Source: Gemmatimonadaceae bacterium
Lineage (GTDB): Bacteria > Latescibacterota > UBA2968 > UBA8231
Reading direction: 5' to 3'
Assembly (NCBI GenBank): GCA_026706075.1
Contig: JAPOZM010000001.1
Location: 80,230-144,229, forward strand
Length of the DNA stretch: 64,000 bases
Made by a program: the position numbers and the translations under genes. The notes below the pieces were generated by a model that saw only the letters and a list, made by a program, of their open reading frames with translations, made no database searches and had not been told where the DNA came from. Shown here piece after piece: positions 1 through 64,000 of this stretch. Position 1 is the first letter of the stretch; each line of letters starts with the position of its first letter.

Positions 1-748
1 GGGCTTCGGCCGCCTCCTCCTTGCGGTCGCGCGTGCGGAAGAGGATGGTGGAGCAGCTCTCGGGGACGATCACCGAGTAGACGGCGTGCTCCAGCATCAG
101 GATGCGGTCGCCCACGGTGATGCCGATGGCCCCGCCTGAAAAGGCCTGGCCGATGATGGCCACCACGATCGGAACGGGCAGGTGGGACATCTCGTAGAGA
201 TTGCGGGCGATCGCCTCCGCCTGCCCCCGCTCCTCCGCTTCGACGCCGGGAAAAGCACCCGACGTGTCCACCAGGGTCAGGATCGGGCGCTGGAACTTGG
301 CCGCCATCTGCATCAGGCGCAGGGCTTTGCGGTAGCCCTCGGGATGGGGCATGCCGAAGTTGCGCTGCTTGCGCTCGTCCACGTTGCGCCCGCTCTGGAT
401 GCCGACGACCATCAGCGGCTCGCCGTCGAGGCGGGCGGGCCCACCGACGATCGACTTGTCGTCGCCGTGGTAGCGGTCGCCGTGGAGCTCGACGAAGTCG
501 GTGAGGATCCGCCCCATGTAGTCGAGGGCGTAGGGGCGCAGTGGATGGCGGGAGATCTGCACGCGCTGCCAGCGCGTGAGGCGGGAGTAGATCTCTCGGC
601 GAAGCCTCTTGACGCGCTCCTGCAGGGAGCGGATCTCGCGGCTCAGGTCGAGGCCGTCCGTCTCGGCCTGGGCCTCCATGTCGCTGATGCGTTTCTCGAG
701 CTCCACGATGGGGCGCTCGAAGTCGAGGTGGAAGCTGTCGTCACTCAT
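1..748 (-). CDS. accA: Acetyl-CoA carboxylase carboxyltransferase alpha subunit, 3' end cut by window edge
   Basis: AccA transfers carboxyl from carboxybiotin to acetyl-CoA, making malonyl-CoA for fatty-acid synthesis, as an alpha2beta2 complex with AccD. Translating back from an ATG at 748 gives 249 codons with no stop before the window edge; the family is usually about 320 residues, so the C-terminus is missing. The N-terminus has the coiled-coil-prone start typical of AccA ([10 protein letters not shown], then ELEKRI). It is followed by HGDRYHGDD, the motif [18 protein letters not shown] and [13 protein letters not shown], all characteristic of the crotonase-fold carboxyltransferase domain. 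It lies 67 bp downstream of the aminotransferase gene on the same strand, so it may be the tail of the amino-acid operon or have its own promoter. Identification is secure; only the length is incomplete. Confidence 0.95.
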
Positions 749-815
749 GACCGGCGCCCCGGGTTGGGGGAAGGGTGGAGATCACTGGAGGAGACACCGG
801 TTTCCCGGCTCTTCT

Positions 816-2018
816 TCACCCCAGCTTGGTCAGGGCCCCGCCGAGACGGTCCATGGCGCGGTGGAGATTCTCCATCGAGGTGGCATAGGACAGGCGGAAG
901 TGCGCTCTCGTGCCGAAGCCCGGCCCGGGCACGCAGGCGATCCGGGCCTCGTCGAGGAGGTAGTCGCACAGATCGGTGACATCGGCGAGCACCCGGTCCG
1001 CCGTCCCCAGGCCAAAGTAGGAGGAGACGTCGGGGTAGACGTAGAAGGCGCCCAGGGGCAGGGCGCAGGTGACGCCATCCAGCCCGTTGAGGCGGTCGAC
1101 GACGAAGCGGCGGCGGCGGTCGTACTCGAGTCGCATCTCCTCCACCACCTCCTGAGGTCCCTCGAGGGCGGCCACGGAGGCCCTCTGCGAGATCGAGGAG
1201 GGATGGGAGACGGTCTGACTCTGGGCCTTGTCCATCAGGCCGATCACATCGCGGGGGCCGGCGGCGTAGCCGATCCGCCAGCCGGTCATGGCGTAGGTCT
1301 TGGAGACGCCGTTGACGATGATGGTGCGCGCCTTCAGTTCCGGGCTCAACTGCGCCATCGACACGTGCTCCGCCCCATCGTAGACCAGCTTCTCGTAGAT
1401 CTCGTCGCTGAGAACGTAGAGCCCCCGCTCGAGGGCGACCTCGCCGAGGGCGGCCAGCTCCTCCCGGGAATAGACGGCGCCGCTCGGGTTGGACGGACTG
1501 TTGATCAGGACCATCCGGGTACGCGGCGTCAGCGCGGCCCTCAGCTTCTCCGGCGTAAGCTTGAGGCCCTCCTCGTCGCGCGTTTCGACGATCACGGGAT
1601 CCGCGCCCACGAGCTTGGGTTGCTCGGTGAAGGTCACCCAGTAGGGCGTGGGGATGACCATCTCGTCGCCGGGGTTCAACACCGCCGCCACGGCCAGGGC
1701 CAGGGAGTGCTTGGCGCCGTTGTTGACGACCACCTCCTCGGGAGCGTAGTCCAGGCCGTGGTCCTTCCTGAACCTGCCGCATACGGCGGCCTTCAACTCA
1801 GGAATGCCCGAGGGCGGGGACGTGTACTTGGTGAACCCCTCGTCCAGAGCCTGCTTGGCCGCGTCCTTGATGTGCTCCGGCGTATCGAAGTCCGGCTCGC
1901 CGGCGGAGAGGGCGATCACGTCGACGCCCTCCCGCCGGAGAGCCGCCGCCTTGGCCGAGGTGGCCATGGTCGCCGAGGGGGCGACGCGCTGGATGTAGGC
2001 AGACAACTTCTGGTTCAT
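816..2018 (-). CDS. aspC: Class I/II pyridoxal-phosphate aminotransferase, aspartate transaminase type (400 aa)
   Basis: This is a fold-type I PLP aminotransferase, most like the bacterial Ib aspartate transaminases that exchange amino groups between aspartate or other amino acids and 2-oxoglutarate. The schiff-base lysine is K240 in VSKTYAMTGWRIG. NSPSNPSG (about 173-180) and SDEIYEKLVYD (about 204-214) supply the Asn and the Asp/Tyr that hold PLP, and SAGEPDFDTP sits near residue 40. The ATG at 2018 overlaps the argJ stop (ATGA), so it is translationally coupled to argJ in the amino-acid operon. Length is normal for the family. Substrate range (Asp, aromatic or branched-chain amino acids) cannot be fixed from sequence; given the neighbours, a role in final transamination of branched-chain 2-oxoacids or in glutamate/aspartate supply is possible. 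Confidence 0.88.
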   Translation of the reverse strand: MNQKLSAYIQRVAPSATMATSAKAAALRREGVDVIALSAGEPDFDTPEHIKDAAKQALDEGFTKYTSPPSGIPELKAAVCGRFRKDHGLDYAPEEVVVNNGAKHSLALAVAAVLNPGDEMVIPTPYWVTFTEQPKLVGADPVIVETRDEEGLKLTPEKLRAALTPRTRMVLINSPSNPSGAVYSREELAALGEVALERGLYVLSDEIYEKLVYDGAEHVSMAQLSPELKARTIIVNGVSKTYAMTGWRIGYAAGPRDVIGLMDKAQSQTVSHPSSISQRASVAALEGPQEVVEEMRLEYDRRRRFVVDRLNGLDGVTCALPLGAFYVYPDVSSYFGLGTADRVLADVTDLCDYLLDEARIACVPGPGFGTRAHFRLSYATSMENLHRAMDRLGGALTKLG

Positions 2019-3229
2019 GTGGTGTACTCCGCGTTGAGTCGAACGTATTCGCAGGTCAGATCGCAGGTGAATATCTCGGCCCGGGCTTCCCCCGCCTTCA
2101 GATCGATCTCGATGTCGACCTCCTCCGACTTCATGGCGGCGCTCAGGGCCGCGGCGTCGAAGTCGATGCCGGCGCCGCCGCCGTAGACCGGCCGGCCGCA
2201 GAGCGACACGGCCACCGCCGCCGGGTCGAGATCGGCGCCGGCGTAGCCCACGGCGCAGAGGATCCGGCCCCAGTTGGGATCGTTGCCGAAGACCGCAGTC
2301 TTCACGAGGCTGGAGTTGGCCACCGCCAGGCCCACCGCCCGCGCCTCGGCCTCGCTGCGTCCGCGCAGGACGCGGACCGTGATGAGCTTGCTGGCCCCCT
2401 CTCCGTCGGCGGCGATGGCCCGCGCCATCCTGCGGCAGACGTGCTCCATGGCCTCGGCCAGCCTCTCGAAGGCCTCCTCCGACAGGCCGCGGGAGCCGCC
2501 GACCCCGCCCATGGCGGCTCCGTTGGCCAAAGCGATCACGGTATCGCTGGTGCTCATGTCCCCGTCGACGGTGCAGCAGTTGAAGCTGCGCCCGACAGCG
2601 CGCACCAGGAGCTGCTGCAGCCGCACCGCGGGGACGGCGGCATCGGTGGTGATCAGGGCGAGCATGGTGGCCATATTCGGGGAGATCATGGCGGCTCCCT
2701 TGGCCACGGCTCCCACCGTCGCCGGATGACCGTCGAGGTCGACGCGGACGGCGGCGTGCTTGGCCACGGTGTCCGTCGTCATCATCGCCTCCGCCGCCTC
2801 CACCCCGCCCTCCCCCGACAGACCTGCCACCACCCGCGGGATTCCCTCCTCGATCCGCTCCATCGGCAGCGGCACTCCGATGAGACCGGTGGAGCAGACG
2901 AGGACATCGCGGGTGGACAGGCCGAGCCGTTGCGCCGTGGCCTCGCACATGCGCACCGCGTCGGCGCGGCCCCGGTCGCCGTTGCAGACGTTGGCGACAC
3001 CGCTGTTGATGATCACCGCCCGGGCGCGGCCGTCGGCCAGGTGCTCGCGGCAGACCGGGATCGGCGCCCCCTGAACGCGGTTGGTGGTGTACACCGCGGC
3101 GCCGGCCGCAGGCCTGTCGGATACCGTCAGGGACAGGTCCCTGCTCCCCGAGGGCTTGATGCCGCAGGTGACGCCGGCGGCCCGATACCCCCGGGGGGAG
3201 GTGACGCTGCCGCCTTCGATCTCGATCAT
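2015..3229 (-). CDS. argJ: Bifunctional glutamate N-acetyltransferase / ornithine acetyltransferase ArgJ (404 aa)
   Basis: ArgJ moves the acetyl group from N-acetylornithine to glutamate, recycling it in arginine biosynthesis; some members also use acetyl-CoA. The self-cleavage site is visible as KGAAMISPNMATMLAL, where T188 would become the N-terminal nucleophile of the beta chain, splitting the precursor into alpha and beta chains. The oxyanion-hole CSTGLIG motif (about 112-118) and the C-terminal GNDPNWGRI segment are also present, and 404 residues is standard. Both ends overlap neighbours by ATGA (cimA upstream, aspC downstream), so it is embedded in the ilv-leu operon. The other arg genes are not in this window. 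Whether it is mono- or bifunctional cannot be told from sequence. Confidence 0.95.
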   Translation of the reverse strand: MIEIEGGSVTSPRGYRAAGVTCGIKPSGSRDLSLTVSDRPAAGAAVYTTNRVQGAPIPVCREHLADGRARAVIINSGVANVCNGDRGRADAVRMCEATAQRLGLSTRDVLVCSTGLIGVPLPMERIEEGIPRVVAGLSGEGGVEAAEAMMTTDTVAKHAAVRVDLDGHPATVGAVAKGAAMISPNMATMLALITTDAAVPAVRLQQLLVRAVGRSFNCCTVDGDMSTSDTVIALANGAAMGGVGGSRGLSEEAFERLAEAMEHVCRRMARAIAADGEGASKLITVRVLRGRSEAEARAVGLAVANSSLVKTAVFGNDPNWGRILCAVGYAGADLDPAAVAVSLCGRPVYGGGAGIDFDAAALSAAMKSEEVDIEIDLKAGEARAEIFTCDLTCEYVRLNAEYTT

Positions 3230-4797
3230 CGCCCCTCCTCACGCATGAGCTTGCAGTGCAGGCTGTCGGCCAGGGCGATCCAGCTCGCCTCGATGATGTT
3301 CTCCGACACGCCCACGGTTCCCCACACGTCGTGGCCGTCCGAGGACTCGATGAGCACCCGGACCCGGGCTGCGGTGCCGTCACTGGAGGACATGACCCGC
3401 ACCTTGTAGTCCTCCAGATGGACGGCCTTCAGGTCCGGGAAGACCGCCTCCACGGCCTTGCGCAGGGCCCGGTCCATGGCGTTCACGGGACCGTCCCCTT
3501 CGCCCACCGTGTGGTGGACGCGCCCGTTCACCTCCACCTTGACCACCGCCTCCGCTACCTCGGGCTCGCCCTCGGCCTCCTTGCGGCTGGAGACGTGGAA
3601 GCTCAGGGGCCGGAAGCGGTCGCGGTAGAGGCCCATGCAGCGCCGCGCGAGCAGCTCGAAGGAGCCCTCGGCGGCTTCGAACTGGTACCCCTGGTGCTCC
3701 AGCCGCTTGACCTCGGTCAGCACCTCGGCGACGGCTGGGTCCTTCTTGCTCAGCTCGGGGAAGAAGCGCCCGAGCTTGGCCACCACGGTGCTGCCCCCCG
3801 ACTGGTCCGAGACCAGGTAGCGGCGGCTGTTTCCGGTCGCCTCCGGATCCTCCTGCTCGTAACAGCGGGGGTCCTTGTTCATGGCGTCGATGTGCACGCC
3901 GCCCTTGTGGGCATAGGCGCTCTCGCCGACGAAGGGCTGGCGGTGGTCGTGGGCGACGTTGGCCGTCTCGGAGAGGAAGCGCGAGAAGTCCATCAGCTGC
4001 GCCAGCTTTTCGCGGCCGATGGAGGCCCGCCCCATCTTCAGCTCCAGGACGGGGATGACGGTGCACAGGTTGACGTTGCCGCAGCGTTCCCCGTAACCGT
4101 TGAAGGTGCCCTGCACCTGCGCCGCCCCCAGGTCGACGGCGGCGATGGTGTTGGCCACGGCCAGTCCGGCGTCGTTGTGGGTGTGGATCCCGAGTGGCGC
4201 CCCGACGGCCCCGGCCGCGGCCCGGAACATGCGCGCCACCTCCCCGGGCAGGGTGCCGCCGTTGGTGTCGCACAGGACCAGGACCCGCGCCCCTCCGCGC
4301 TCGGCGGCGCGCAGTGTCTCCAGAGCGTAGCCGGCGTCGGCGGCGCAGCCGTCGAAGAAGTGCTCGGCGTCGAAGGTCACCTCGCGGCCCCTGGCCACCA
4401 GGTAGGCCACCGAGTCCTCGATGAGCCTCAGGTTCTCCTCCCGTGTCGTCTTCAGCACCTCGGTGACGTGGAGGTCCCAGCTCTTGCCGAAGAGGGTGAC
4501 GCTGTCGGTGCCGGCCTTGAGGAGGGTGTTGAGGGTGGCATCCTCCCCGGCGGCGTTGGCGGGCCTCCGGGTGCTGCCGAAGGCGGTTACCCGGGCCCGC
4601 AGGTTCAGCGCCCTGACCTGCTCGAAGAAAGCGAGGTCCTTCGGGTTCGTCGGATTCGGCCAGCCTCCTTCGATGAAGTGCACACCGAGGTCGTCCAGCC
4701 GCTGGGCGATCTCCAGCTTGTCCTGGAGGGAATAGGTGATCCCCTCCGCCTGGGCCCCGTCCCGCAGCGTCGAATCGTAGATCTCTACCGAGGACAT
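3226..4797 (-). CDS. cimA: (R)-citramalate synthase CimA (523 aa)
   Basis: CimA condenses pyruvate and acetyl-CoA to (R)-citramalate, the first step of the threonine-independent isoleucine pathway; LeuCD and LeuB then convert citramalate to 2-oxobutyrate. The N-terminal HMGL-like TIM barrel starts with YDSTLRDGAQAEG (metal-binding Asp and catalytic Arg). The metal ligands HTHND and the GYGERCGNVNL loop follow, then FVGESAYAHKGGVHIDA. A C-terminal LeuA-type allosteric domain (about 400-523) is present. The motif EGGWPNPTNPKD is typical of the citramalate-synthase branch rather than 2-isopropylmalate synthase, and a separate, clearly LeuA-type gene lies in the same operon. It starts 9 bp after leuB and overlaps argJ by ATGA. 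A homocitrate or isopropylmalate activity is less likely. Confidence 0.9.
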   Translation of the reverse strand: MSSVEIYDSTLRDGAQAEGITYSLQDKLEIAQRLDDLGVHFIEGGWPNPTNPKDLAFFEQVRALNLRARVTAFGSTRRPANAAGEDATLNTLLKAGTDSVTLFGKSWDLHVTEVLKTTREENLRLIEDSVAYLVARGREVTFDAEHFFDGCAADAGYALETLRAAERGGARVLVLCDTNGGTLPGEVARMFRAAAGAVGAPLGIHTHNDAGLAVANTIAAVDLGAAQVQGTFNGYGERCGNVNLCTVIPVLELKMGRASIGREKLAQLMDFSRFLSETANVAHDHRQPFVGESAYAHKGGVHIDAMNKDPRCYEQEDPEATGNSRRYLVSDQSGGSTVVAKLGRFFPELSKKDPAVAEVLTEVKRLEHQGYQFEAAEGSFELLARRCMGLYRDRFRPLSFHVSSRKEAEGEPEVAEAVVKVEVNGRVHHTVGEGDGPVNAMDRALRKAVEAVFPDLKAVHLEDYKVRVMSSSDGTAARVRVLIESSDGHDVWGTVGVSENIIEASWIALADSLHCKLMREEGR

Positions 4798-4806
4798 GGA
4801 CCCGGG

Positions 4807-5877
4807 TCAGGGAGACGCGGCGGTGACCGCCCCGGCCACCAGGTCCCCCACCTCGCTCGTGGAATACCCCATCTCGCCGGCGCCCATCCCCTTCAGTTGC
4901 TGCAGAGTCGACACGATGGCGGCCTCGAGGATTGCGGCCCCCTCGTGCTCGCCCAGGGTGTCGACCATGAGCTGGCAGGCGCCGATGGCGGCCATGGGGT
5001 TGATCACGTTCCGGCCCGTGTACTTCGGCGCCGATCCGCCGATGGGCTCGAACATCGACACGCCCTCAGGATTGATGTTGCCCCCCGCGGCGATGCCCAT
5101 CCCTCCCTGGATCATGGCGCCCAGGTCGGTGATGATGTCGCCGAAGATGTTGTCGGTGACGATCACGTCGAACCATTCGGGGTTCTTCACCATCCACATG
5201 CAGATGGCGTCCACGTGGGCGTAGTCGCGCCGGATGTCGCCGTAGTCGGCCTCCCCCACCTCGTGGAAGGCCCGCTCCCAGAGGTCGAAGGCGTAGGTGA
5301 GGACGTTGGTCTTGCCGCACAGGGTGAGGGTCCTGTCCTTGTTGCGTCGGCGGGTGTAGTCGAAAGCGTAGCGCAAGCAGCGCTCGACCCCCTTGCGGGT
5401 GTTGATCGACTCCTGCACGGCGATCTCGTCGGGCGTTCCCTTCTTGAAGAATCCCCCCGCGCCGGTGTAGATCCCCTCCGTGTTCTCGCGCACCACCACG
5501 AAGTCGATCTCCTCCGGCCCCTTGTCCTTGATGGGGGTCGGCACGTTCGGGTAGAGTTTCACCGGCCGCAGGTTGATGTACTGGTCCAACTCGAAGCGCA
5601 GCCTCAGGAGGATCCCCTTCTCGAGTATCCCCGGCTTCACGTCGGGATGTCCGATGGCCCCGAGATAGATGGCGTCGAACTGCCGAAGCTCGTCGACGGC
5701 GGAGTCGGGCAGGGTCTCGCCGGTCCTGAGGTAGCGGTCTCCGCCGAAGTCGAAGTCGGCGCTCTCGTATGAGAATCCCACCCTGTCCGCCAGGGCGGCC
5801 AGGGCCTTCATCCCCTCGGCGACCACCTCGGGGCCGGTGCCGTCTCCCGGCAGGACGGCGATCTTGTACGATTTCAC
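4807..5877 (-). CDS. leuB: 3-Isopropylmalate dehydrogenase LeuB (356 aa)
   Basis: LeuB oxidatively decarboxylates 3-isopropylmalate to 2-oxoisocaproate with NAD+ in leucine synthesis, and in CimA-containing organisms also acts on 3-methylmalate. The N-terminus IAVLPGDGTGPEVVAEG, the substrate-binding arginines in LLRLRFELDQYINLRPV, the VVRENTEGIYTG loop and the metal-binding aspartates in VTDNIFGDIITDLG are all present. The C-terminal EPIGGSAPKYTG binds the cofactor. The GTG at 5877 was chosen because AAAGGAG ends 5 nt upstream and translation from it begins directly with the conserved strand; an in-frame GTG at 5883 overlaps that ribosome-binding site. The gene lies between leuD (65 bp gap) and cimA (9 bp gap). 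Related isocitrate or tartrate dehydrogenases are excluded mainly by context. Confidence 0.93.
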   Translation of the reverse strand: MKSYKIAVLPGDGTGPEVVAEGMKALAALADRVGFSYESADFDFGGDRYLRTGETLPDSAVDELRQFDAIYLGAIGHPDVKPGILEKGILLRLRFELDQYINLRPVKLYPNVPTPIKDKGPEEIDFVVVRENTEGIYTGAGGFFKKGTPDEIAVQESINTRKGVERCLRYAFDYTRRRNKDRTLTLCGKTNVLTYAFDLWERAFHEVGEADYGDIRRDYAHVDAICMWMVKNPEWFDVIVTDNIFGDIITDLGAMIQGGMGIAAGGNINPEGVSMFEPIGGSAPKYTGRNVINPMAAIGACQLMVDTLGEHEGAAILEAAIVSTLQQLKGMGAGEMGYSTSEVGDLVAGAVTAASP

Positions 5878-5942
5878 CTGCACTCCTTTCCGTTCCGGTT
5901 TGCCCGCCTGCGGGTTCCGCCGGCGCCGTTCCGTGGTGCCAC

Positions 5943-6563
5943 TCAGGACTCTCTTCCAAAGGACGAGAGGTACGGCAGCCTCCGCGCCGTTCGTCCGATC
6001 TCGTCTCCGGCCTCCAGCAACTGCCCGAGGGCGTCCCAGGTCCCGGTGGCCAGCTGCTCGCGCGGCCCCTCGGGCATGGCGGCCGCCATCGACTGGCCGC
6101 CGAAGCGCGCGCTCTGCGCCTCCACATCGACCTCCACCACCAGTGCCGGATCGTCCTCCACGGCCCCCATGAGGCGCTCCACGTCCCTCTCCGAAGCCCT
6201 GAGGCACGGGAGGCCCAGGGCGGTGCAGTTGCCGAAGAAGATCTCGGCGAAGGAGACGGCGACGAAGGCCTCGATGCCCCAGCGCATCAGCGCCTGGGGG
6301 GCGTGCTCCCGCGAGGAGCCGCAGCCGAAGTTGGCGTTGGCCACGAGGATGGAAGCCCCGGCGAAGCGCGGGTTGTCGAAGGGATGGCCCTCGGCGGCGC
6401 GGTCGTCCTCGAAGGCGTGCTCTCCGAGGCCGTCGAAAGTGACGGTTCGCAGATATCGCGCCGGGATGATGCGGTCCGTGTCGATATCGTTGCCGCGCAC
6501 CGCTACGGCGCGGCCCCTGATCAGGCGGCGGATGCTGGTGGAGGTCTCGGCACTCGATGTCAT
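5943..6563 (-). CDS. leuD: 3-Isopropylmalate dehydratase small subunit LeuD (206 aa)
   Basis: LeuD is the swivel-domain subunit of isopropylmalate isomerase, which pairs with LeuC to interconvert 2- and 3-isopropylmalate (and citramalate to 3-methylmalate). Key motifs are GNDIDTDRIIPARYL (about 24-38) and NFGCGSSREHAPQAL (about 78-92), whose Ser-Arg pair completes the aconitase-family active site. The protein ends with a variable helical tail as in other bacterial LeuD proteins; length matches the family. The ATG at 6563 lies 1 bp after the leuC stop, consistent with tight stoichiometric co-translation of the two subunits. Confidence 0.95.
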   Translation of the reverse strand: MTSSAETSTSIRRLIRGRAVAVRGNDIDTDRIIPARYLRTVTFDGLGEHAFEDDRAAEGHPFDNPRFAGASILVANANFGCGSSREHAPQALMRWGIEAFVAVSFAEIFFGNCTALGLPCLRASERDVERLMGAVEDDPALVVEVDVEAQSARFGGQSMAAAMPEGPREQLATGTWDALGQLLEAGDEIGRTARRLPYLSSFGRES

Positions 6564-6564
6564 C

Positions 6565-7974
6565 TCACCCTCCGTTCAGCATGAGGCGCACGTCGGTCAC
6601 CCGTCCGCTCACCGCGGCGGCGGCGACCATGGCCGGGCTCATCAGCAAGGTCCGCCCCGTGGGACTCCCCTGGCGGCCCTTGAAGTTGCGGTTGCTCGAC
6701 GAAGCGCATAGCTGCCGCCCCTCCAGCTTGTCGGGATTCATGGCCAGGCACATGGAGCAGCCGGCCTCGCGCCACTCGAAGCCGGCGGCCCGGAAGATCT
6801 CGTCCAGACCTTCGCGGCGGGCCTGGTCCCCCACCTTCTGCGAGCCCGGGACGACGAGGGCCTTCACGTCGGCGGCGGCCTTTCTCCCCTTGACCACCTT
6901 CGCAGCCTCGCGAAGATCGGAGATGCGCGAGTTGGTGCACGAGCCGATGAAGGCGACGTCCACCGGGGTCCCCGCGATAGGCTGGCCAGCCTCGAACCCC
7001 ATGTAGTCGAGGGCCTCGGCAACCGACCCGGCGTCGGCCCCGGCCTCTCCGGGGGCGGGCAGGGAGCCACCGACACTGCAGGACTGCCCCGGGTTGATGC
7101 CCCAGGTGACGGTTGGGGCAATCTCGGCGGCGTCGATCTCCACGATGTCGTCGTAATCGGCGCCGGGGCCTGAGGCGATGGAGCGCCACCAGTCGACGGC
7201 GCGGTCGAAGTCGGCCCCCCGGGGCGCCTCCGGACGGCCCTGGAGATACTCGAAGGTGGTCTCGTCGGGATTGACGTAGCCGCAGCGGGCGCCGCCCTCG
7301 ATGGACATGTTGCAGACCGTCATGCGCTCTTCCATCGACATGCGGTCGAGAACCCCCCCGGCGTACTCGTAGGCGTACCCGACGCCCCCCTTCACGCCCA
7401 GTGACCCGATGACGTGGAGGGTGAGGTCCTTGGCGTACACGCCAGGGCCCAGGGTTCCGTCCACCGATACGCGGCGCACCTTGGGACGGGACATGGCCAG
7501 GCACTGGGAGGCGAGCACGTCCCGCACCTGGCTGGTGCCGATGCCGAAGGCGACGGCCCCGAAGGCGCCGTGGGTGGAGGTGTGACTGTCGCCGCAGGCG
7601 ATCGTCATCCCCGGCTGGGTCAGCCCGAGCTCGGGCCCGATGACGTGGACGATGCCCCGGCGGGGATCGTCCATGCCGAAGAGGGGTATCTCGAACTCCG
7701 AGGCGTTCTCCTCCATGGCCACCATCATCCGCTCGGCGAGATCGTCGAGGAAGGGGCGGTCGCTGATGTCGGTGGGGATGATGTGGTCCACCGTGGCCCA
7801 GGTGCGCTCCGGGTGCATCACCCGCAGGCCGCGCTCGCGCAGCATCTGGAAGGCCTGGGGGCTCGTGACCTCGTGAATCAGGTGCAGCCCGACGAAGAGC
7901 TGTGTCTGTCCGGATGGCAGCTCGCGAACCGTGTGGGCGTCCCAGACTTTCTCGAAGAGGTTCCTCTTCCCCAT
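6565..7974 (-). CDS. leuC: 3-Isopropylmalate dehydratase large subunit LeuC (469 aa)
   Basis: LeuC is the [4Fe-4S] catalytic subunit of isopropylmalate isomerase. It begins [14 protein letters not shown] and carries [22 protein letters not shown] and the cluster ligands: one Cys in [13 protein letters not shown] and two in [24 protein letters not shown] near the C-terminus is the family substrate/cluster loop. At 469 residues it is the bacterial LeuC type rather than the shorter archaeal HacA-like type. It is followed 1 bp later by leuD and preceded by leuA with a 31-bp gap. With both cimA and leuA in the operon it would serve leucine and isoleucine synthesis. Confidence 0.96.
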
Positions 7975-8005
7975 CTGCCTCGGTCTCCTTGCGGAAGGGC
8001 GGCGC

Positions 8006-9580
8006 TCAATGAGCGCGGTCGGGGGCCTTCTGGTCGAGCCGCACCTGGCGCCCCCGGCGCAGCTCCAGCCGGTTGATGGCGTCCACGTATGCCCGGGCGC
8101 TGGCCTCGATGATGTCCGTCGAGGTGCCCCGTCCCGTGGTCTTCAGGTCGCCGTCGCTGACGCGCACCGTCACCTCTCCCATGGCCTGGCTGCCCCCCGT
8201 GATCGCCTGGATCGAGTACTCCTCGACCTTGGCCCGGGTGTTGGTCACCTGGTTGATCGCCTCGTACGTGGCGTCCACCGGTCCGTCACCCCAGGCCGAC
8301 TGCTGCACCCGCTCCTCGCCGTCGACGCGGATTCGCACCGTCGCCGAGGGCACCGTCCCCGTGCCGCTCACGGTGTGCAGGTACTCCAGGGCGAAGCGGC
8401 CGCCCTCGTCCTCGCGGAACTCGTCCTCGACGATGGCCATCAGGTCCTCGTCGAAGACCTCCTTCTTCTTGTCCGCCAGCTCCAGGAAGCGCTCGTATAT
8501 CTCGTCGAGGCGCTCGGCGTCCAGCTCGTAGCCCAGTTCCTCCAGCCGATGGCGCAGGGCGTGCCGGCCGGAGCGCGCCGTGAGGACGATGGAGGTCGCC
8601 TCCCATCCCACTTCGGTGGGATCCATGATCTCGAAGGTGTCGCGGGACTTGAGCACGCCGTCCTGGTGGATGCCGGAACTGTGAGCGAAGGCGTTGGCGC
8701 CGACGATCGCCTTGTTGGGCGCCACCGCGATCCCCATGAGACGGCTCACGAGACGGCTCGTGGACAGGATCTCCCTGGCCACCACCTCCGTGCGCAGGCC
8801 GAAGTAGTCCGCCCGGGTCTTCAGTGCCATCACCACCTCCTCCAGCGAGGCGTTGCCGGCGCGCTCCCCCAGGCCGTTGAGGGTGCATTCGACCTGGCGC
8901 GCCCCGGCCTGCAGGGAAGCCAGGCTGTTGGAGACGGCCATGCCGAGGTCGTCGTGGCAGTGCACGCTGATCACCGCCCGGTCGATGTTCGGCACCTCGC
9001 CACGCAGCCGCCGGATGAGATCGGCAAACTGCTCGGGCACCGTGTAGCCCACCGTGTCGGGGATGTTGATCGTCGACGCCCCCGCCTCGATGGCGGCCTG
9101 CACGATCTCGGCCAGGTAGGAGAACTCCGCCCGCGTCGCGTCCATGGGCGAGAACTCCACGTCCTCCGCGTACCCCCTGGCCTGGGTCACGGCCTTCACC
9201 GCCATGTCGAGGACCTCCGAGCCGCTCTTGTGCATCTGCCGCGCCAGGTGCGCCTCGGAGGTGCCCACGAAGGTGTGGATGCGCGGCCTGGGGGCATCCC
9301 GCAGGGCCTCGCCGGCACGGTCGATGTCTCTCGGGACCACCCGCGCCAGGGCGCAGATCGCCGGCCCTTCCACCTCGAGCCCGACACGCTGCACCGCCTC
9401 GAAGTCCTCGTTGGAGGAGATCGGAAAGCCCGCCTCGATGACGTCGACCCGGAGGCGGGCGAGCTGGTGTCCGATCTCGAGCTTGTCGCGCAGGGTCAGG
9501 GACGCCCCGGGGGACTGCTCGGCGTCGCGCAGGGTCGTGTCGAAGATGATCACGCGATCGTCGGACTTGGATGGTGCCAT
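8006..9580 (-). CDS. leuA: 2-Isopropylmalate synthase LeuA (524 aa)
   Basis: LeuA condenses 2-oxoisovalerate and acetyl-CoA, the committed step of leucine synthesis, and is normally feedback-inhibited by leucine through its C-terminal regulatory domain. The barrel begins [16 protein letters not shown] and continues with [12 protein letters not shown], the metal ligands [29 protein letters not shown] and [12 protein letters not shown], all typical of long-form LeuA. The C-terminal allosteric domain (about 395-524) contains [13 protein letters not shown] and [22 protein letters not shown] chose the ATG at 9580, with GGAG just upstream; the open frame continues further upstream, but that would overlap ilvC. 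It lies 35 bp after ilvC and 31 bp before leuC. Confidence 0.95.
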
Positions 9581-9615
9581 GGCCCTTGCTCCGTCAGATG
9601 CCGGTGGGCGCGCCC

Positions 9616-10620
<1,005 letters not shown>

Positions 10621-10772
10621 CGCTATGCTCCTTGCCCCGGGAAGGGGCGGCGGCCGCTGCCGCCTTGTGGGGTCACCGGAGTGGGCACAACTCCGTCACC
10701 GCCCGTGAAATCGCTTCAGAGGCTCCGTCCGGCGTCTTCGATTGAGGTGCGTGAGAAGGGAAGCGGCGGAGC
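10621..10772 (-). promoter_or_regulatory. Candidate attenuator/antiterminator region between leader peptide and ilvC
   Basis: In the transcribed (minus) strand an 8-bp perfect stem pairs AGGCTCCG (10774-10767, overlapping the leader stop codon) with CGGAGCCT (10727-10720). A competing 6-bp pairing is CGCTTC (10765-10760) with GAAGCG (10717-10712). Both cannot form together without a pseudoknot, the usual hallmark of a switch. Nearer ilvC a 6-bp GC hairpin, GGCGGC-AGCG-GCCGCC, precedes the AAGGAG ribosome-binding site. None is followed by a U-tract, so control might act through ribosome-binding-site occlusion or Rho rather than classical intrinsic termination. The pairings are read directly; the function is inferred. 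Confidence 0.4.
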
Positions 10773-10907
10773 CTATTCGATCGGCCCGGCAAGGAGAAGG
10801 CCGGGAATCGGGCGATCGAGCGGAATGAGCGACAGGGAGCGCAGGGAGAGACGGGCCCGGGGTGTCGGGTCTCGACGCGGGCTCGGGGCGCTCGATGCGA
10901 TGCTCAT
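10773..10907 (-). CDS. Leu/Ile-rich leader peptide upstream of ilvC (44 aa)
   Basis: A 44-codon ORF starts with an ATG about 30 nt downstream of the predicted transcription start and ends before the ilvC attenuator region. It contains 8 Leu and 4 Ile; the C-terminal half reads LSLRSLSLIPLDRPIPGLLL followed by AGPIE. The Leu-Leu-Leu run uses CTT-CTC-CTT and two of the four Ile codons are ATT. Those codons are uncommon in this GC-rich window, where CTG/CTC and ATC dominate. The three Leu codons sit in the loop of a perfect 6-bp hairpin (CCCGGC/GCCGGG, 10785-10805). This composition matches branched-chain amino-acid attenuation peptides. There is no strong Shine-Dalgarno sequence, which is the main weakness. 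Confidence 0.6.
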   Translation of the reverse strand: MSIASSAPSPRRDPTPRARLSLRSLSLIPLDRPIPGLLLAGPIE

Positions 10908-10943
10908 GGGAAGGCCGGAACCGGTATCTGGTGGAAAGCGCGC

Positions 10944-10972
10944 AATATAGAGGGGACCCGCAAGAATGTCAA
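10944..10972 (-). promoter_or_regulatory. Sigma-70-type promoter of the ilvC-leuA operon
   Basis: On the minus strand TTGACA (10972-10967) and TATATT (10949-10944) are separated by exactly 17 bp, a near-consensus housekeeping promoter in an otherwise GC-rich region. It lies between the end of the Nramp-like gene (11045) and the Leu/Ile-rich leader ORF (start 10907), giving an expected 5' leader of roughly 30 nt before that ORF. Confidence 0.85.
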
Positions 10973-11044
10973 GAATGGTGGGTGACAGCCGCGTCCCCCT
11001 GGAGCCCGTCCCCGGGAACGGGCCTGGCGATGCCGCGGACAGGG

Positions 11045-12502
11045 TCACCCCCCGAACAGCTTCGGAAGCTGGTTGCTCAAGGTGACGATGGTGAAGTAGC
11101 CGAAGAACGCGCTGGCCCACACCATCGCCAGAAAACGCACGACGGGAGTGCGCAAGGTCCCGCCCAGGACGCGGCTGTTCATCCACAACAGCAGCAGCGA
11201 GTAGATCAGCATGACACCGCCGTTCAGGGCGGCGCTGAGGACGAGCAGCACCAGCGGCTGCGCCAGGCCGGGCACGACCAGCCCCGCCAGCAGGATGGCG
11301 CACCCGAGCAGGATCTGGCCCCACAGGAGCAGGAAGTAGAGGCGGCTGTCGGTCCAGACCTCGCTGTCGCGCAGCCAGTTGACCTTGATGATGTCCGTCG
11401 AGATGCGGGCGCAGGCGTCGAGGAGCCCCAGCTCCGTCGTCAACAGGATGGCGATCCCCATCCAGTGGAAGGCGTGCTGCATCCACGGTCCGTAGCGGTC
11501 GCCGATGAACCGCCCCTCGGCGCGGATGAACCCGAATCCCTTCTCCAGCCCCGGGGCCCCCTGGGTAGTGGCGTAGGCGATGAGGGAGAGCATCATCAGG
11601 GAGAGAACCGACAGCAGGTAGAAGTTGAGCAGGTGCTCGCGATTGGCGGCTCCCCACCAGTCCTTCCACCGGCGCAGGTTGTCGGCGCCGTGCTCGAAGT
11701 GTGCGCCGATGCCGGCCACCACCTCGGGGCGCCCCGTGAGGGGGCTCGTCAGGCGGCCGGCGTAGCGCCCCATGGCGAATCCCTTCTCGCGGACGTAGTT
11801 GCCCTGGGCCAGGTTCATGGTGCCGCCGGCGCCGGCGAAGGCCAGGGCTCCCAGGAGCAGGGGCAGCTCCATGCCCTCGGGGATGTGGCCCACGTTGGCG
11901 ATGCCGCGCGCCATCTCCCCCACGTGCACCAGATCGACCACGAGAAAGGCGAGGATCACCATGAACAGGAAGATGAAGGCCACCAGGACCTTCTGAAGCC
12001 GCTCCACCGTGTTGTAGACCACGGGGCCCAGGGTCAGGGCGGCACCGATCGCCAGCAGGCTGAGGATGGAGATCAGGGTGCGCGCCTGCTCGCCTCCGCC
12101 GATCTCCCAGGTGAGCATGGTCGCCGCTCCCGCCGCCCAGCCCGGCCACATCCAGGGGATGACGTTGCAGAGGAGGAAGACGGCGGCCCAGCCCTTCCAC
12201 AGGCGGCAGAACCCGGTGATCGCCGACTCGCCCGTGGCCAGGGTCCAGCGCTCGATCTCCATGTTGATGAAGTACTGGGTGGTGACCCCCACCATGCACG
12301 CCCAGAAGGCGACGAAGCCGAAGCGGTAGGTGATGTAGGGCCAGAGGACGAACTCGCCGCTGCCGAGGGAGAGGCCGAGGAGCAGGACGCTGGGACCGAG
12401 GAGCCTGCGCCACGACGGCGCCTCCGGGAGATCCTGGTATCGAGCCGCTGGCAGCCGATCGCTGGGAATGACTTCGTGGGGGACGGGCCGGGACCCGCTC
12501 AC
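11045..12502 (-). CDS. Nramp-like polytopic membrane transporter (485 aa)
   Basis: This is an integral membrane protein with about 11-12 predicted hydrophobic segments. The first helix carries GPSVLLLGLSLGSGEF, resembling the helix-1 region of the Nramp/LeuT-fold metal transporters, but the canonical metal-binding DPGN is not present: the position reads LGSGEF. A second broken-helix-like stretch is LAFAGAGGTMNLAQGNYVREKG. The loss of the Asp/Asn pair suggests a substrate other than Mn2+/Fe2+, so I assign only fold-level similarity. The ATG at 12502 overlaps the stop of the upstream Gfo/Idh oxidoreductase (ATGA), so the two are co-translated. That may hint at uptake of an organic substrate or cofactor acted on by the oxidoreductase. 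Other LeuT-fold families remain possible. Confidence 0.55.
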   Translation of the reverse strand: MSGSRPVPHEVIPSDRLPAARYQDLPEAPSWRRLLGPSVLLLGLSLGSGEFVLWPYITYRFGFVAFWACMVGVTTQYFINMEIERWTLATGESAITGFCRLWKGWAAVFLLCNVIPWMWPGWAAGAATMLTWEIGGGEQARTLISILSLLAIGAALTLGPVVYNTVERLQKVLVAFIFLFMVILAFLVVDLVHVGEMARGIANVGHIPEGMELPLLLGALAFAGAGGTMNLAQGNYVREKGFAMGRYAGRLTSPLTGRPEVVAGIGAHFEHGADNLRRWKDWWGAANREHLLNFYLLSVLSLMMLSLIAYATTQGAPGLEKGFGFIRAEGRFIGDRYGPWMQHAFHWMGIAILLTTELGLLDACARISTDIIKVNWLRDSEVWTDSRLYFLLLWGQILLGCAILLAGLVVPGLAQPLVLLVLSAALNGGVMLIYSLLLLWMNSRVLGGTLRTPVVRFLAMVWASAFFGYFTIVTLSNQLPKLFGG

Positions 12503-13596
12503 CGGGGGCGGGGCTCCCTGAAGGCGACCAGCGGATGCTCGCGGTTGGCCATGGGCATGGTCACCCGGGCGCCGGTGATCTGCGACTCGTAGGCCCCCAG
12601 GATCATCTCCAGGGCGGCCACGGCGCCGGCGGCGCTCGACAGGGGCTCGCGATCCTCATCGGCCGCCTCGATCAGGTCGGCGATCGCCCGCTGGTTGCCC
12701 GACGGGAGCTCGTCCTCGGGCAGTCCCTCCAGCGGCTGCCAGCCCTGGCCGGCGTCGGCGGGAAGGAAAACCGGATGGGGGTAGATCGCCAGCTCCGAGC
12801 CGGCCCCGCCCCGCAGCGAGATCACGCCTTCGCTGCCGACGATCTCCATGCCGTAGCGCTTGTTCGAGCCGACCTGGTCCTTGCGCGAGTCGAAGAACCC
12901 GGCCACCCCCGACTCGAAGGCGAAGTAGGAGTTCACGCAGTCGCCGGCGACCGGACCCACGGGCTCCCCCGCCTCGCGCACGTCCTCCGGGGTGAGCTCC
13001 CGTCCCTCCACCGTGACCTGCGCCGACATCCAGCGCACGTCGCCGACGAAGAACCGCATCATGTTGAAGAGGTGGGTTCCGAGGACGATCATGTCCTCGC
13101 CGCCGCCGCGGCGGTCCTGCTTGCCGTGGGCGTGAATCGCCTGCACCTCGCCGATGCGGCCCTCCCGCAGGATCCGCCGGAGTCCCTGGATGCGGGGCAG
13201 GTACACGGCCTGGTGGGCCACGGCGACCTTGAGCCCCGCTTCCCGCGCCCTGGAGACGATGGCGTCGCCCTCGGCCAAGTTCCACGTCATCGGCTTCTCG
13301 CAGTAGACGTGGGCCCCTGCCTCGAGGCAGGCGATGACCATCTCCAGGTGGCAGTCCGTCCAGCGCGGGCAGACGCTGACGATGTCCGGGGACTGCTCCC
13401 GCAGCATCTCCCGGTAGTCCGGGTAGGCGGCGGCGGCCCCGGTCTCCGTCTGCGCCTTCGTCCGCCCCTCGTCATCCGGATCGGCGATGGCCACGAAGTC
13501 GACGGCCGGGTGGTCGGTGTAAGCCATGTGCAGGCCGTGGCCGTAGTTTCCGCGGCCGGTTCGGCCGATCGCAGCCGCTCGATAGCGTCGAGTCAC
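12499..13596 (-). CDS. Gfo/Idh/MocA-family NAD(P)-dependent oxidoreductase (365 aa)
   Basis: The family oxidises or reduces sugars, inositols and derivatives. The N-terminal Rossmann fold begins AAIGRTGRGNYGHGLHMAY, in which the usual GxGxxG is shifted to GRTGRGNYG. The diagnostic EKPM motif is at HVYCEKPMTWN, and VAHQAVYLPRIQGLRRIL precedes the C-terminal alpha/beta domain with the HLFNMMRFF segment bearing a likely catalytic-region His. The open frame extends to 13701, but I chose GTG 13596: AGGAG lies 7 nt upstream and the Rossmann fold begins shortly after. It overlaps the downstream transporter by ATGA and is divergent from the DNA glycosylase gene. Substrate unknown. Confidence 0.82.
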   Translation of the reverse strand: MTRRYRAAAIGRTGRGNYGHGLHMAYTDHPAVDFVAIADPDDEGRTKAQTETGAAAAYPDYREMLREQSPDIVSVCPRWTDCHLEMVIACLEAGAHVYCEKPMTWNLAEGDAIVSRAREAGLKVAVAHQAVYLPRIQGLRRILREGRIGEVQAIHAHGKQDRRGGGEDMIVLGTHLFNMMRFFVGDVRWMSAQVTVEGRELTPEDVREAGEPVGPVAGDCVNSYFAFESGVAGFFDSRKDQVGSNKRYGMEIVGSEGVISLRGGAGSELAIYPHPVFLPADAGQGWQPLEGLPEDELPSGNQRAIADLIEAADEDREPLSSAAGAVAALEMILGAYESQITGARVTMPMANREHPLVAFREPRPR

Positions 13597-13694
13597 TTCA
13601 CGTCTCCTGGTGGGATCAAGCGCGTCGGATACGGGCGCCCAAGGGTAGTGCCGGGCGCCTTGACCCGCCAGAAGGCTCCCGCCATCTTGCCCGG
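13597..13694. promoter_or_regulatory. Divergent promoter region between oxidoreductase and DNA glycosylase
   Basis: Plus strand: TTGACC (13660-13665), 17 bp, CATCTT (13683-13688) would place the transcription start at or very near the GTG at 13695, implying a leaderless mRNA. Minus strand: a possible -10 TACCCT (13647-13642) with no good -35. Two GGGCGCC half-sites (13633-13639 and 13653-13659) lie exactly 20 bp apart and flank that -10, which could be operator half-sites. Confidence 0.35.
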
Positions 13695-14435
13695 GTGGCA
13701 CTGAGCGTCCTCCAGACCTACGAGCGGCTCCTCGGGCACTACGGCCCCCAGGGATGGTGGCCGACCACGGCGCGTGGAGGGGTCCGTCCTGTGTACCGCC
13801 CGGGCACGGCCGGCGCCGTGCCCTCGCCGCGGCAGCAGTGGGAGATCGTCGTCGGCTCCGTCCTCGCGCAGAACACGGCTTGGCGGAACGCCTCCGCGGC
13901 CCTGTCGGCGCTGGTCCGTAGGCGGATCCTGAGCCTCCGCCGCATGGCCGCCCTTCCCCGGGCGGACCTGGCGGCTACCATTCGCAGCGCCGGGTACTTC
14001 AATCAGAAGGCCCGCAACCTGCAGGAACTGGCGGCCCATCTGCTGTCGGTGAGCGGCGGTCGCATCGCCCCGTTCCTCTCTCGGCCGGCCCCGGAGCTGC
14101 GGGTCGAGCTGCTCGAGCGGCGCGGCGTCGGTCCCGAGACGGCGGACAGCATTCTGCTGTACGCCGCCGGGCGCCCCTTCTTCGTCATCGATGCCTACGC
14201 CCGGCGCATCGCCTCCCGCCTCGCCTGGGTGCCGGAGACGATCGCCTACCACCGACTGCAGGAACTCTTCGAGTCGCGCCTGCCACGGGACCCCGCGATC
14301 TACAACGAGTACCACGCCCTGCTCGTGCGCCACGCCGTGGAACACTGCAGGGCCCGACCCCTGTGCGAGGGGTGCTGCCTGCGGGACGGCTGCCCCGCCG
14401 GCAGATCCCTCGCCGCTGCCGGAGACCGACCGTGA
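13695..14435 (+). CDS. HhH-GPD DNA glycosylase, MagIII/endonuclease III-like (246 aa)
   Basis: This is a base-excision-repair glycosylase of the endonuclease III superfamily. VLAQNTAWRNASAAL (about 57-70) is the QNTAW signature of the 3-methyladenine glycosylase III branch. The helix-hairpin-helix is RRGVGPETADSILLYA (about 143-156), where Glu replaces the catalytic Lys of Nth, and D166 in VIDAYARR is the catalytic Asp. That combination predicts a monofunctional glycosylase without AP-lyase activity. A C-terminal cysteine cluster, C-x5-C-x2-C-x5-C in HCRARPLCEGCCLRDGC, would bind a [4Fe-4S] cluster; the first gap is one residue shorter than in Nth. It starts with GTG and overlaps the next gene by GTGA. 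Confidence 0.85.
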   Translation: MALSVLQTYERLLGHYGPQGWWPTTARGGVRPVYRPGTAGAVPSPRQQWEIVVGSVLAQNTAWRNASAALSALVRRRILSLRRMAALPRADLAATIRSAGYFNQKARNLQELAAHLLSVSGGRIAPFLSRPAPELRVELLERRGVGPETADSILLYAAGRPFFVIDAYARRIASRLAWVPETIAYHRLQELFESRLPRDPAIYNEYHALLVRHAVEHCRARPLCEGCCLRDGCPAGRSLAAAGDRP

Positions 14436-15382
14436 CCGCCCTGGACTGCCTCGGGGGACAGCGCCCCCTGGCGACGGAGGAGTTCGCCCGCCGCGCCCAC
14501 GCCTATGCCCTGAACCCGAACCGCAACCCGGTGAAGGAGGTCCTCGACAGGTACGGGTCGGTGGAGGAGACGCCGCCCCTGCTGGGGATATTCAACGACG
14601 TGCCCTGGTACCAGGTCCGCGACGACGAGGTGCACGCCTGGGCGAAGGCCGGGCTCTCATGGGTCGTCAACGACGCCGAGCACCTGCAGCGGGAGGGCTG
14701 GTACGGACGGCAGCAGAACGCCATGGAGGGCCGGGTGGGGCTCCTGCAGGTGCAGCGCCTCCACCGCGAGGCGTTCAGCGCCCACGGCGACGTCTTTCAG
14801 CTGGGCGCGCGGGCGACGATGAAGCCGTACGGGACCACCCTCGAGGAGGCGGAGCGCTTCTACCGGGCCGTGAACTTCCCCACGCCGGGCGAGGCCACAC
14901 GGGACGACCGCGGCGGCTATCCCGTGCGCTACGGCGACCGCAAGTTCGCCTTCACTCCCGATTCCTTGCGGGGCCAGGAGACCGAGACCCAGGGGTGGGT
15001 CCAGTTCGAGACCGCCGAGTATATCGTCGACCGCGAGGTTCGCGACCGGGTTCTCGACCTGATGCAGGCCCAGGGCCCGAACAAGGCCTGCGGTTTCGTC
15101 GGCCCCTTCGACGCCATCCTGCGCCAGGGCGAGATCCCGGAGATCGAGGCGGCGATCGACGCTCTCTTCCGGGCGGCCTCCCGGCGGGGCATTCACATGG
15201 GCCGTGTCGTGGGCTCCGGGTCCATGGAAGACCCCGGCGAGATCGAGGACAACATCGTCCGCGCCCTGGAGAACGGCGCCCGGCTGATCTGCGTTCACCC
15301 CTTCACCAGCGACCTGGTCTTCCGCGGAGCGATGAACGTGACCGAGCCGTTCTTCAAGGCCGCCGAGCGGTGCGGCTTCTGA
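14432..15382 (+). CDS. HpcH/HpaI aldolase-like TIM-barrel protein (316 aa)
   Basis: The second half looks like the HpcH/HpaI aldolase/citrate-lyase beta family, which cleaves 2-keto-3-deoxy acids or makes related C-C bonds. GFVGPFDAILRQGE (about 218-231) fits the phosphate/carboxylate-binding segment after a barrel strand, EAAIDALFRAASRRGIHMG fits the following helix-strand, and a late ALENGARLICV strand follows. WVVNDAEHLQREGW and GWVQFETAEYI may hold the catalytic His and the metal-binding Glu. The GTG start at 14432 is inside the glycosylase stop (GTGA overlap), implying translational coupling; the pairing of a repair enzyme with an aldolase-like protein is odd. The MKPYGTT segment is unusual for the family. 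Function is tentative. Confidence 0.55.
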   Translation: MTALDCLGGQRPLATEEFARRAHAYALNPNRNPVKEVLDRYGSVEETPPLLGIFNDVPWYQVRDDEVHAWAKAGLSWVVNDAEHLQREGWYGRQQNAMEGRVGLLQVQRLHREAFSAHGDVFQLGARATMKPYGTTLEEAERFYRAVNFPTPGEATRDDRGGYPVRYGDRKFAFTPDSLRGQETETQGWVQFETAEYIVDREVRDRVLDLMQAQGPNKACGFVGPFDAILRQGEIPEIEAAIDALFRAASRRGIHMGRVVGSGSMEDPGEIEDNIVRALENGARLICVHPFTSDLVFRGAMNVTEPFFKAAERCGF

Positions 15383-15751
15383 TCCTCCGATTGCGCCCCC
15401 CGGGAGTCCCGCGTATTTTGGACAACCCCCCCGAAGTGCCGCACGACGTTCCCTCGCAACCCCCCTCCCTCTGACAAACGACGAGCCGGCTGCCGCTCAG
15501 GCGCCTCCGCCCGTCGAACCCCTCCTCGGTCCCGGCTGCCGCACCGTTTCTGCGGACGATCCGACAGCAGACGAGCTCGGGACCCACCGGACATCGACCC
15601 GGCCCAGCCTGCCGACATCACCGGAACTCCGAGTCCAGGAGATCGGTCCCGGCCGGCGGGCGAGGTCGTCAAGAGCTCACCGCGGTCTCCCCGACCGGAA
15701 CGGAGAGGGCTTGGCGCGACGGCGCCGGGCCCTCTTCGCGTATCGCCCGTC
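15383..15751. other. Intergenic region between convergent genes, no feature recognised
   Basis: These 369 bp separate two genes whose 3' ends face each other. I find no ORF with a plausible ribosome-binding site, no tRNA-like fold, no T-tracted terminator and no clear repeat. Base composition is like the surroundings. Confidence 0.6.
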
Positions 15752-17035
15752 CTACCGGGAGACGAACTTCGGGCGGCCGAACCCGTCGTTGACCACCAGG
15801 CTGCGCGCGGGGATGTCGGCGTGGTCGGGAATGGCGAGATCGCTCTCGAGCCGGTTCTCGAGGATCGTCCCGTCGCCGATGGTCACGTCGGACCCCAGCA
15901 GGATCCTCCCCGGCATGGCCCCTCCCGCCCGCACCGTGCCGATGACGACGGAGGCGCTGACCCGGCACCGCGGGCCTGTCTCGACGAGACCGTAGATCTC
16001 CACGCTCGGCCCGATGACCGAGTGGTCTCCCACCCGCACCGGGCCGAAGAGGTCGGCGTCGGTGCCGATGAAGACGAAGTCCCCGATCTCCGGGTGGCGC
16101 CGGTAGAGGCGCCGGGTCAGGCCGCCCAGGGTGCAGGGATAGAAGTGGCATCCGGAACCGATGACGCCCGTCTGGCCCGTGGTCAGGCCCCGGTGCGGAT
16201 GGTCCAGGAAGTTGGCGTCCCCGATGCGGGTCTCGGGATGGATGTCGGCCTGGTAGTACCGCCCCCCCAGCTCCGAGATGGCCCGCGGCAGCAGGGGCAC
16301 GGGATCCCGGTGCAGGCGCGGGTCTCCGTCGAGGGGGCCGCTGCGGGTCAGGGCATGGGCCACGTCGTGGTAGAACAGGACCCGCCATCCCGGGTAGGTG
16401 CTGGTGACCAGTTGCATCTGGTACCCGAAGACCCCTTCACCCGGGAGGCCGTCGAGGAACTCCTGGTAGCAGGCCTGGTCGCGCAGGGCGATGGCGCTGT
16501 CGATGTGCGCCGCGAAATCCAGTTCCGCCAGGTCCGCCTCGCCCAGACCGCAGGCACGGCGCAGGTAGGCGTCCCAGACGGCCGGGTCCTTCAGGGAGGC
16601 GAAGCGGTTCCACTGGGCCCGCTGCTTGAGCTCCACGAGCTCCCACAGGACCGAGTAGGCCGCCGCCAGGGCCCGGTCCTCCAGATCCTCGTCGGCGCCC
16701 ACGGCCAGGTGGGACTGGGCCACCATGGCGTACAGCTGATCGGCCACCTCGGCGATGGAAGCGCTGAAGTCGCCCACCGGATGCCCGGCTTCCAGGGCGT
16801 TGTGCGAGCCGGGAGCGACGCACTCCAGCAGGTTGCCGAGGACGGTCTCCAGGATGTCGCGGTTCACGAAGCCCCGGCCCGACCGCTGGGACAGGATGGC
16901 GGGGTTGACGCGATCGATGCGCAGGGCTGCCAGCTCCTCGGCGGAATAGCAGGAGCGCAGGCGCTCGAGGATCCTCCCCAGCAGCTCCCGCTTGCGCTTT
17001 TCGTAGCGCTGGTCGAAGAGGGTGGCCGTGCTCAT
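15752..17035 (-). CDS. CysE-like left-handed beta-helix acyltransferase with long N-terminal helical domain (427 aa)
   Basis: The C-terminal ~190 residues form a left-handed beta-helix of hexapeptide repeats. They open with YQADIHPETRIGDANFLDHPHRG and run through VIGSGCHFYPCTLGG and ILLGSDVTIGDGTILENRL. The DIHP...DH arrangement is that of serine O-acetyltransferase, but the usual TGVVIGETA is replaced by RGLTTGQTG. The N-terminal ~230 residues are alpha-helical, longer than in CysE, with QLVTSTYPGWRVLFYHDVAHAL preceding the helix domain as in SAT. It could be a divergent serine acetyltransferase or an acyltransferase for another amine or alcohol. It lies 22 bp downstream of the rhamnose mutarotase gene and is probably co-transcribed with it. 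Confidence 0.6.
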   Translation of the reverse strand: MSTATLFDQRYEKRKRELLGRILERLRSCYSAEELAALRIDRVNPAILSQRSGRGFVNRDILETVLGNLLECVAPGSHNALEAGHPVGDFSASIAEVADQLYAMVAQSHLAVGADEDLEDRALAAAYSVLWELVELKQRAQWNRFASLKDPAVWDAYLRRACGLGEADLAELDFAAHIDSAIALRDQACYQEFLDGLPGEGVFGYQMQLVTSTYPGWRVLFYHDVAHALTRSGPLDGDPRLHRDPVPLLPRAISELGGRYYQADIHPETRIGDANFLDHPHRGLTTGQTGVIGSGCHFYPCTLGGLTRRLYRRHPEIGDFVFIGTDADLFGPVRVGDHSVIGPSVEIYGLVETGPRCRVSASVVIGTVRAGGAMPGRILLGSDVTIGDGTILENRLESDLAIPDHADIPARSLVVNDGFGRPKFVSR

Positions 17036-17057
17036 GGGGCGAGGCCGCGCCGGGGCC

Positions 17058-17366
17058 TCAGTCCATGTGGAACGCTTCCTCGAGGGGTGTGATGACCGGC
17101 GAGCTGTCCGGGTTGCACTCCATGAGAGGCTCCATGTAGCGCCACCACTCCCGCATCAGCTCCTCCCGGGGCAATCCCTCCAGGGCCTCCGGATCGTCGA
17201 TCTCGAGGCAGGCGAAGAGCGTCGTCCCGTCGCGGAAGATGGTGTAGTTGCGGATCCCCGTGTCCCGCAGCAGCCGGGCCAGATCGGGCCAGACCTCGTC
17301 GTGGCGTCGTTTGTACTCCTCCTCGTTCCCCGCCTTGAGCTGCATCCTGAACCCCACACGAGCCAT
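17058..17366 (-). CDS. rhaM: L-rhamnose mutarotase family protein (102 aa)
   Basis: RhaM interconverts the alpha and beta anomers of L-rhamnose as a small ferredoxin-fold dimer. The sequence begins RVGFRMQLKAGNEEEYKRRH, has the expected tyrosine and catalytic histidine in EYKRRHDEVW, and ends with the paired tryptophans in EWWRYMEP. Its 102 residues match the family (about 104). The ATG at 17366 was chosen for its GAGGGAGG ribosome-binding site; a longer frame exists upstream but lacks such a site. No other rhamnose genes are in the window, so it may act on a related deoxysugar. It is divergent from the MBL-fold gene. Confidence 0.85.
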   Translation of the reverse strand: MARVGFRMQLKAGNEEEYKRRHDEVWPDLARLLRDTGIRNYTIFRDGTTLFACLEIDDPEALEGLPREELMREWWRYMEPLMECNPDSSPVITPLEEAFHMD

Positions 17367-17403
17367 GGCCGCGCCTCCCTCGATCGGTGATCGGCCCAGC
17401 GCA

Positions 17404-17442
17404 AGGGTACTCCGTTGCGCCCTCCCCGGCAATCGCTATCTT
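17404..17442. promoter_or_regulatory. Overlapping divergent promoters, rhaM and MBL hydrolase
   Basis: Plus strand: TTGCGC (17415-17420), 16 bp, TATCTT (17437-17442), reading to the MBL gene. Minus strand: TTGCCG (17432-17427), 17 bp, TACCCT (17409-17404), reading to rhaM. The -35 of the minus promoter lies within the spacer of the plus promoter, so the two should compete for polymerase. Confidence 0.45.
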
Positions 17443-17494
17443 GTGGTTTTTTCACGGACTTGAGTGCGTTTCCCCCCATCGCCGGAAGGTCGGC

Positions 17495-18283
17495 ATGCAC
17501 CCCTTCGAGGACCTCTCCGTACCGCCGGACGGCATCGGCCTGCACTGGTTCGGCCAGAGCAGCTTCGGCCTGCGCCACGCCGATGGCAGCATCGTCCAGA
17601 CCGACCCCTACTACCCCAGGGACCGGCCCGCGCACCGCTTCGTTCACTCCCGTCCGCCGCTGCTGGAGGAGTCCCTGCGCACCGACTGGGTCCTCCTGAC
17701 CCACGACCACGGCGACCACACCTGCATGGAGACGATCGACCGGATCCGCGGCGCCTTTCCGGAGGTCCGCTTCGCCGGCCCCCCGGAGAGCTGCGAACGG
17801 CTGCGCCTCGGCGGTGTCTCCCCCGACCGCGTGACGGAGCTGACCGCCAGCGGCTCGGCGGGACTCGGCCCCTTCACCGTCCACGCCGTGTGGGCCAAGC
17901 CCCCCGGCGGCGATCCGGCCGCCGGCATCGAGCCCCCCGACGTGCAGCACCTCGGGTACGTCATCGACGCCGGCGCCGTGCGGACTTATGTCTCGGGAGA
18001 TCCGATCAACAACTTCGCCGATCACGAGGAGCTGCTGGCGCCGGTCCGCGAGCTGAAGCCCCACATCGGCCTGCTGACCAGCCACCCGGAGGAAGGAGAG
18101 TTCCCCTTCTTCGAGGGTTGCGCCCGCATCGCCGGCTCCCTCGGCCTGCACGCCGCCGTGCCCGCCCACTACGGCTGTTTCGTGGCCCGCGACTACGATC
18201 CGCGGGAGTGGGCCGGCCACCTGCCCGGCGGCGTCGATCCGCTCATCATCCCATACAATCAGAGCTGCCTCTACACGCTCTGA
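17495..18283 (+). CDS. MBL-fold metallo-hydrolase, UlaG-like (262 aa)
   Basis: This is a metallo-beta-lactamase-fold enzyme of the type that includes L-ascorbate-6-phosphate lactonase UlaG. GIGLHWFGQSSFGLRHADG is the typical UlaG-like opening, LLTHDHGDHT supplies the HxHxDH zinc ligands, YVSGDP the bridging Asp, and VPAHYGCF a late His. A signal peptide is absent, so it should be cytoplasmic. I chose ATG 17495 because GGAAGG precedes it; the open frame upstream to 17387 would run through the predicted promoter. The divergent neighbour is a sugar mutarotase, consistent with a sugar-lactone substrate, but that is inference. Confidence 0.75.
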   Translation: MHPFEDLSVPPDGIGLHWFGQSSFGLRHADGSIVQTDPYYPRDRPAHRFVHSRPPLLEESLRTDWVLLTHDHGDHTCMETIDRIRGAFPEVRFAGPPESCERLRLGGVSPDRVTELTASGSAGLGPFTVHAVWAKPPGGDPAAGIEPPDVQHLGYVIDAGAVRTYVSGDPINNFADHEELLAPVRELKPHIGLLTSHPEEGEFPFFEGCARIAGSLGLHAAVPAHYGCFVARDYDPREWAGHLPGGVDPLIIPYNQSCLYTL

Positions 18284-18311
18284 CCGCACCCGGGAGCCAC
18301 CCCGGGGAGGT

Positions 18312-19223
18312 CTATCCCCCTCCCGACCACAGCGCCCGCAGGCGGGGCAGCAGGACCTCCGTCTCCCGGTCGTGCGGCTCCCCCTGCCAGCGGTCGTTGA
18401 TCTCGGGGATGCTGCGCTGTCTCGAGGCCTCGAGGACCTCGGGCAGGTCCAGCTGGTGCCAGATCGCCGTGAGCAGGCCGTCCTCCCCCAGGCGGATCTC
18501 GCGGAATCCCATGGGGAAGCCGATGAGGCAGGCCGTGTCGACGATCAGGAAGTCCCGGTACATGCGGATGCGGTTGATGTGCCGGTGGCCGGTGAAGACG
18601 GCGACCACGGCCGGCTGGTTCGAGACCGTCTCGATCAGCCGTTCCGCTCCCTTGACGAGGCCTTGATTCGGGCTTTCCGGCGGAGCGAAGCCGGGGAGCA
18701 CCCACGGGTGGACCACCAGGATGACGGCGCAGCCGTCTGCCAGGGCCTGGCGGCCGGCCTCGGCCAGGGCGGTGTCCAGATCCTCCGTCCACTCGCCGGA
18801 GCCGACCTCCATGGGGTTCGCCTGGTAGATGTTGGCCAGGGCCAGCCGCAGCCGGGGGGCGACATCGACGACGTCGAGCAGCTCCGGGAGATGGATCTGC
18901 TCGGCCAGGGGGGCGAAGGTGCCGGTGCCGGCGTCGCAGTCGTGGTTCCCCGGCACGCAGTAGAAGGGCGCCCGGAACCGCTCGAAGGCGGCCGCCACGT
19001 CGTCGACCGACTGCAGGTACAGCTCCCACGGCAGCTCGAAGGCCGAGCCTCCGCACAGCAGGTCGCCCCCGTGGACGATGAACTCGGGCCGCGAGGCGTT
19101 GATCTCCTCCACCATCGCCTCGAGCACCTCCCTCCCCCTGGTGAGCATCTTCGGCGGTCCAAAATCCTTCTCCGCCCGCGGGTGGTAGTGGCTGTCGGTG
19201 GCGAAAACGAAACGGATGGTCAT
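18312..19223 (-). CDS. Calcineurin-like metallophosphoesterase (303 aa)
   Basis: This is a dinuclear metal phosphoesterase. The metal-binding motifs occur in order: FATDSHYHP (D-x-H), HGGDLLCGG (GD), PGNHDCD (GNHD), VVHPWV (H) and TGHRHINR (GHxH). There is no signal peptide, so action is probably cytoplasmic. The family covers cyclic-nucleotide, phosphodiester and phospholipid substrates; nothing here identifies which. The ATG at 19223 follows GGAGGAG; the frame continues to 19289, but without a better start. It lies 76 bp downstream of another metallophosphoesterase on the same strand with which it shares only the core motifs, so they are distant paralogues. Confidence 0.82.
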   Translation of the reverse strand: MTIRFVFATDSHYHPRAEKDFGPPKMLTRGREVLEAMVEEINASRPEFIVHGGDLLCGGSAFELPWELYLQSVDDVAAAFERFRAPFYCVPGNHDCDAGTGTFAPLAEQIHLPELLDVVDVAPRLRLALANIYQANPMEVGSGEWTEDLDTALAEAGRQALADGCAVILVVHPWVLPGFAPPESPNQGLVKGAERLIETVSNQPAVVAVFTGHRHINRIRMYRDFLIVDTACLIGFPMGFREIRLGEDGLLTAIWHQLDLPEVLEASRQRSIPEINDRWQGEPHDRETEVLLPRLRALWSGGG

Positions 19224-19299
19224 GCCCTCTCCTCCTTGCGGCCAGATCCCGGGGGGATCGCCGACCGGGGGCGGCTTGCGCAAGCCCACTCCCCGCGGC

Positions 19300-20133
19300 T
19301 CACCACGGACGGAACTCGGCCATGCGCCCGAAGCCCGAGAAGCCGGGCGCGCCCACGTACTGCACCGCGGTTCGGCTCAGGCTGTCGGCGTGGGGGATGT
19401 GGATGTGGCCGCAGAAGGTGGCCACCAGGTTCTCCGCGCCGGCCAGGGTCTCGACGAAGGCGTCCGTCGCCTTGGGGTCCCACCACTCCACCTCCGGGTG
19501 CCACTCGGGGTCGGCCATCAGGTTGTGGCCCACCGAGGCGATGGAGTCGTCGCGGAGGGTGGGCAGGCTGATGGGGATGTGGTAGAGCAGCACCGTGGGC
19601 AGCTGCTTGCCGAGGCACTCCCGGACGAAAGCGAGCTGCTCCTCGTCGACCCGGAAGGTGGAGTTGTCCACGCAGACGAACTCGATCCCTCCCACCTCCC
19701 GGCTGCAGTGCGAAGGACTCCCCTTGTGCAGCGGCTCCAGTCGGTCCCACCAGGCCTCGCGCAACAGGCCGTCCTCGTTCTCCACCCCCGGCAGGAGCCA
19801 GTCGTGGTTGCCGGAGGTGAAGAGCCAGGGGGTCTCGATCCCGCGGAGCACACCGGTCACGAATTCGATGCTGGAGGGGGTGGGGAAATTGATGATGTCT
19901 CCCGTGAGGGCGATGAGATCGACGTCGCTGGCCGCGACCCGCTCGATGGTCTGGCGGAAGATCACCTCCCTGGCGTGCGCCATGGTCGAGATGCGGTCCA
20001 CCCGGGCCGGGTTCGGCCCCTTCTCCTCCTCGGGGACGGCCACGTGGGCGTCCGTGCAGTGGTACATGGTCACCGTCTCCCGGATCCCTTCCAGGCGGAT
20101 GCGGGCGGTGTCGTCAAGCCAGGTATGGGTCAC
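19300..20133 (-). CDS. Calcineurin-like metallophosphoesterase (277 aa)
   Basis: Second metallophosphoesterase of this minus-strand run. Motifs: YHCTDAHVAVP (D-x-H), ALTGDIINF (GD), SGNHDW (GNHD), LLYHIPIS (H) and CGHIHIPHAD (GHxH). The N-terminal 30 residues form extra beta strands before the core (DTARIRLEGIRETVTMYHC). The GTG at 20133 was chosen because GGAGGAA lies 9 nt upstream; the longer open frame to 20301 is arginine-rich and would approach the next gene. No signal peptide. Substrate unknown. Confidence 0.8.
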   Translation of the reverse strand: MTHTWLDDTARIRLEGIRETVTMYHCTDAHVAVPEEEKGPNPARVDRISTMAHAREVIFRQTIERVAASDVDLIALTGDIINFPTPSSIEFVTGVLRGIETPWLFTSGNHDWLLPGVENEDGLLREAWWDRLEPLHKGSPSHCSREVGGIEFVCVDNSTFRVDEEQLAFVRECLGKQLPTVLLYHIPISLPTLRDDSIASVGHNLMADPEWHPEVEWWDPKATDAFVETLAGAENLVATFCGHIHIPHADSLSRTAVQYVGAPGFSGFGRMAEFRPW

Positions 20134-20230
20134 GCGCAAGGGTTCCTCCTGCTCTGAAGGCGGATTGAGGTGACGGCTCCCCGAGCGGGTGCTCCGCGGG
20201 TGGAGCGCTCCCACCGTACGAGGTTCCCGG

Positions 20231-21877
20231 TCATCGGTCCTCCTGCACCACGCGGAGGACCTGGTCGGCGGCCACGCCGGCGATCCGCTGCGTCGAGCCA
20301 TCGGGCCACCGGACCTCCACGTCGGCCCGGGTGGCCTGGTCCAGCCCGAAGTGGAGACGCGGATCGTGGCTGGAGAGGTAGCTGCTGCCCGACTGCCGTT
20401 CCTTGACCTGACGCCGTCCGTCCGCCGTCACCGTCACCCGGGCACCCAGGGCATCGGGATGGCGCGCTCCGACAAGCTCGACGAAGAGCCAGCGGCGCCG
20501 GTTGCCGCCGTCGTTTCTCAGCAGCCGGGCCGAGGCGGCCACCGTCGTCACGAGGAGGTCCAGGTCGCCGTCGTTGTCGTAGTCGCCCACGGCCGTGCCG
20601 CGCCCGACATCCGGCTCGATGAACTGCGGTCCCAGCTCCGCCGAGACATCGGTGAAGCGGACGCCGCCGTCGTTGCGGAACATCTGGTTCGGCTGGCGGT
20701 ACCTCTGGGCCGGGTCGGCCTCCTGCACGCGGTGAACGACGTGTCCGTTGGCGACGAACAGGTCGAGGTCGGCGTCGTTGTCGCAGTCGATGAACTTCAT
20801 GCCGAACCCCAGGGGCCGCCTCGACGGCCCGTCCAGTCCGACGTCATCGGAGACGATGCCGAAGAGGCCCTGGCCCTCGTTCCTATAGAGGGTGTTCGTC
20901 TCACCGGCGAAGTTGGTGACGAACAGATCCTGGTCGCCGTCGTTGTCGTAGTCCCCGAAGTCGACACCCATGCCGGCTTCGGGGTGGCCGAACTCGTTGT
21001 AACGGGTGCCGCTGGTCAGTCCGATCTCGGCGAAGGTGCCGCGGCGGTTGTCGTAAAGGAAGTTCATGGTGCCGTCGTTGGCCACGTAGATGTCGGTGTC
21101 CCCGTCCAGGTCGTAGTCGGAGAAGGCGACTCCCAGGCCGCGGCCCTCCAGGATGATTCCGGCGGCGCGGGTCACGTCGGTGAAGCGGTCACCGTCGTTG
21201 CGGTAGAGGAGATCCCCGATCGGCTCGTAGACCGAGGGCTCGCAGTAGGAGCGATGGCCCGCGCCGTCGCCGCAGGGGACGTTGATCTCCAGGGTGAAGT
21301 GGACGTAGTTGGGGACGAAGAGGTCGATGTCCCCGTCCAGGTCGTAGTCGAGGAAGCCGGGGCTGCTGGCCCAGCGCGGGTCCCCCAGGCCGGCCTCGCC
21401 GGTGACGTCGGCGAACCGGCCGGCTCCCTCGTTCCTCAGCAGGACGTTGGGCCCGAAGTTGGCCACGAACAGGTCCTGGTCCCCGTCGCCGTCGTAGTCG
21501 GCGGCCGCCACCCCCTGTCCGTAACCCGGATCGCCGGCGCCGGAGGCGGCGGTCACCTCCGAGAAGGTGCCGTCGCGCCGGTTGTGGAAGAGCCGGTTCA
21601 CCGGTGGGTCCCCGGGCGGCCTGCCGGTCAGGTCGGTGCCGTTGACCAGGTAGATGTCCTGCCAGCCGTCGCCGTCGGCGTCGAAGAAGGCGGCGCCGGA
21701 GCCGTAGGTCTCCGGGTAGTAGAACTCGCCGGAGAAGCCGTTGAAGTGGACGAAGTCGAGCCCGGAGGCCTCAGCGACATCCGGGAACTTGGGGAACTCC
21801 CGGGGGCCCTGCGACGGACCTCCGCAGGCCATGGTACCCAGCACCGCGAGGAGGGCCGGGAGGGGAATCCGCGACAT
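20231..21877 (-). CDS. FG-GAP/VCBS-repeat ASPIC/UnbV (CRTAC1-like) lipoprotein (548 aa)
   Basis: This is an exported beta-propeller-type protein. The N-terminus is a lipoprotein signal with lipobox-like GTMAC (Cys about residue 18). About seven FG-GAP/VCBS repeats follow, each with a DxDxDGxxD calcium-binding loop such as FFDADGDGWQD, ADYDGDGDQD, LDYDLDGDID, GDYDNDGDQD and GDYDNDGDLD. The C-terminal ~75 residues are an ASPIC/UnbV domain with LGARVTVTADGRRQVKERQSG and RWPDGSTQ. Such proteins are common in FCB and Planctomycetes genomes and are thought to bind calcium and polysaccharide or protein ligands at the cell surface. It starts 23 bp after the pentapeptide-repeat gene, so the pair are probably co-expressed. 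Confidence 0.88.
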   Translation of the reverse strand: MSRIPLPALLAVLGTMACGGPSQGPREFPKFPDVAEASGLDFVHFNGFSGEFYYPETYGSGAAFFDADGDGWQDIYLVNGTDLTGRPPGDPPVNRLFHNRRDGTFSEVTAASGAGDPGYGQGVAAADYDGDGDQDLFVANFGPNVLLRNEGAGRFADVTGEAGLGDPRWASSPGFLDYDLDGDIDLFVPNYVHFTLEINVPCGDGAGHRSYCEPSVYEPIGDLLYRNDGDRFTDVTRAAGIILEGRGLGVAFSDYDLDGDTDIYVANDGTMNFLYDNRRGTFAEIGLTSGTRYNEFGHPEAGMGVDFGDYDNDGDQDLFVTNFAGETNTLYRNEGQGLFGIVSDDVGLDGPSRRPLGFGMKFIDCDNDADLDLFVANGHVVHRVQEADPAQRYRQPNQMFRNDGGVRFTDVSAELGPQFIEPDVGRGTAVGDYDNDGDLDLLVTTVAASARLLRNDGGNRRRWLFVELVGARHPDALGARVTVTADGRRQVKERQSGSSYLSSHDPRLHFGLDQATRADVEVRWPDGSTQRIAGVAADQVLRVVQEDR

Positions 21878-21900
21878 GGAAGCCGGAACGGTGCGCCGCC

Positions 21901-23493
21901 CTACCGGAGGGGCGACAGCAGCGTCACCACCAGCAGGGCCAGGCCGATCCAGCCCAGCAGGGCCTGGAGGTTGACGAGGAGGCGGAGCGCGCCGGTGGGG
22001 CGCCAGGAGGTCTGGCCGGAGCGCACGAAGGTCTGGAGGCTGAAGAAGAGGCAGTCGAGGAGGGAGGCCCTGGCGGCGCCGGTGACCGGCGCCAGTCCGC
22101 CGCGTCCGAGCCGGTAGAGCAGGCCGAAGAGGAGGACGGCGGAGGCCGCGGCGCCGGCGAAGCGGCCGAGGTCGGTGCCGTAGCGGCTGCTCCGGCCGTA
22201 CAGCTCCAGGCCCCAGCGGGCCGGGTCCGACCACCCCAGGTGCCGGCGCCGCAGGTCCATCCACTCGGCGTGGCAGGCCTCGGCGTCGCGGAACCGGCCC
22301 TGGCTGCGCAACTGGGCCCCAAGGTCGGCGTAGACCGGCTCGAGGTCGTCGATCGATCCCGGATCGGCCGCCGCCAGCCGGCCGCGCAGCTCGTCCCAGC
22401 GGAAGCGCAGCTCGTCCCAGCGCGCTTCCTGCAGGTAGAGGGCGGCGCTGTCGCCGAAGGTGACCTGGGCGGGGTCCGCCGCCAGGAAGGTGACCGTCGA
22501 GCCTCGGACCCGGCGCAGGTCCAGCCCCTGCTGGACCCTCCCCGCGAGGTTCAGCTCCCCGGAGAAGGTGCCGCCGCGGAAGTCCGCGTCCTTGCGGAAG
22601 TAGGCGCCGGCGAAGCCGACCTCCTCGAGAGCCCTGACGCCTGAGAAGCCCGCGGGATCGGCGAAGATGAACTCCTGAAAGGAGGCCGGGCCCTCGAAGC
22701 GGGCGCGGTCGAAGGAGACCTGGCGCTCGGCGCGGGCCTTGTCGAAGCGGGCGGTGCCGGCGAAGACGGACTCCCAGAAGAGGACCCGGCCCCAGAAGCG
22801 GGCCCCGGCGAAGGAGGCATCCGACCACTCCGTCTCCTTGAAGGAGGCGACATCGCCGAAGGTGGCGCTGCTGAAGTCCGCGGGGACGCCGAAACGGGCG
22901 CCCTCGAAGTAGGCGCCGCTGCGGAACCGGACCCGGCGGAAGCTGCTCTCCCCGCCCTCGAAACGGGTCTCGATGAGGGAGCCGACCCCCCGGAACTCGC
23001 CATCGGTGAAGTCGGCCCCGGCGAGGAAGGCCGCCCCTCTGAGGTTGGCCTGCCGGTCGACGATGATGGCCTGGAAGCCGGCGGGTTCATGGAAGCTGGC
23101 GCCCTGCAGAGACAGCCCCCCTTCGAAGGCCGACCCATGGACCCGCACCGGGGCCAGGAAGGCGACCTGTCGAAGAGCGACCTCGCCCGTGAATCTCACA
23201 TCCTCGAGATCGAGGGGGCGGCGCACCGTGTCGAGCCCGGCGGACGCCCCGTCGAGGGAGCCGGCCACGAGGGCATGCCGCAGCCGGACCGGGGTGTTGG
23301 AGTCTCGCCCCATCTCGGTCAGAAGGCTGGCCGCCGACATCCGCGGGCGAGCCCCCCCTGGCGGCGAGGAGCCCGCCGGCTCTTCGGCCACACCCGGGAC
23401 CTGCCACACCTGACAGAGGAACAGGGCCGCAATGGACGGGATGTGCCGTCTCGAGGGCCACCCGGGACAAGGGCGATATCCTCTCTTGATCAC
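21901..23493 (-). CDS. Pentapeptide-repeat protein with degenerate ion-channel-like C-terminus (530 aa)
   Basis: The N-terminus is hydrophobic (HIPSIAALFLCQVWQVPG) and could be a signal peptide or anchor. Residues ~80-350 consist of phenylalanine-centred five-residue repeats (for example ARFWGRVLFWESVFAGTARF), predicting a right-handed quadrilateral beta-helix. A linker of about 70 residues is followed by a hydrophobic segment, then DCLFFSLQTFVRSGQTSW and a last hydrophobic helix. That layout matches a two-helix potassium-channel pore domain in which the TxGYG selectivity filter has been replaced by VRSGQTS. Start is a GTG with a poor ribosome-binding site, so the true start is uncertain. It leads the operon containing the ASPIC lipoprotein and is divergent from the A1 surface-protein gene. 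Confidence 0.7.
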   Translation of the reverse strand: MIKRGYRPCPGWPSRRHIPSIAALFLCQVWQVPGVAEEPAGSSPPGGARPRMSAASLLTEMGRDSNTPVRLRHALVAGSLDGASAGLDTVRRPLDLEDVRFTGEVALRQVAFLAPVRVHGSAFEGGLSLQGASFHEPAGFQAIIVDRQANLRGAAFLAGADFTDGEFRGVGSLIETRFEGGESSFRRVRFRSGAYFEGARFGVPADFSSATFGDVASFKETEWSDASFAGARFWGRVLFWESVFAGTARFDKARAERQVSFDRARFEGPASFQEFIFADPAGFSGVRALEEVGFAGAYFRKDADFRGGTFSGELNLAGRVQQGLDLRRVRGSTVTFLAADPAQVTFGDSAALYLQEARWDELRFRWDELRGRLAAADPGSIDDLEPVYADLGAQLRSQGRFRDAEACHAEWMDLRRRHLGWSDPARWGLELYGRSSRYGTDLGRFAGAAASAVLLFGLLYRLGRGGLAPVTGAARASLLDCLFFSLQTFVRSGQTSWRPTGALRLLVNLQALLGWIGLALLVVTLLSPLR

Positions 23494-23585
23494 AGGCAGG
23501 TGTCCGACCGGGTGGGGGGCGACATGCCGGAAAGGCGCTTCCGGTCTCCGAAGAGATTCGACACGGGGCGCCCGTCACGCAACCG

Positions 23586-23615
23586 TTGCCCTACCCCCCT
23601 CTCTTGCCGTAGTTT
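23586..23615 (+). promoter_or_regulatory. Possible promoter of the surface-protein operon
   Basis: TTGCCC (23586-23591) and TAGTTT (23610-23615) are 18 bp apart, about 100 bp before the A1 start. The -10 resembles the TAGTAT and TAGCTT boxes of the two downstream CBM9-like genes. Match is weak. Confidence 0.35.
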
Positions 23616-23718
23616 CCCCGCGCCGGGAGGCGGCGGATGCCAGGTGTCCCTTTCTGTCCAGGCCCCTGACCTGATTTCCGGTGGGTCCTGTGTCGGGGCC
23701 AATGAGAAGCCGAAGCCA

Positions 23719-25899
23719 ATGAAACGAACCGTCCTCTTCGCCAGTGCCGTCCTCGTCCTCAGCACGGCAGCCTCCGGCGAGGTCGTCGTCCTGGGCGGCC
23801 CCGGGAGTTCCTGGGAAGAGGGCGGAGGCGGGATCCAGGCGCAGGTGATCCGCGGCGAGTCAGTGGAGCCTACGAACACCCCGGGCGGCGTCATCGACTT
23901 CTCGGTCGAGGGCTACGACAACTGGATCTTTCCCCAGCGCGCCGACCCGGAGTTGAACATCGCGGTCGGTACCCTCGGGCGCGGCGGCGAGATCACCACT
24001 CCCACCCACCGGGCCATCCGCAACGATCTCGGAAAGATCATCGACGACAGAGGCAACACGGGGCTGGATCTCCGCGAGACACCGGTCCTGGGCCTGATCG
24101 TCGACCTGGATCTCGGTGCCCGCTTCGGTGTCAACCGCTTCCGCTTCTTCCCCCGCAACGCCCTTCCGGAGATGCCGGCCGCCGACTTCCCCTTCCAGAA
24201 CGACTTCCTGCGCGGCTATGAGCTCTTCCTCAACGACGGCACACCCGAGTCGATGAGCCAGGGAAGGCCGATCCGCACGAGCGTGGCCGTGGAGGGGCAG
24301 AACGAGGAACCCGTCGTCGAGATCCGCATCCCGGCCCAGTACGTCCGGCTCATCCGCCTCAAGTCGCTCACCGCGGTCGGGTTCGACCTCGCCGAGTTCC
24401 AGGTCTTCGGGACCGGCTTCGTTCCCGAGGCGGCCTACATCTCCAACATCATCGACTTCGGCGCGCCGACCCTGCTCGGCAACCTCCGCTGGGTCCAGGA
24501 GAAGGTGGGAGACGAGGTCTTCTCACGGGTCAGGGTGCGCACGCGCTCGGGGATCGACCCCCAGCCCCTGATCTTCAACAAGATCCGCCCCGCCGAGGAC
24601 ATCTTCCGCATCTCCGGCCAGTTCTCTCCGCGAGAGTCCCACGTGCCCTGGAAGTTCGCCGACAAGGTCGACGACCCCGAGCTCAAGGCGCTCGTCGAGA
24701 ACGTCCTGGACAACATCGATGTCGACATCCGCGACGCCACCCAGACTTTCAACGAGCTGTCCCTCGAACAGCGCGAGGAGCTCAGTCTGACCGAGGCGGA
24801 CCACGGATCCCTGGCCCGGAAGGACAGGGGCGTGATCCGCCACGACGTGACCGGCTGGAGCGAGTGGTCAGCGGTCTATCCCGCCGAGGCCGTGGTCGCG
24901 GCCGATGAGCTTCAGGTGGAAGGGCTCGGCGTCCCGATCGTCTCGCCCAGTCCGCGGCGGTACTTCCAGGTATTGATCGAGTTCTACAGCGATGAGTTCG
25001 AATCGGCCACCGGCGTCGGCGGACTCGCCTTCGACGTTCTCACCCGGCCCTTCTCCGGGGCCCTCGTCGGGGAGATCCGGCCGCGAAGGGCGGAACTCGG
25101 CGAGAAGACCCGCTTCACCTACGCGGTCCGCAGCCTCTTCGAGCCGGGCCGCGACCGGGGTTTTGACCGCTTGAAGATCCAGACGCCCCTGCGGGTAGAG
25201 GAAGTCGGATCGGTGGAGATCCGGCGGGCCGACGGCACCGTGGAGGCGGCGGACTTCACCGGCAGCCCCCTGTCGGACTCGGACCTGCCCGTGGCCCGGG
25301 GAGATTTCTCCATCCTGGAGGTCGAGGAGAAGACCTTCACCGTGGGGTTCCCGGTCGTGGCCGAGGACGGGGCCGAACTGCGCGTCACCTTCGACAACGC
25401 CGTGCTCCGCTTCGGCACGACCTTCTCGGGCCAGGCCCTGAACTCGGAGACCGGCGCCGTGTTGGGACAGCACCTTCTCCCTGGCAACGCCGCCGACCTG
25501 GGAGAGGGCGACGGCGACACCCTCCCGCTGGGCTCGCAGGTGGCGGGCAACCTGGCCGTGCACGTGGGGATCACCGACGACCTCCTCGTCAACGTCAACG
25601 CCTCGCCGGCGGTGATCACGCCCAACGGAGACGGGGCCAACGACCAAACCTCGATCGGCTACGACCTGACCACCATCGGCGCGCCGACGCCGGTGGAGGT
25701 CGTCCTTCGCGACCTCTCCGGCCGGCCGGTCCGCCGTCTGTACGCCGGCAACGACGTGAGCGGACGCTTCGCCCTGCCCTGGGACGGCCGCGACGACGCC
25801 GGCAGGATCGTGCCGCCGGGAAACTACGTCTTCAGCGTGACGGTTGACGCGAGGACGGGACTGGCGCGGGCCTTCGGCACCGTCGCCGTGACCTACTAG
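23719..25899 (+). CDS. A1: secreted discoidin-like surface protein with TPNGDGxND/FlgD-Ig tail (726 aa)
   Basis: Signal peptide MKRTVLFASAVLVLSTAASG, cut after ASG. Residues ~50-235 resemble a discoidin/F5-8 type C beta-sandwich, ending with the family linker FGTGFVPEAAYISNIIDFG. Next come a strand-rich middle (with DVTGWSEWS and SPSPRRYFQVLIEF) and a GEIRPRRAELGEKTRFTY domain. The C-terminal ~100 residues are VITPNGDGANDQTS followed by a FlgD-Ig fold ending WDGRDDAGRIVPPGNYVFSV. That tail resembles the type-B/CHU_C and T9SS-type sorting domains of Bacteroidetes, suggesting export and surface attachment. The same module order occurs in A2 (33378) and A3 (35330). The ATG at 23719 is chosen for the signal peptide. 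First gene of a six-gene operon; B1 follows after 11 bp. No enzymatic motif is seen. Confidence 0.75.
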   Translation: MKRTVLFASAVLVLSTAASGEVVVLGGPGSSWEEGGGGIQAQVIRGESVEPTNTPGGVIDFSVEGYDNWIFPQRADPELNIAVGTLGRGGEITTPTHRAIRNDLGKIIDDRGNTGLDLRETPVLGLIVDLDLGARFGVNRFRFFPRNALPEMPAADFPFQNDFLRGYELFLNDGTPESMSQGRPIRTSVAVEGQNEEPVVEIRIPAQYVRLIRLKSLTAVGFDLAEFQVFGTGFVPEAAYISNIIDFGAPTLLGNLRWVQEKVGDEVFSRVRVRTRSGIDPQPLIFNKIRPAEDIFRISGQFSPRESHVPWKFADKVDDPELKALVENVLDNIDVDIRDATQTFNELSLEQREELSLTEADHGSLARKDRGVIRHDVTGWSEWSAVYPAEAVVAADELQVEGLGVPIVSPSPRRYFQVLIEFYSDEFESATGVGGLAFDVLTRPFSGALVGEIRPRRAELGEKTRFTYAVRSLFEPGRDRGFDRLKIQTPLRVEEVGSVEIRRADGTVEAADFTGSPLSDSDLPVARGDFSILEVEEKTFTVGFPVVAEDGAELRVTFDNAVLRFGTTFSGQALNSETGAVLGQHLLPGNAADLGEGDGDTLPLGSQVAGNLAVHVGITDDLLVNVNASPAVITPNGDGANDQTSIGYDLTTIGAPTPVEVVLRDLSGRPVRRLYAGNDVSGRFALPWDGRDDAGRIVPPGNYVFSVTVDARTGLARAFGTVAVTY

Positions 25900-25910
25900 G
25901 AGGAGCGAGC

Positions 25911-28727
25911 TTGAGGTACATCAGGCTTCTCGCCGTCACCGCCGCGCTGCTGTCCGGCGCCCCGGTGCTCGGCCAGCAGGACTACGGAACGCGGCTCGGC
26001 CTCCAGCGCGGGGGCGAGGTGAGCTTCGCCCCCCAGGGCTCCGGGGTGCTCTTCGGGGCCCTCGATCCCTCGATCAAGAAGTGGTACATCCCGCAGGAGC
26101 TGTTCAACTATTACGGCTGGCGGCAGTGGGAGTACTCCAACTACGCCCGGGAGCCCTACCAGCGCTACGTGGGAACGAACCGGGAAGGCGATTTCTTCTA
26201 CGACGTATACGGCAACTTCACCACCCACGGCTGGCTCATCTACGACTGGCGGCAGTTCCAGCCCCAGTCCGAGGGCAGCGGCATCTTCCAGTCGACTCGC
26301 TTCAACTCCTGGTTCAACGCGGTCACCGTCAGCGGCGACTCCCAGGGACAGTACGCCTACTCCATCACCGTGGGAGACCGCATCCGCACCACCCTGACGC
26401 CGATGACCTTCTCCAAGCCGGGGTTCAACGGGGTGCAGATCGACTTCTCCTCCGACAAGTACCACGCCACGGTGCTGTCGTCGCGCATCAGCGAACCGAT
26501 CCACGGCTCCTCCCAGGGCCTGGCGGGTGTCACCGCGCCGACCCGGCGGACGAACCTCACCTCCCTCTTCGGAGGCCGCGCCACCTTCCAGGTGGGCGAC
26601 TTCATCCTCCTGGGCGCCACCGTGGTGAACGCCACCAACGGCACCACCGTCCTCGACATGTTCGACGGCGACCCGGTGGCCGGCAACCTGACCTCGGGGC
26701 AGAGCACGGCCCCCCTCACGGCGATCGCCGTCGTCCTGAGCGACGACTCGCCCGAGGACGGCAGGGGAGGCGCCGCCCTCTTCAGCCACGACGTGCGCAT
26801 CACGGCGCGGGATTTCGACACGGGGGCGGAGACGGTCTACACGCTGAGCGACGTCGTGCGCCCCGGCAGCCAGTGGCCCATCGTCTTCGGTGGCGCCCCG
26901 GGCTCAGGCTTCCTCGCCGCCGACGGCGAGGAGCGCATCATCCTCAACTACGACTTCAACGACCCGGCTTTCGCCCCGCCCGCGGGAGTCGATCCCACGA
27001 CGATCGTCAGGATCGAGTTCGACTACGTCCTGGCCAACGACTACAAGGTCGAGTTGTGGTCCGACCGGCAGAGTGCCCGTCGGGGCATTCCCCAGGCTCC
27101 GCTCACCGCGGATGTCATCGACGAGGCCAGGCCCGCCCTCCTCACCCTGCGCCGGGCCGAGGGCAACGTCGCCGACCTGACGAACCTGCAGCGCATCCGC
27201 TTCGACTACGGGCTGCCCACGGCCAACCTCGTGGGCGGCTTCACCATCGAGGGGACCGGTCTCTTCGGCCTCGACTTCTACGGGGAGTGGGATCGCAACA
27301 AGCGCTACACCCAGTATCCGAACGCCGAGCTTTTCAATCTGCGGGAGCAGCACAAGATCGCGTCGGAGTCGTCGGACGCCTGGTACGTCAACCTGTCGCG
27401 GGACGAGTATCCCTGGTTCGCCTTCGGCGAGGCCTACTCCATCGACGGCGCCTACTCGACCACGGCCTACCTGGTCAACAACGAGGGCAACACCGTCTAC
27501 GACGACACCCAGCTCTATTTCTACGAGTTCGTAGATGACAACGACGACCAGGACAGCTCCCCGGACTGGATCCGTTTCGACTCGCCCAGAGACCGGGCCA
27601 TCTACCCGGGGTGGGACCAGAACAACGACTTCATCTCCGACTTCAACCAGAACGACAACGCCTCGGCGAACAACACCATCCCCGACTACGACGAGCCCTT
27701 CCTTCGGTATCGCGTCGATCGTCCGGAGTTCCTCTTCGGCATCGATCTGAACAACAACGACTGGATCGACCGATTCGAGGACGACGACCTGCCCGACTAT
27801 CCATACAAGCCCGACCGGCGGGGCTACAACGCCTTCGCCGGCTACCACCTGACCCCCTGGGCGCGGCTCTCCCTGGGCCGAACCGACGAAGAGTCACCCT
27901 CCTCCGACGCGGCGAACCAGACGAACTACGCCCTCTTCACCGTCGACTGGCAGCAGGCGGGCCTCGGCCGTCTGCGCCTCTTCGACATGCTCAAGCTGGC
28001 CCGTGACACGATCCCCGACGACCGCCGGGAGCCCACCCCCCATGTCCTGGCCCTCACCGTCCAGCCCCTGGTGCGGGACATCCTGCCCGCCCAGGACACG
28101 TGGGTGAACTCGGCCTACGCCGAGCTCACCTACGAGGGCGTCCCCGGGCTCCAGATGGTGCACAAGCTGAAGTGGGAGACCTACCGGCAGAACATGGAGG
28201 GCCCACGCGACAGCGACGGCCGGCGCCTGCGGAGCGAGACCGACTTCTTCGGTCTCATCAACAAGGCCGACTACACCCTCGGCCTGGGACGGTTCGACCT
28301 GCAGCCGCGGATCAAGAGCGAGTACCTGAGACGCCAGGCCTTCGCCCTGGTGGACCCACGCAGGGAGGAGTGGACCCTCACTCTGCAGCTCATCGGACGC
28401 CTGCCCGTCATGCGCCACACCGTCATCGAATCCGGCCTGGAGCAGCTCTGGTTCGGCGACCTGGTGCAGGACGAGGATGCCCTTCTGGCCGAGGCGTTGC
28501 AGCGAGAGACGGGCGACTGGCGCTCGACCAACGTGGCCTTCCAACTGTCGACAACCTCCGACTACCTCGGCTACAAGCTCACGACCCAGGTCGGCTTGCG
28601 CCTGGGTCGCATTCTCACCGAGCAGGTCGTCGAGGAGGACGATCGTCCGGGCTCATTCGTCCTCGAGAACCAGGGGAAGACCGAGACGACGACTTTCATC
28701 ACCGTCTACGCGGGGCTTGAGCAGTGA
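25911..28727 (+). CDS. B1: large predicted outer-membrane beta-barrel with Asp/Asn-rich insert (938 aa)
   Basis: TTG start preceded by AGGAG. Signal peptide MRYIRLLAVTAALLSGAPVLG, cut before QQDYG. The mature N-terminus is aromatic-rich (SIKKWYIPQEL, YGWRQWEYSNYAREPYQRY, FYDVYGN). The second half consists of alternating amphipathic strands, and the protein ends TTTFITVYAGLEQ, similar to the terminal strand of outer-membrane barrels. Between about 27529 and 27811 lies an acidic segment (VDDNDDQD, PGWDQNNDFISDFNQND, DYDEPFLRYR, FGIDLNNN, DRFEDDDLPDYPYK). This looks like a calcium-binding or extracellular loop region and is conserved in B2. I do not recognise a named family. It overlaps the chaperone gene P by GTGA. 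It may be a translocon, porin or anchor for the A proteins. Confidence 0.65.
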   Translation: MRYIRLLAVTAALLSGAPVLGQQDYGTRLGLQRGGEVSFAPQGSGVLFGALDPSIKKWYIPQELFNYYGWRQWEYSNYAREPYQRYVGTNREGDFFYDVYGNFTTHGWLIYDWRQFQPQSEGSGIFQSTRFNSWFNAVTVSGDSQGQYAYSITVGDRIRTTLTPMTFSKPGFNGVQIDFSSDKYHATVLSSRISEPIHGSSQGLAGVTAPTRRTNLTSLFGGRATFQVGDFILLGATVVNATNGTTVLDMFDGDPVAGNLTSGQSTAPLTAIAVVLSDDSPEDGRGGAALFSHDVRITARDFDTGAETVYTLSDVVRPGSQWPIVFGGAPGSGFLAADGEERIILNYDFNDPAFAPPAGVDPTTIVRIEFDYVLANDYKVELWSDRQSARRGIPQAPLTADVIDEARPALLTLRRAEGNVADLTNLQRIRFDYGLPTANLVGGFTIEGTGLFGLDFYGEWDRNKRYTQYPNAELFNLREQHKIASESSDAWYVNLSRDEYPWFAFGEAYSIDGAYSTTAYLVNNEGNTVYDDTQLYFYEFVDDNDDQDSSPDWIRFDSPRDRAIYPGWDQNNDFISDFNQNDNASANNTIPDYDEPFLRYRVDRPEFLFGIDLNNNDWIDRFEDDDLPDYPYKPDRRGYNAFAGYHLTPWARLSLGRTDEESPSSDAANQTNYALFTVDWQQAGLGRLRLFDMLKLARDTIPDDRREPTPHVLALTVQPLVRDILPAQDTWVNSAYAELTYEGVPGLQMVHKLKWETYRQNMEGPRDSDGRRLRSETDFFGLINKADYTLGLGRFDLQPRIKSEYLRRQAFALVDPRREEWTLTLQLIGRLPVMRHTVIESGLEQLWFGDLVQDEDALLAEALQRETGDWRSTNVAFQLSTTSDYLGYKLTTQVGLRLGRILTEQVVEEDDRPGSFVLENQGKTETTTFITVYAGLEQ

Positions 28728-30382
28728 GGCGTCTGCTCGTACCGGCGGCCGGACTCGCCCTCGTCATCTCCGGGTGCGGTTCCGATCCGGGGGAGCCCGT
28801 CCTGGCCACCGTCGCCGGCGATCCGATCACCCTCGCCGAGTTCCGCTCCTTCGCCGAGCGCATACCGGAGGGTATGAAGGAAGGCGAGACGCCCTACGAG
28901 CGGGACCGCCAGCTCCTGGAAAGCCTGGTAGACAGGGAACTGCTGCTGAAGGCCGCGTTGGACACCGGCGTCGAGTCCGACCCCGAGGTGCAGGACGATC
29001 TGGAGCAGTTCGAGCACAGGTACCTCCGCAAGCTGCACTATCGGGAGTACATCGCCCGCCGGGTGACGATCACGCCGGAGGAAGTGGAGGCTCACCATCG
29101 CGCCACCGGGCGCCACCGGGCCCTGCGGCTGGGCGCCATCATGCTGCATGAAGCGGCCGAGGCGGACTCGATTCACGCCCTCTTGAAGGCTGGAGCCGAC
29201 TTCAAGGCCCTGGCGAGAAAGCACTCGGTCCACGAGCCGACGGCCCCAAAGGGGGGAGACTTCGGCACCTATCTCGTCCGGGACCAGATGCCCCCGCAGG
29301 CGGGCAAGGTGGCCGCCGACCTCGCGGTGGGGGCCTTCACCGAGCCCTTGCGCGAGACTCTGCGCCGCGTGGGCCGGTTCCACGCGATCTACATGGTTCT
29401 CGACGAGGTGCCCTCCCCCCTGAGCGTTTCCGAGACGATCGTCGTCGAGGAGGTGGCCCTGCGCAAGCGTGACGAGCGCATGCGGGAGTACCTCGACTCC
29501 CTGCGGTCCGTCTACCCCGTCCGGGTGCGCGGTGCGACCGTGCGCCTAGCGGCGGAGCGGGTCTCCGAAGCCGAGGAAACCGGACCAGACCTGAGCGACT
29601 CGGAGTCGGGAGAGGTGATCGCCACCTACGGCGACCGGGAGGTCACGTTGGGCCGTTTCTTCGAGATGGCGCGCCAGGCGAAGGCGAAGGGAGTCGAAGA
29701 GGCGGACAGCCTCGCCATCGCGCAACTGCTGGACGACCAGATCCTCTCGGAGCTGTTCATCCAGGCCGAGATCGAGGCCGCCGGGCTGCGGGAGGACGCC
29801 GGTCTCCGCAAGGCGGTGGGCCTCAAGCGGCAGGAATTGCTCGTCACCGCCCTGCGGCGCCGCGAGGTGACCAGTCACGTCCGCGCTTCCGACGAAGAGG
29901 CCCGTCGGTTCTACGACGAGAATCCGGACCAGTTCACCCGGCCGGAGTACACCTCCGTCGTCGAGATCGTCGTCGCCTCCGACACCATGGCCATGCGCCT
30001 GCGGCAGGAGCTGGAGGAAGGCGCCGACGCCGAGATGCTGGCGGCAGAGCACACCCTGCGTCCGGGGGCCGCCCATCACAACGGCCGGCTCAACGTGAGC
30101 ATCTTCACCCAGAGCTTCTTCCCCGTCCTGGCCGAAAAGGTCTCCGAGGTGGAGGTCGGCGGCGTCGGAGGCCCCTTCGAGGTAGCCATGGGGCATTCCG
30201 TCTTCAAGGTGCTGGAGCGGGAGGCCTACAAGGACCCCTACAACGAGGAGTCGAAGCGCCGCGCCAGGGCCTACGTGCGCATCGCCAAGTCCCAGCGAGG
30301 GTACTCGGAGTACGTCCGCGGTCTCCGTGAGGAGTATCCCGTGCAGATCTTCGAGGATCGGCTGCGAAGGATCGAGGGATGA
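28724..30382 (+). CDS. P: SurA/PpiC-like peptidyl-prolyl isomerase lipoprotein with duplicated architecture (552 aa)
   Basis: Lipoprotein signal with lipobox VISGC (Cys about 18). The protein repeats a SurA-like unit twice. Unit one: chaperone helix region VLATVAGDPITLAEFRSFAERI onward, then a parvulin-type PPIase domain around KHSVHEPTAPKGGDFGTYLV and QAGKVAADLAVGAFTEPL. Unit two: VIATYGDREVTLGRFFEMARQ onward, then a more degenerate parvulin domain ending GGPFEVAMGHSVFKVLERE. Such periplasmic proteins escort outer-membrane proteins to the BAM machinery. It overlaps both flanking barrel genes (GTGA with B1, ATGA with B2), which argues strongly that B1 and B2 are its clients. A general PpiD is encoded separately at 52893-54710. 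Confidence 0.8.
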   Translation: MRRLLVPAAGLALVISGCGSDPGEPVLATVAGDPITLAEFRSFAERIPEGMKEGETPYERDRQLLESLVDRELLLKAALDTGVESDPEVQDDLEQFEHRYLRKLHYREYIARRVTITPEEVEAHHRATGRHRALRLGAIMLHEAAEADSIHALLKAGADFKALARKHSVHEPTAPKGGDFGTYLVRDQMPPQAGKVAADLAVGAFTEPLRETLRRVGRFHAIYMVLDEVPSPLSVSETIVVEEVALRKRDERMREYLDSLRSVYPVRVRGATVRLAAERVSEAEETGPDLSDSESGEVIATYGDREVTLGRFFEMARQAKAKGVEEADSLAIAQLLDDQILSELFIQAEIEAAGLREDAGLRKAVGLKRQELLVTALRRREVTSHVRASDEEARRFYDENPDQFTRPEYTSVVEIVVASDTMAMRLRQELEEGADAEMLAAEHTLRPGAAHHNGRLNVSIFTQSFFPVLAEKVSEVEVGGVGGPFEVAMGHSVFKVLEREAYKDPYNEESKRRARAYVRIAKSQRGYSEYVRGLREEYPVQIFEDRLRRIEG

Positions 30383-33366
30383 GGATGAACGCCATCCATG
30401 GAGTCCGGAGAAACGGACCCGGCAGGGGTTTCCTCGTCCTCCTTCTCCTGGCCGGCGGTCCGGTCACGGCGGTCGCCCAGGTCGACTACGGCCACCGGCT
30501 GGGGAACCAGGAGCGGGGCCCTTCCCAGTACAGCGTCTCCGGTCCGAGAGTGCTCATGGAGGCCCTCGACCCGACGATCAAGCGGTGGTACCTGCCACAG
30601 GAGCTCTTCCGGGAGTACGGCCGGCGCCAGTGGTCGTACACGAATCACGCCCGCCAGCCCTACCTGCCGTACGTGAGTCACGCCCACGAGGGCAACTATT
30701 TCTACGACTACTACGGCAACCTCGTCACCCAGGGGTGGCTGGTCTACGACTGGCGCCAGACCCAGGCCCGGACCGTTGACAGCAGCCGCATCACCAAGCT
30801 CGCGCGGTATGACAGCTGGTTTCACCGCCTCATCATCTCCTCCGATGCGACCGGCGACAACAGCTATTCCCTGACCGTGGGCGACGAGATCTTCGCGAGC
30901 CTGACGCCGATGACCTTCCGCAAGGCCGGCTTCAGTGGCGTCATGACGGACTTCGCCTCCAACCGCCTGCGCGCCACGGGGCTCTTCGCCCGCCCCTCCG
31001 ACCCGGTGGTGCTGATCTTCGGAGGCATCGCCGGGGTCCCCCAGAGCAACTACACCAACCTGATGGCCGGGCGCCTCGAGGCGGACGTGACCGACTTCAT
31101 GACCCTCGGGGCCACCTTCGTCAACGCCCACAACGCGGCGGGCATCCGCGACTCCTTCCAGAGCAACCCCCTGAGAGGGGCCCTGACCACGGGCCAGCTG
31201 AGCAGCCGCGTGAACCTGCTCCTCGTGCGGCTGCGGGACGACTCGCCCGAGGACGGCGAGGGCGGGCCCATCCTCTTCGACTCCGACATCGAGATCACCA
31301 CCTCCCTGTGGCACGAGGTTGTCGTCGAGGGCGGGACCCAGCGCGTGCTCCGGGACACCACGATCAGCGGCCGGAGCCTCGGCTTCTACCCCACCATCGA
31401 GGGCGGAGAGGTGCGTGACGGTTTCCGCCGGGCCGACGGTCAGCACAGCATTACCATGTACTACACCCTGGCCCCGGAAGAGGGGGATTCCGAGGCCGGG
31501 ACTTTCAGGCTGCTGCTGCAGAGGGCCCTCGATCTCAACCTGGACGAAGCGGACGAGGCTGTCACCCGGATCAGGAACGTGCGCTTCCGCCTGCGCCTGG
31601 CCAACGACTACGCCATCGAGGTCGCCTCCGACCGCCAGATCGACCGCCACGACGTCCCCCAGTTCCTCGAGGTGGCGCGGGCGGCGGGCAACGTCAAGAA
31701 CCAGTTGAACCCGGAGGAGGTCGTCTTCGACTACGGCCTGCCCACGGCGACACAAGTCGCCGGCCTGACCGCGGAGATCCGCGACCTGGCGGGCTTCGAC
31801 TTCTACGGCGAGTTCAACCTGAGCACGAGTGTCCGCCAGTATCCCGGCACCCTCCTCGAGAAGCACGACAGCTTCTCGGGCATCGTCGGCGACGAGCACG
31901 CCCTCGGCTTCCAGGTCAACCTGTCGAAGAAGACCGGACCGCTGCGGCTCTTCCTCGAGGGCTTCGGCATGGACGACGCTTACTCCACGAGCATCAAGCC
32001 GGTCACCACCCGCGGAATCGTGGACTACTCGCCGGAGGCGACCGAGGGGATCTACGACTTCGTCGACGACAACGACGACCAGGACCGCCACCCCGACCAG
32101 GCTCGGAGGTTCCACGGCGGACTGATCCGGCCCCATGGGACATCGGTCCGGGGCTTTTTGGAGACCTCGCTGGGCGTCGCCGACCCGGCCGTGTTCCCGG
32201 GCTACGACGAGAACGGGGACCTCATCTCCGATTTCAACCAGAACAGCAACGGCGACCAGGACAACTACTTCCCCGACTACGAGGAGCCCTTCCTGCGCCA
32301 CAGGAGCGACCGTCCGGAGTTCCTCTTCGGCATCGACCTCGACAACAACGGCGTGGCCGAGCGCTTCGAGAACGACGATCTCCCCGACTACCCCTACAAG
32401 AAGGGCCACTGGGGCTACAACGCCCACGGCACTCTTCGCGTCAACCCCGACCTCGAGCTCACGGCAGGCTACCTGCGCCAGGACCTGCGCAGCGCCGACC
32501 GCTCCAACCGCACTCCGTACGGCCTCGTCGAGCTGGTGCGGGACCATCCGGGATGGGGACGGCTGCAGCTCTTCGACATGGTCAAGCTCGCCCGGGACAC
32601 GATCGCCGACCCCGTCAACTTGTGGATGATGCCCAGTCTCGACTACGGAGCCGCCGGCCAGTCGGTGGGTGTCAGCATTCCCCGACCCGACCCTCTGGCG
32701 GCCGAGGACACCTGGATCAACAGCTTTGCCGCCGACTGGAGCTACGTGAGCCCACGGGGCTGGTCGATGCGGCACCGGGTCAAGTGGGACTGGTGGCGGC
32801 AGCGGAACGCGGAGCCCACCTTCGCCGTCGACGAGGAGGGCGCCGCCCTGCTGAACGAGGAAGGAGAGCCCGTGGTGCTCTTCGACCCGCTCGGACCCGA
32901 GGCCCGCAACGGCCGGGAGACCTCCGGCTTCGCCGGCGTCATCAACAAGGCGGACCTGCTCTTCCACGTGGGGCGGCTGTCCTTTTCGCCGCGGATCAAG
33001 AGCGAGTGGCGCAACGAGGCGCCTTTCTCCCGGGACGAGGAGCGGCGCCGGTCCTGGGACGGCATCGCCTCCCTGCTCGTGCGCATGCCATTCATGGCAC
33101 ACACCCATCTCGAGTTCGGGATCGAGGGACGCAATTTCGCCGAGTTGAGGGCCGACGAGGAGGAGCTTTCGCCCAGTACCCTGACCGGGGACTACCGCGG
33201 CGTGGTCTACGCAGTTCAGTTGACCAATCGCCGGCCTTTCAAGAGCTACCTCGCCACCACCCAAGTCGGACTCCGATTCGACCGGCGTTCCCTGGAGGTC
33301 GTCGAAGGGAACCGCGCGCAGCGCACGGCCGGGCTGGCCTTTGTCACTGTATTCATGGGTCTCTAA
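30379..33366 (+). CDS. B2: paralogue of B1, predicted outer-membrane beta-barrel (995 aa)
   Basis: Signal peptide ending AVAQ, mature protein starting VDYGHRLGNQ (B1: QQDYGTRLGLQ). It matches B1 along its length: LDPTIKRWYLPQEL, RRQWSYTNHARQPY, VFDYGLPTA, and the acidic segment at about 32051-32400 (FVDDNDDQD, PGYDENGDLISDFNQN, RPEFLFGIDLDNN, FENDDLPDYPYK). B2 has about 30 extra residues within that acidic segment (HGGLIRPHGTSVRG region). The C-terminus, GLAFVTVFMGL, again resembles a barrel-closing strand. The ATG overlaps the P stop (ATGA); A2 follows after 11 bp. That both paralogues are kept within one operon suggests two non-redundant pores or a hetero-oligomer. No named family recognised. 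Confidence 0.65.
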   Translation: MRMNAIHGVRRNGPGRGFLVLLLLAGGPVTAVAQVDYGHRLGNQERGPSQYSVSGPRVLMEALDPTIKRWYLPQELFREYGRRQWSYTNHARQPYLPYVSHAHEGNYFYDYYGNLVTQGWLVYDWRQTQARTVDSSRITKLARYDSWFHRLIISSDATGDNSYSLTVGDEIFASLTPMTFRKAGFSGVMTDFASNRLRATGLFARPSDPVVLIFGGIAGVPQSNYTNLMAGRLEADVTDFMTLGATFVNAHNAAGIRDSFQSNPLRGALTTGQLSSRVNLLLVRLRDDSPEDGEGGPILFDSDIEITTSLWHEVVVEGGTQRVLRDTTISGRSLGFYPTIEGGEVRDGFRRADGQHSITMYYTLAPEEGDSEAGTFRLLLQRALDLNLDEADEAVTRIRNVRFRLRLANDYAIEVASDRQIDRHDVPQFLEVARAAGNVKNQLNPEEVVFDYGLPTATQVAGLTAEIRDLAGFDFYGEFNLSTSVRQYPGTLLEKHDSFSGIVGDEHALGFQVNLSKKTGPLRLFLEGFGMDDAYSTSIKPVTTRGIVDYSPEATEGIYDFVDDNDDQDRHPDQARRFHGGLIRPHGTSVRGFLETSLGVADPAVFPGYDENGDLISDFNQNSNGDQDNYFPDYEEPFLRHRSDRPEFLFGIDLDNNGVAERFENDDLPDYPYKKGHWGYNAHGTLRVNPDLELTAGYLRQDLRSADRSNRTPYGLVELVRDHPGWGRLQLFDMVKLARDTIADPVNLWMMPSLDYGAAGQSVGVSIPRPDPLAAEDTWINSFAADWSYVSPRGWSMRHRVKWDWWRQRNAEPTFAVDEEGAALLNEEGEPVVLFDPLGPEARNGRETSGFAGVINKADLLFHVGRLSFSPRIKSEWRNEAPFSRDEERRRSWDGIASLLVRMPFMAHTHLEFGIEGRNFAELRADEEELSPSTLTGDYRGVVYAVQLTNRRPFKSYLATTQVGLRFDRRSLEVVEGNRAQRTAGLAFVTVFMGL

Positions 33367-33377
33367 GGACGGGGATC

Positions 33378-35297
33378 ATGACCAGGACGGGACGTACCAT
33401 CGCGCAGGCCCTGACCCTGCTGCTGGGCCTCGGCACCACCGCCCAGGGACTGACCATCTACCGCATCGGGGGCTCGATTCTACCACCGCCCGAGCTGCCC
33501 GAGGGGGCCGACTTCGTGCAACTGGAGTGGCAGGCCGCCAAGGACAGCGATCACGGCGCCATCGATCTGCTGCACGGGCTCGAGCCCGACGCCCTGGAGC
33601 CGGACAGGCTGGACCCGACGGTGAACCTGGCCCCCGTTTTCGACGAGATCGGCGGGAGCATCTACAGCTACGCCACGCACGGCTTCGTGGCCGGGTTCAA
33701 GGCAGAGGCCGCCCTCTTTGACGGCGACCCCGAGACCGTGCTCCTCGGGGACGGCCACTGGGGCGGAGCCAGCCACTACCGCTTCCTGGAAATCGTCTTC
33801 GACTTCCCGGGCACCTTCACCATCTCGCGGATCAGGATGTATCCGCGCGAGCGATACATCTCGAACCGCTTCGTCCAGTGGTTTCGCATCGGGTTCAACG
33901 ACGCCGAACGCACCAGAAGGGGCGGCCCGGTCATCCGCGCCCGCAACTGGGAGTTCGAGGTCGTCTACGAGGACCTCGAGAACTCCCGGGGGCTCATCGA
34001 GTTGACCGCCCTGCCCGAGTACCCGGTGAAGGAGCTGCTCGTCTCGTTGGCCGAGAACACGCAGGGCATCTGGGAAATGGCCGAAATCGAGGTCTACGGC
34101 CGGGGCTACACGCCGGAGGCCGCCTACGTGAGCCAGGTCATCGACCTCGGGGGCCCCTCCGCGTTGGGGGACCTCAGTTGGTCCGCCGAGGTCGACCCCG
34201 GAGCCGACCTGACGTTGCGCATGCGGGCCGGGGACGATCCGGTTCCGAACACTTACTGGCGTTACACCTTCCGCGGCAGCGGGGCCACCAGCCGCTTGGA
34301 CGAGCAAGGCCAGCCCCTGACAAAGGGCGGATACTTGAGCCTGGACAGGCGGGAACGGGCCGGGACCACGCCGGACACCGAGAACTGGGACGGTTGGAGC
34401 ACATCCTTCGATCACTCCGAAGGGACCGTGCCTTTCCAGGCCTCACGGCCCCGTCAGTACCTCCAGGTGCGCGCCGATTTCAACTCCACCGTCGACGCCG
34501 GCTCCCGCCTCCAGTACCTCCAGTTTGCGGTCTCCCAGCCGCCGGCCGCCACCGTGGTCCTCGGGGAGATCACCCCGACCGTGGCCTCCGTCGACGAGGT
34601 GACGCCCTTCACCTACCTGATGACGCCTGTCATGCGCTCCGGGAACTTCGGGTTCGACCGCATCCGCATCGACACGCCCACCACCGCGGCCGGCGTCGAC
34701 GGTGTGCGCTTCAACGGCCAGCCCGTCGCCTACGAGGTCCTTCACCTCGACGAGTCGGGCTTCGAGATCGCCATCCCCCGGGTCGACGAGAGCCGCGACG
34801 GCGAGCTCATCGAGATCGACTTCCGCTCCCGGATCTTCCGCTTCGGCACCGTCTTTTCCGGCCGGGTCATGGACAGCCAGCGGCCCGAGGAGGTGGCGCA
34901 GGTGGTCTCCCCCGGCGAGGCGGACCCGATCGTCGACAGCAACACCCTGAGCGTCGGCCTGGAGGAGGTGGGCCGGCGGACGGTCAATGCCCTCACCCTC
35001 GAGCCGCCGGTCTTCAGCCCCAACGGAGACGGCATCAACGACCGGGTGAGTCTCGACTACGAGCTGGTGAACGTGGAGGGCGACGCCGAGGTGGCCATCG
35101 TCCTCTACGACCTGCGGGGCTCGCCCGTGGAGGAGGTCTTCCGCGGCGCGGCCGGCAGCGGCCGGTTCCGCGCGGAGTGGGACGGCCGCGATGCCGGGGG
35201 ACGCCTCCTCGGGCCTGGGATCTACATCCTGCGGATCGAGGTCGAGTCGGACCTCGGAATCAGGTCCAGGGAGAGGGTCGTTTCCCTCGTCTACTAG
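33378..35297 (+). CDS. A2: secreted discoidin-like surface protein with SPNGDGxND/FlgD-Ig tail (639 aa)
   Basis: Signal peptide cut after TTAQG. The discoidin-like domain (about 95-245) has LFDGDPETVLLGDGHW, LEIVFDFPGTFTISRIRMYPRE and EIEVYGRGYTPEAAYVSQVI, and then the same sequence of modules as A1: LGDLSWSAEVDPGADLTLRM, NWDGWSTSFD, SRPRQYLQVRADF, LGEITPTVASVDEVTPFTY and FRFGTVFSGRV. The tail reads VFSPNGDGINDRVS, then a FlgD-Ig domain with YDLRGSPVEE and WDGRDAGGRLLGPGIYILRI. It is the shortest of the three paralogues. The ATG follows GGACGGGGATC. Predicted to be exported and held at the surface; ligand unknown. Confidence 0.72.
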   Translation: MTRTGRTIAQALTLLLGLGTTAQGLTIYRIGGSILPPPELPEGADFVQLEWQAAKDSDHGAIDLLHGLEPDALEPDRLDPTVNLAPVFDEIGGSIYSYATHGFVAGFKAEAALFDGDPETVLLGDGHWGGASHYRFLEIVFDFPGTFTISRIRMYPRERYISNRFVQWFRIGFNDAERTRRGGPVIRARNWEFEVVYEDLENSRGLIELTALPEYPVKELLVSLAENTQGIWEMAEIEVYGRGYTPEAAYVSQVIDLGGPSALGDLSWSAEVDPGADLTLRMRAGDDPVPNTYWRYTFRGSGATSRLDEQGQPLTKGGYLSLDRRERAGTTPDTENWDGWSTSFDHSEGTVPFQASRPRQYLQVRADFNSTVDAGSRLQYLQFAVSQPPAATVVLGEITPTVASVDEVTPFTYLMTPVMRSGNFGFDRIRIDTPTTAAGVDGVRFNGQPVAYEVLHLDESGFEIAIPRVDESRDGELIEIDFRSRIFRFGTVFSGRVMDSQRPEEVAQVVSPGEADPIVDSNTLSVGLEEVGRRTVNALTLEPPVFSPNGDGINDRVSLDYELVNVEGDAEVAIVLYDLRGSPVEEVFRGAAGSGRFRAEWDGRDAGGRLLGPGIYILRIEVESDLGIRSRERVVSLVY

Positions 35298-35329
35298 ATG
35301 CTGATAGATGCTGACAGGAGGGTCCGCAC

Positions 35330-37984
35330 ATGACACGGATCATCAGCTTCCCCGCCCTTCTGGTCCTGGTTGCCGCCACTGGCCTGACGGCCCAGGGCCG
35401 GGCGTACCGGATCGCCGGCGACGAGCTTGTCGTCGACCGCCGCAGCCTCTGGCAGAACTGGATCTATTCCGAGGAAACCCTCGAGGTCTCCCCCTCGGGG
35501 GAGGTGAGCCCCCTCGCCCTGCGCAAGGACATCAACGCCGTCCCCGAGATCGTCCGCTACCTGCGCCTCCATCCACCGCCGCACCTCAAGAACAAGGAGC
35601 CCGAGGAGATCACCCTCGCCGACGCCTTGCAGGCCGGCTCCAACCCCCGTGACGTGGTCAATGTCCTCGACGGGGACCCGACCACATACTGGCAGCCCGA
35701 CCTGACCGACGCCCCCCCCGTCGAGCTCGGCGCGCGCTGGTGGCTCATGGTCGACCTGGGAAGGAACGTCATCGCCAAGAGGCTGGTACTCCGGTTCGCG
35801 GAGGAGGAACTGGGCGATCCGTTCCTTCAGTTCGACGTCCTCGTCTCAAACGGCGAGCGTTCGCCGTCGGCCGCCGCTTCGAAACACCCGTTCTTCGCAA
35901 CGGTGTACCGAACGTTGAGGCCCAACAAGGACGTCCGGGTGCTGGACCTCACCTTCGAGGACGTAAACGCCGATTCCGTCGTCGGCGAGGCGCCGCTGGC
36001 CGCCATCCTGCCGCCATCCACCGTCGACCGCGACCACAGCGTGCAGGCCCCCAGGGAACTCGCGGGCGCCTCGCTGCGATACGTCATGGTGGTCGTCCGT
36101 GACAGCGACTTCGACCGCGGCCGGCTGGTCAGCCCCGAGGCCTACGCCGCCCTGCCCGAGGACGACAAGGGCGCCGTCGTCCACCACAAGCTGCAGCGGG
36201 ACGGCCGGCTCACCGAGTTGAGCGAAGCCGACTACCTGCGTCTGCCCGCCGGACAGCAGGGAGAGATCCTCCACTACCGCAAGGAGCGGCCCCGCCTGGC
36301 CGACATCGAGGTGTGGACCGAGGGGGACAACGTCATGCCCGCCATCTACAAGCGCGGCGGGGAAATCAGCGGCAACGCGAACCTGAACTACGGCAGGCTG
36401 GTGGACGGCCTCGTGGGCTCCTTCACCGAGGTCAACATGGGCCGAGAAGGGTACGTCCTCTTCGACCTGGGGGCCACCTTCTGGCTCGACGCCTACCGGC
36501 TGATGTACGGCGGCGTCACGAACCGCGAGAGGAAGAGCTTCAACTCCTACGATCTCGAGGCCTCCGACGGATCCCTGAACCCCGACGGCACCCTGAAGTT
36601 CAAGACCGTGGCCCGCCGCATACAGAAGCAGATGCGCAAGGACTTCGAGGTTCACGACTTCGACCTCGTGAAGACCCGGTTCTTCCGTCTCGTCTTCGAG
36701 TTGGGCTTCACCCACGAGCAACCTCACACCTCCGCGCCAGGGGAGATCTACCTCTACGGCCGGGGATACATCGCCGAAGTCCGCATGGAGTCGGGCCTGG
36801 TCGAGCTAGGAGCCCGCCGCAACCTTCTGAGCATGTCCTGGGAAGCAGACACCCCGCCTGGGACCGCAATCTCGATCCAGACCCGCGCCGGCAACGAGCT
36901 GCGGGAGGTCCTCCACTACTACAAGGCCGACGGCACGGAGATCAGCGAGAAGGCCTACAACAATCCGTCCCTGCTGGCTTCCTTGAAGGGCCCCATCGTC
37001 GCCGAGATGGTGGAAGGAGACGACTGGAGCGGCTGGAGCCAGCCCTACGAGGACGCCTCGGGGAGTCCCTTCCTCTCTCCCTCCCCGAGGGAGTTCCTCA
37101 ACATCTCCGCCACCCTGGTCTCGGACGATCCCGATCTGCACCCTACGCTTCGCTCCCTCCGGCTGCGCTTCAGCAACCCCGTCGCACAGGGGCTCCTTGC
37201 GGAGGTGACCCCCACCCGGGTCGACTCGCTGGGGGTCCCGCGGGACTTCTCCCTCTTCCTGCGGCCCGAGTTCGACAGGCGGGACCCGGGATTCGACGAG
37301 CTGCTGCTCAGGACGCCCCCCGACATGTCCCTGGAATTCGCCGGGCTCTACGCCGGGACGGCCGAGGAGTTCGACGGCGGGGGCGGTACCCTGGTAGAGG
37401 ATGTGGAGATCCTTCCCACCGGTCCCGACAGCCTGCGCCTCTCCTTCCCCATGGTGGAGCCCCGCGGGATCGAGGTGTTGCGCCTCGACTTCCGAACCGC
37501 CCTGTTCACCATCGGCGCCCAGTTGCAGGCCGCGGTCAAGCGGGCCCGGGACGGTGAGGACGCCTGGCAGCGGGTCGATCCCGGCGACGCCCTCGCCAGC
37601 GTCGACAGCGAAGCGATCACCCTCATCGGCGAAACCACCGGCGGCAGCCTGCTTGCCGGTGTGAACCTGAGTTCCCCGGTCATCACGCCCAACGGCGACG
37701 GGATCAACGACGAAGCCCTGTTCTCGCTCAAGGTCGTCCGCGTCGCCGACGGGAGTCCCGTGGACCTGCGAATCCACGACCTCGGGGGCCGGCTCGTTCG
37801 CCGGATCGTCGAGCACGGGTCCGCGGGTACCGGTCTCTACGAGATCGCCTGGGACGGCCTCGACGCCAACGGGCTCGTCGTGCCCCCGGGGATCTACCTC
37901 GTGCGCCTGCGAGTCGACACCGACGACGGCGGGCGCCGCCTGGAGGGCCGCGAGGCGGTGCGGACCCTGGCCGTCTCCTACTGA
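35330..37984 (+). CDS. A3: secreted discoidin-like surface protein, longest paralogue, TPNGDGxND/FlgD-Ig tail (884 aa)
   Basis: Signal peptide cut after TAQG. Two discoidin-like domains appear to be present. One is near VLDGDPTTYWQPDL and WWLMVDLGRNVIAKRLVLRF; the other is near LNYGRLVDGLVGSFTEVNMG and VLFDLGATFWLDAYRL, ending EIYLYGRGYIAEVRME. The rest follows A1/A2: DWSGWSQPY, SPSPREFLNISATL, LAEVTPTRVDSLGV, then VITPNGDGINDEAL and FlgD-Ig (WDGLDANGLVVPPGIYLVRL). An unusual feature is a short repeat: YAALPEDDKGAVVHHKLQRDG, followed directly by YLRLPAGQQGEILHYRKE, with a third related copy HYYKADGTEISEKAY at about 36914. It lies 32 bp after A2 and closes the operon. Confidence 0.72.
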   Translation: MTRIISFPALLVLVAATGLTAQGRAYRIAGDELVVDRRSLWQNWIYSEETLEVSPSGEVSPLALRKDINAVPEIVRYLRLHPPPHLKNKEPEEITLADALQAGSNPRDVVNVLDGDPTTYWQPDLTDAPPVELGARWWLMVDLGRNVIAKRLVLRFAEEELGDPFLQFDVLVSNGERSPSAAASKHPFFATVYRTLRPNKDVRVLDLTFEDVNADSVVGEAPLAAILPPSTVDRDHSVQAPRELAGASLRYVMVVVRDSDFDRGRLVSPEAYAALPEDDKGAVVHHKLQRDGRLTELSEADYLRLPAGQQGEILHYRKERPRLADIEVWTEGDNVMPAIYKRGGEISGNANLNYGRLVDGLVGSFTEVNMGREGYVLFDLGATFWLDAYRLMYGGVTNRERKSFNSYDLEASDGSLNPDGTLKFKTVARRIQKQMRKDFEVHDFDLVKTRFFRLVFELGFTHEQPHTSAPGEIYLYGRGYIAEVRMESGLVELGARRNLLSMSWEADTPPGTAISIQTRAGNELREVLHYYKADGTEISEKAYNNPSLLASLKGPIVAEMVEGDDWSGWSQPYEDASGSPFLSPSPREFLNISATLVSDDPDLHPTLRSLRLRFSNPVAQGLLAEVTPTRVDSLGVPRDFSLFLRPEFDRRDPGFDELLLRTPPDMSLEFAGLYAGTAEEFDGGGGTLVEDVEILPTGPDSLRLSFPMVEPRGIEVLRLDFRTALFTIGAQLQAAVKRARDGEDAWQRVDPGDALASVDSEAITLIGETTGGSLLAGVNLSSPVITPNGDGINDEALFSLKVVRVADGSPVDLRIHDLGGRLVRRIVEHGSAGTGLYEIAWDGLDANGLVVPPGIYLVRLRVDTDDGGRRLEGREAVRTLAVSY

Positions 37985-37995
37985 CCTCAAAGTGG

Positions 37996-38024
37996 TTGAT
38001 TTTCCGGTATCTTTTCCGTAGTAT
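37996..38024 (+). promoter_or_regulatory. Promoter of first CBM9-like gene
   Basis: TTGATT (37996-38001), 17 bp, TAGTAT (38019-38024), about 80 nt before the start codon. The same arrangement precedes the second copy at 39132-39160, supporting it by comparison. Confidence 0.65.
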
Positions 38025-38111
38025 TCGGCTGCTAACCGTCAACCACGCTCCTGACCGAGGGTATCCCGCCCTCGATCTTCACCCTTCCATCATGCGATTG
38101 GAGACATGACC

Positions 38112-39044
38112 ATGAGAAAGACCCTCACCATGGCGGTCCTGCTGTTGGGCTTCGGCTCGGCGCAGGCCCACATTCCCCCTGGCAGTGTGCTCGGGGTCTG
38201 GCAGTGGCCCTCGAATGCCCTGCCCGAGCTGGACGGCGACATCAGCGAGTGGGAGGTCATCCCGGATTACCTGTGGCTCAATCCGGCCACCAGCCTGGAC
38301 AACGACGGCAACCCCGTGTTCACCGGCGTCCATGGCAATGACAAGGGCATGACCGGCCCCGAGGGTGACGCCTCCGATCTCACCATACGCGTCGCCGTCG
38401 CCTGGAACGACGAATACGACCGCATGTACTTCGCCCAGGAGCGCTTCGACGACGTGTACGACCGCGACGTGGCCGAGCCGCCCGGCGAGTGCGGGGGCGA
38501 CGACAGCATCGAGATCCACGTCGATGCCGACCACACGGGCGGCGTCATGGTCACCGGCGACGACGAGACGCAAGCCAGGTCGGCCCAGATTGCCCACTGG
38601 CGCTGGCCGCCCATCGGAGAAGGGAACAACGCCTGGAGCTGGATGTGGGTGAGCTCCGCCACCTGGCACGACAAGGAGCCCTATGCCTGCTGCCCCGACG
38701 CCTTCGACATCGACGGTGGGCACGGCGACACCGATGTGACGCTGGTATCCGAGTGGTGGACCGTCTACTTCAACGGCCTGGTTCACGAGTCGCCCGAGGA
38801 GAGCGTGGTCGCCCCCCTTTCGGAGGGCCAGATCATCGGCATGACCCTCGCCCTTTGCGACATCGACGCAGCCGACCAAGAGGGCCCCAATACGGTCTGG
38901 GTGTCGGGAGGTGAAGGCGCGGCGAGGTACTACGCTGACAGCGATGTCCTCGGCGACTGGGTCCTGCTGCCCGTGGATGAAGCCTTGATGACTGCTGTCG
39001 AGTCCAACAGCTGGGGCCAGGTCAAGGCCAGCCTCCAACAGTAA
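38112..39044 (+). CDS. Secreted CBM9-like (DOMON-type) protein, copy 1 (310 aa)
   Basis: Signal peptide MRKTLTMAVLLLGFGSAQA, expected cut after AQA, leaving His as residue 1 (HIPPGSVLGVWQWP). The mature protein looks like a single carbohydrate-binding module family 9-type beta-sandwich: LDGDISEWEVIPDYLWL opens it, LTIRVAVAWNDEYDRMYFAQERFDD is the typical ligand-contact strand region, and DDSIEIHVDADHTGG and ADSDVLGDWVLL follow. Cysteines at ECGG and ACCPD may form disulfides. I prefer ATG 38112 over 38106 because GGAG is then 8 nt upstream. It has its own promoter and terminator, so it is probably an abundant secreted or periplasmic protein. No catalytic motif; ligand unknown. Confidence 0.72.
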   Translation: MRKTLTMAVLLLGFGSAQAHIPPGSVLGVWQWPSNALPELDGDISEWEVIPDYLWLNPATSLDNDGNPVFTGVHGNDKGMTGPEGDASDLTIRVAVAWNDEYDRMYFAQERFDDVYDRDVAEPPGECGGDDSIEIHVDADHTGGVMVTGDDETQARSAQIAHWRWPPIGEGNNAWSWMWVSSATWHDKEPYACCPDAFDIDGGHGDTDVTLVSEWWTVYFNGLVHESPEESVVAPLSEGQIIGMTLALCDIDAADQEGPNTVWVSGGEGAARYYADSDVLGDWVLLPVDEALMTAVESNSWGQVKASLQQ

Positions 39045-39076
39045 GAAGCGGCTGCTGGTACACGCCGCTGTTTCCA

Positions 39077-39114
39077 GTGAGGCAGGCCCTCGGGGGCCTG
39101 CCTCACTCTTTTTT
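39077..39114 (+). terminator. Intrinsic terminator after CBM9-like copy 1
   Basis: A perfect 13-bp stem, GTGAGGCAGGCCC/GGGCCTGCCTCAC, with a TCGG loop, is followed by TCTTTTTT. Confidence 0.95.
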
Positions 39115-39131
39115 GCCTGAGCAGGAATGCG

Positions 39132-39160
39132 TTGATTTTGCGGTGGTTTGGTGGTAGCTT
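39132..39160 (+). promoter_or_regulatory. Promoter of second CBM9-like gene
   Basis: TTGATT (39132-39137), 17 bp, TAGCTT (39155-39160), just after the previous terminator and in the same place relative to its gene as the promoter of copy 1. Confidence 0.6.
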
Positions 39161-39235
39161 ACGCCAAGCCGCTCAGGATCGAGGTACCGCGCCCCGATCG
39201 TTCACCCCTCCCACCTGGCGATTGGAGATATGACC

Positions 39236-40198
39236 ATGAGAAAGACCCTAACCATCGCGGTTCTGCTGCTGGCCTTCGGCTCGGCGCAGGCCCACATTCC
39301 CCCGGGCGTCGTCCTCGGCGTCTGGCAGTGGCCTTCGAATGCCCTGCCCACCATGGACGGCGACATCGGCGAGTGGGAGGTCATACCCGACTACCTCTGG
39401 CTCACCCCGTCCACCCTGGACACCGACGGCAACGCCCTGTTCCACGCCGTTGCGGGCGATCACAAGGGCATGGACGGCACCGAGAATGACGCCTCCGACC
39501 TCACCATCCGCGTCGCCGTCGCCTGGAACGACGAGTTCGACCGCATGTACTTCGCCCAGGAGCGCTTCGACGACTTGTACGACCGCGACGTGGCGGAGCC
39601 GCCCGGCGCCTGCGGCGGCGACGACAGCATCGAGGTCCACGTCGACGCCGACCACAGCGGCGGCCTCCTCTACTACTCCGGCGACGACTTTCCCGACACC
39701 GACGAGGGGCGGGCGGCACGGACGGCTGCCAACGGCCGGAATGCCCAGATCGCCCACTTCCGCTTCCCGCCGATCGGAGAAGGGAACAACGCCTGGCACT
39801 GGCTGTGGGTGAGCGCCGCCACCTGGCACGACAGGGAGCCCTACTCCTGCTGCCCCGACTCCTACGACTTGGACGGTGAGCACGGCGGCACCGATGTGAC
39901 CCTGACCGCCGAGTGGTGGTCCGTCTACTTCAACGCCCTGGACCACCAGTCGCCCGAGGAGAGCGTGATCGCCCCCTTGTCGGAGGGTCAGATCATCGGA
40001 ATGGGGGTCGCCTTCTGCGACATCGACGGGGCCTCCAACGAGGATGGCCACAACTCGGTCTGGCGGTCGGGCGGTCCCGGCGGCGCGAGGTGGTACGCTG
40101 ACAGCGAGTTCGTCAGCGACTGGATCCTGCTGGAGGACATGATGACGGCGGTCGAGTCCAACAGTTGGGGGCACGTCAAGGCCAGCTTCCAGCAGTAA
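39236..40198 (+). CDS. Secreted CBM9-like (DOMON-type) protein, copy 2 (320 aa)
   Basis: Paralogue of the preceding gene, with signal peptide MRKTLTIAVLLLAFGSAQA and the same predicted N-terminal His. The core strands (MDGDIGEWEVIPDYLWL, LTIRVAVAWNDEFDRMYFAQERFDD, DDSIEVHVDADHSGG) and cysteines (ACGG, SCCPD) are conserved. The main difference is an insertion after the HVDADHSGG strand (YSGDDFPDTDEGRAARTAAN), which should lengthen one loop and may change ligand preference. Start chosen by the same GGAG spacing as copy 1. Independent promoter and terminator suggest separate regulation of the two copies. Confidence 0.72.
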   Translation: MRKTLTIAVLLLAFGSAQAHIPPGVVLGVWQWPSNALPTMDGDIGEWEVIPDYLWLTPSTLDTDGNALFHAVAGDHKGMDGTENDASDLTIRVAVAWNDEFDRMYFAQERFDDLYDRDVAEPPGACGGDDSIEVHVDADHSGGLLYYSGDDFPDTDEGRAARTAANGRNAQIAHFRFPPIGEGNNAWHWLWVSAATWHDREPYSCCPDSYDLDGEHGGTDVTLTAEWWSVYFNALDHQSPEESVIAPLSEGQIIGMGVAFCDIDGASNEDGHNSVWRSGGPGGARWYADSEFVSDWILLEDMMTAVESNSWGHVKASFQQ

Positions 40199-40236
40199 GA
40201 GCGGCTGCCCCAGCGCCGCTGGTATAGCGGTTTCCA

Positions 40237-40274
40237 GGGGAGGCAGGCCCCCGCGGCCTGCCTCCCCTTTTCTT
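40237..40274 (+). terminator. Intrinsic terminator after CBM9-like copy 2
   Basis: A perfect 13-bp stem, GGGGAGGCAGGCC/GGCCTGCCTCCCC, with a 5-nt loop, is followed by TTTTCTT. Confidence 0.93.
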
Positions 40275-40308
40275 GCGCCAGGACCTGACCCCGGAGGGAA
40301 TCGACCCG

Positions 40309-41778
40309 ATGGACAGCAAGGGCGTTGCCCCCGCCAAGACCGCCGACGAGAGCTCGGCTCCCGCCGCGCTCTGGCGCCGGGGGGCGGACCTGTGGGACGT
40401 CAAGGGCCACGTGGAGCGCCCCGCGAAACGGATCCCCGTGGTCGAGGAGGTCGACGTTCTGGTCGCCGGCGGCGGCATCACCGGGATCATCGCCGCCCTG
40501 GCCGCGGGACGGCTGGGCGCCCGGACCCTGGTGGTGGAACCCTTCGGCAGCCTGGGCGGCAACATGGGCCCCGGCATGTTCGCCGGCGGGTCACTGCACC
40601 TGGCCCTGAAGAACCCGGAGGCCTTCCCCGACGGCCTCGGGGGCATACCCCAGGAGTTCAACGAGCGGGTCGTCGACCACGAGGAGCGCCGCGTCGGCTC
40701 CGACTACCTGCGCGACAGCAAGACGGTGCCCTACGTGGCCACCCGGATGCTCGAGGAGGCAGGGGTAGGGATCCTCCTCTTCAGCGCCGTCGTCGACGTG
40801 GTGAAGGAGGGCGACCGGCTCACCGGCATCCTCGTGGAGAACAAGTCGGGCACCCTGGCGATCCGCTCCCGGGTCGCCGTCGACTGCACGGGCACGGCCG
40901 ATGTGGCCGACCGCGCCGGGGCCCCCGTGGTCGAGCTGGAGGAGAACCCCTCCATGGGCGTCTTCTTCGGCATCATGGGGGTCGACGCCGAGCGCTGGGC
41001 ACGGGCCCGGGACGGGCGCCCCGACCTCACGGCGGACGACGAAGCCTGGCTGGAGGAGCACCAGGTTCCGCCGCAGCTCATGCCCTGGGCGCGCCAGGCC
41101 TGGGAGGCGGGGGAGTTCCGGATCGTCCAGATCGTCGACGGCTTCGCCACCCTCGAGATCACCCTCATGGAGCCCAAGGGGGATCCGCCGTCGGTCAACT
41201 GCCGGACCCGAGTCAACGGGCGGTTCCACCCCGGCGACGGGCTCGCCCTCTCCCGCATCCAGCAGCAGCAGTGGTGCTTCATCTACGAGTTCGTCGAGTT
41301 CATGAACCGCTACGTCCCCGGGTACGAGGAGGCCTACCTCTACGTCGTCTCCCCGTACTTCCAGGCCCGCGGCGGCAAGAGCATCGAGAGCGAGCGCGCC
41401 CTGACCCTGGAGGACGTGGCCGCCGGGGCCCGCTTCGACGACGTGATCTACACCTACTACGACGACAAGCGCTACGTCGAGGGCGGCGTCGACGTCCCCT
41501 ACCGCATGCTCATCCCCAAGGGGGTGGACGGCCTGATCGCCTCCGGGCGCAGCGCCATGAAGCGCGGCCCCCAGTTCCGCCAGCGCTACAGCGCCCAGCA
41601 GATGGGGCAGGTGGCGGGCACTGCGGCGGCCCTGTCCGCCCTCGAGGGCGTCTCCCCCCGCGACCTGGACGTCCATCTCCTGCAGGAGACGCTGCTGGCG
41701 GCCCGGCACCACATCGGGCCCCGGGAGCGGCTGCGGCAACTCGGCCTCACCCCGCCGACCCCCGCCCGGGAGGGTTGA
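40309..41778 (+). CDS. FAD-dependent oxidoreductase (FAD_oxidored family, 489 aa)
   Basis: This is a flavoprotein with an N-terminal Rossmann dinucleotide site, VDVLVAGGGITGIIAALAAGRLG, a second ADP-binding strand TLVVEPFGSLGGNM, and VAVDCTGTADVADRAGA. The late ..GLIASGRSAMKRGPQ.. segment closes the FAD site as in PF12831-type proteins. These are common in FCB, Planctomycetes and soil bacteria within sugar or carboxylate catabolic clusters, but their substrates are mostly unknown. The start is uncertain: ATG 40309 has GGAGG 11 nt upstream; an in-frame TTG at 40273 lies inside the preceding terminator and is unlikely. It is followed within 2 bp by a metallophosphoesterase, so the two are co-transcribed. 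No signal peptide. Confidence 0.8.
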   Translation: MDSKGVAPAKTADESSAPAALWRRGADLWDVKGHVERPAKRIPVVEEVDVLVAGGGITGIIAALAAGRLGARTLVVEPFGSLGGNMGPGMFAGGSLHLALKNPEAFPDGLGGIPQEFNERVVDHEERRVGSDYLRDSKTVPYVATRMLEEAGVGILLFSAVVDVVKEGDRLTGILVENKSGTLAIRSRVAVDCTGTADVADRAGAPVVELEENPSMGVFFGIMGVDAERWARARDGRPDLTADDEAWLEEHQVPPQLMPWARQAWEAGEFRIVQIVDGFATLEITLMEPKGDPPSVNCRTRVNGRFHPGDGLALSRIQQQQWCFIYEFVEFMNRYVPGYEEAYLYVVSPYFQARGGKSIESERALTLEDVAAGARFDDVIYTYYDDKRYVEGGVDVPYRMLIPKGVDGLIASGRSAMKRGPQFRQRYSAQQMGQVAGTAAALSALEGVSPRDLDVHLLQETLLAARHHIGPRERLRQLGLTPPTPAREG

Positions 41779-41779
41779 C

Positions 41780-42751
41780 TTGACCGGCGAGCCGGGGGAA
41801 CGCTTCTCCTTCATCCAGATCACCGACTGCCACCTTCTGGACACGCCGGGGAGCCTGCTGCGGGGGCTCTGCCTGCACTTCACCCTGCAGCGGGTGCTGC
41901 AGCACATCGCCCGCCACGAAGCCGCCGAGGCGGACTTCATCCTCGGCACCGGGGACTATGTCAGCTTCCCCCTGGACCGCCCCTACCGCTGCTTTGCCGG
42001 CGCCGTCCACCTGCGGCCCTCGGCCCCCTTCCCGGGCCCCCAGCGCCTTGACTTCCCCGGCATGGAGGGGATGCCCATCTACCTCGTCCCGGGCAACCAC
42101 GACCAGGACGGGCCCTTCCTGCGCCACCTCTTCCCCGGCTCGGCGGCCCCGGCCTCCCTCGACTTCGCCTTCACCCACAAGGGCGTCCGCTTCCTCTGCC
42201 TCGACACGCCGCGGTTCGTCAACCGCCCGATCCCCCCGCCCCGGAGGGACCGCATGCCCGCCTCCTCCTTGCGGCTGCTGGAGCGGGAGTGCGCCCGCCT
42301 GCCGCCGGAGACGCCGATCATCGTCGCCATGCACCTGCCCGCCGCCCCGGTGGCCGAGATGCCCTGGGTCGAGGGGGAGATGCCCGAGGACATGGACCGG
42401 GTGTGGGAGATCCTGAAAGGCCGGAGAGTGCTGGCCCTCCTCCACGGCCACATCCACGCCACCAAGGAGCGCGAGGTGGAGGGCGTGCCCGTCCTCGGAC
42501 TGCGCTCGACGGGCAACCAGTGGGCCGACGGGGACGTGCAGATCCTGGTCCCCACCACCCTGCTTCCCCACTTCCGCGTGGTCACCGTGGAGGAGGGACG
42601 CCTGACCCACCGCAACGTCGAGGTCGACACGACATGGGGGAACGTCGACCTGCAGCCCGGCCTGCCCATGACGGAGCGCGGATTCCTCGAAGAGGGAGGC
42701 CCCGCCGTGCGCCACCTGATCCACGGCGAGCCGCCCGCCAGGGAGTGGTGA
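41780..42751 (+). CDS. Calcineurin-like metallophosphoesterase (323 aa)
   Basis: Third metallophosphoesterase in the window. Motifs in order: QITDCHLLD (D-x-H), GTGDYVS (GD), VPGNHDQDG (GNHD), VAMHLPA (H) and LLHGHIHATK (GHxH). TTG start with GGAGG 6 nt upstream; the stop overlaps the start of the next gene (TGATG), implying translational coupling. No signal peptide. It lies between a flavoprotein and a glycosidase-like beta-propeller gene, so a sugar-phosphate or phosphodiester substrate is conceivable but unproven. Confidence 0.8.
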   Translation: MTGEPGERFSFIQITDCHLLDTPGSLLRGLCLHFTLQRVLQHIARHEAAEADFILGTGDYVSFPLDRPYRCFAGAVHLRPSAPFPGPQRLDFPGMEGMPIYLVPGNHDQDGPFLRHLFPGSAAPASLDFAFTHKGVRFLCLDTPRFVNRPIPPPRRDRMPASSLRLLERECARLPPETPIIVAMHLPAAPVAEMPWVEGEMPEDMDRVWEILKGRRVLALLHGHIHATKEREVEGVPVLGLRSTGNQWADGDVQILVPTTLLPHFRVVTVEEGRLTHRNVEVDTTWGNVDLQPGLPMTERGFLEEGGPAVRHLIHGEPPAREW

Positions 42752-44274
42752 TGAGCACTGGAGCCCGGGGAGGAGATCCCCTGCAGGTCGGCTGCGTCGA
42801 GCAGATGCTGGTGGACGACCACGTCGTCGAGGACGCCTGGGAGCTCCGGCGTCACCTCCACCCGCCGCTGCGCCACCCGGCGGGCCCCCTGCTCCTGGCC
42901 GACCGGCCCTGGGAGGACGGCGTCCGGACCTGCAACGTCCTGCGGGACGAGCGGGACGGCGTCTACCACATGCTCTACCAGTCGGTCAACGTGGAAGCCT
43001 ACCAGCGCTACATGAACTACGGCGGCCTCGAGCCCCATCCCTGGGACCGCGCCGCCCACGGCACGCCGAAGTACGTCTGCTACGCCCGCAGCACGGACGG
43101 GCTCAACTGGGAGAAGCCGATCCTCGAAGGGTTCCCCTGGCGGGACCATCCGCGGACCAACGTCGTCTTCCCCGGCGCCAGCCGGGCTCAGTCGCCGGAG
43201 GTCTTGTGGAACCCGGACCGCAGCGACGAGGAGCGCCGCCTGGTGATGCTCTACCGGGACACGATCGGCTATCCCGGCCCCGATCAGCGGGACGGGCGCT
43301 GTCTCGCCTGGTCCCCCGACGGCATCCACTGGACGGCGGACGAGGACAACCCCGTGACCCGGGGCGGCAGCGACGGCCAGAACCCGGTCTGCTGGGACCC
43401 GCAGACAGAGCGCTGGTTCTGCTTCTGCCGTCCCAAGGTGATGGCCTTCGACGCGGCCTCCACCCCCCGTCCCTCGCGGGGCAACACCCGCCGGCGCATG
43501 GCGGTCATGACCAGCCCCGACCTGCGGTCGTGGTCCTTTCCGCGCACCGCCATCGTTCCCGACGAGCTCGACATCAGCACCTTCTGCGTCGAGGGGTCGG
43601 CGGCGGCCTTCAAGTGGGGCAGCCACTTCTTCTCCTTCGTGCCGATCTCCGACCACTACGGCTCGGGCCGCTGGCGGACCCAGCTGGCCTTCAGCGCCGA
43701 CGGCTACCGCTGGAGCCGCCTGCCGGACCGCCCCTGCTGGCTCGACCCGGGACCCGAGGGCAGCTGGGACGAGCACGCCGCCGTGCCCGCCTGTCCGCCC
43801 GTGGAAGTGGGGGACAACTGGCTCATCTACTACATCGGGCAGCGCCAGCCGCCGCTGCGCCACGCCCACTCCTTCACGCTCACCGCCGTGGGCGCCGCCG
43901 TCGTGCCCAAGGGGCGCCTCATCGGCCGCTTCGCCGGCGAGGACGACGGCTTCCTGCTGACGCGGGAGCTGCTGGTGGGCGGCCGCCACCTGGAGATCCA
44001 CTGCGAGCGCGTCATCGACCGTGACGGCCGGCCGCCCTGCGAGATCCGCGTCGGGCTGGCGCGCCGGTCGGGGGAAGCCGGCGACCACCGGGACGCCGGC
44101 TACCACGAAGGCTTCGCCCTCGACGACTGCCTGCCCATGGGGATGACGAGCTCCGCCCTTAGGGTGCGCTGGCGCGGGGGAGACGACCTCGGCGCCCTCG
44201 TAGGCAAGCCGGCCTTCCTGCGCTTCCACCTGCGCAACGCCGGCCTCTACAGCTTCCGCTTCACCGACGGCTAG
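42751..44274 (+). CDS. Five-bladed beta-propeller glycosidase-like protein (GH32/43/68 superfamily type, 507 aa)
   Basis: Repeated propeller-blade signatures occur across the protein: YVCYARSTDGLNWEKPIL, RCLAWSPDGIHWTADEDNP, RRMAVMTSPDLRSWSF and LAFSADGYRWSRLPD. These S-x-D-G-x-x-W motifs are typical of five-bladed propeller glycosidases and related uncharacterised proteins. An early Asp (MLVDDHVVED) and a central Asp/Glu (FCVEGSAAAFK) are candidate catalytic acids, but I cannot assign them. The C-terminal ~110 residues form a beta-sandwich (LRVRWRGGDDLGALVGKPAFLRFHL), as in GH32-type enzymes. No signal peptide is evident, so it is likely cytoplasmic. It is translationally coupled to the metallophosphoesterase. 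Confidence 0.65.
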   Translation: MSTGARGGDPLQVGCVEQMLVDDHVVEDAWELRRHLHPPLRHPAGPLLLADRPWEDGVRTCNVLRDERDGVYHMLYQSVNVEAYQRYMNYGGLEPHPWDRAAHGTPKYVCYARSTDGLNWEKPILEGFPWRDHPRTNVVFPGASRAQSPEVLWNPDRSDEERRLVMLYRDTIGYPGPDQRDGRCLAWSPDGIHWTADEDNPVTRGGSDGQNPVCWDPQTERWFCFCRPKVMAFDAASTPRPSRGNTRRRMAVMTSPDLRSWSFPRTAIVPDELDISTFCVEGSAAAFKWGSHFFSFVPISDHYGSGRWRTQLAFSADGYRWSRLPDRPCWLDPGPEGSWDEHAAVPACPPVEVGDNWLIYYIGQRQPPLRHAHSFTLTAVGAAVVPKGRLIGRFAGEDDGFLLTRELLVGGRHLEIHCERVIDRDGRPPCEIRVGLARRSGEAGDHRDAGYHEGFALDDCLPMGMTSSALRVRWRGGDDLGALVGKPAFLRFHLRNAGLYSFRFTDG

Positions 44275-44311
44275 CAGGCCCTCCGGCGCGAGCCCTCGGT
44301 GCCCGGGCCCC

Positions 44312-46264
44312 CTAGCCGTAGAAGATGATGTTCCCCACCATGCCGGTGAAGTGGTCGATGATCAGGTAGATCCCGCCGGGCACGACGAAGCCGAGGATGA
44401 TGCCGAGGAAGAAAGGACGGGTGCGCAGGTAGAGGCGCACGCCGCCGTAGCGCAGGACGATGACCTTCACCAGCCAGGCGAGGAACATGTTGAACCACAG
44501 GTGGTCCAGGATCCACACGGGGCCGACGACGTAGCCGATGGGGTGCAGGGGCCACCACAGGAAGACGGCCCGGGCCAGCATGAGGCCGCCCATGATGAGG
44601 CCTCCCCCGCCGATGTGGAGCCAGGTGTGCAGCTGGGGCCCCGTGGGCGTGCGGATCATGCGCTCGGCGAAGTCGTAGCCGCCGCCGTAGGGCCGGTAGA
44701 GGTTGATCGCCCCCGAGGCGTGGCCCAGCTCCATGATCGTCCACACGGCCCCGAAGAAGGCGATGGCCACGGCGGCCACCATGACCCATAACAGGGGCCG
44801 CTTCGACGGCGGCTCCATGTCGTCGCTGAGGCGCAGGGACTGGGCCGCCGAGGTCATGACGAAGTTGCGGCCCTCCGACCACCAGATGCAGAGGCCGAGG
44901 ATCACCATGCTCGGTTCCCCCAGCCTCGCCGAGCCGAGGAGGGAGGCCATGATCCCGGCGGGGACCACGGGGGGCGCTCCGTCGGAGAGCCCGCCCTCGG
45001 CGACGATGCGCGAGTAGCCCACGAGGAGGACCCCCACGAGGAAGACGAGCATGACCCCGTAGACGACAGGCAGGCCGGCGAGGGCCAGCCAGCCGACCAT
45101 GACCAGGCAGCCGACCACGAGGATGATGACGGCCGCCCGGTAGGAGAGGATCTCGTCGCTGTCGTCGACGCCGGGATCGCCGTAGAGGGCCTTGCGGAAG
45201 ACCGCCTTCAGGTGGGTCCGCCCCATCCACAGTCCTCCGAAGAACAGGGCCAGCATGCCGCCCATGGCCTGGTAGGCGAGGATCAGGTTGGGGACCGCGT
45301 GGCCCACGTCCTCGGTGGCCACCATGCCCGTCTCGGTGATGCCGATGCCGAGGCGGGCGAAGACGCCCCGGGCCACAAAGGAGAGGAGGTTGAAGAACCA
45401 GATGCTGAAGGCGATGTCCGTCTTGAGGAAGTAGAAGAACCCGAGGATATTGAAGCGCAGGAGGAAGTAGAGGTCGTGGACGCCGTCGAAGATGGGCAGG
45501 GTGAAGTGGATGGGGTCGACCCGCGTGGCCACGGCGACGATGCCGGGGAAGTAGTTGTAGAGCCCATGGAGGGTGCCGTAGAGAGCCGGCACGGCGAAGC
45601 CGGCCCACATGACCGGGTCCTTGTAGAACCGCCCGAGCCTCCCCTTGTCGCCGTCCTCGCCGACCATGGCCAGGGGCACCTGCAGGAGGGGAAAGATGAG
45701 GCGCTCGTTCTCCACCCACTGGCGCCGCATGATCACCATGGAGGCGATCATGACCAGGAACAAGGCCCAGAGGAAGGGCTGCCAGGCGGCGAAGACGCGC
45801 AGCCAGGGACCCCACGGGATCTCCTGGCCCTGGGCTACGCCTTCGAAGAAGAGCTGCACCAGCTCGGGCGAGTGGGGCACGATCCAGTCGGGCAGGTGCG
45901 GCAGGACGATGTTGCGCCAGTCGTTCTCCGGCGTGGCGTAGTAGAAGGGGTAGGTCAGGGAGCAGATATACTTGTAGACGAACAGGCGCGGCAGAGGCGA
46001 GGCCATGACGAGCATGACGTAGACGAGCAGCAGCTCTCCCCGCCGCAGACCCGCGCCGGGAGAGATCAGCTTGAGGGCGGGATTGACCAGCAGCGTGATG
46101 AGGAAGAGCACGAAGACGGCGCCGGGCATGCTCGTGCCCGTGGACATGAGGGAGCCCTTCAGGTACAGGGCCCCGTACGCCGTGCCCGCCGAGACGACGA
46201 AGGCGCCGATGGAGCCGACGAGGAGGGCGCGCAGGGTGAAGATGCGTTCAGGCTGCTTCGGCAT
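44312..46264 (-). CDS. Large polytopic membrane protein, DUF6785/OPT-like (650 aa)
   Basis: About 14 hydrophobic helices are predicted, starting with ALLVGSIGAFVVSAGTAYG. A central loop contains QWVENERLIFPLLQVPLAMV, and later GYSRIVAEGGLSDG and IWWSEGRNFVMTSAAQSLRL. The NERL-FP-LQ-P segment is reminiscent of oligopeptide-transporter-like proteins, and the whole resembles uncharacterised membrane proteins found in Planctomycetes and FCB candidate phyla that I believe carry the DUF6785 label. I cannot verify the label. ATG at 46264. It is monocistronic, convergent with the propeller gene and divergent from the glycosyltransferase gene. A transport role is the natural guess. Confidence 0.5.
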   Translation of the reverse strand: MPKQPERIFTLRALLVGSIGAFVVSAGTAYGALYLKGSLMSTGTSMPGAVFVLFLITLLVNPALKLISPGAGLRRGELLLVYVMLVMASPLPRLFVYKYICSLTYPFYYATPENDWRNIVLPHLPDWIVPHSPELVQLFFEGVAQGQEIPWGPWLRVFAAWQPFLWALFLVMIASMVIMRRQWVENERLIFPLLQVPLAMVGEDGDKGRLGRFYKDPVMWAGFAVPALYGTLHGLYNYFPGIVAVATRVDPIHFTLPIFDGVHDLYFLLRFNILGFFYFLKTDIAFSIWFFNLLSFVARGVFARLGIGITETGMVATEDVGHAVPNLILAYQAMGGMLALFFGGLWMGRTHLKAVFRKALYGDPGVDDSDEILSYRAAVIILVVGCLVMVGWLALAGLPVVYGVMLVFLVGVLLVGYSRIVAEGGLSDGAPPVVPAGIMASLLGSARLGEPSMVILGLCIWWSEGRNFVMTSAAQSLRLSDDMEPPSKRPLLWVMVAAVAIAFFGAVWTIMELGHASGAINLYRPYGGGYDFAERMIRTPTGPQLHTWLHIGGGGLIMGGLMLARAVFLWWPLHPIGYVVGPVWILDHLWFNMFLAWLVKVIVLRYGGVRLYLRTRPFFLGIILGFVVPGGIYLIIDHFTGMVGNIIFYG

Positions 46265-46307
46265 GGGTCGTGGGGGCGGCTCCCTCGGGGGTTTGTCGAA
46301 GCCGGTG

Positions 46308-46313
46308 AATATA
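46308..46313 (-). promoter_or_regulatory. Possible -10 element for the polytopic membrane protein gene
   Basis: TATATT on the minus strand, in the same CTATATT context as the strong ilvC promoter, 44 bp before the start codon. No recognisable -35 lies at the right distance. Confidence 0.35.
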
Positions 46314-46353
46314 GACGGAATCGGCGACTGGAGCCCGGGGGGGTGAGGGCTGG

Positions 46354-48129
46354 ATGAGGGTCTTCCTCGGCATCCTGGTCCTGGCCCTGGTGCTGCGCCT
46401 CCTGCACGCCTGGCAGATGGCCTCGAGCCCGCTCTACGACGAGCCGGCCGTGGATGGAATGACCTACGTGGCTCACGCCCGAGAGCTGGCCGCCGGCGAC
46501 TGGCTGGGCCGCGACAGGCCCGTCTTCTGGCAGCCGCCTCTCTACCCCTACGTGCTGGGCCTGGTGAAGCTCGCCTTCCCCGACTCCTTCTTCCACGCCG
46601 TCCGCTGGATGCAGGCCCTGTGGGGGGCCCTCGCCTGCGCCCTCACCTGCCTGCTGGGAACCCGCCTGTTCTCACCGAGGGTGGGTCTCGCCGCCGGCCT
46701 GGCCGCCGCCCTCTGCGGCCCCCTGATCTACTTCGACGGCGAGATCCTGCCGGCCAGCCTGGCCACGCTCCTCGGCCTGTCCGGCCTGCTGCTTCTGCTC
46801 GGCGCCCTGCGGCGGGGGACGCCGGCGTCCTTCATTCCGGCGGGCCTCCTCTACGGGCTCGCGGCTCTGGCGGTGCCCACGGTCCTCGGCTTCTGCCTCC
46901 TGGCCGGCGCCTGGATCGCCTGGAAGGGCCCTTCGCGCCTCGGGGCGGCGCTCTTCCTCCTCGGCATCGCCGCGGCGGTCCTGCCCGTGACCCTGCGCAA
47001 CTACGCCATCGGGGGCGAGCCGGTGCTCATCTCCTCCAACTCGGGCGTCAACTTCCACATCGGCAACAGCGCCGACCACGAGCGCCTGGTGAGGATCCGT
47101 CCCGGGTGGGAGTGGGACGACCTCGTGGCCGGGCCGGTGGAGGCCGGCATCGAGCGCAGATCGGAGCGCTCCGGCTGGTTCTGGGGGCAGGCCCGGGAGT
47201 ACATGCGGGAGCAACCGCTGGACTACCTGGCGCTGCAGGCCCGCAAGGGCCTGGGCCTCCTCAACGGACACGAGGAGGGCCGCAACCAGGGCATCTACTA
47301 CTGGCGGCATTACTCCGGGGTCCTGGCGGCCACCCTGTGGAAGCGGGTCGTGGCCTTCCCCTTCGGCGTCCTCGCCCCTCTCGCGGTCCTCGGCCTGGTC
47401 CTGGCCATCCACCGGCGGGGCCTGGACCCGGCGACGCTTTTCGTCCTGGCCTACGCGGCTGCCGTGGTCGCCTTCTTCCCCACCTCCCGCTACCGGGCCC
47501 CCATGCTCCCCGTCCTGCTGGTGCTGGCCGCCCACGCCGGGTGCTGGCTGTGGGACCGCCTGCGCGAAGGCCGGTACTGGCCGGCGGTTCCGGCCGCCGG
47601 GGCCGTGGCCCTCGTCGGGCTGGTCAGCAACCTCGGCGCCGGTCCCATGGAGATGGCCGGCGACGCCGCCATCCACTACAACATCGGCCAGGCCCACTCC
47701 CGCCAGGGCCGAGCCGCCGAGGCCGGGAAGGCCCTCACCCGGGCCGTGGAGCTGGACCCCGCCTACTGGCAGGCCTGGAACGACCTCGGCACGATCCGGG
47801 CCCAGCAGGGGGATGCGGCCGGAGCCGCCGCCATCTTCGAGCGCGTCAGCCGGGCCCGCCCCGACCGTCCCGAGCCCTGGGTCAACCTCGCCCACTCCTA
47901 CAGGGCCCTCGGGCGGCTCGACGAAGCCGTCCCCGCGTACGGGCGAGCCTTGTCCGCCAGCGGCCACCTGCCGAACCTCTACGCCGGACTCATGCACCTG
48001 CACCTCGAGCGCGGCGACCCCGACGCGGCCCGGCGGGTCCTGGAGGAGGCCATCGAGCGCCGACCCCGTGAGCGCGAGAGACTGCTCCATATCTTCGCCC
48101 GCCTGCAGAGCCAGCGCGGACACCGCTGA
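46354..48129 (+). CDS. GT39/PMT-type membrane glycosyltransferase fused to TPR repeats (591 aa)
   Basis: The N-terminal ~420 residues are a multi-pass membrane domain of the dolichyl-phosphate-mannose/ArnT-like type. The first external loop has DGMTYVAHARELAAGDWL and the conserved PPLYPYVLGL, where the acidic residue is expected to be catalytic; FFPTSRYRAPMLPVLL is a typical late membrane segment. These enzymes move sugars from lipid-phosphate donors to proteins or lipids on the outer face of the inner membrane. Residues ~450-590 are tetratricopeptide repeats (ALTRAVELDPAYWQAWNDLG, WVNLAHSYRALGRLDEAVPAY), predicted periplasmic and probably for protein contact. ATG at 46354. The PMT-TPR fusion suggests protein glycosylation, perhaps of the exported proteins, but no evidence links them directly. 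Confidence 0.72.
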   Translation: MRVFLGILVLALVLRLLHAWQMASSPLYDEPAVDGMTYVAHARELAAGDWLGRDRPVFWQPPLYPYVLGLVKLAFPDSFFHAVRWMQALWGALACALTCLLGTRLFSPRVGLAAGLAAALCGPLIYFDGEILPASLATLLGLSGLLLLLGALRRGTPASFIPAGLLYGLAALAVPTVLGFCLLAGAWIAWKGPSRLGAALFLLGIAAAVLPVTLRNYAIGGEPVLISSNSGVNFHIGNSADHERLVRIRPGWEWDDLVAGPVEAGIERRSERSGWFWGQAREYMREQPLDYLALQARKGLGLLNGHEEGRNQGIYYWRHYSGVLAATLWKRVVAFPFGVLAPLAVLGLVLAIHRRGLDPATLFVLAYAAAVVAFFPTSRYRAPMLPVLLVLAAHAGCWLWDRLREGRYWPAVPAAGAVALVGLVSNLGAGPMEMAGDAAIHYNIGQAHSRQGRAAEAGKALTRAVELDPAYWQAWNDLGTIRAQQGDAAGAAAIFERVSRARPDRPEPWVNLAHSYRALGRLDEAVPAYGRALSASGHLPNLYAGLMHLHLERGDPDAARRVLEEAIERRPRERERLLHIFARLQSQRGHR

Positions 48130-48182
48130 GGCCAGCCCTTGAACCACGGCCCCGCAACCCTTCACCCCTTCCCGGAGCTCCC

Positions 48183-49697
48183 ATGATCACCCACCGGGTG
48201 CGGACGCACCCCGAAGCCCGGAGCCTGCCCCCGCAGGAGCAGCTGGCCTGGAAGATCGCCGCCGTCGCCGCTGCCGCCCCGGCCGGCGCCGACGACGCGG
48301 CCGAGATGGTCGGCAACCGCATCATCGACAACGCAGCCGTGGCCGCCGCCGCCTTCGACCGCGACCCCGTGCGGCACGCCCGCCTCCTCGCCCTTGGATA
48401 CCCCCACCCGGAAGGCAGGGGTGCCTGCCTCTACGGCCTGCCGCCGGAGCGCACCTTCCACTGCGAGTGGGCGGCCCTGGCCAACGGCGTGGCCGTGCGC
48501 GAGCTCGACTTCCACGACTGCTTCCTCGCCGCCGACTACTCCCATCCTGCCGACACGATCCCCGGCGTCCTGGCGGCGGCTCAGCAGACGGAGCGGGGCG
48601 GCGCCGACCTGGTTCGCGGTCTCCTGGTCGCCTACGAGACCCAGATCTCCCTGGTCAGGAGCATCTGCCTCCACGAGCACAAGATCGACCACGTGGCCCA
48701 CCTCGCCCCGGCCGTCGCCGCCGGCGTGGGCGCCCTGCTGCGGCTGCCCGTGGAGACGATCTTCCAGGCCGTGAACCAGTCCGTCCACCTGGGGTGCTCG
48801 ACGCGGCAGTCGCGCAAGGGCGACATCACCAGCTGGAAGGCCTACGCCCCGGGCCAGTCTGGCAAGACCGCGCTGGAGGCGGTGGGCCGATGCCTGCTCG
48901 GGGAGCGCGCCCCTTCACCGATCTACGAGGGGCGCGACGGCGTCATCGCCTGGCTCCTGTCGGGACCGGAAGCCGAGTACGAGGTCAGCCTGCCGCCGCC
49001 GGGCGAGCCCCCGCGGGCGATCCTCGACTCCTACACCAAGGAGCACTCCGCCGAGTACCAGGCCCAGGCACTGATCGACATCGGCTTCGCCCTCCACGGG
49101 CGGCGCCTCGACCTGGAGGCGGTGCGGGAGGTCGTGGTCCGCACCAGCCACCACACCCACTTCGTCATCGGCACGGGGTCCGGGGACCCGGAGAAGATGG
49201 ACCCCGGCGCCTCCCGGGAGACCCTCGACCACAGCGCCATGTACATCCTCGCCGTGGCCTGGGAGGACGGCCGCTGGCACCATGTCGACTCGTACTCGCC
49301 GAAACGGGCGAACCGCCCATCGACGGTGGCCCTGTGGCAGAAGGTGCGCACCGAGGAGAGCGGGGAGTGGACCCGGGCCTACCACGAGTCGGACTTCCGG
49401 CGGCGGAGGTTCGGGGCCGAGGTGGTGGTGCGCATGCGGGACGGTTCCGAGGTGGTGGAGCGGCTCGACAACCCCAACGCCCACTCCCTCGGGGCCCGGC
49501 CTTTCGGGCGGCGGGACTACGTCGGCAAGCTTCGGTCGCTGACGGAGGGCCTCGCCGACCCGGAGGAGGTGGAACGCTTCCTGGGGCTGGTGGAACGTCT
49601 TCCCGAGCTTGAGCCGGAGGAGGTGGGCCGACTCAGCCTCACGCTGCCAGCGGGAAAAGCGGAGTTGGGGGTGGAGCGCGTCGGGATCCTGGCCTGA
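48183..49697 (+). CDS. prpD: MmgE/PrpD-family 2-methylcitrate dehydratase-like protein (504 aa)
   Basis: PrpD dehydrates 2-methylcitrate in propionate catabolism; relatives include cis-aconitate decarboxylase and other hydratases. Recognised segments are NRIIDNAAVAAAAFDR, ELDFHDCFLAADYSHPADTIPGVLAAAQ (about 108-135, the substrate-binding region), SRKGDITSWKAYAPGQSGKTALEA and GSGDPEKMDPGASRETLDHSAMYILAVAW near 340. These are the PrpD-type rather than distant MmgE-type sequences, and 504 residues is the expected length. PrpB and PrpC are not nearby, so the methylcitrate cycle assignment rests on sequence alone. The ATG at 48183 follows GGAGCTCCC. It stands between the GT39 gene and a convergent SDR gene. 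Confidence 0.82.
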   Translation: MITHRVRTHPEARSLPPQEQLAWKIAAVAAAAPAGADDAAEMVGNRIIDNAAVAAAAFDRDPVRHARLLALGYPHPEGRGACLYGLPPERTFHCEWAALANGVAVRELDFHDCFLAADYSHPADTIPGVLAAAQQTERGGADLVRGLLVAYETQISLVRSICLHEHKIDHVAHLAPAVAAGVGALLRLPVETIFQAVNQSVHLGCSTRQSRKGDITSWKAYAPGQSGKTALEAVGRCLLGERAPSPIYEGRDGVIAWLLSGPEAEYEVSLPPPGEPPRAILDSYTKEHSAEYQAQALIDIGFALHGRRLDLEAVREVVVRTSHHTHFVIGTGSGDPEKMDPGASRETLDHSAMYILAVAWEDGRWHHVDSYSPKRANRPSTVALWQKVRTEESGEWTRAYHESDFRRRRFGAEVVVRMRDGSEVVERLDNPNAHSLGARPFGRRDYVGKLRSLTEGLADPEEVERFLGLVERLPELEPEEVGRLSLTLPAGKAELGVERVGILA

Positions 49698-49706
49698 GCC
49701 GGGGGA

Positions 49707-50510
49707 TCAGCTCCGGCGCAGCAGTTCCTCCCAGGTGTCGGCGGCCTCCCAGCCCAGCAGGCGGCGGGCCTTGTCGACGCGGTACTTCCGGTACGGCTGC
49801 CCGGCGCAGATGAGGAACACCTCGTAGGGAGAGGGCATGGTCGGCGCCCGGAGGCCGTGGAGCATGGCCCGGCCCGTGTCCTCCCAGGATACGACGAAGG
49901 GGCCGACGCCCCTCCCGCGCTCCTCGGGCCGGACCTCTCGCGGCCGGAAGAGGCAGTACAGGAAGGCCAAGGTCTCGACCCCTCGCCGCTCGGCGAAGAC
50001 CCTGGTGATCTCCCCTCCCAGGTACTTGGTCAGGGCGTACAGGTCGTCCCCCGGGTGCAGGGGGATCTCGTCCGGCACGTCGTGGTCGTGCCAGGAGTCG
50101 GCGGCGTGGTGGAGGGCGATGTGGAAGGGCCCGGTGTGGATCAGCCGCCTGAGCCCGCACTCGGCGGCGGCCCGGGCCACGTGGAAGGCTCCCACGGTGT
50201 TGACGGTGAAGGCTCTCTCGGGATGGTCCCGCAGGACGGTGACGTTGATCGCCGCGTCCATTCCCCGGCAGGCCTCCAGGACCTGATCGTACCGGGTGAC
50301 GTCCACGACCATACGCTCGTGGGGCGCCGGCAGAAGCGGCGGCAGGGGCGCCCTTGCGCTCTGGCGCCGCTCCTCGGCAACGATCCGGTCGAGGGGCGCC
50401 AGATCGGTGCAGCGCAGGGTGTAGTGGTCCTTCAGTGCCTCCATGGTCGTGGCCCCCACCGGGCCCCCGGCCCCGAAGATCACTACCCTGCCGCTGTCGA
50501 CTGCGGCCAC
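49707..50510 (-). CDS. NAD-dependent epimerase/dehydratase, extended SDR (267 aa)
   Basis: This is a Rossmann-fold extended short-chain dehydrogenase. The cofactor site is VVIFGAGGPVGATTMEAL near the N-terminus, with an acidic residue (CTDLAPLD) after the second strand. The catalytic Tyr-x3-Lys appears as YALTKYLGGEI, and VNTVGAFHVARAA is the usual central helix. The C-terminal LLGWEAADTWEELL closes the substrate domain. GTG 50510 was chosen because GGGAG lies 8 nt upstream and the fold starts soon after; the longer frame to 50567 would overlap the previous gene. It is the second of two adjacent SDR genes following nadK. Sugar-nucleotide or other substrate unknown. Confidence 0.78.
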   Translation of the reverse strand: MAAVDSGRVVIFGAGGPVGATTMEALKDHYTLRCTDLAPLDRIVAEERRQSARAPLPPLLPAPHERMVVDVTRYDQVLEACRGMDAAINVTVLRDHPERAFTVNTVGAFHVARAAAECGLRRLIHTGPFHIALHHAADSWHDHDVPDEIPLHPGDDLYALTKYLGGEITRVFAERRGVETLAFLYCLFRPREVRPEERGRGVGPFVVSWEDTGRAMLHGLRAPTMPSPYEVFLICAGQPYRKYRVDKARRLLGWEAADTWEELLRRS

Positions 50511-50514
50511 GGCG

Positions 50515-51159
50515 CTAGCTCCCGCCGGTGAGGGCGTGGTCCACGCGCCAGGAGTAGCCTCCGGCACCGGCTTCGCTCTGCAGGGCCGCCGAAACGGCCG
50601 CCACCGCGTCCCCGGAAGACGTGCCTGCAGAAGAGTCGTCGAGGTCCCCCATCCGCAGGCAGCACACCTCGATGGCCCCCGTGCGCGCGATCTCGCGGCA
50701 GACGAGCTCCGCCAGGTACGGCGCCAGGGACTCGCCGTCGGGACGCGGCCGGGGACGCCACCACGGTTCGACGACGAAATCCGCGGGGTAGTCCTGCATG
50801 AGCGAAATCGGACTCACGAGGACGATGCGGCCGATCTCGGCCTCTCGCGCGGCCTGCGCGAGGACGTAGGTGCCCCGGCTGAGAACGTCCAGCCATTCTG
50901 CCTCCGGCGCGAAACCCTCCCCCGCGGACGGGCCATGTGGCTGAGCGTGGACGACGGCCGCGGCGCCCTGCAGGGCCTCGCGGGCGCCCTCGGGGAGGCG
51001 CAGGTCAGAGGATCGGTAGTCCATGACTCCAACGAGATCGCTCCCGGGACCTGGGCTCTCGCCGATGGCGATGACCTCTCCGTCAGCAGACAGGCCCCGA
51101 CAGAGCGCCGCCCCCATGGGCCGGTCGGCTCCGGTGACGGCGACGGGGCCGGTCACCAC
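50515..51159 (-). CDS. Short NAD(P)-binding SDR-like protein (214 aa)
   Basis: An atypical SDR/epimerase-like Rossmann protein: VAVTGADRPMGAALCRGLSA is the dinucleotide site (TGADRPMG in place of TGxxGxxG) and AAAVVHAQPHGP the next strand. GRIVLVSPISLMQDYP holds the serine-bearing strand, but the expected YxxxK reads YLAELVCREI, so the catalytic Lys is missing. It is also about 50 residues shorter than normal. It may therefore bind NAD(P) without redox activity. GTG start (51159 or 51156) overlaps the nadK stop, so it is coupled to NAD kinase. Confidence 0.65.
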   Translation of the reverse strand: MVTGPVAVTGADRPMGAALCRGLSADGEVIAIGESPGPGSDLVGVMDYRSSDLRLPEGAREALQGAAAVVHAQPHGPSAGEGFAPEAEWLDVLSRGTYVLAQAAREAEIGRIVLVSPISLMQDYPADFVVEPWWRPRPRPDGESLAPYLAELVCREIARTGAIEVCCLRMGDLDDSSAGTSSGDAVAAVSAALQSEAGAGGYSWRVDHALTGGS

Positions 51160-51971
51160 GACAGCTTGGAGATCAGGTTATGGAAAAAGTAACTCGGCTC
51201 GAAGTAGATCAGCCGCGCCGTGCGCTCCGAGGAGCCGATCTCCACGTCGTCGCCCGGGGTGAGCTCTCCCATGCGCCGGCCGTCGGCGGTTAACAGAACC
51301 TCGCGCTCCCGGGTCTCGGGGCTCACGTGCAGACGCACTCGGGCTTCGGGCCGAAGAATCAGCGACCGAGAGGTGAAGTTGTACTCGTTGATCCCGTCGA
51401 GCACCAGACAGCGGACCTCGGGGGTGACAATGGGGGCGCCCGTGGCCAGGAGGAAGCCGGTGCTGCCCGTGGGAGTGCCGACGACGACGCCGTCTCCGCA
51501 GATCGTCCGGATCTTCGATCCGTCGACGAAGACGTCGATGAAGACGAGGCGGTTGCTGCTGCGCACCAGCACCTCGTTGACGGCGCGCACATCGCCGCCG
51601 GGGTAGCGGCAGGTGAGGGCGAGGCGCTCGCTGAGGATGTAGTCGCCGGCCACGAGGCGGCCGAGGATTCGGTCCAGGTCGGAGCGGTCGCCAGCGGTGA
51701 GGAAGCCCACGGTGCCGTAGTTGATGGCCAGCACCGGAGCCTCCGGACAGAGGTCCAGGGCGCGCAGGACGGTGCCGTCCCCGCCCATGGCCATCACCAG
51801 GTCGAGATCTTCCGGCGGCGGCGCTCCGTCCTCCAGCACGCACAACTCGATGCCGTGCCCGTCGAGGAGACGGCGCATCTCGTCGAGTGGAAAGGGCTGT
51901 CCCTCGTCGCGCAGGAGGGCGCCGATCCTGCGGAGGGCGGGCACCTCGGCCGGTCCCATCCTATCCGGCAC
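51153..51971 (-). CDS. nadK: NAD kinase (272 aa)
   Basis: NadK phosphorylates NAD+ to NADP+. The GGDGT catalytic motif lies at about 63-67 (MAMGGDGTVLRA), LAINYGTVGFLT follows, and VVGTPTGSTGFLLATGAPIVTP is the second conserved NAD-binding motif. The C-terminal beta-sandwich ends IYFEPSYFFHNLISKLSW. The start is ambiguous: GTG 51971 overlaps the upstream stop and has GGAGG close by, while ATG 51959 would remove four residues without touching the fold. The first beta strand is shorter than usual. It sits between a beta-hydroxyacid dehydrogenase and two SDR genes, all NAD(P)-linked. Confidence 0.92.
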   Translation of the reverse strand: MPDRMGPAEVPALRRIGALLRDEGQPFPLDEMRRLLDGHGIELCVLEDGAPPPEDLDLVMAMGGDGTVLRALDLCPEAPVLAINYGTVGFLTAGDRSDLDRILGRLVAGDYILSERLALTCRYPGGDVRAVNEVLVRSSNRLVFIDVFVDGSKIRTICGDGVVVGTPTGSTGFLLATGAPIVTPEVRCLVLDGINEYNFTSRSLILRPEARVRLHVSPETREREVLLTADGRRMGELTPGDDVEIGSSERTARLIYFEPSYFFHNLISKLSW

Positions 51972-52872
51972 GCGCCTCCGTGCCGGCCTGGGCCTCGTAC
52001 GCCTTGATCAGCGCCTGGGTGCCTTCGTCGGCGCCGCCAAGGCGTTCGACGATGTTGAAGTACTGGTGGGCGATGCTCGTGCCCGGCAGGGCCAGCTTGA
52101 CGTCGTTGGCCGCCTCGAGGACGAGCTTGAGGTCCTTCTGCTGCAACCGCACCATGAACCCGGGATCGAAGTCCCCCTTGAGAATCCGCGGGCCCAGGTT
52201 GGTCATCTGCCAGGAACCGGCGGCGCCGCCGGAGATGGCGTCGAGGACCTTCTGCACGTCCATGTCGGAGGCCGCCGCCAGCATCAGGGCCTCGGCCATG
52301 GCCAGGTTGGTGCAGGCCACGGCGATCTGGTTGCAGGCCTTGGTCGTCTGTCCGGCGCCGCTGCCGCCGATGAGGTTGATGTTCTTTCCCATGGCCTCGA
52401 AGACGGGCAGACAGTCGTCGAAGACGGCCTGCTCGCCCCCCACCATGATCGACAGCGTCCCATTCTGTGCTCCCACGTCGCCGCCGCTCACCGGCGCGTC
52501 GAGCATGTGCACCCCCGACTCCTTCAGGCGGGCGCCTATCTCACGGGTGACACGGGGCGAGATGGTGCTCATGTCGATGACGGTGGCGCCGGGGCGGGCG
52601 CCGTGGACGACGCCGTCCTCGCCGAGGATCACCGCCTCCACGTCGGGCGTGTCGGTGACGATGGTGATGATCACGTCGCTGCCTTCGGCCGCCTCTCTCG
52701 GGGAGGCCGCACGGCTGCCGCCGGCCTCGACCACCTCCTGCACGCCGGGGCGGTCCGAGCGGTTGTAGACCTTCAGCGAATACCCGGCCTTCATGAGATT
52801 CAGAGCCATGGGGGCGCCCATGATTCCGAGGCCGACGAAGCCGATGCGCGTCTCTGCGGGTGTGGCTGGCAT
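51961..52872 (-). CDS. Beta-hydroxyacid dehydrogenase (3-hydroxyisobutyrate / 2-hydroxy-3-oxopropionate type, 303 aa)
   Basis: Family members reversibly oxidise 3-hydroxyisobutyrate, tartronate semialdehyde or succinic semialdehyde derivatives with NAD(P)+. The cofactor motif is RIGFVGLGIMGAPMALNL at the N-terminus, with VYNRS after the second strand; an Arg there favours NADP. DAPVSGGDVGAQNGTLSIMVGG is the substrate-binding signature, and the catalytic lysine is in GQTTKACNQIAVAC. The ATG at 52872 has AGGAG 11 nt upstream; the open frame to 52962 belongs to the ppiD end. The 11-bp overlap with nadK on the downstream side suggests coupling. Exact substrate cannot be told. Confidence 0.88.
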   Translation of the reverse strand: MPATPAETRIGFVGLGIMGAPMALNLMKAGYSLKVYNRSDRPGVQEVVEAGGSRAASPREAAEGSDVIITIVTDTPDVEAVILGEDGVVHGARPGATVIDMSTISPRVTREIGARLKESGVHMLDAPVSGGDVGAQNGTLSIMVGGEQAVFDDCLPVFEAMGKNINLIGGSGAGQTTKACNQIAVACTNLAMAEALMLAAASDMDVQKVLDAISGGAAGSWQMTNLGPRILKGDFDPGFMVRLQQKDLKLVLEAANDVKLALPGTSIAHQYFNIVERLGGADEGTQALIKAYEAQAGTEARAG

Positions 52873-52892
52873 GTCCAAGTGCTCTCCTGGGG

Positions 52893-54710
52893 TCAGAAGT
52901 TCGAGTAGAACTGGTGTCGGTTGTCCTCGATGTCGGCGTTCTCGTAGATCTGCGCGTACCACACCTGCAGCGACTCGGCCCGGCGCGTCTGCAGCAACTC
53001 CGCCTCGACCACGGCCCGCTCCTCCTCGAAGGCGGCCTCGTCGATAGTGGTCTTCTCCGTCAGATGCAGCAGGTAAGCGCCGTTGCCCTGGACCACGATG
53101 TCGCTCACCTGGCCGGCCTCCAGCGCGAAGGCGGCGCCGGCGAACTCGCCGCCCCGGCCGACACCGGGGACGAAGTCCATCCTCGCGAAGGGCCCGCCGG
53201 TGCGGACCTCGAGTCCCGCGGCAGCCACGGCCTCGGCGAACCCCTCCCCTGCCTGCACCGCCTCCCTGACCAGGAGCAGCTTCTCGCCGGCTATCTCGGA
53301 GCGCTTGAGGCGCCGCACCGAGGACTCCAGCTGCGGCCGGACTTCCTCGAGAGGGAGGACGCCCTCAGGCCGGCGACCGGTGAGCTCGGCCACGAAGTAC
53401 CCCGCCTCGGTGCTGCCCACGGGGCTCTGCTCGCCGAGCTCGCTGTCGAAGAGCCGGCCCACGACCCAGCCCGTGCCGCCGCCGGTCACGCCCGGAAGCG
53501 ACCCCCCACGGCCGATCCAGCCGGCCTCGCGGACCTCCAGCCCCTCGCTGAGCGCCGCCTGGCGCAACCCGCCCTCGGCCGCAGCGGCCGCCAGGGCCTC
53601 GGCCCGCTCGAGGATCTCGTCTTCCGTCTGCGGCGAGGCCCGGTGCTTGAGCAGGAGGTGGCGGGCCCGGATCCGCTCCTCCTCCCCGGGTGGGGCGGCA
53701 GGCCGCTCCTCTACCTTGATGAGGTGCCACCCGTACGTGGTCTGCACCGGCTGAGAGACCTCACCCGGGGCCAGGGCAAAGGCCGCCTCCTCGAACTCGG
53801 GTACCATGGAGCCGCGGCCGAAGAGACCGAGGTCGCCGCCGTTCTCCGCGGTGCCCTCGTCGTCCGACATGGCCGACGCCATGTCGCCGAAGTCGGCTCC
53901 CGCCTCGACGATCTCGCGCCGCAGGCGAAGGATCTCCTCGGCCACCTCGGCCGAGTCCGCGTCGCTCGGTTGGCGCGGCATGAGCACGTAGATCACCTGG
54001 ATCTGCTCGGGGTGCAGGAAGTCGGACTCGCGCTCCTCGTACCGGGCCCGCAGATCCTCGTCGGTCACCGTCACGCCTCCGGCCGGGACCGTCGACACCG
54101 GCACGAAGGCGTACTCGACGGTGGCCCTCTCGTTGCGATCCTCGTAGTGCTGGCGAACCTCCTGGGGGGTCACGCGGGCCGTCTCGGCCAGCAACGCCTG
54201 CAGGCGTCGGGCGATCAGCTGCTGGTGGATCATCCGCTCCACCTGGGCGATGAAGGGGCGCTGCTCCCGCACCGTGGCCTCGTCGCTGAAGATCTGCTGG
54301 TAGAGCTCGAGGTCGAACTCGCCGTCGCGCTGGAAGGCGGACAGCTCCCGAACCACGTCCGGCGGCGAGTTCCTCGCGTAGAAGGCGAGCTCCTCGTCGG
54401 TGATCTCGATGCCCAGGCGATGGACCTCCTGGCGCAGCAGGACCTCCGAAACCAGGGCCTGCCAGACCTCGCCCACGAGCTGATCGGTCTCCCCCCCCTC
54501 CTGCCGGCGCAGGCGCGCCGCGTTCTGCAGCGCCTGCTGGAAGAGGCGGTAGGAGACCTGCTCCCCGTTGATGGAGCCCACCACGTCCGTGCCCCGCCCA
54601 GTGGACGTGCCGGAGTAGTCGGCTCCCCATTCCACGACGATCAGTCCTACAAAGGCGAGGATCACGAACCACATGATGATGGCCGTGCGCTCGCGCAGTT
54701 TCGTCATCAT
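52893..54710 (-). CDS. ppiD: PpiD/SurA-type periplasmic folding chaperone (605 aa)
   Basis: Inner-membrane-anchored periplasmic peptidyl-prolyl isomerase. One N-terminal transmembrane helix (IIMWFVILAFVGLIVVEWG) is followed by the SurA_N-like region (VVGSINGEQVSYRLFQQALQN). A well-formed parvulin domain has GDLGLFGRGSMVPEFEEAAF and SQPVQTTYGWHLIKVEER. A second, degenerate domain follows (GRRPEGVLPLEEVRPQLE, GAYLLHLTEK). PpiD proteins assist newly translocated proteins leaving Sec and help outer-membrane biogenesis. It lies 6 bp after dppF in the housekeeping run. Its architecture parallels, but its sequence is distant from, the lipoprotein chaperone at 28724, which lacks a membrane helix. Confidence 0.9.
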   Translation of the reverse strand: MMTKLRERTAIIMWFVILAFVGLIVVEWGADYSGTSTGRGTDVVGSINGEQVSYRLFQQALQNAARLRRQEGGETDQLVGEVWQALVSEVLLRQEVHRLGIEITDEELAFYARNSPPDVVRELSAFQRDGEFDLELYQQIFSDEATVREQRPFIAQVERMIHQQLIARRLQALLAETARVTPQEVRQHYEDRNERATVEYAFVPVSTVPAGGVTVTDEDLRARYEERESDFLHPEQIQVIYVLMPRQPSDADSAEVAEEILRLRREIVEAGADFGDMASAMSDDEGTAENGGDLGLFGRGSMVPEFEEAAFALAPGEVSQPVQTTYGWHLIKVEERPAAPPGEEERIRARHLLLKHRASPQTEDEILERAEALAAAAAEGGLRQAALSEGLEVREAGWIGRGGSLPGVTGGGTGWVVGRLFDSELGEQSPVGSTEAGYFVAELTGRRPEGVLPLEEVRPQLESSVRRLKRSEIAGEKLLLVREAVQAGEGFAEAVAAAGLEVRTGGPFARMDFVPGVGRGGEFAGAAFALEAGQVSDIVVQGNGAYLLHLTEKTTIDEAAFEEERAVVEAELLQTRRAESLQVWYAQIYENADIEDNRHQFYSNF

Positions 54711-54716
54711 TTTGCG

Positions 54717-55739
54717 TCAGCTCTCCTGGTGGGCGCCGGCCCTGGCCGGGCCTGACGCCGGGTCTCTCAACAGGCAGGCCACGCGCCGCCCGTCTCCCGG
54801 GTCGACGAGGCCTGGCAATTCCCGGCGGCAGCGGTCCCGCGCCTCGGGACAACGCGGGTGGAAGGCGCAGCCCACGGGCACGCGGGCGGGGCTGGGGACA
54901 TCGCCGCCCAGCACCACTCGCTGCCGGCGGGCGGCCGGGTCCGGCACCGGCACGGAGGCCATCAGTGCCCGGGTATAGGGATGACTCGGCGAGCCGAACA
55001 ACTGGTCCCTGGTGGCGATCTCCACGATTCGTCCCAAGTACATCACGGCCACGCGGTCGGCGACGTGCCGGATGACGCCGAGGTCGTGAGCGATGAAGAG
55101 GTACGTGAGCCCGAGATCGCGCTGGATGTCCTGAAGCAGATTCACGATCTGCCCCTGCACGGAGACATCGAGAGCGGAGACCGGTTCATCGGCGACCACG
55201 AAGGCCGGGTTCACGGCCAGGGCCCGAGCGATGCCGATCCGTTGCCGCTGCCCGCCGCTGAACTCGTGCGGGTACCGGGAGGCGGCGCCGGCCGGCAGGC
55301 CGACCCTCTCCAGAAGCTCGGCCACCCGTGCGGACATCCGGCCCTCCACGATCCCGTGGATCCGCAGCCCCTCTCCGAGAAGAGTGCGTACCCGCATCCT
55401 CGGATTCAGGGAGCCGTACGGATCCTGGAACACCATCTGCATGTGCCGCCGCAGCGAGCGCAGCTCGCGGCCGTCGAGGTCCGCGAGGTTCCGGCCCTGA
55501 AAGTACGCCGCCCCCGAGGTGGCGTCGAGGAGCCGCAGGATCAGCCGGCCGAGGGTTGTCTTGCCGCAGCCGCTCTCGCCGACGACTCCGAGAGTTTCGC
55601 CGGGCCACACCTGCAGGTTGACGTCCTCCACGGCGCGCACCCAGCCGCGGATGCGCCCCCAGGCCCCGCGGCGGACAGGGAAGTACTTGCCCAGGCCGCG
55701 GGTCTCGACGATGGGCGTCACGGCCTCAGACGGAGGCAT
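54717..55739 (-). CDS. dppF: Oligopeptide/dipeptide ABC transporter ATP-binding protein, DppF/OppF type (340 aa)
   Basis: ATPase subunit of a peptide- or nickel-type importer. Walker [15 protein letters not shown]-loop [13 protein letters not shown], signature [15 protein letters not shown] and Walker [13 protein letters not shown] are all intact, and the C-terminal oligo_HPY domain has [16 protein letters not shown] and the Cys-rich [14 protein letters not shown], which may bind an Fe-S cluster as in DppD/DppF. It overlaps dppD by 14 bp in another frame. No permease (DppB/C) or binding protein is in this window, so the transporter must be completed elsewhere. Confidence 0.88.
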
Positions 55740-56739
55740 CCCATCTCCAGCAGGCGGCGCCGTGGCCCGGGCCGACTTCCTCCAGGGACGGGGACTCGCC
55801 GCGACAGCGGTCCTCCGCCAGTGGGCACCGGGGGTGGAAGCGGCAGCCCGAGGGCAAACCCGTGGCCTCGGGGACGCGGCCGGGGATGACCTCCAGGCGG
55901 TTCAAGGGACCCTCGAGCCGCGGGACCGAGCGCAGCAGCCCCCTCGTGTAGGGATGGCGGGGGTCGGCGAAGAGCCGCGCCGTCTCCGCCGTCTCCACGA
56001 TGCGCCCCGCGTACATCACCGCCACCCTGTCGGCGGCCTCGGCCACGACGCCGAGATCGTGGGTGATGAGCAGGACGGCCATGTGGAACTCGGCCTGCAG
56101 CCGTTGCAGCAGGTCCAGAATCTGGGCCTGGGTGGTCACGTCGAGGGCCGTGGTCGGCTCGTCGGCGATGAGCACGTCGGGGGCGCAGGACAGGGCCATG
56201 GCGATCATGACCCGCTGCCGCATTCCGCCGCTGAGCTGGTGCGGGTACTCGTCGACGCGCTGCTCCGGAGCCGGGATGCCGACCCTCTGCATCATGTCGA
56301 CGGCCCGCTCCCGCGCCTCCTGCCGGCCCGCGTCCCGGTGCCGGCGGATGGCCTCGGCAATCTGGTCGCCGCAGGTCAGGACCGGATTGAGGCTGGTCAT
56401 GGGCTCCTGGAAGATCATGGCGATTTCGTTACCCCGGACGCCGCGCATCTCCTCCTCCTCCAGGTCGAGGAGATCGCGCCCCCGGAGCCGGATCCGGCCC
56501 CCCTCGATCCGGACCGGAGAGGAGACCAGCCGCAGTACGGACAGGGCGGCGAGGCTCTTGCCGCAGCCGCTCTCTCCCACCAGCCCCAGGGTCTCGCCCC
56601 GGCGGAGGTGAAAGGAGAGTCCGTCGACGGCGCGTCCGACCCCGCTCCGGGTGTGGAACCAGGTGCGCAGATCGCGCACCTCGAGGACCGGCTCTTCGCC
56701 TGCCGCCGGGCCCGGGGGCGAAGGGGGCACGGCCGTCAC
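55726..56739 (-). CDS. dppD: Oligopeptide/dipeptide ABC transporter ATP-binding protein, DppD/OppD type (337 aa)
   Basis: Partner of the preceding ATPase. Walker [14 protein letters not shown]-loop [13 protein letters not shown], signature [15 protein letters not shown] and Walker [14 protein letters not shown] are present, as is the oligo_HPY C-terminus [14 protein letters not shown] with [15 protein letters not shown] chose GTG 56739, which overlaps the lplA stop (GTGA); the longer upstream frame runs through lplA in another phase and is not coding. The two ATPases form a heterodimer in peptide importers. Confidence 0.88.
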
Positions 56740-57548
56740 CGGGAGAGTGGGGCGGCGTCTGTAGCCCGCAGTGCGTGGCCCTCCGTGGCGTACGTCTCCC
56801 GGGCCAGGACCTCGGCCCGCCGCCGCTCCGCGGGGGTCAGCGGGGCCTCGCGAACCGGCAGCCCGAGGACGTGACCGAAGCCTGTCGCCAGGCAGCCCAC
56901 GAGACGGTCTCTGTCCAGAGGCTCCCCGGCGCACTCGGCCAGGTGAGTGCTCGCAGCCTCCAGAGACGGATCCCCCTGCCGAGGAGCCGGGATCAGCTCC
57001 GCCAGGCGCAGGTGCTCGGGCCCGGCCAGCAGGGAACCGTGCTGCAGCAGCGCCCCCCGCGTCCGGCGCTGGGCGCTGCCCACCAGCTTTCGGCCGCCGC
57101 TGGTCAACTCCCAGCGCGAGGCGCTGGCGAAGCAGGCCCCGTGCCGGGCGCCGGGACGCCCCCCGGGAGCCAACTCGACGTCGACCCCGCCGCGCCGCAG
57201 GCCCTCGGCCAGACACTCCCCGAGGATGCGGCACGCCTCCGGCAGGGGATGGGCCGCGGGGCCCTCGCCCTCGGCGCAGTGAAAGCTGTAGGTGATCTCG
57301 TTCCAGTGCAGGACCGCCCGCCCCCCCGTGGGGCGGCGAACGATGTCGATGCCGAGGTCCCGGCAACGGTCGACATCGACGGCCTCCCGGGCGCGCTGGC
57401 CCAAGCCGAGACTGACCGCCGGGGGGCTCCACCCGTAGGTGCGCAGGATCGGGCCGCCGCCGCCGCGGGCGGCGTCGAGGAGGACGTCGTCGACGGCCAT
57501 GTTGAGCGCCCCCGGCAGCGCCCCCGTGTCCAGGAAGCGCATGGACAT
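56736..57548 (-). CDS. lplA: Lipoate-protein ligase A family protein (270 aa)
   Basis: Cofactor-transferase fold that attaches lipoate or octanoate to lipoyl domains. The signature [19 protein letters not shown] holds the adenylate-binding loop and the GGRAV turn, and [13 protein letters not shown] holds the catalytic-site lysine. [11 protein letters not shown] is the conserved N-terminal helix. It lacks the C-terminal accessory domain of E. coli LplA, so it could be a LipM-like octanoyltransferase or need a separate partner. The ATG overlaps the rnc stop (TGATG), and the stop overlaps the dppD start. In the fab cluster it fits with supply of octanoyl-ACP-derived lipoate. Confidence 0.85.
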
Positions 57549-58330
57549 CAGATCTCCCCGAGGCTCTGCAGCGCGTCCCTGGCGGCCATCTGCTGGGCCT
57601 CCTTCTTGGAGCGCCCCTGCCCCCGGCCGATGGTCTGGCCGGTGACGCTCACATCGACGCTGAAGACCTTGTCGTGGTCCGGACCGCGCTCGCCCTGCAC
57701 CTGGTACCGGGGGTGGCCTTCTCCCTGGCCCTGCACATGCTCGAGGAGCTTGCTCTTGAAGTTGACGAAGTCCTCCCCGTCCACCAGCCCTTCCATGTCG
57801 TGGAGGACGACGGCCTCGACGAAGCGGCGCGCCGGCCGCAGCCCCCCGTCGAGGTAGAGGGCGCCGATGACGGCCTCGAAGGCGTCGCTGAGGATCGAGT
57901 CCTGGTCGGCGCCGCCGGCGGCTCTCTCCTCGGGACTGAGCAGAATGTGGCCGCCCAGGTCCATCGCTCGCGCCCGGCGAGCCAGGAGAGCGCGGCTCAC
58001 GGCCAGGGATTTCATCTGTGTCAGGTCTCCCTCACGCCGGTCGCGGTAACGGCGGAACAGGTGGTCCGCCACCACGAGGTCGAGGACGGCGTCGCCGAGG
58101 TACTCCAGGCGCTCGTTGGAATCGACCCTGTCGCACTGGTTGGCGTACACGTAGGAGCGGTGCTTGAGGGCGTGGGCAAGGAGGCGGGGATCGCGGAACC
58201 GGTACCCGAGCCGTCTCTCGAGGGCCCGGAGCCGTGGCCGCGGCACCTCGGCCGCCGACGGCCTCAGGCCGAGCCGGGCGAGAGCGGTGCGAATCCAACC
58301 CATCCGCGGGCGGGGAGGATCCGTCGGCAA
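57548..58330 (-). CDS. rnc: Ribonuclease III (260 aa)
   Basis: RNase III cuts double-stranded RNA in rRNA maturation and mRNA turnover. The catalytic signature [20 protein letters not shown] (about 72-91) contains the acidic metal ligands; [15 protein letters not shown] holds the second Asp/Glu pair. The C-terminal dsRNA-binding domain (about 180-260) has [13 protein letters not shown] and [20 protein letters not shown]. The TTG start at 58330 has GAGG 7 nt upstream; ATG 58303 is an alternative that would drop nine residues. It sits immediately after fabF, the usual acpP-fabF-rnc order of many bacteria. Confidence 0.96.
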
Positions 58331-58339
58331 GGCGGATCC

Positions 58340-59587
58340 TCAGGCAGCGCGGGTGAAGACGAGGGCGGCGTTGTGGCCGCCGAAACCGAAGGAGTTGTTC
58401 ATCACGCCGTCGACCTGCACCTCTCGGGCCTCGTTGGCCACGTAGTCGAGATCGCAGGCCGGGTCGGGAGTCTCGTAGTTGATCGTCGGTGGCAGCACTC
58501 CGTGCTTGAGGGCGAGCAGGCAGGCGATGCTCTCGACGGCGCCCGCGGCGCCGAGGAGATGCCCGGTCATCGACTTGGTGGAGCTTACGGCCAGCCCCTG
58601 CGCCCGGTCGCCGAAAACGCCTTTCAGCGCCGCCGTCTCCTGCGGGTCACCGACCACGGTCGAGGTGCCGTGGGCGTTGACGTATCCGATCGCCCCCGGG
58701 TCGAGACGCGCGTCCTCCAAGGCCAGGCGCATCGCCCGGGCGCCGCCCTCTCCCTGGGGAGCCATGTCGGTGATGTGGTAGGCGTCGGCGGTGAATCCGA
58801 GTCCGCGGAACTCGCCATAGATGTCGGCGCCCCGGCGGCGGGCATGCTCGTACTCCTCCAGAACCAGGGCCCCCGCCCCCTCGCCGAGGACGAAGCCGGC
58901 ACGGTCGGCGTCGAAGGGCCGGCTCGCCCGCCGCGGCTCGTCGTTGCGCACGGACAGGGCCCGGGCGGCGGCGAAGCCGGCCACGGACAGAGGCGTGACG
59001 GCGGCCTCGGTGCCGCCGGTGACCATGACATCGGCGTCGCCGTACTGGATCTTGCGCCCCGCCTCGCCGATGGCGTGGGCCGCCGAGGCACAGGCCGACA
59101 CGGTGGTGTAGTTGGGGCCTCGGGCGCCGAGCTTGATGGAGATCATCCCCGCCGACATGTCGCTGATGATCATGGGGACGAAGAACGGGCTCAGGCGCCC
59201 CGGCCCGCGCTCGCTGAGCACGGAGTGCTGGTCCTCGAGGGTAGCGATGCCGCCGATGCCGGAGCCGAAGATGACGCCTACGCGCTCGGACCGGAGGCGG
59301 TCCATGTCGAGGCCGGCGTCGGCGAAGGCCTGGGTGGCCGCATGCACGCCGTACTGGACGAAGGCGTCGTTGCGGCGAACCTCCTTGCGGTCGAGGCAGG
59401 ACTCGGGGTCGAAGCCCTTGACCTCCCCCGCGATGGTGACCTTCTGGCCGGTGGTGTCGAAGCGGGTAATGGGCCCGATGCCGGAGCGGCCGTTGGTGAG
59501 GGCGTCCCAGTAGGCGACGGGATCGTTGCCGTTCGGGGCCAGCACCCCGAGACCGGTGACCACCACTCTCCGCCGCGCCACGACCAC
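58340..59587 (-). CDS. fabF: Beta-ketoacyl-ACP synthase II FabF (415 aa)
   Basis: FabF extends acyl-ACP by condensation with malonyl-ACP. Catalytic Cys166 is in TTVSACASAAHAIG, and the two catalytic histidines are in YVNAHGTSTVVGD and NNSFGFGGHNAALVF. N-terminal VVVTGLGVLAPNG and length are standard, and it has KSMTGHLLGAAGA before the second His. GTG start 5 bp after the acpP stop. It belongs to the acpP-fabF-rnc transcript driven by the promoter at 59895-59923. Confidence 0.97.
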   Translation of the reverse strand: MVVARRRVVVTGLGVLAPNGNDPVAYWDALTNGRSGIGPITRFDTTGQKVTIAGEVKGFDPESCLDRKEVRRNDAFVQYGVHAATQAFADAGLDMDRLRSERVGVIFGSGIGGIATLEDQHSVLSERGPGRLSPFFVPMIISDMSAGMISIKLGARGPNYTTVSACASAAHAIGEAGRKIQYGDADVMVTGGTEAAVTPLSVAGFAAARALSVRNDEPRRASRPFDADRAGFVLGEGAGALVLEEYEHARRRGADIYGEFRGLGFTADAYHITDMAPQGEGGARAMRLALEDARLDPGAIGYVNAHGTSTVVGDPQETAALKGVFGDRAQGLAVSSTKSMTGHLLGAAGAVESIACLLALKHGVLPPTINYETPDPACDLDYVANEAREVQVDGVMNNSFGFGGHNAALVFTRAA

Positions 59588-59591
59588 CGCC

Positions 59592-59831
59592 TCAGGCCTT
59601 GGCGTTCTCTTCGAGGTACTGAATGGCGTCGGTTACGGAAACGATCTTCTCGGCGTCCTCGTCGGGGATATCGAGGCCGAACTCCTCCTCGAAGGCCATG
59701 ACCAGCTCGACGGTGTCCAGCGAGTCGGCGCCGAGGTCGTCGATGAAGGACGCCTCCCTGGTCACCTGTTCGGCATTGACGCCGAGCTGTTCGACGATCA
59801 GGTCGCGTACCCGCTCTTCGATGGTTGGCAT
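59592..59831 (-). CDS. acpP: Acyl carrier protein (79 aa)
   Basis: AcpP carries growing fatty acids on a 4'-phosphopantetheine arm. Ser37 in [21 protein letters not shown] is the attachment site. It is highly acidic with the typical four-helix length of 79. The ATG at 59831 has AGGAGGAG, one of the strongest ribosome-binding sites in the window, in keeping with an abundant protein. Confidence 0.98.
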
Positions 59832-59894
59832 GCAGGTCTCCTCCTTGTGCGCTTGCCGAATCGGGGGTGGGCAACGTTACCCGGGGGGTTCACC

Positions 59895-59923
59895 TATATA
59901 TGCAGGGTCCTGAGGCGGCGCAA
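59895..59923 (-). promoter_or_regulatory. Promoter of acpP-fabF-rnc
   Basis: Minus strand: TTGCGC (59923-59918), 17 bp, TATATA (59900-59895), followed by about 60 nt to the acpP start. Confidence 0.8.
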
Positions 59924-59924
59924 C

Positions 59925-59941
59925 CGGGATCCTGGATCCCG
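59925..59941. promoter_or_regulatory. Perfect 17-bp palindrome abutting the acpP -35, candidate operator
   Basis: CGGGATCCTGGATCCCG is an 8-bp perfect inverted repeat around a single central T, ending 1 bp from the -35 of the acpP promoter and lying 10 bp after the fabG stop. A 1-nt centre is too short for a good RNA hairpin and no T-tract follows, so a dimeric repressor site is more likely than a terminator. Its 8+1+8 layout is like that of FapR sites, but the sequence is not the FapR consensus. Confidence 0.5.
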
Positions 59942-59951
59942 CGCCGCCCGG

Positions 59952-60698
59952 CTACATCGTCATGCCGCCGTCGACGGCCAGCACCTGCCCGGTGATGTAG
60001 GCGGCCCGTTGGGAAGCGAGGAAAGCCACGGCGTCGGCCACCTCCTCCGGTGTGCCCGTCCGGGCCAGGGGCACGTGGGCCATCAGGTGCTCCACGGCCT
60101 CCTCCGGGAGCTCGGCCGTCATTCCCGTATCCGGCACGTACCCAGGGGCGACGACGTTGACGGTGACGCCGCGCGAGGCCATCTCGCGGGCCAGGCTCTT
60201 GGTGAAGCCGATCAGTCCGGCCTTCGAGGCCGAGTAGTTGGCCTGGCCGGCGTTGCCCACGATGCCCGCCACGGAGGAGATGGAGATGATCCGCCCCTCC
60301 CGGGCGCGCATCATCGGCCGGGCCGCCGCCTTGGTGCAGTGAAAGGCGCCCTTGAGATTGGTGGCCAGCACCGCGTCCCAGTCCTCCTCCTTCATGCGCA
60401 GCAGGAGGTTGTCGCGCCGGATGCCGGCGTTGTTGACGAGGATGTGGATGCCCCCCAGCTCGGAGATCGTCCGTTTCACGGTCTCCGCTGCCTGGCCGGC
60501 GTCGGAGACGTCCGCCGTGCATGCAAGGGACGGCACCCCCAGGGAGGCGATCTCGGCGGCCGTGGACTCCGCCGCCGACTCCGTGCGAGCGCAGACGGCC
60601 ACGGCCGCGCCCTCCGCCGCCAGGCGCAGGGCGATCGCCCGCCCGATGCCGCGGGATCCGCCGGTGACCAGGGCTGCCTTGCCGTCGAGATCTGCCAT
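59952..60698 (-). CDS. fabG: 3-Oxoacyl-ACP reductase FabG (248 aa)
   Basis: NADPH-dependent SDR that reduces 3-ketoacyl-ACP. The cofactor loop is VTGGSRGIGRAIALRLA, NNAGIRRDNLLLRMKEEDW is the FabG-specific segment, and the catalytic triad appears as SSVAGIVGNAGQANYSASKAG. It ends DGGMTM, as most FabG proteins do. ATG 60698 has GAGGGAG upstream; an in-frame start at 60725 is less well placed. It lies 19 bp after fabD. Confidence 0.95.
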   Translation of the reverse strand: MADLDGKAALVTGGSRGIGRAIALRLAAEGAAVAVCARTESAAESTAAEIASLGVPSLACTADVSDAGQAAETVKRTISELGGIHILVNNAGIRRDNLLLRMKEEDWDAVLATNLKGAFHCTKAAARPMMRAREGRIISISSVAGIVGNAGQANYSASKAGLIGFTKSLAREMASRGVTVNVVAPGYVPDTGMTAELPEEAVEHLMAHVPLARTGTPEEVADAVAFLASQRAAYITGQVLAVDGGMTM

Positions 60699-60717
60699 CG
60701 CTCTCCCTCGTGAGAAT

Positions 60718-61644
60718 TCAGACACCGGTTTCGAGACCGCTCATCTCCTCGGCGGTGCCCGCGGTCTCCACCCTCAGGTCGCGGAGGATGCGTCGGCTCA
60801 GACCCTTCAGCACGCTGCCGGGACCGACCTCGTAGGCCCGCTCCACCCCCATGGCGGAGAGGGCCCGCACCGACTCCGTCCAGCGCACGGGAGCCGTCAT
60901 CTGCTCGAAGAGGAGGCGCCGCAGGGCGCTGGGATCGGTCTCGGGCGCAGCGGTCACGTTGGTCACCACGGGCACGGAGGGGGGGCTGAACCGGGTCGCC
61001 GCCAGCCGCGGCGCCAGGCCTTCGGCCGCCGACGCCATGAGAGGGGAGTGAAAGGCTCCGCTCACGGGCAGCTCGACAACCCTCCTGGCGCCGGCCGCCT
61101 CGGCGGCGGCCATGGCCCTCTCCACCGCGCCCGATTCACCGGACAGGACCACCTGGCCCGGGGAGTTGTAGTTCGCGGGCACCACCTCGGGACCGATCTC
61201 CTCGCAGAGCCCCGCCACGATGTCGTCTTCGAGGCCGATGACGGCCGCCATCTTCCCCGGCCGCTCTCCGCCGGCGGCCTGCATCAGGCGCCCCCGCTCC
61301 CGCACCAGGGACAGGCCCTCGGGGAAGTCGAGCACCCCGGCGGCGGTGAGGGCCGAGTACTCCCCGAGGCTGTGGCCCGCCACCGCGTCCGGGCGAAGGC
61401 CGCGTTCCGCCAGCAGGCGGGCCACGGCGACGCTGTGCACGTACACCGCCGGCTGGGTGATCTCGGTCTGGCTGAGACGCTCCATGGGTCCCTCGAAGCA
61501 GACCCGCGACAGGTCGAATCCGATTATCCCGTCGGCCTCCTCGAAGGTCTCCCGGACCATGGGATGGCGCTCCCGGAGATCGGCCCCCATGCCGACGAAC
61601 TGGGAGGCCTGGCCGGGAAAGAGAAAGGCGGTCCCGGCGCTCAC
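60718..61644 (-). CDS. fabD: Malonyl-CoA:ACP transacylase FabD (308 aa)
   Basis: FabD loads malonyl onto ACP. N-terminal FLFPGQASQFVGMG, the nucleophile Ser92 in AGHSLGEYSAL, the Arg-bearing LVRERGRLMQ and the catalytic His in SGAFHSPLM are all present. The GTG start overlaps the fabH stop by GTGA, so the two are co-translated. Confidence 0.96.
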   Translation of the reverse strand: MSAGTAFLFPGQASQFVGMGADLRERHPMVRETFEEADGIIGFDLSRVCFEGPMERLSQTEITQPAVYVHSVAVARLLAERGLRPDAVAGHSLGEYSALTAAGVLDFPEGLSLVRERGRLMQAAGGERPGKMAAVIGLEDDIVAGLCEEIGPEVVPANYNSPGQVVLSGESGAVERAMAAAEAAGARRVVELPVSGAFHSPLMASAAEGLAPRLAATRFSPPSVPVVTNVTAAPETDPSALRRLLFEQMTAPVRWTESVRALSAMGVERAYEVGPGSVLKGLSRRILRDLRVETAGTAEEMSGLETGV

Positions 61645-62648
61645 GGGACCCGGCCCCAGCGCATGAGGACGCTGCCCCAGGTGAGGCCGGCGCCGACGGC
61701 CGTCATCTGCACCAGGTCTCCGGGTTCCAGGCGGCCCTCCTCCGCCGCCTCGGAGAGGGCGATGGGCACGGTACCGGCCGTGGTGTTGGCATAACGTTCG
61801 ATGTTGCTCAGCACTCGCTCCTCCTCCAGGCCCATGCGCTCGGCGGTGGCGGTGATGATCCGCTGGTTCGCTTGGTGCGGGACGAACAGCTTCAGGTCTT
61901 TCGGGGTCAGTCCGTTTCGCTCCAGCAGGGAGAGCGAGACCTCCGCCATCCGCTGGATGGCGAAGCGGAAGACCGCCCGTCCCTCCTGGTGAAGGTAGTG
62001 GTCCCGGGCTTCCACCGTCTCCCGGGTCGCCGGGTGCAGGCTGCCGCCGGCGCGGATGAAGAGGTCCTTGCCTCCCCGGCCGTCGGCGTGCAGCTCGAAG
62101 TCCACGATCCCTTCGCCCTCAGCCTGCGCCGGCTCGAGCAGAACCCCTCCGGCGCCGTCGCCGAAGAGGACGCAGGTGGCGCGGTCCGTGGGATCGACGA
62201 CGGCGCTCATCTTGTCGGCGCCGATGACCATCACCTTGCGGTGGGCCCCGGTGGCGATGAACTGGGCCCCCGAGACCAGGGCGTAGACGAACCCCGAGCA
62301 GGCGGCCTGGAGGTCGAAGGCCCAGGCGCGGGTGGCGCCGACGGCCGCCTGCACAAGGCAGGCCGTGGAGGGAAGGAGCATGTCGGGCGTCATCGTCGCC
62401 ACGATGATCAGGTCGACCTCCTCGGCGGCGGTACCGGTGCGCCGGAGCAAGCCCTCGGCGACCTGGGTCGCCAGGGTGGAGATGCCGGCCTCTTCGAGGA
62501 TCCGGCGCTCGCGGATTCCGGTGCGCTCGCGGATCCAGGCGTCGGAGCTGTCGACGACGCGCTCGAGGTCGAGGTTGGTGACCACCTTGTCGGGCAGGGC
62601 GCGCTCCACCGCCGTGATCGCCGCGACGGCGGCATGCGCAGGGGACAC
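61641..62648 (-). CDS. fabH: 3-Oxoacyl-ACP synthase III FabH (335 aa)
   Basis: FabH starts fatty-acid synthesis by condensing an acyl-CoA with malonyl-ACP. Cys117 in FDLQAACSGFVYAL, His in FVPHQANQRII and Asn in ERYANTTAGT form the catalytic triad, and the Trp in SSDAWIRERTGIRERR is the CoA-binding segment. GTG at 62648 with GGAG 8 nt upstream. In the usual order plsX would lie directly upstream, but here only a 141-bp noncoding gap precedes it. Chain-starter preference (acetyl or branched) cannot be told. Confidence 0.96.
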   Translation of the reverse strand: MSPAHAAVAAITAVERALPDKVVTNLDLERVVDSSDAWIRERTGIRERRILEEAGISTLATQVAEGLLRRTGTAAEEVDLIIVATMTPDMLLPSTACLVQAAVGATRAWAFDLQAACSGFVYALVSGAQFIATGAHRKVMVIGADKMSAVVDPTDRATCVLFGDGAGGVLLEPAQAEGEGIVDFELHADGRGGKDLFIRAGGSLHPATRETVEARDHYLHQEGRAVFRFAIQRMAEVSLSLLERNGLTPKDLKLFVPHQANQRIITATAERMGLEEERVLSNIERYANTTAGTVPIALSEAAEEGRLEPGDLVQMTAVGAGLTWGSVLMRWGRVP

Positions 62649-62789
62649 GGGGAGATCTCCGGCGCCCTCGGGTTCAGACCGGCGGTGTGACGGAACCGGT
62701 CGAAGGGCCGCCAGGACGCACAGGTGGGCCTGCCTCGATCAGCTCGCTCCCGGCGCGAGCCCGGACGGACCTGGTCAAGGGACCGGTCC
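62649..62789. other. Gap where plsX is normally found
   Basis: The 141 bp between rpmF and fabH hold no ORF of note and no recognisable remnant of plsX. Directly after the rpmF stop there is a 12-bp perfect palindrome, GGGACCGGTCCC, followed on the minus strand by TTGACC without a matching -10. Confidence 0.7.
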
Positions 62790-62972
62790 CTAGTCCGAGG
62801 GCTCGAGGTAGGCGCGGCCCCGGTAGTGGCCGCAACTCTTGCAGACGCGATGGGGGCGGGCGGGCTGGCCGCAGTTGGAACAGGAGGTGATTGTGGCGGC
62901 CCTGAGCTTCCAGTGGGTACGGCGCTTGTCGCGGCGTGTGCGTGAGATCCTTCGCTTCGGTACGGCGGCCAT
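62790..62972 (-). CDS. rpmF: Large ribosomal subunit protein bL32 (60 aa)
   Basis: Ribosomal protein of the 50S subunit. Starts [20 protein letters not shown], as L32 proteins do, and carries a four-cysteine zinc ribbon (CSNCGQ and [10 protein letters not shown]), i.e. the zinc-binding form. Lies 3 bp after yceD. Confidence 0.97.
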
Positions 62973-62975
62973 TCC

Positions 62976-63533
62976 CTAGCTCCTTTGACTCGTCTGTTGC
63001 TTCAGTCGGGCGAGAACCTCCCACCGGGGGTCGTCGACCTGGTCCGCGCAGGAGCAGGCGACACGGTTGCGATCCTCCCCGCACCTTGGGCACAGGCCCA
63101 GGCAGTCGGGCTTGCAGTAGATCCGCAGGGGCATCTCCAGCACGAGAGCGTCGTGCAGGCGCTCGACGAGGTCGACCTCCTTGACCCCGGGATCGACGAT
63201 CTCCACCTCGTCCTCCTCCGCAACCGCCGCCACTTCGTCCTCGGTGGCCTCCTTGCGCTGAAGGAGAAACTGCATCTGCCCCCGGACCGGGGCGCGCGCC
63301 TCTGCCAGGCAGCGGCAGCACTCGCCCCGCACCGTGGCGCCGAGGGACCCGCTCACCGTGAACATCTGCAGGCTGCGGACGACCCGCAGGGTGACACCGA
63401 CGGGACCTTCGAACTCGAAGTCGACATCCCCCAGATCGAGATGGTCCGGATCGATGTCGAAGCGATCCTCGCTCCGGCCTTCCTCCACCTCATCGAGCAG
63501 GATCGTCGTCGGCCGCCCCGGGCGGCTCGGCAA
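62976..63533 (-). CDS. yceD: YceD/DUF177 family protein (185 aa)
   Basis: YceD is regularly encoded just upstream of rpmF and has been implicated in 23S rRNA handling or accumulation; the exact function is unsettled. The central beta-sandwich has VSGSLGATVRGECCRCLAEA with the conserved CxRCL element, and the C-terminal half ends with two further CxxC-type pairs, YCKPDCLGLCPRCGEDRN, plus CSC, probably binding zinc. TTG start with GGAGG 5 nt upstream. Acidic linker EDEVAAVAEEDEVE between the halves. Slightly longer than E. coli YceD (173). Confidence 0.88.
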   Translation of the reverse strand: MPSRPGRPTTILLDEVEEGRSEDRFDIDPDHLDLGDVDFEFEGPVGVTLRVVRSLQMFTVSGSLGATVRGECCRCLAEARAPVRGQMQFLLQRKEATEDEVAAVAEEDEVEIVDPGVKEVDLVERLHDALVLEMPLRIYCKPDCLGLCPRCGEDRNRVACSCADQVDDPRWEVLARLKQQTSQRS

Positions 63534-63548
63534 GGGCGCCTCCCCCCC

Positions 63549-63950
63549 TCAGAAGAAGAACCCGATCTCCCGGACCGCGTTCTCCGGAGAGTCGGAGGCG
63601 TGCACGGCGTTGCACTGCACGTCGGTGCCGAAGTCGGCGCGGATCGTGCCCGCCGCCGCGCGGGTGCTGTCGGTCTCGCCGATGAACCGCCGCAGATGGG
63701 CGACGGCGTCGGGGCCCTCCAGCACCATCGGAACCACCGGGCCCGAGGTCATGAAGGCCACCAGTTCGTCGTAGAAGGGCCGCTCCCGGTGAACCTCGTA
63801 GAACGCCCTCGCCCGCTCCTTCGGGAGCCGCTCCATGCGCAGCTCCCGCAACAGGAATCCCTCGTCCTCGAGCCGCGCCAGGATCTGTCCCACGGCGTTC
63901 CTGGCTACGGCGTCGGGCTTGACGATGAGGAGCGTGCGCTCCGTCTCCAC
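63549..63950 (-). CDS. ndk: Nucleoside diphosphate kinase (133 aa)
   Basis: Ndk balances nucleoside triphosphates by ping-pong phosphate transfer through an active-site histidine. N-terminal RTLLIVKPDAVARN, the nucleotide-binding FIGETDSTRAAAGTIRADFG, and His117 in CNAVHASDS are intact. GTG start is preceded by a G-rich stretch but no clean Shine-Dalgarno sequence. It is the first gene visible in the minus-strand housekeeping run; the remaining 50 bp to the window edge contain no recognisable gene end. Confidence 0.96.
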   Translation of the reverse strand: METERTLLIVKPDAVARNAVGQILARLEDEGFLLRELRMERLPKERARAFYEVHRERPFYDELVAFMTSGPVVPMVLEGPDAVAHLRRFIGETDSTRAAAGTIRADFGTDVQCNAVHASDSPENAVREIGFFF

Positions 63951-64000
63951 CTGCGATCCCCCCGCGAACCGGCGAAAAAGCGGCCGGAGCGGACACCGCT

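Follow-up and report, generated by a model that had tools for sequence, protein, structure and literature searches.

Within one bacterial genome and among its relatives, genes for a family of putative surface proteins (A) are paired with genes for a family of large predicted outer-membrane barrels (B). The operon with which we are concerned, A1-B1-P-B2-A2-A3, lies in the window, by which we mean the whole stretch of 64,000 nucleotides that was analysed, and is one of many in its own genome. That genome also encodes SprA, PorU and PorV. We see about an even chance that B is a lineage-specific carrier or anchor for A as type IX cargo, in the role that the PorP/SprF barrels fill in Bacteroidota.

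The operon and its products

Re-inspection of the open reading frames put all six genes on the plus strand at 23719-37984, with spacings from A1 to A3 of 11 bp, a 4-bp GTGA overlap, a 4-bp ATGA overlap, 11 bp and 32 bp. The order, overlaps and spacings given in the preliminary description of this DNA are therefore exact to the base. The features, in window coordinates, are as follows.

A1, 23719..25899, plus strand: putative exported protein of 726 aa, with a CBM32/discoidin domain and a C-terminal Ig-type domain (FlgD_ig / type IX signal-like)
A1 CBM32/discoidin domain, 23944..24414, plus strand: residues 76-232
A1 C-terminal Ig-type domain, 25552..25896, plus strand: residues 612-726, with the TPNGDGAND motif at 25618-25644
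B1, 25911..28727, plus strand: TTG start, 938 aa; belongs to an uncatalogued family and is predicted to form an outer-membrane beta-barrel
B1 acidic Asp/Asn-rich loop, 27531..27815, plus strand: residues 541-635
P, 28724..30382, plus strand: GTG start, 552 aa; tandem-parvulin peptidyl-prolyl isomerase with its lipobox Cys codon at 28775-28777
B2, 30379..33366, plus strand: 995 aa; second member of the B family (B profile match 1176 bits)
A2, 33378..35297, plus strand: 639 aa; A paralogue with an SPNGDGIND tail; scores below the cut-offs for both F5_F8_type_C and FlgD_ig
A3, 35330..37984, plus strand: 884 aa; A paralogue with a discoidin domain (F5_F8_type_C_2 over cut-off) and an FlgD_ig tail
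C1, 38106..39044, plus strand: weakly CBM9-like protein with an export-type start (CBM9_1 20.2 bits, cut-off 23.4)
C2, 39230..40198, plus strand: tandem paralogue of C1, 72% identical

Third-position GC is 0.88 to 0.92 in all six ORFs and their families recur in relatives, which together argue that none of them is a chance frame. The unit begins at A1, since the upstream pentapeptide-repeat frame (21901-23493) points the opposite way. At its other end the unit is wider than six genes, as C1 and C2 downstream (38106-40198) belong to a family that travels with A and B. A promoter scan gave one promoter-like site against 0.8 expected from shuffles, and a terminator scan gave four terminator-like sites against 6.5 expected, with nothing above background in either.

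Around the unit, the minus strand at 20231-23493 encodes an FG-GAP/ASPIC-UnbV protein besides the pentapeptide-repeat protein, and at 12 of the 46 named loci described below a relative of this second protein stands on the minus strand ahead of an A-B block. A DUF6785/DUF6784 protein is encoded at 44312-46264, and tblastn found its relatives on 13 of the same 46 A/B loci.

Each of the six proteins has a hydrophobic export-type N terminus as judged by eye, in agreement with the export signals claimed earlier. The claimed paralogy also held: A2 and A3 are 33% and 27% identical to A1, and B2 is 43% identical to B1. P has a single Cys, that of the lipobox; A1-A3, B1 and B2 have none.

That B is an outer-membrane beta-barrel, as the preliminary description had it, is a prediction with good support. 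The AlphaFold2 model of B1 (pLDDT 82.4, pTM 0.80) has antiparallel membrane-spanning strands from residue 138 to 935, up to the C terminus, and in two fold comparisons of this model all 50 rows listed by each were titled outer-membrane barrels. By sequence, B1 and B2 match nothing in Pfam, NCBIfam or the PDB (for Pfam, hmmscan stayed empty even at E values as high as 1), and these searches place them in no known cytoplasmic or soluble family. B points to a protein family for which the databases contain at least 926 relatives; the 120 that were listed are all without Pfam domains, and a profile search aimed at more distant kin likewise brought up no Pfam-bearing family among the best 120 of 929. 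The most conserved part of the family is the acidic loop (residues 541-635 of B1), which holds 21 of the 42 invariant columns. Going by the topology of the B1 model, this loop would be extracellular, and it appears calcium-binding-like.

Two kinships for B were set aside. A relation to SprA was ranked low: B1 and B2 match neither TIGR04189 nor SprA_N, and comparison of B with the genome's own SprA showed no profile relation (hhalign probability 2.7 over 18 columns). That 18-column local match, between the acidic loop and SprA around PGWD, is probably chance. A multihaem or MtrB-type conduit, suggested by one Foldseek row (6r2q), was dropped, there being no CXXCH in the six proteins.

It is unlikely, in our judgment, that A and B are a nutrient pair of the SusD/SusC kind, in which A would bind glycan through its CBM32 domain, B would import it, and the repeated pairs would serve different glycans. 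The many A/B pairs per genome, a barrel of about 940 residues, the CBM32 domain of A1 and the CBM9-like C proteins nearby would all suit such a pair; SusD, however, is a lipoprotein, and A1-A3 are without Cys and hence are not. TonB-dependent transporters do occur in the B1 fold lists, and the roughly 115 residues ahead of the first long strand of B1, which were modelled at low confidence, could hide an unrecognised plug, but neither A nor B was matched by a model for a plug, a TonB-dependent receptor, SusC or SusD, and the most conserved stretch of B is a predicted outer loop.

P has two kinds of parvulin match above Pfam cut-offs (Rotamase 62 bits, Rotamase_2 66 bits) and the lipobox VISGC, and among 43 P relatives a crude lipobox pattern, applied to the first 90 residues of untrimmed frames, hit 18. 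The parvulin domains and the lipobox agree with the earlier reading of P as a SurA-like lipoprotein; SurA_N_3, at 26.8 bits, is just below its cut-off of 27.2, and no NCBIfam equivalog cut-off was reached.

Recurrence and pairing of A and B

The genome containing the window comprises 5.62 Mb in 124 contigs, with estimates of 96% completeness and 9% contamination. A B1 query against it gave 40 matching segments on 13 contigs, counted as 28 B places after same-contig segments were joined or omitted, and 7 of the 10 P places fall on B-matching contigs (C92, which bears the window, and C85, C105, C59, C9, C119 and C74). The same genome has a divergent B subgroup, 24 to 27% identical to B1 and partly in tandem, at four loci (L060, L061, L065 and L066), and no P was found on those stretches.

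For relatives we used 46 named loci fetched through their B gene, several of them short contigs, with genes called from our own six-frame ORFs and profiles and no curated annotation. Their labels are Latescibacterota, Latescibacteria, Gemmatimonadetes, Gemmatimonadota, two Gemmatimonas/Gemmatimonadaceae bins and a few further bins. A is present at 44 of these loci, P at 34, both at 33, and C at 28; such co-occurrence at loci chosen by B alone indicates that the grouping is not due to chance, and it bears out the expectation that A, B and P would be found together in relatives. The full order is another matter. A-B-P-B-A-A occurs at only 4 of the 46 loci (L009, L013, L017 and L023), some with larger gaps, B-P-B at 9, and adjacent B genes at 19. 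P sits between two barrels in the window, as first described, and this is one arrangement among several. Moreover, P is also found away from B, behind four consecutive A genes and some 6 kb from the closest B (L113) and adjoining A on a contig without a B match (L099), and its place beside the barrels is therefore no proof that P folds B.

What does recur is A directly ahead of B. Immediately upstream of B genes at the named loci we counted 35 A genes, 19 B, 7 C, 6 P, 6 stretch edges and 6 cases of none of these. In one relative, G003, 36 of 51 B genes (53 B matches, joined to 51) have A directly upstream by profile, and the other 15 are preceded by B (9), C (2), P (1), a stretch edge (1) or none of these (2). 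In 26 of the 51 cases the tail motif lies 301-402 bp ahead of the start of the B profile.

The tails of the A family show the same association. Of 35 CHU_C matches in the window genome, 26 start at the PNGDG end of the profile, and 16 of those 26 score above the CHU_C cut-off, though 2 of them do so only when neighbouring matches are added in. Within 10 kb of a B gene lie 24 of the 26 PNGDG-start tails, versus 1 of the 9 later-starting matches (Fisher p 1.6e-5). For G003, where 100 listed tails of 103 were used, 61 lie within 10 kb of B, in zones that make up 13% of the genome, and 39 either lie farther than 10 kb from every B located or are on contigs where no B was located. Coding sites for PNGDGxND number 26, 105, 73, 103 and 100 in five scanned genomes, with none for a reversed-pattern control. 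One stretch of G003 (L109, contig C93:25000-44900) has seven consecutive A-type frames, of which the final one is truncated by the edge of the stretch, and no B.

Covariation between paired A and B was also examined, using 28 of the 36 pairs in G003 and 9 of 10 in the window genome, with pairs lacking a recognisable motif omitted. In a partial mirror-tree test on the G003 pairs, only the roughly 100 residues before the motif tracked B (partial r 0.31, permutation p 0.003); this test was run on five segments once a first covariation test had given a mixed result, and its p is to be read as about 0.015. The 9 window-genome pairs gave r of 0.56-0.58 for the N-terminal, middle and pre-motif segments alike, and -0.06 for the tail. 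The signal is weak, and its specificity for the pre-motif residues was not repeated in the window genome.

Type IX machinery and a possible route for A

The preliminary description had raised the matter of type IX core genes, and several are present. SprA is a frame of 2193 residues with 616.2 bits to TIGR04189 (cut-off 200) on the window's own contig, C92; its SprA_N domain is at C92:43240-44511 and the window at C92:80230-144229, and sharing a contig with the window means that SprA does not come from a stray contig of another bin. The SprA-type frame (L095:9435-16016) stands near LptF/LptG-type and FeoB genes. PorU was found in two places (NF033707, 578.9 bits, cut-off 420), and 5 of 12 PorV matches exceed the cut-off of 90 for NF033709. 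Contig C7 carries in succession PorU (56040-59183), PorV (59417-60373) and a frame resembling a T9SS-dependent inactive M6 protein, which scores under that model's cut-off. Given the estimated contamination, PorU and PorV, being on other contigs, could be foreign. GldM (PF12081) and GldL (TIGR03513) had no match in the genome, in searches where no control genome rose above either cut-off, and PorP_SprF (PF11751) had none in a search without a control genome above cut-off.

The A tail resembles a type IX signal domain, a prediction with good support. FlgD_ig scores 35.6 bits on A1 and 32.5 on A3, over its cut-off of 27, and 23.5 on A2, under it. CHU_C is weak on all three (15.6-23.5 bits, cut-off 27), and the type B model TIGR04131 does not reach its cut-off on any, with only A2 listed (E 0.043). 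By structure comparison A1 has a CBM32/discoidin fold, and its C-terminal part superposes on the end of PorU. The PorU tail is a type A signal.

The preliminary description had pictured B1 and B2, folded by P, as an outer-membrane platform exporting or anchoring A, and had recognised no described system of this composition. Of the latter statement, the part that stands is B, which matches no catalogued family among those searched; A can be assigned in part, and P by its domains. As to the platform, the predicted barrel, the co-occurrence and the export-type tail were upheld, and B is a large barrel of uncatalogued kind whose model bears a weak likeness to FimD, LptD and SprA among others, in a genome in which the GldL and GldM profiles found no match. 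However, with SprA, PorU and PorV in the same genome and a type IX signal-like tail on A, a new secretion machine is not required, and B then looks like a partner of the cargo and not an export platform. B also lacks a profile relation to SprA, and runs of A genes occur with no B nearby. We find it very doubtful that B1 and B2 are a new export platform independent of the type IX system.

PorV and PorU might instead handle A as ordinary type A cargo exported through SprA, leaving B an independent surface barrel, either a porin or a calcium-dependent platform. Both proteins are present, the superposition of the A1 C-terminal part on that of PorU would follow, and so would the 39 of 100 tails in G003 that are not near B; but PNGDG-type tails are near B far more often than other CHU_C-matching tails, and no PorV match falls on any contig with a B match. 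This arrangement seems to us rather unlikely.

We return to B as carrier or anchor, with A exported via SprA and captured by B, for which we imagine the following course. A, B, C and P would use the general route through the inner membrane, as their export-type starts suggest, and P, a lipoprotein-type tandem parvulin, may keep A, B or both foldable in the periplasm, judging from its domains and position. A would leave through the outer membrane via SprA, the gene for which is present, with the C-terminal Ig domain as signal. B would then receive A from the translocon and keep it on the outside of the cell, the contact probably involving the roughly 100 residues ahead of the PNGDG motif, the acidic outer loop of B, or both. 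Once outside, the CBM32/discoidin domain of A, to judge by its fold, may bind glycan.

Several findings argue against B as carrier or anchor: the TIGR04131 and CHU_C cut-offs missed by A1-A3, the best structural match of the A tail being PorU, the weak covariation with its unrepeated specificity, the G003 tails away from B, some of them in the seven-A run, and the lack of a GldL or GldM profile match. A fuller version of this reading, which we hold tentatively and at somewhat under an even chance, is that B evolved independently as a second kind of carrier for type IX cargo: calcium-looped outer-membrane barrels of about 940 residues that draw PNGDG-tailed, CBM32-bearing A proteins out of SprA and display them in arrays on the cell surface, together with a parvulin lipoprotein of their own, P, and a CBM9-like partner, C, in tens of copies per genome, outside Bacteroidota and with no recognisable GldL/GldM motor. 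If this is true, barrels with no kinship to one another can serve as the carrier, here in a genome with SprA, PorU and PorV and with nearest named relatives labelled Latescibacterota or Gemmatimonadota, and the system would be a natural experiment for learning which segment of its cargo a carrier recognises.

Comparison with known systems

In the portions available of the papers concerned, T9SS is described as exclusive to Bacteroidota (PMC12618676, PMC4793230), with 60 T9SS in 60 of 97 Bacteroidetes genomes and none in other clades (PMC4793230), and is elsewhere assigned to the Fibrobacteres-Bacteroidetes-Chlorobi (FCB) superphylum (PMC11205867). A literature search covering few subscription titles found no paper on Latescibacter with type IX secretion or T9SS; priority is not established.

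P resembles parvulins of the SurA/PrsA/EpsD type in its two parvulin domains and lipobox, and differs from them in its SurA_N_3 score and in reaching no equivalog cut-off. The F. johnsoniae translocon, in the available part of its description, includes a PPI subunit whose function is unknown (PMC10994853), which makes the presence of P less odd and does not imply kinship with it.

The A/B genes are like SusC/SusD in that a putative surface protein is paired, many times over, with a large barrel, and in having a carbohydrate-binding fold; they differ in the absence of TonB, SusC and SusD model matches and of Cys in A1-A3. With the type A CTD/PorV/PorU arrangement they share the presence of PorU and PorV and the PorU-like end of A1, and they depart from it in that PNGDG-type tails cluster with B and that PorV and B matches are on separate contigs.

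The comparison with type B cargo goes furthest. As far as the accessible text of these papers goes, PorP/SprF is the barrel serving type B cargo where T9SS is described (PMC12618676); in F. johnsoniae the release of such cargo from the translocon depends on a PorP/SprF-like barrel, the gene for which commonly lies directly downstream, and these carriers are thought to anchor the cargo (PMC12618676, PMC9143113, PMC10994853). From the same partial text, three orphan type B cargo proteins of F. johnsoniae share one shuttle, and type B signals need up to 235 residues (PMC12618676). The A/B loci resemble the type B CTD and PorP/SprF loci of Bacteroidota, so far as those are described there, in having a cargo gene with a barrel gene immediately after it, several pairs per genome, and orphan cargo (PMC12618676, PMC9143113), and the seven-A run is reminiscent of the F. 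johnsoniae orphans in particular (PMC12618676). Tails of the A family, like type B CTD cargo, have a PNGDG-type start matching CHU_C, although A1-A3 themselves are below the TIGR04131 and CHU_C cut-offs. Unlike PorP/SprF, B has about 940 residues, more than three times the 273 positions of the PorP_SprF model, which it does not match, and carries a conserved acidic loop; P and C genes are added to the locus; and the nearest named relatives of the host are labelled not Bacteroidota but Latescibacterota or Gemmatimonadota.
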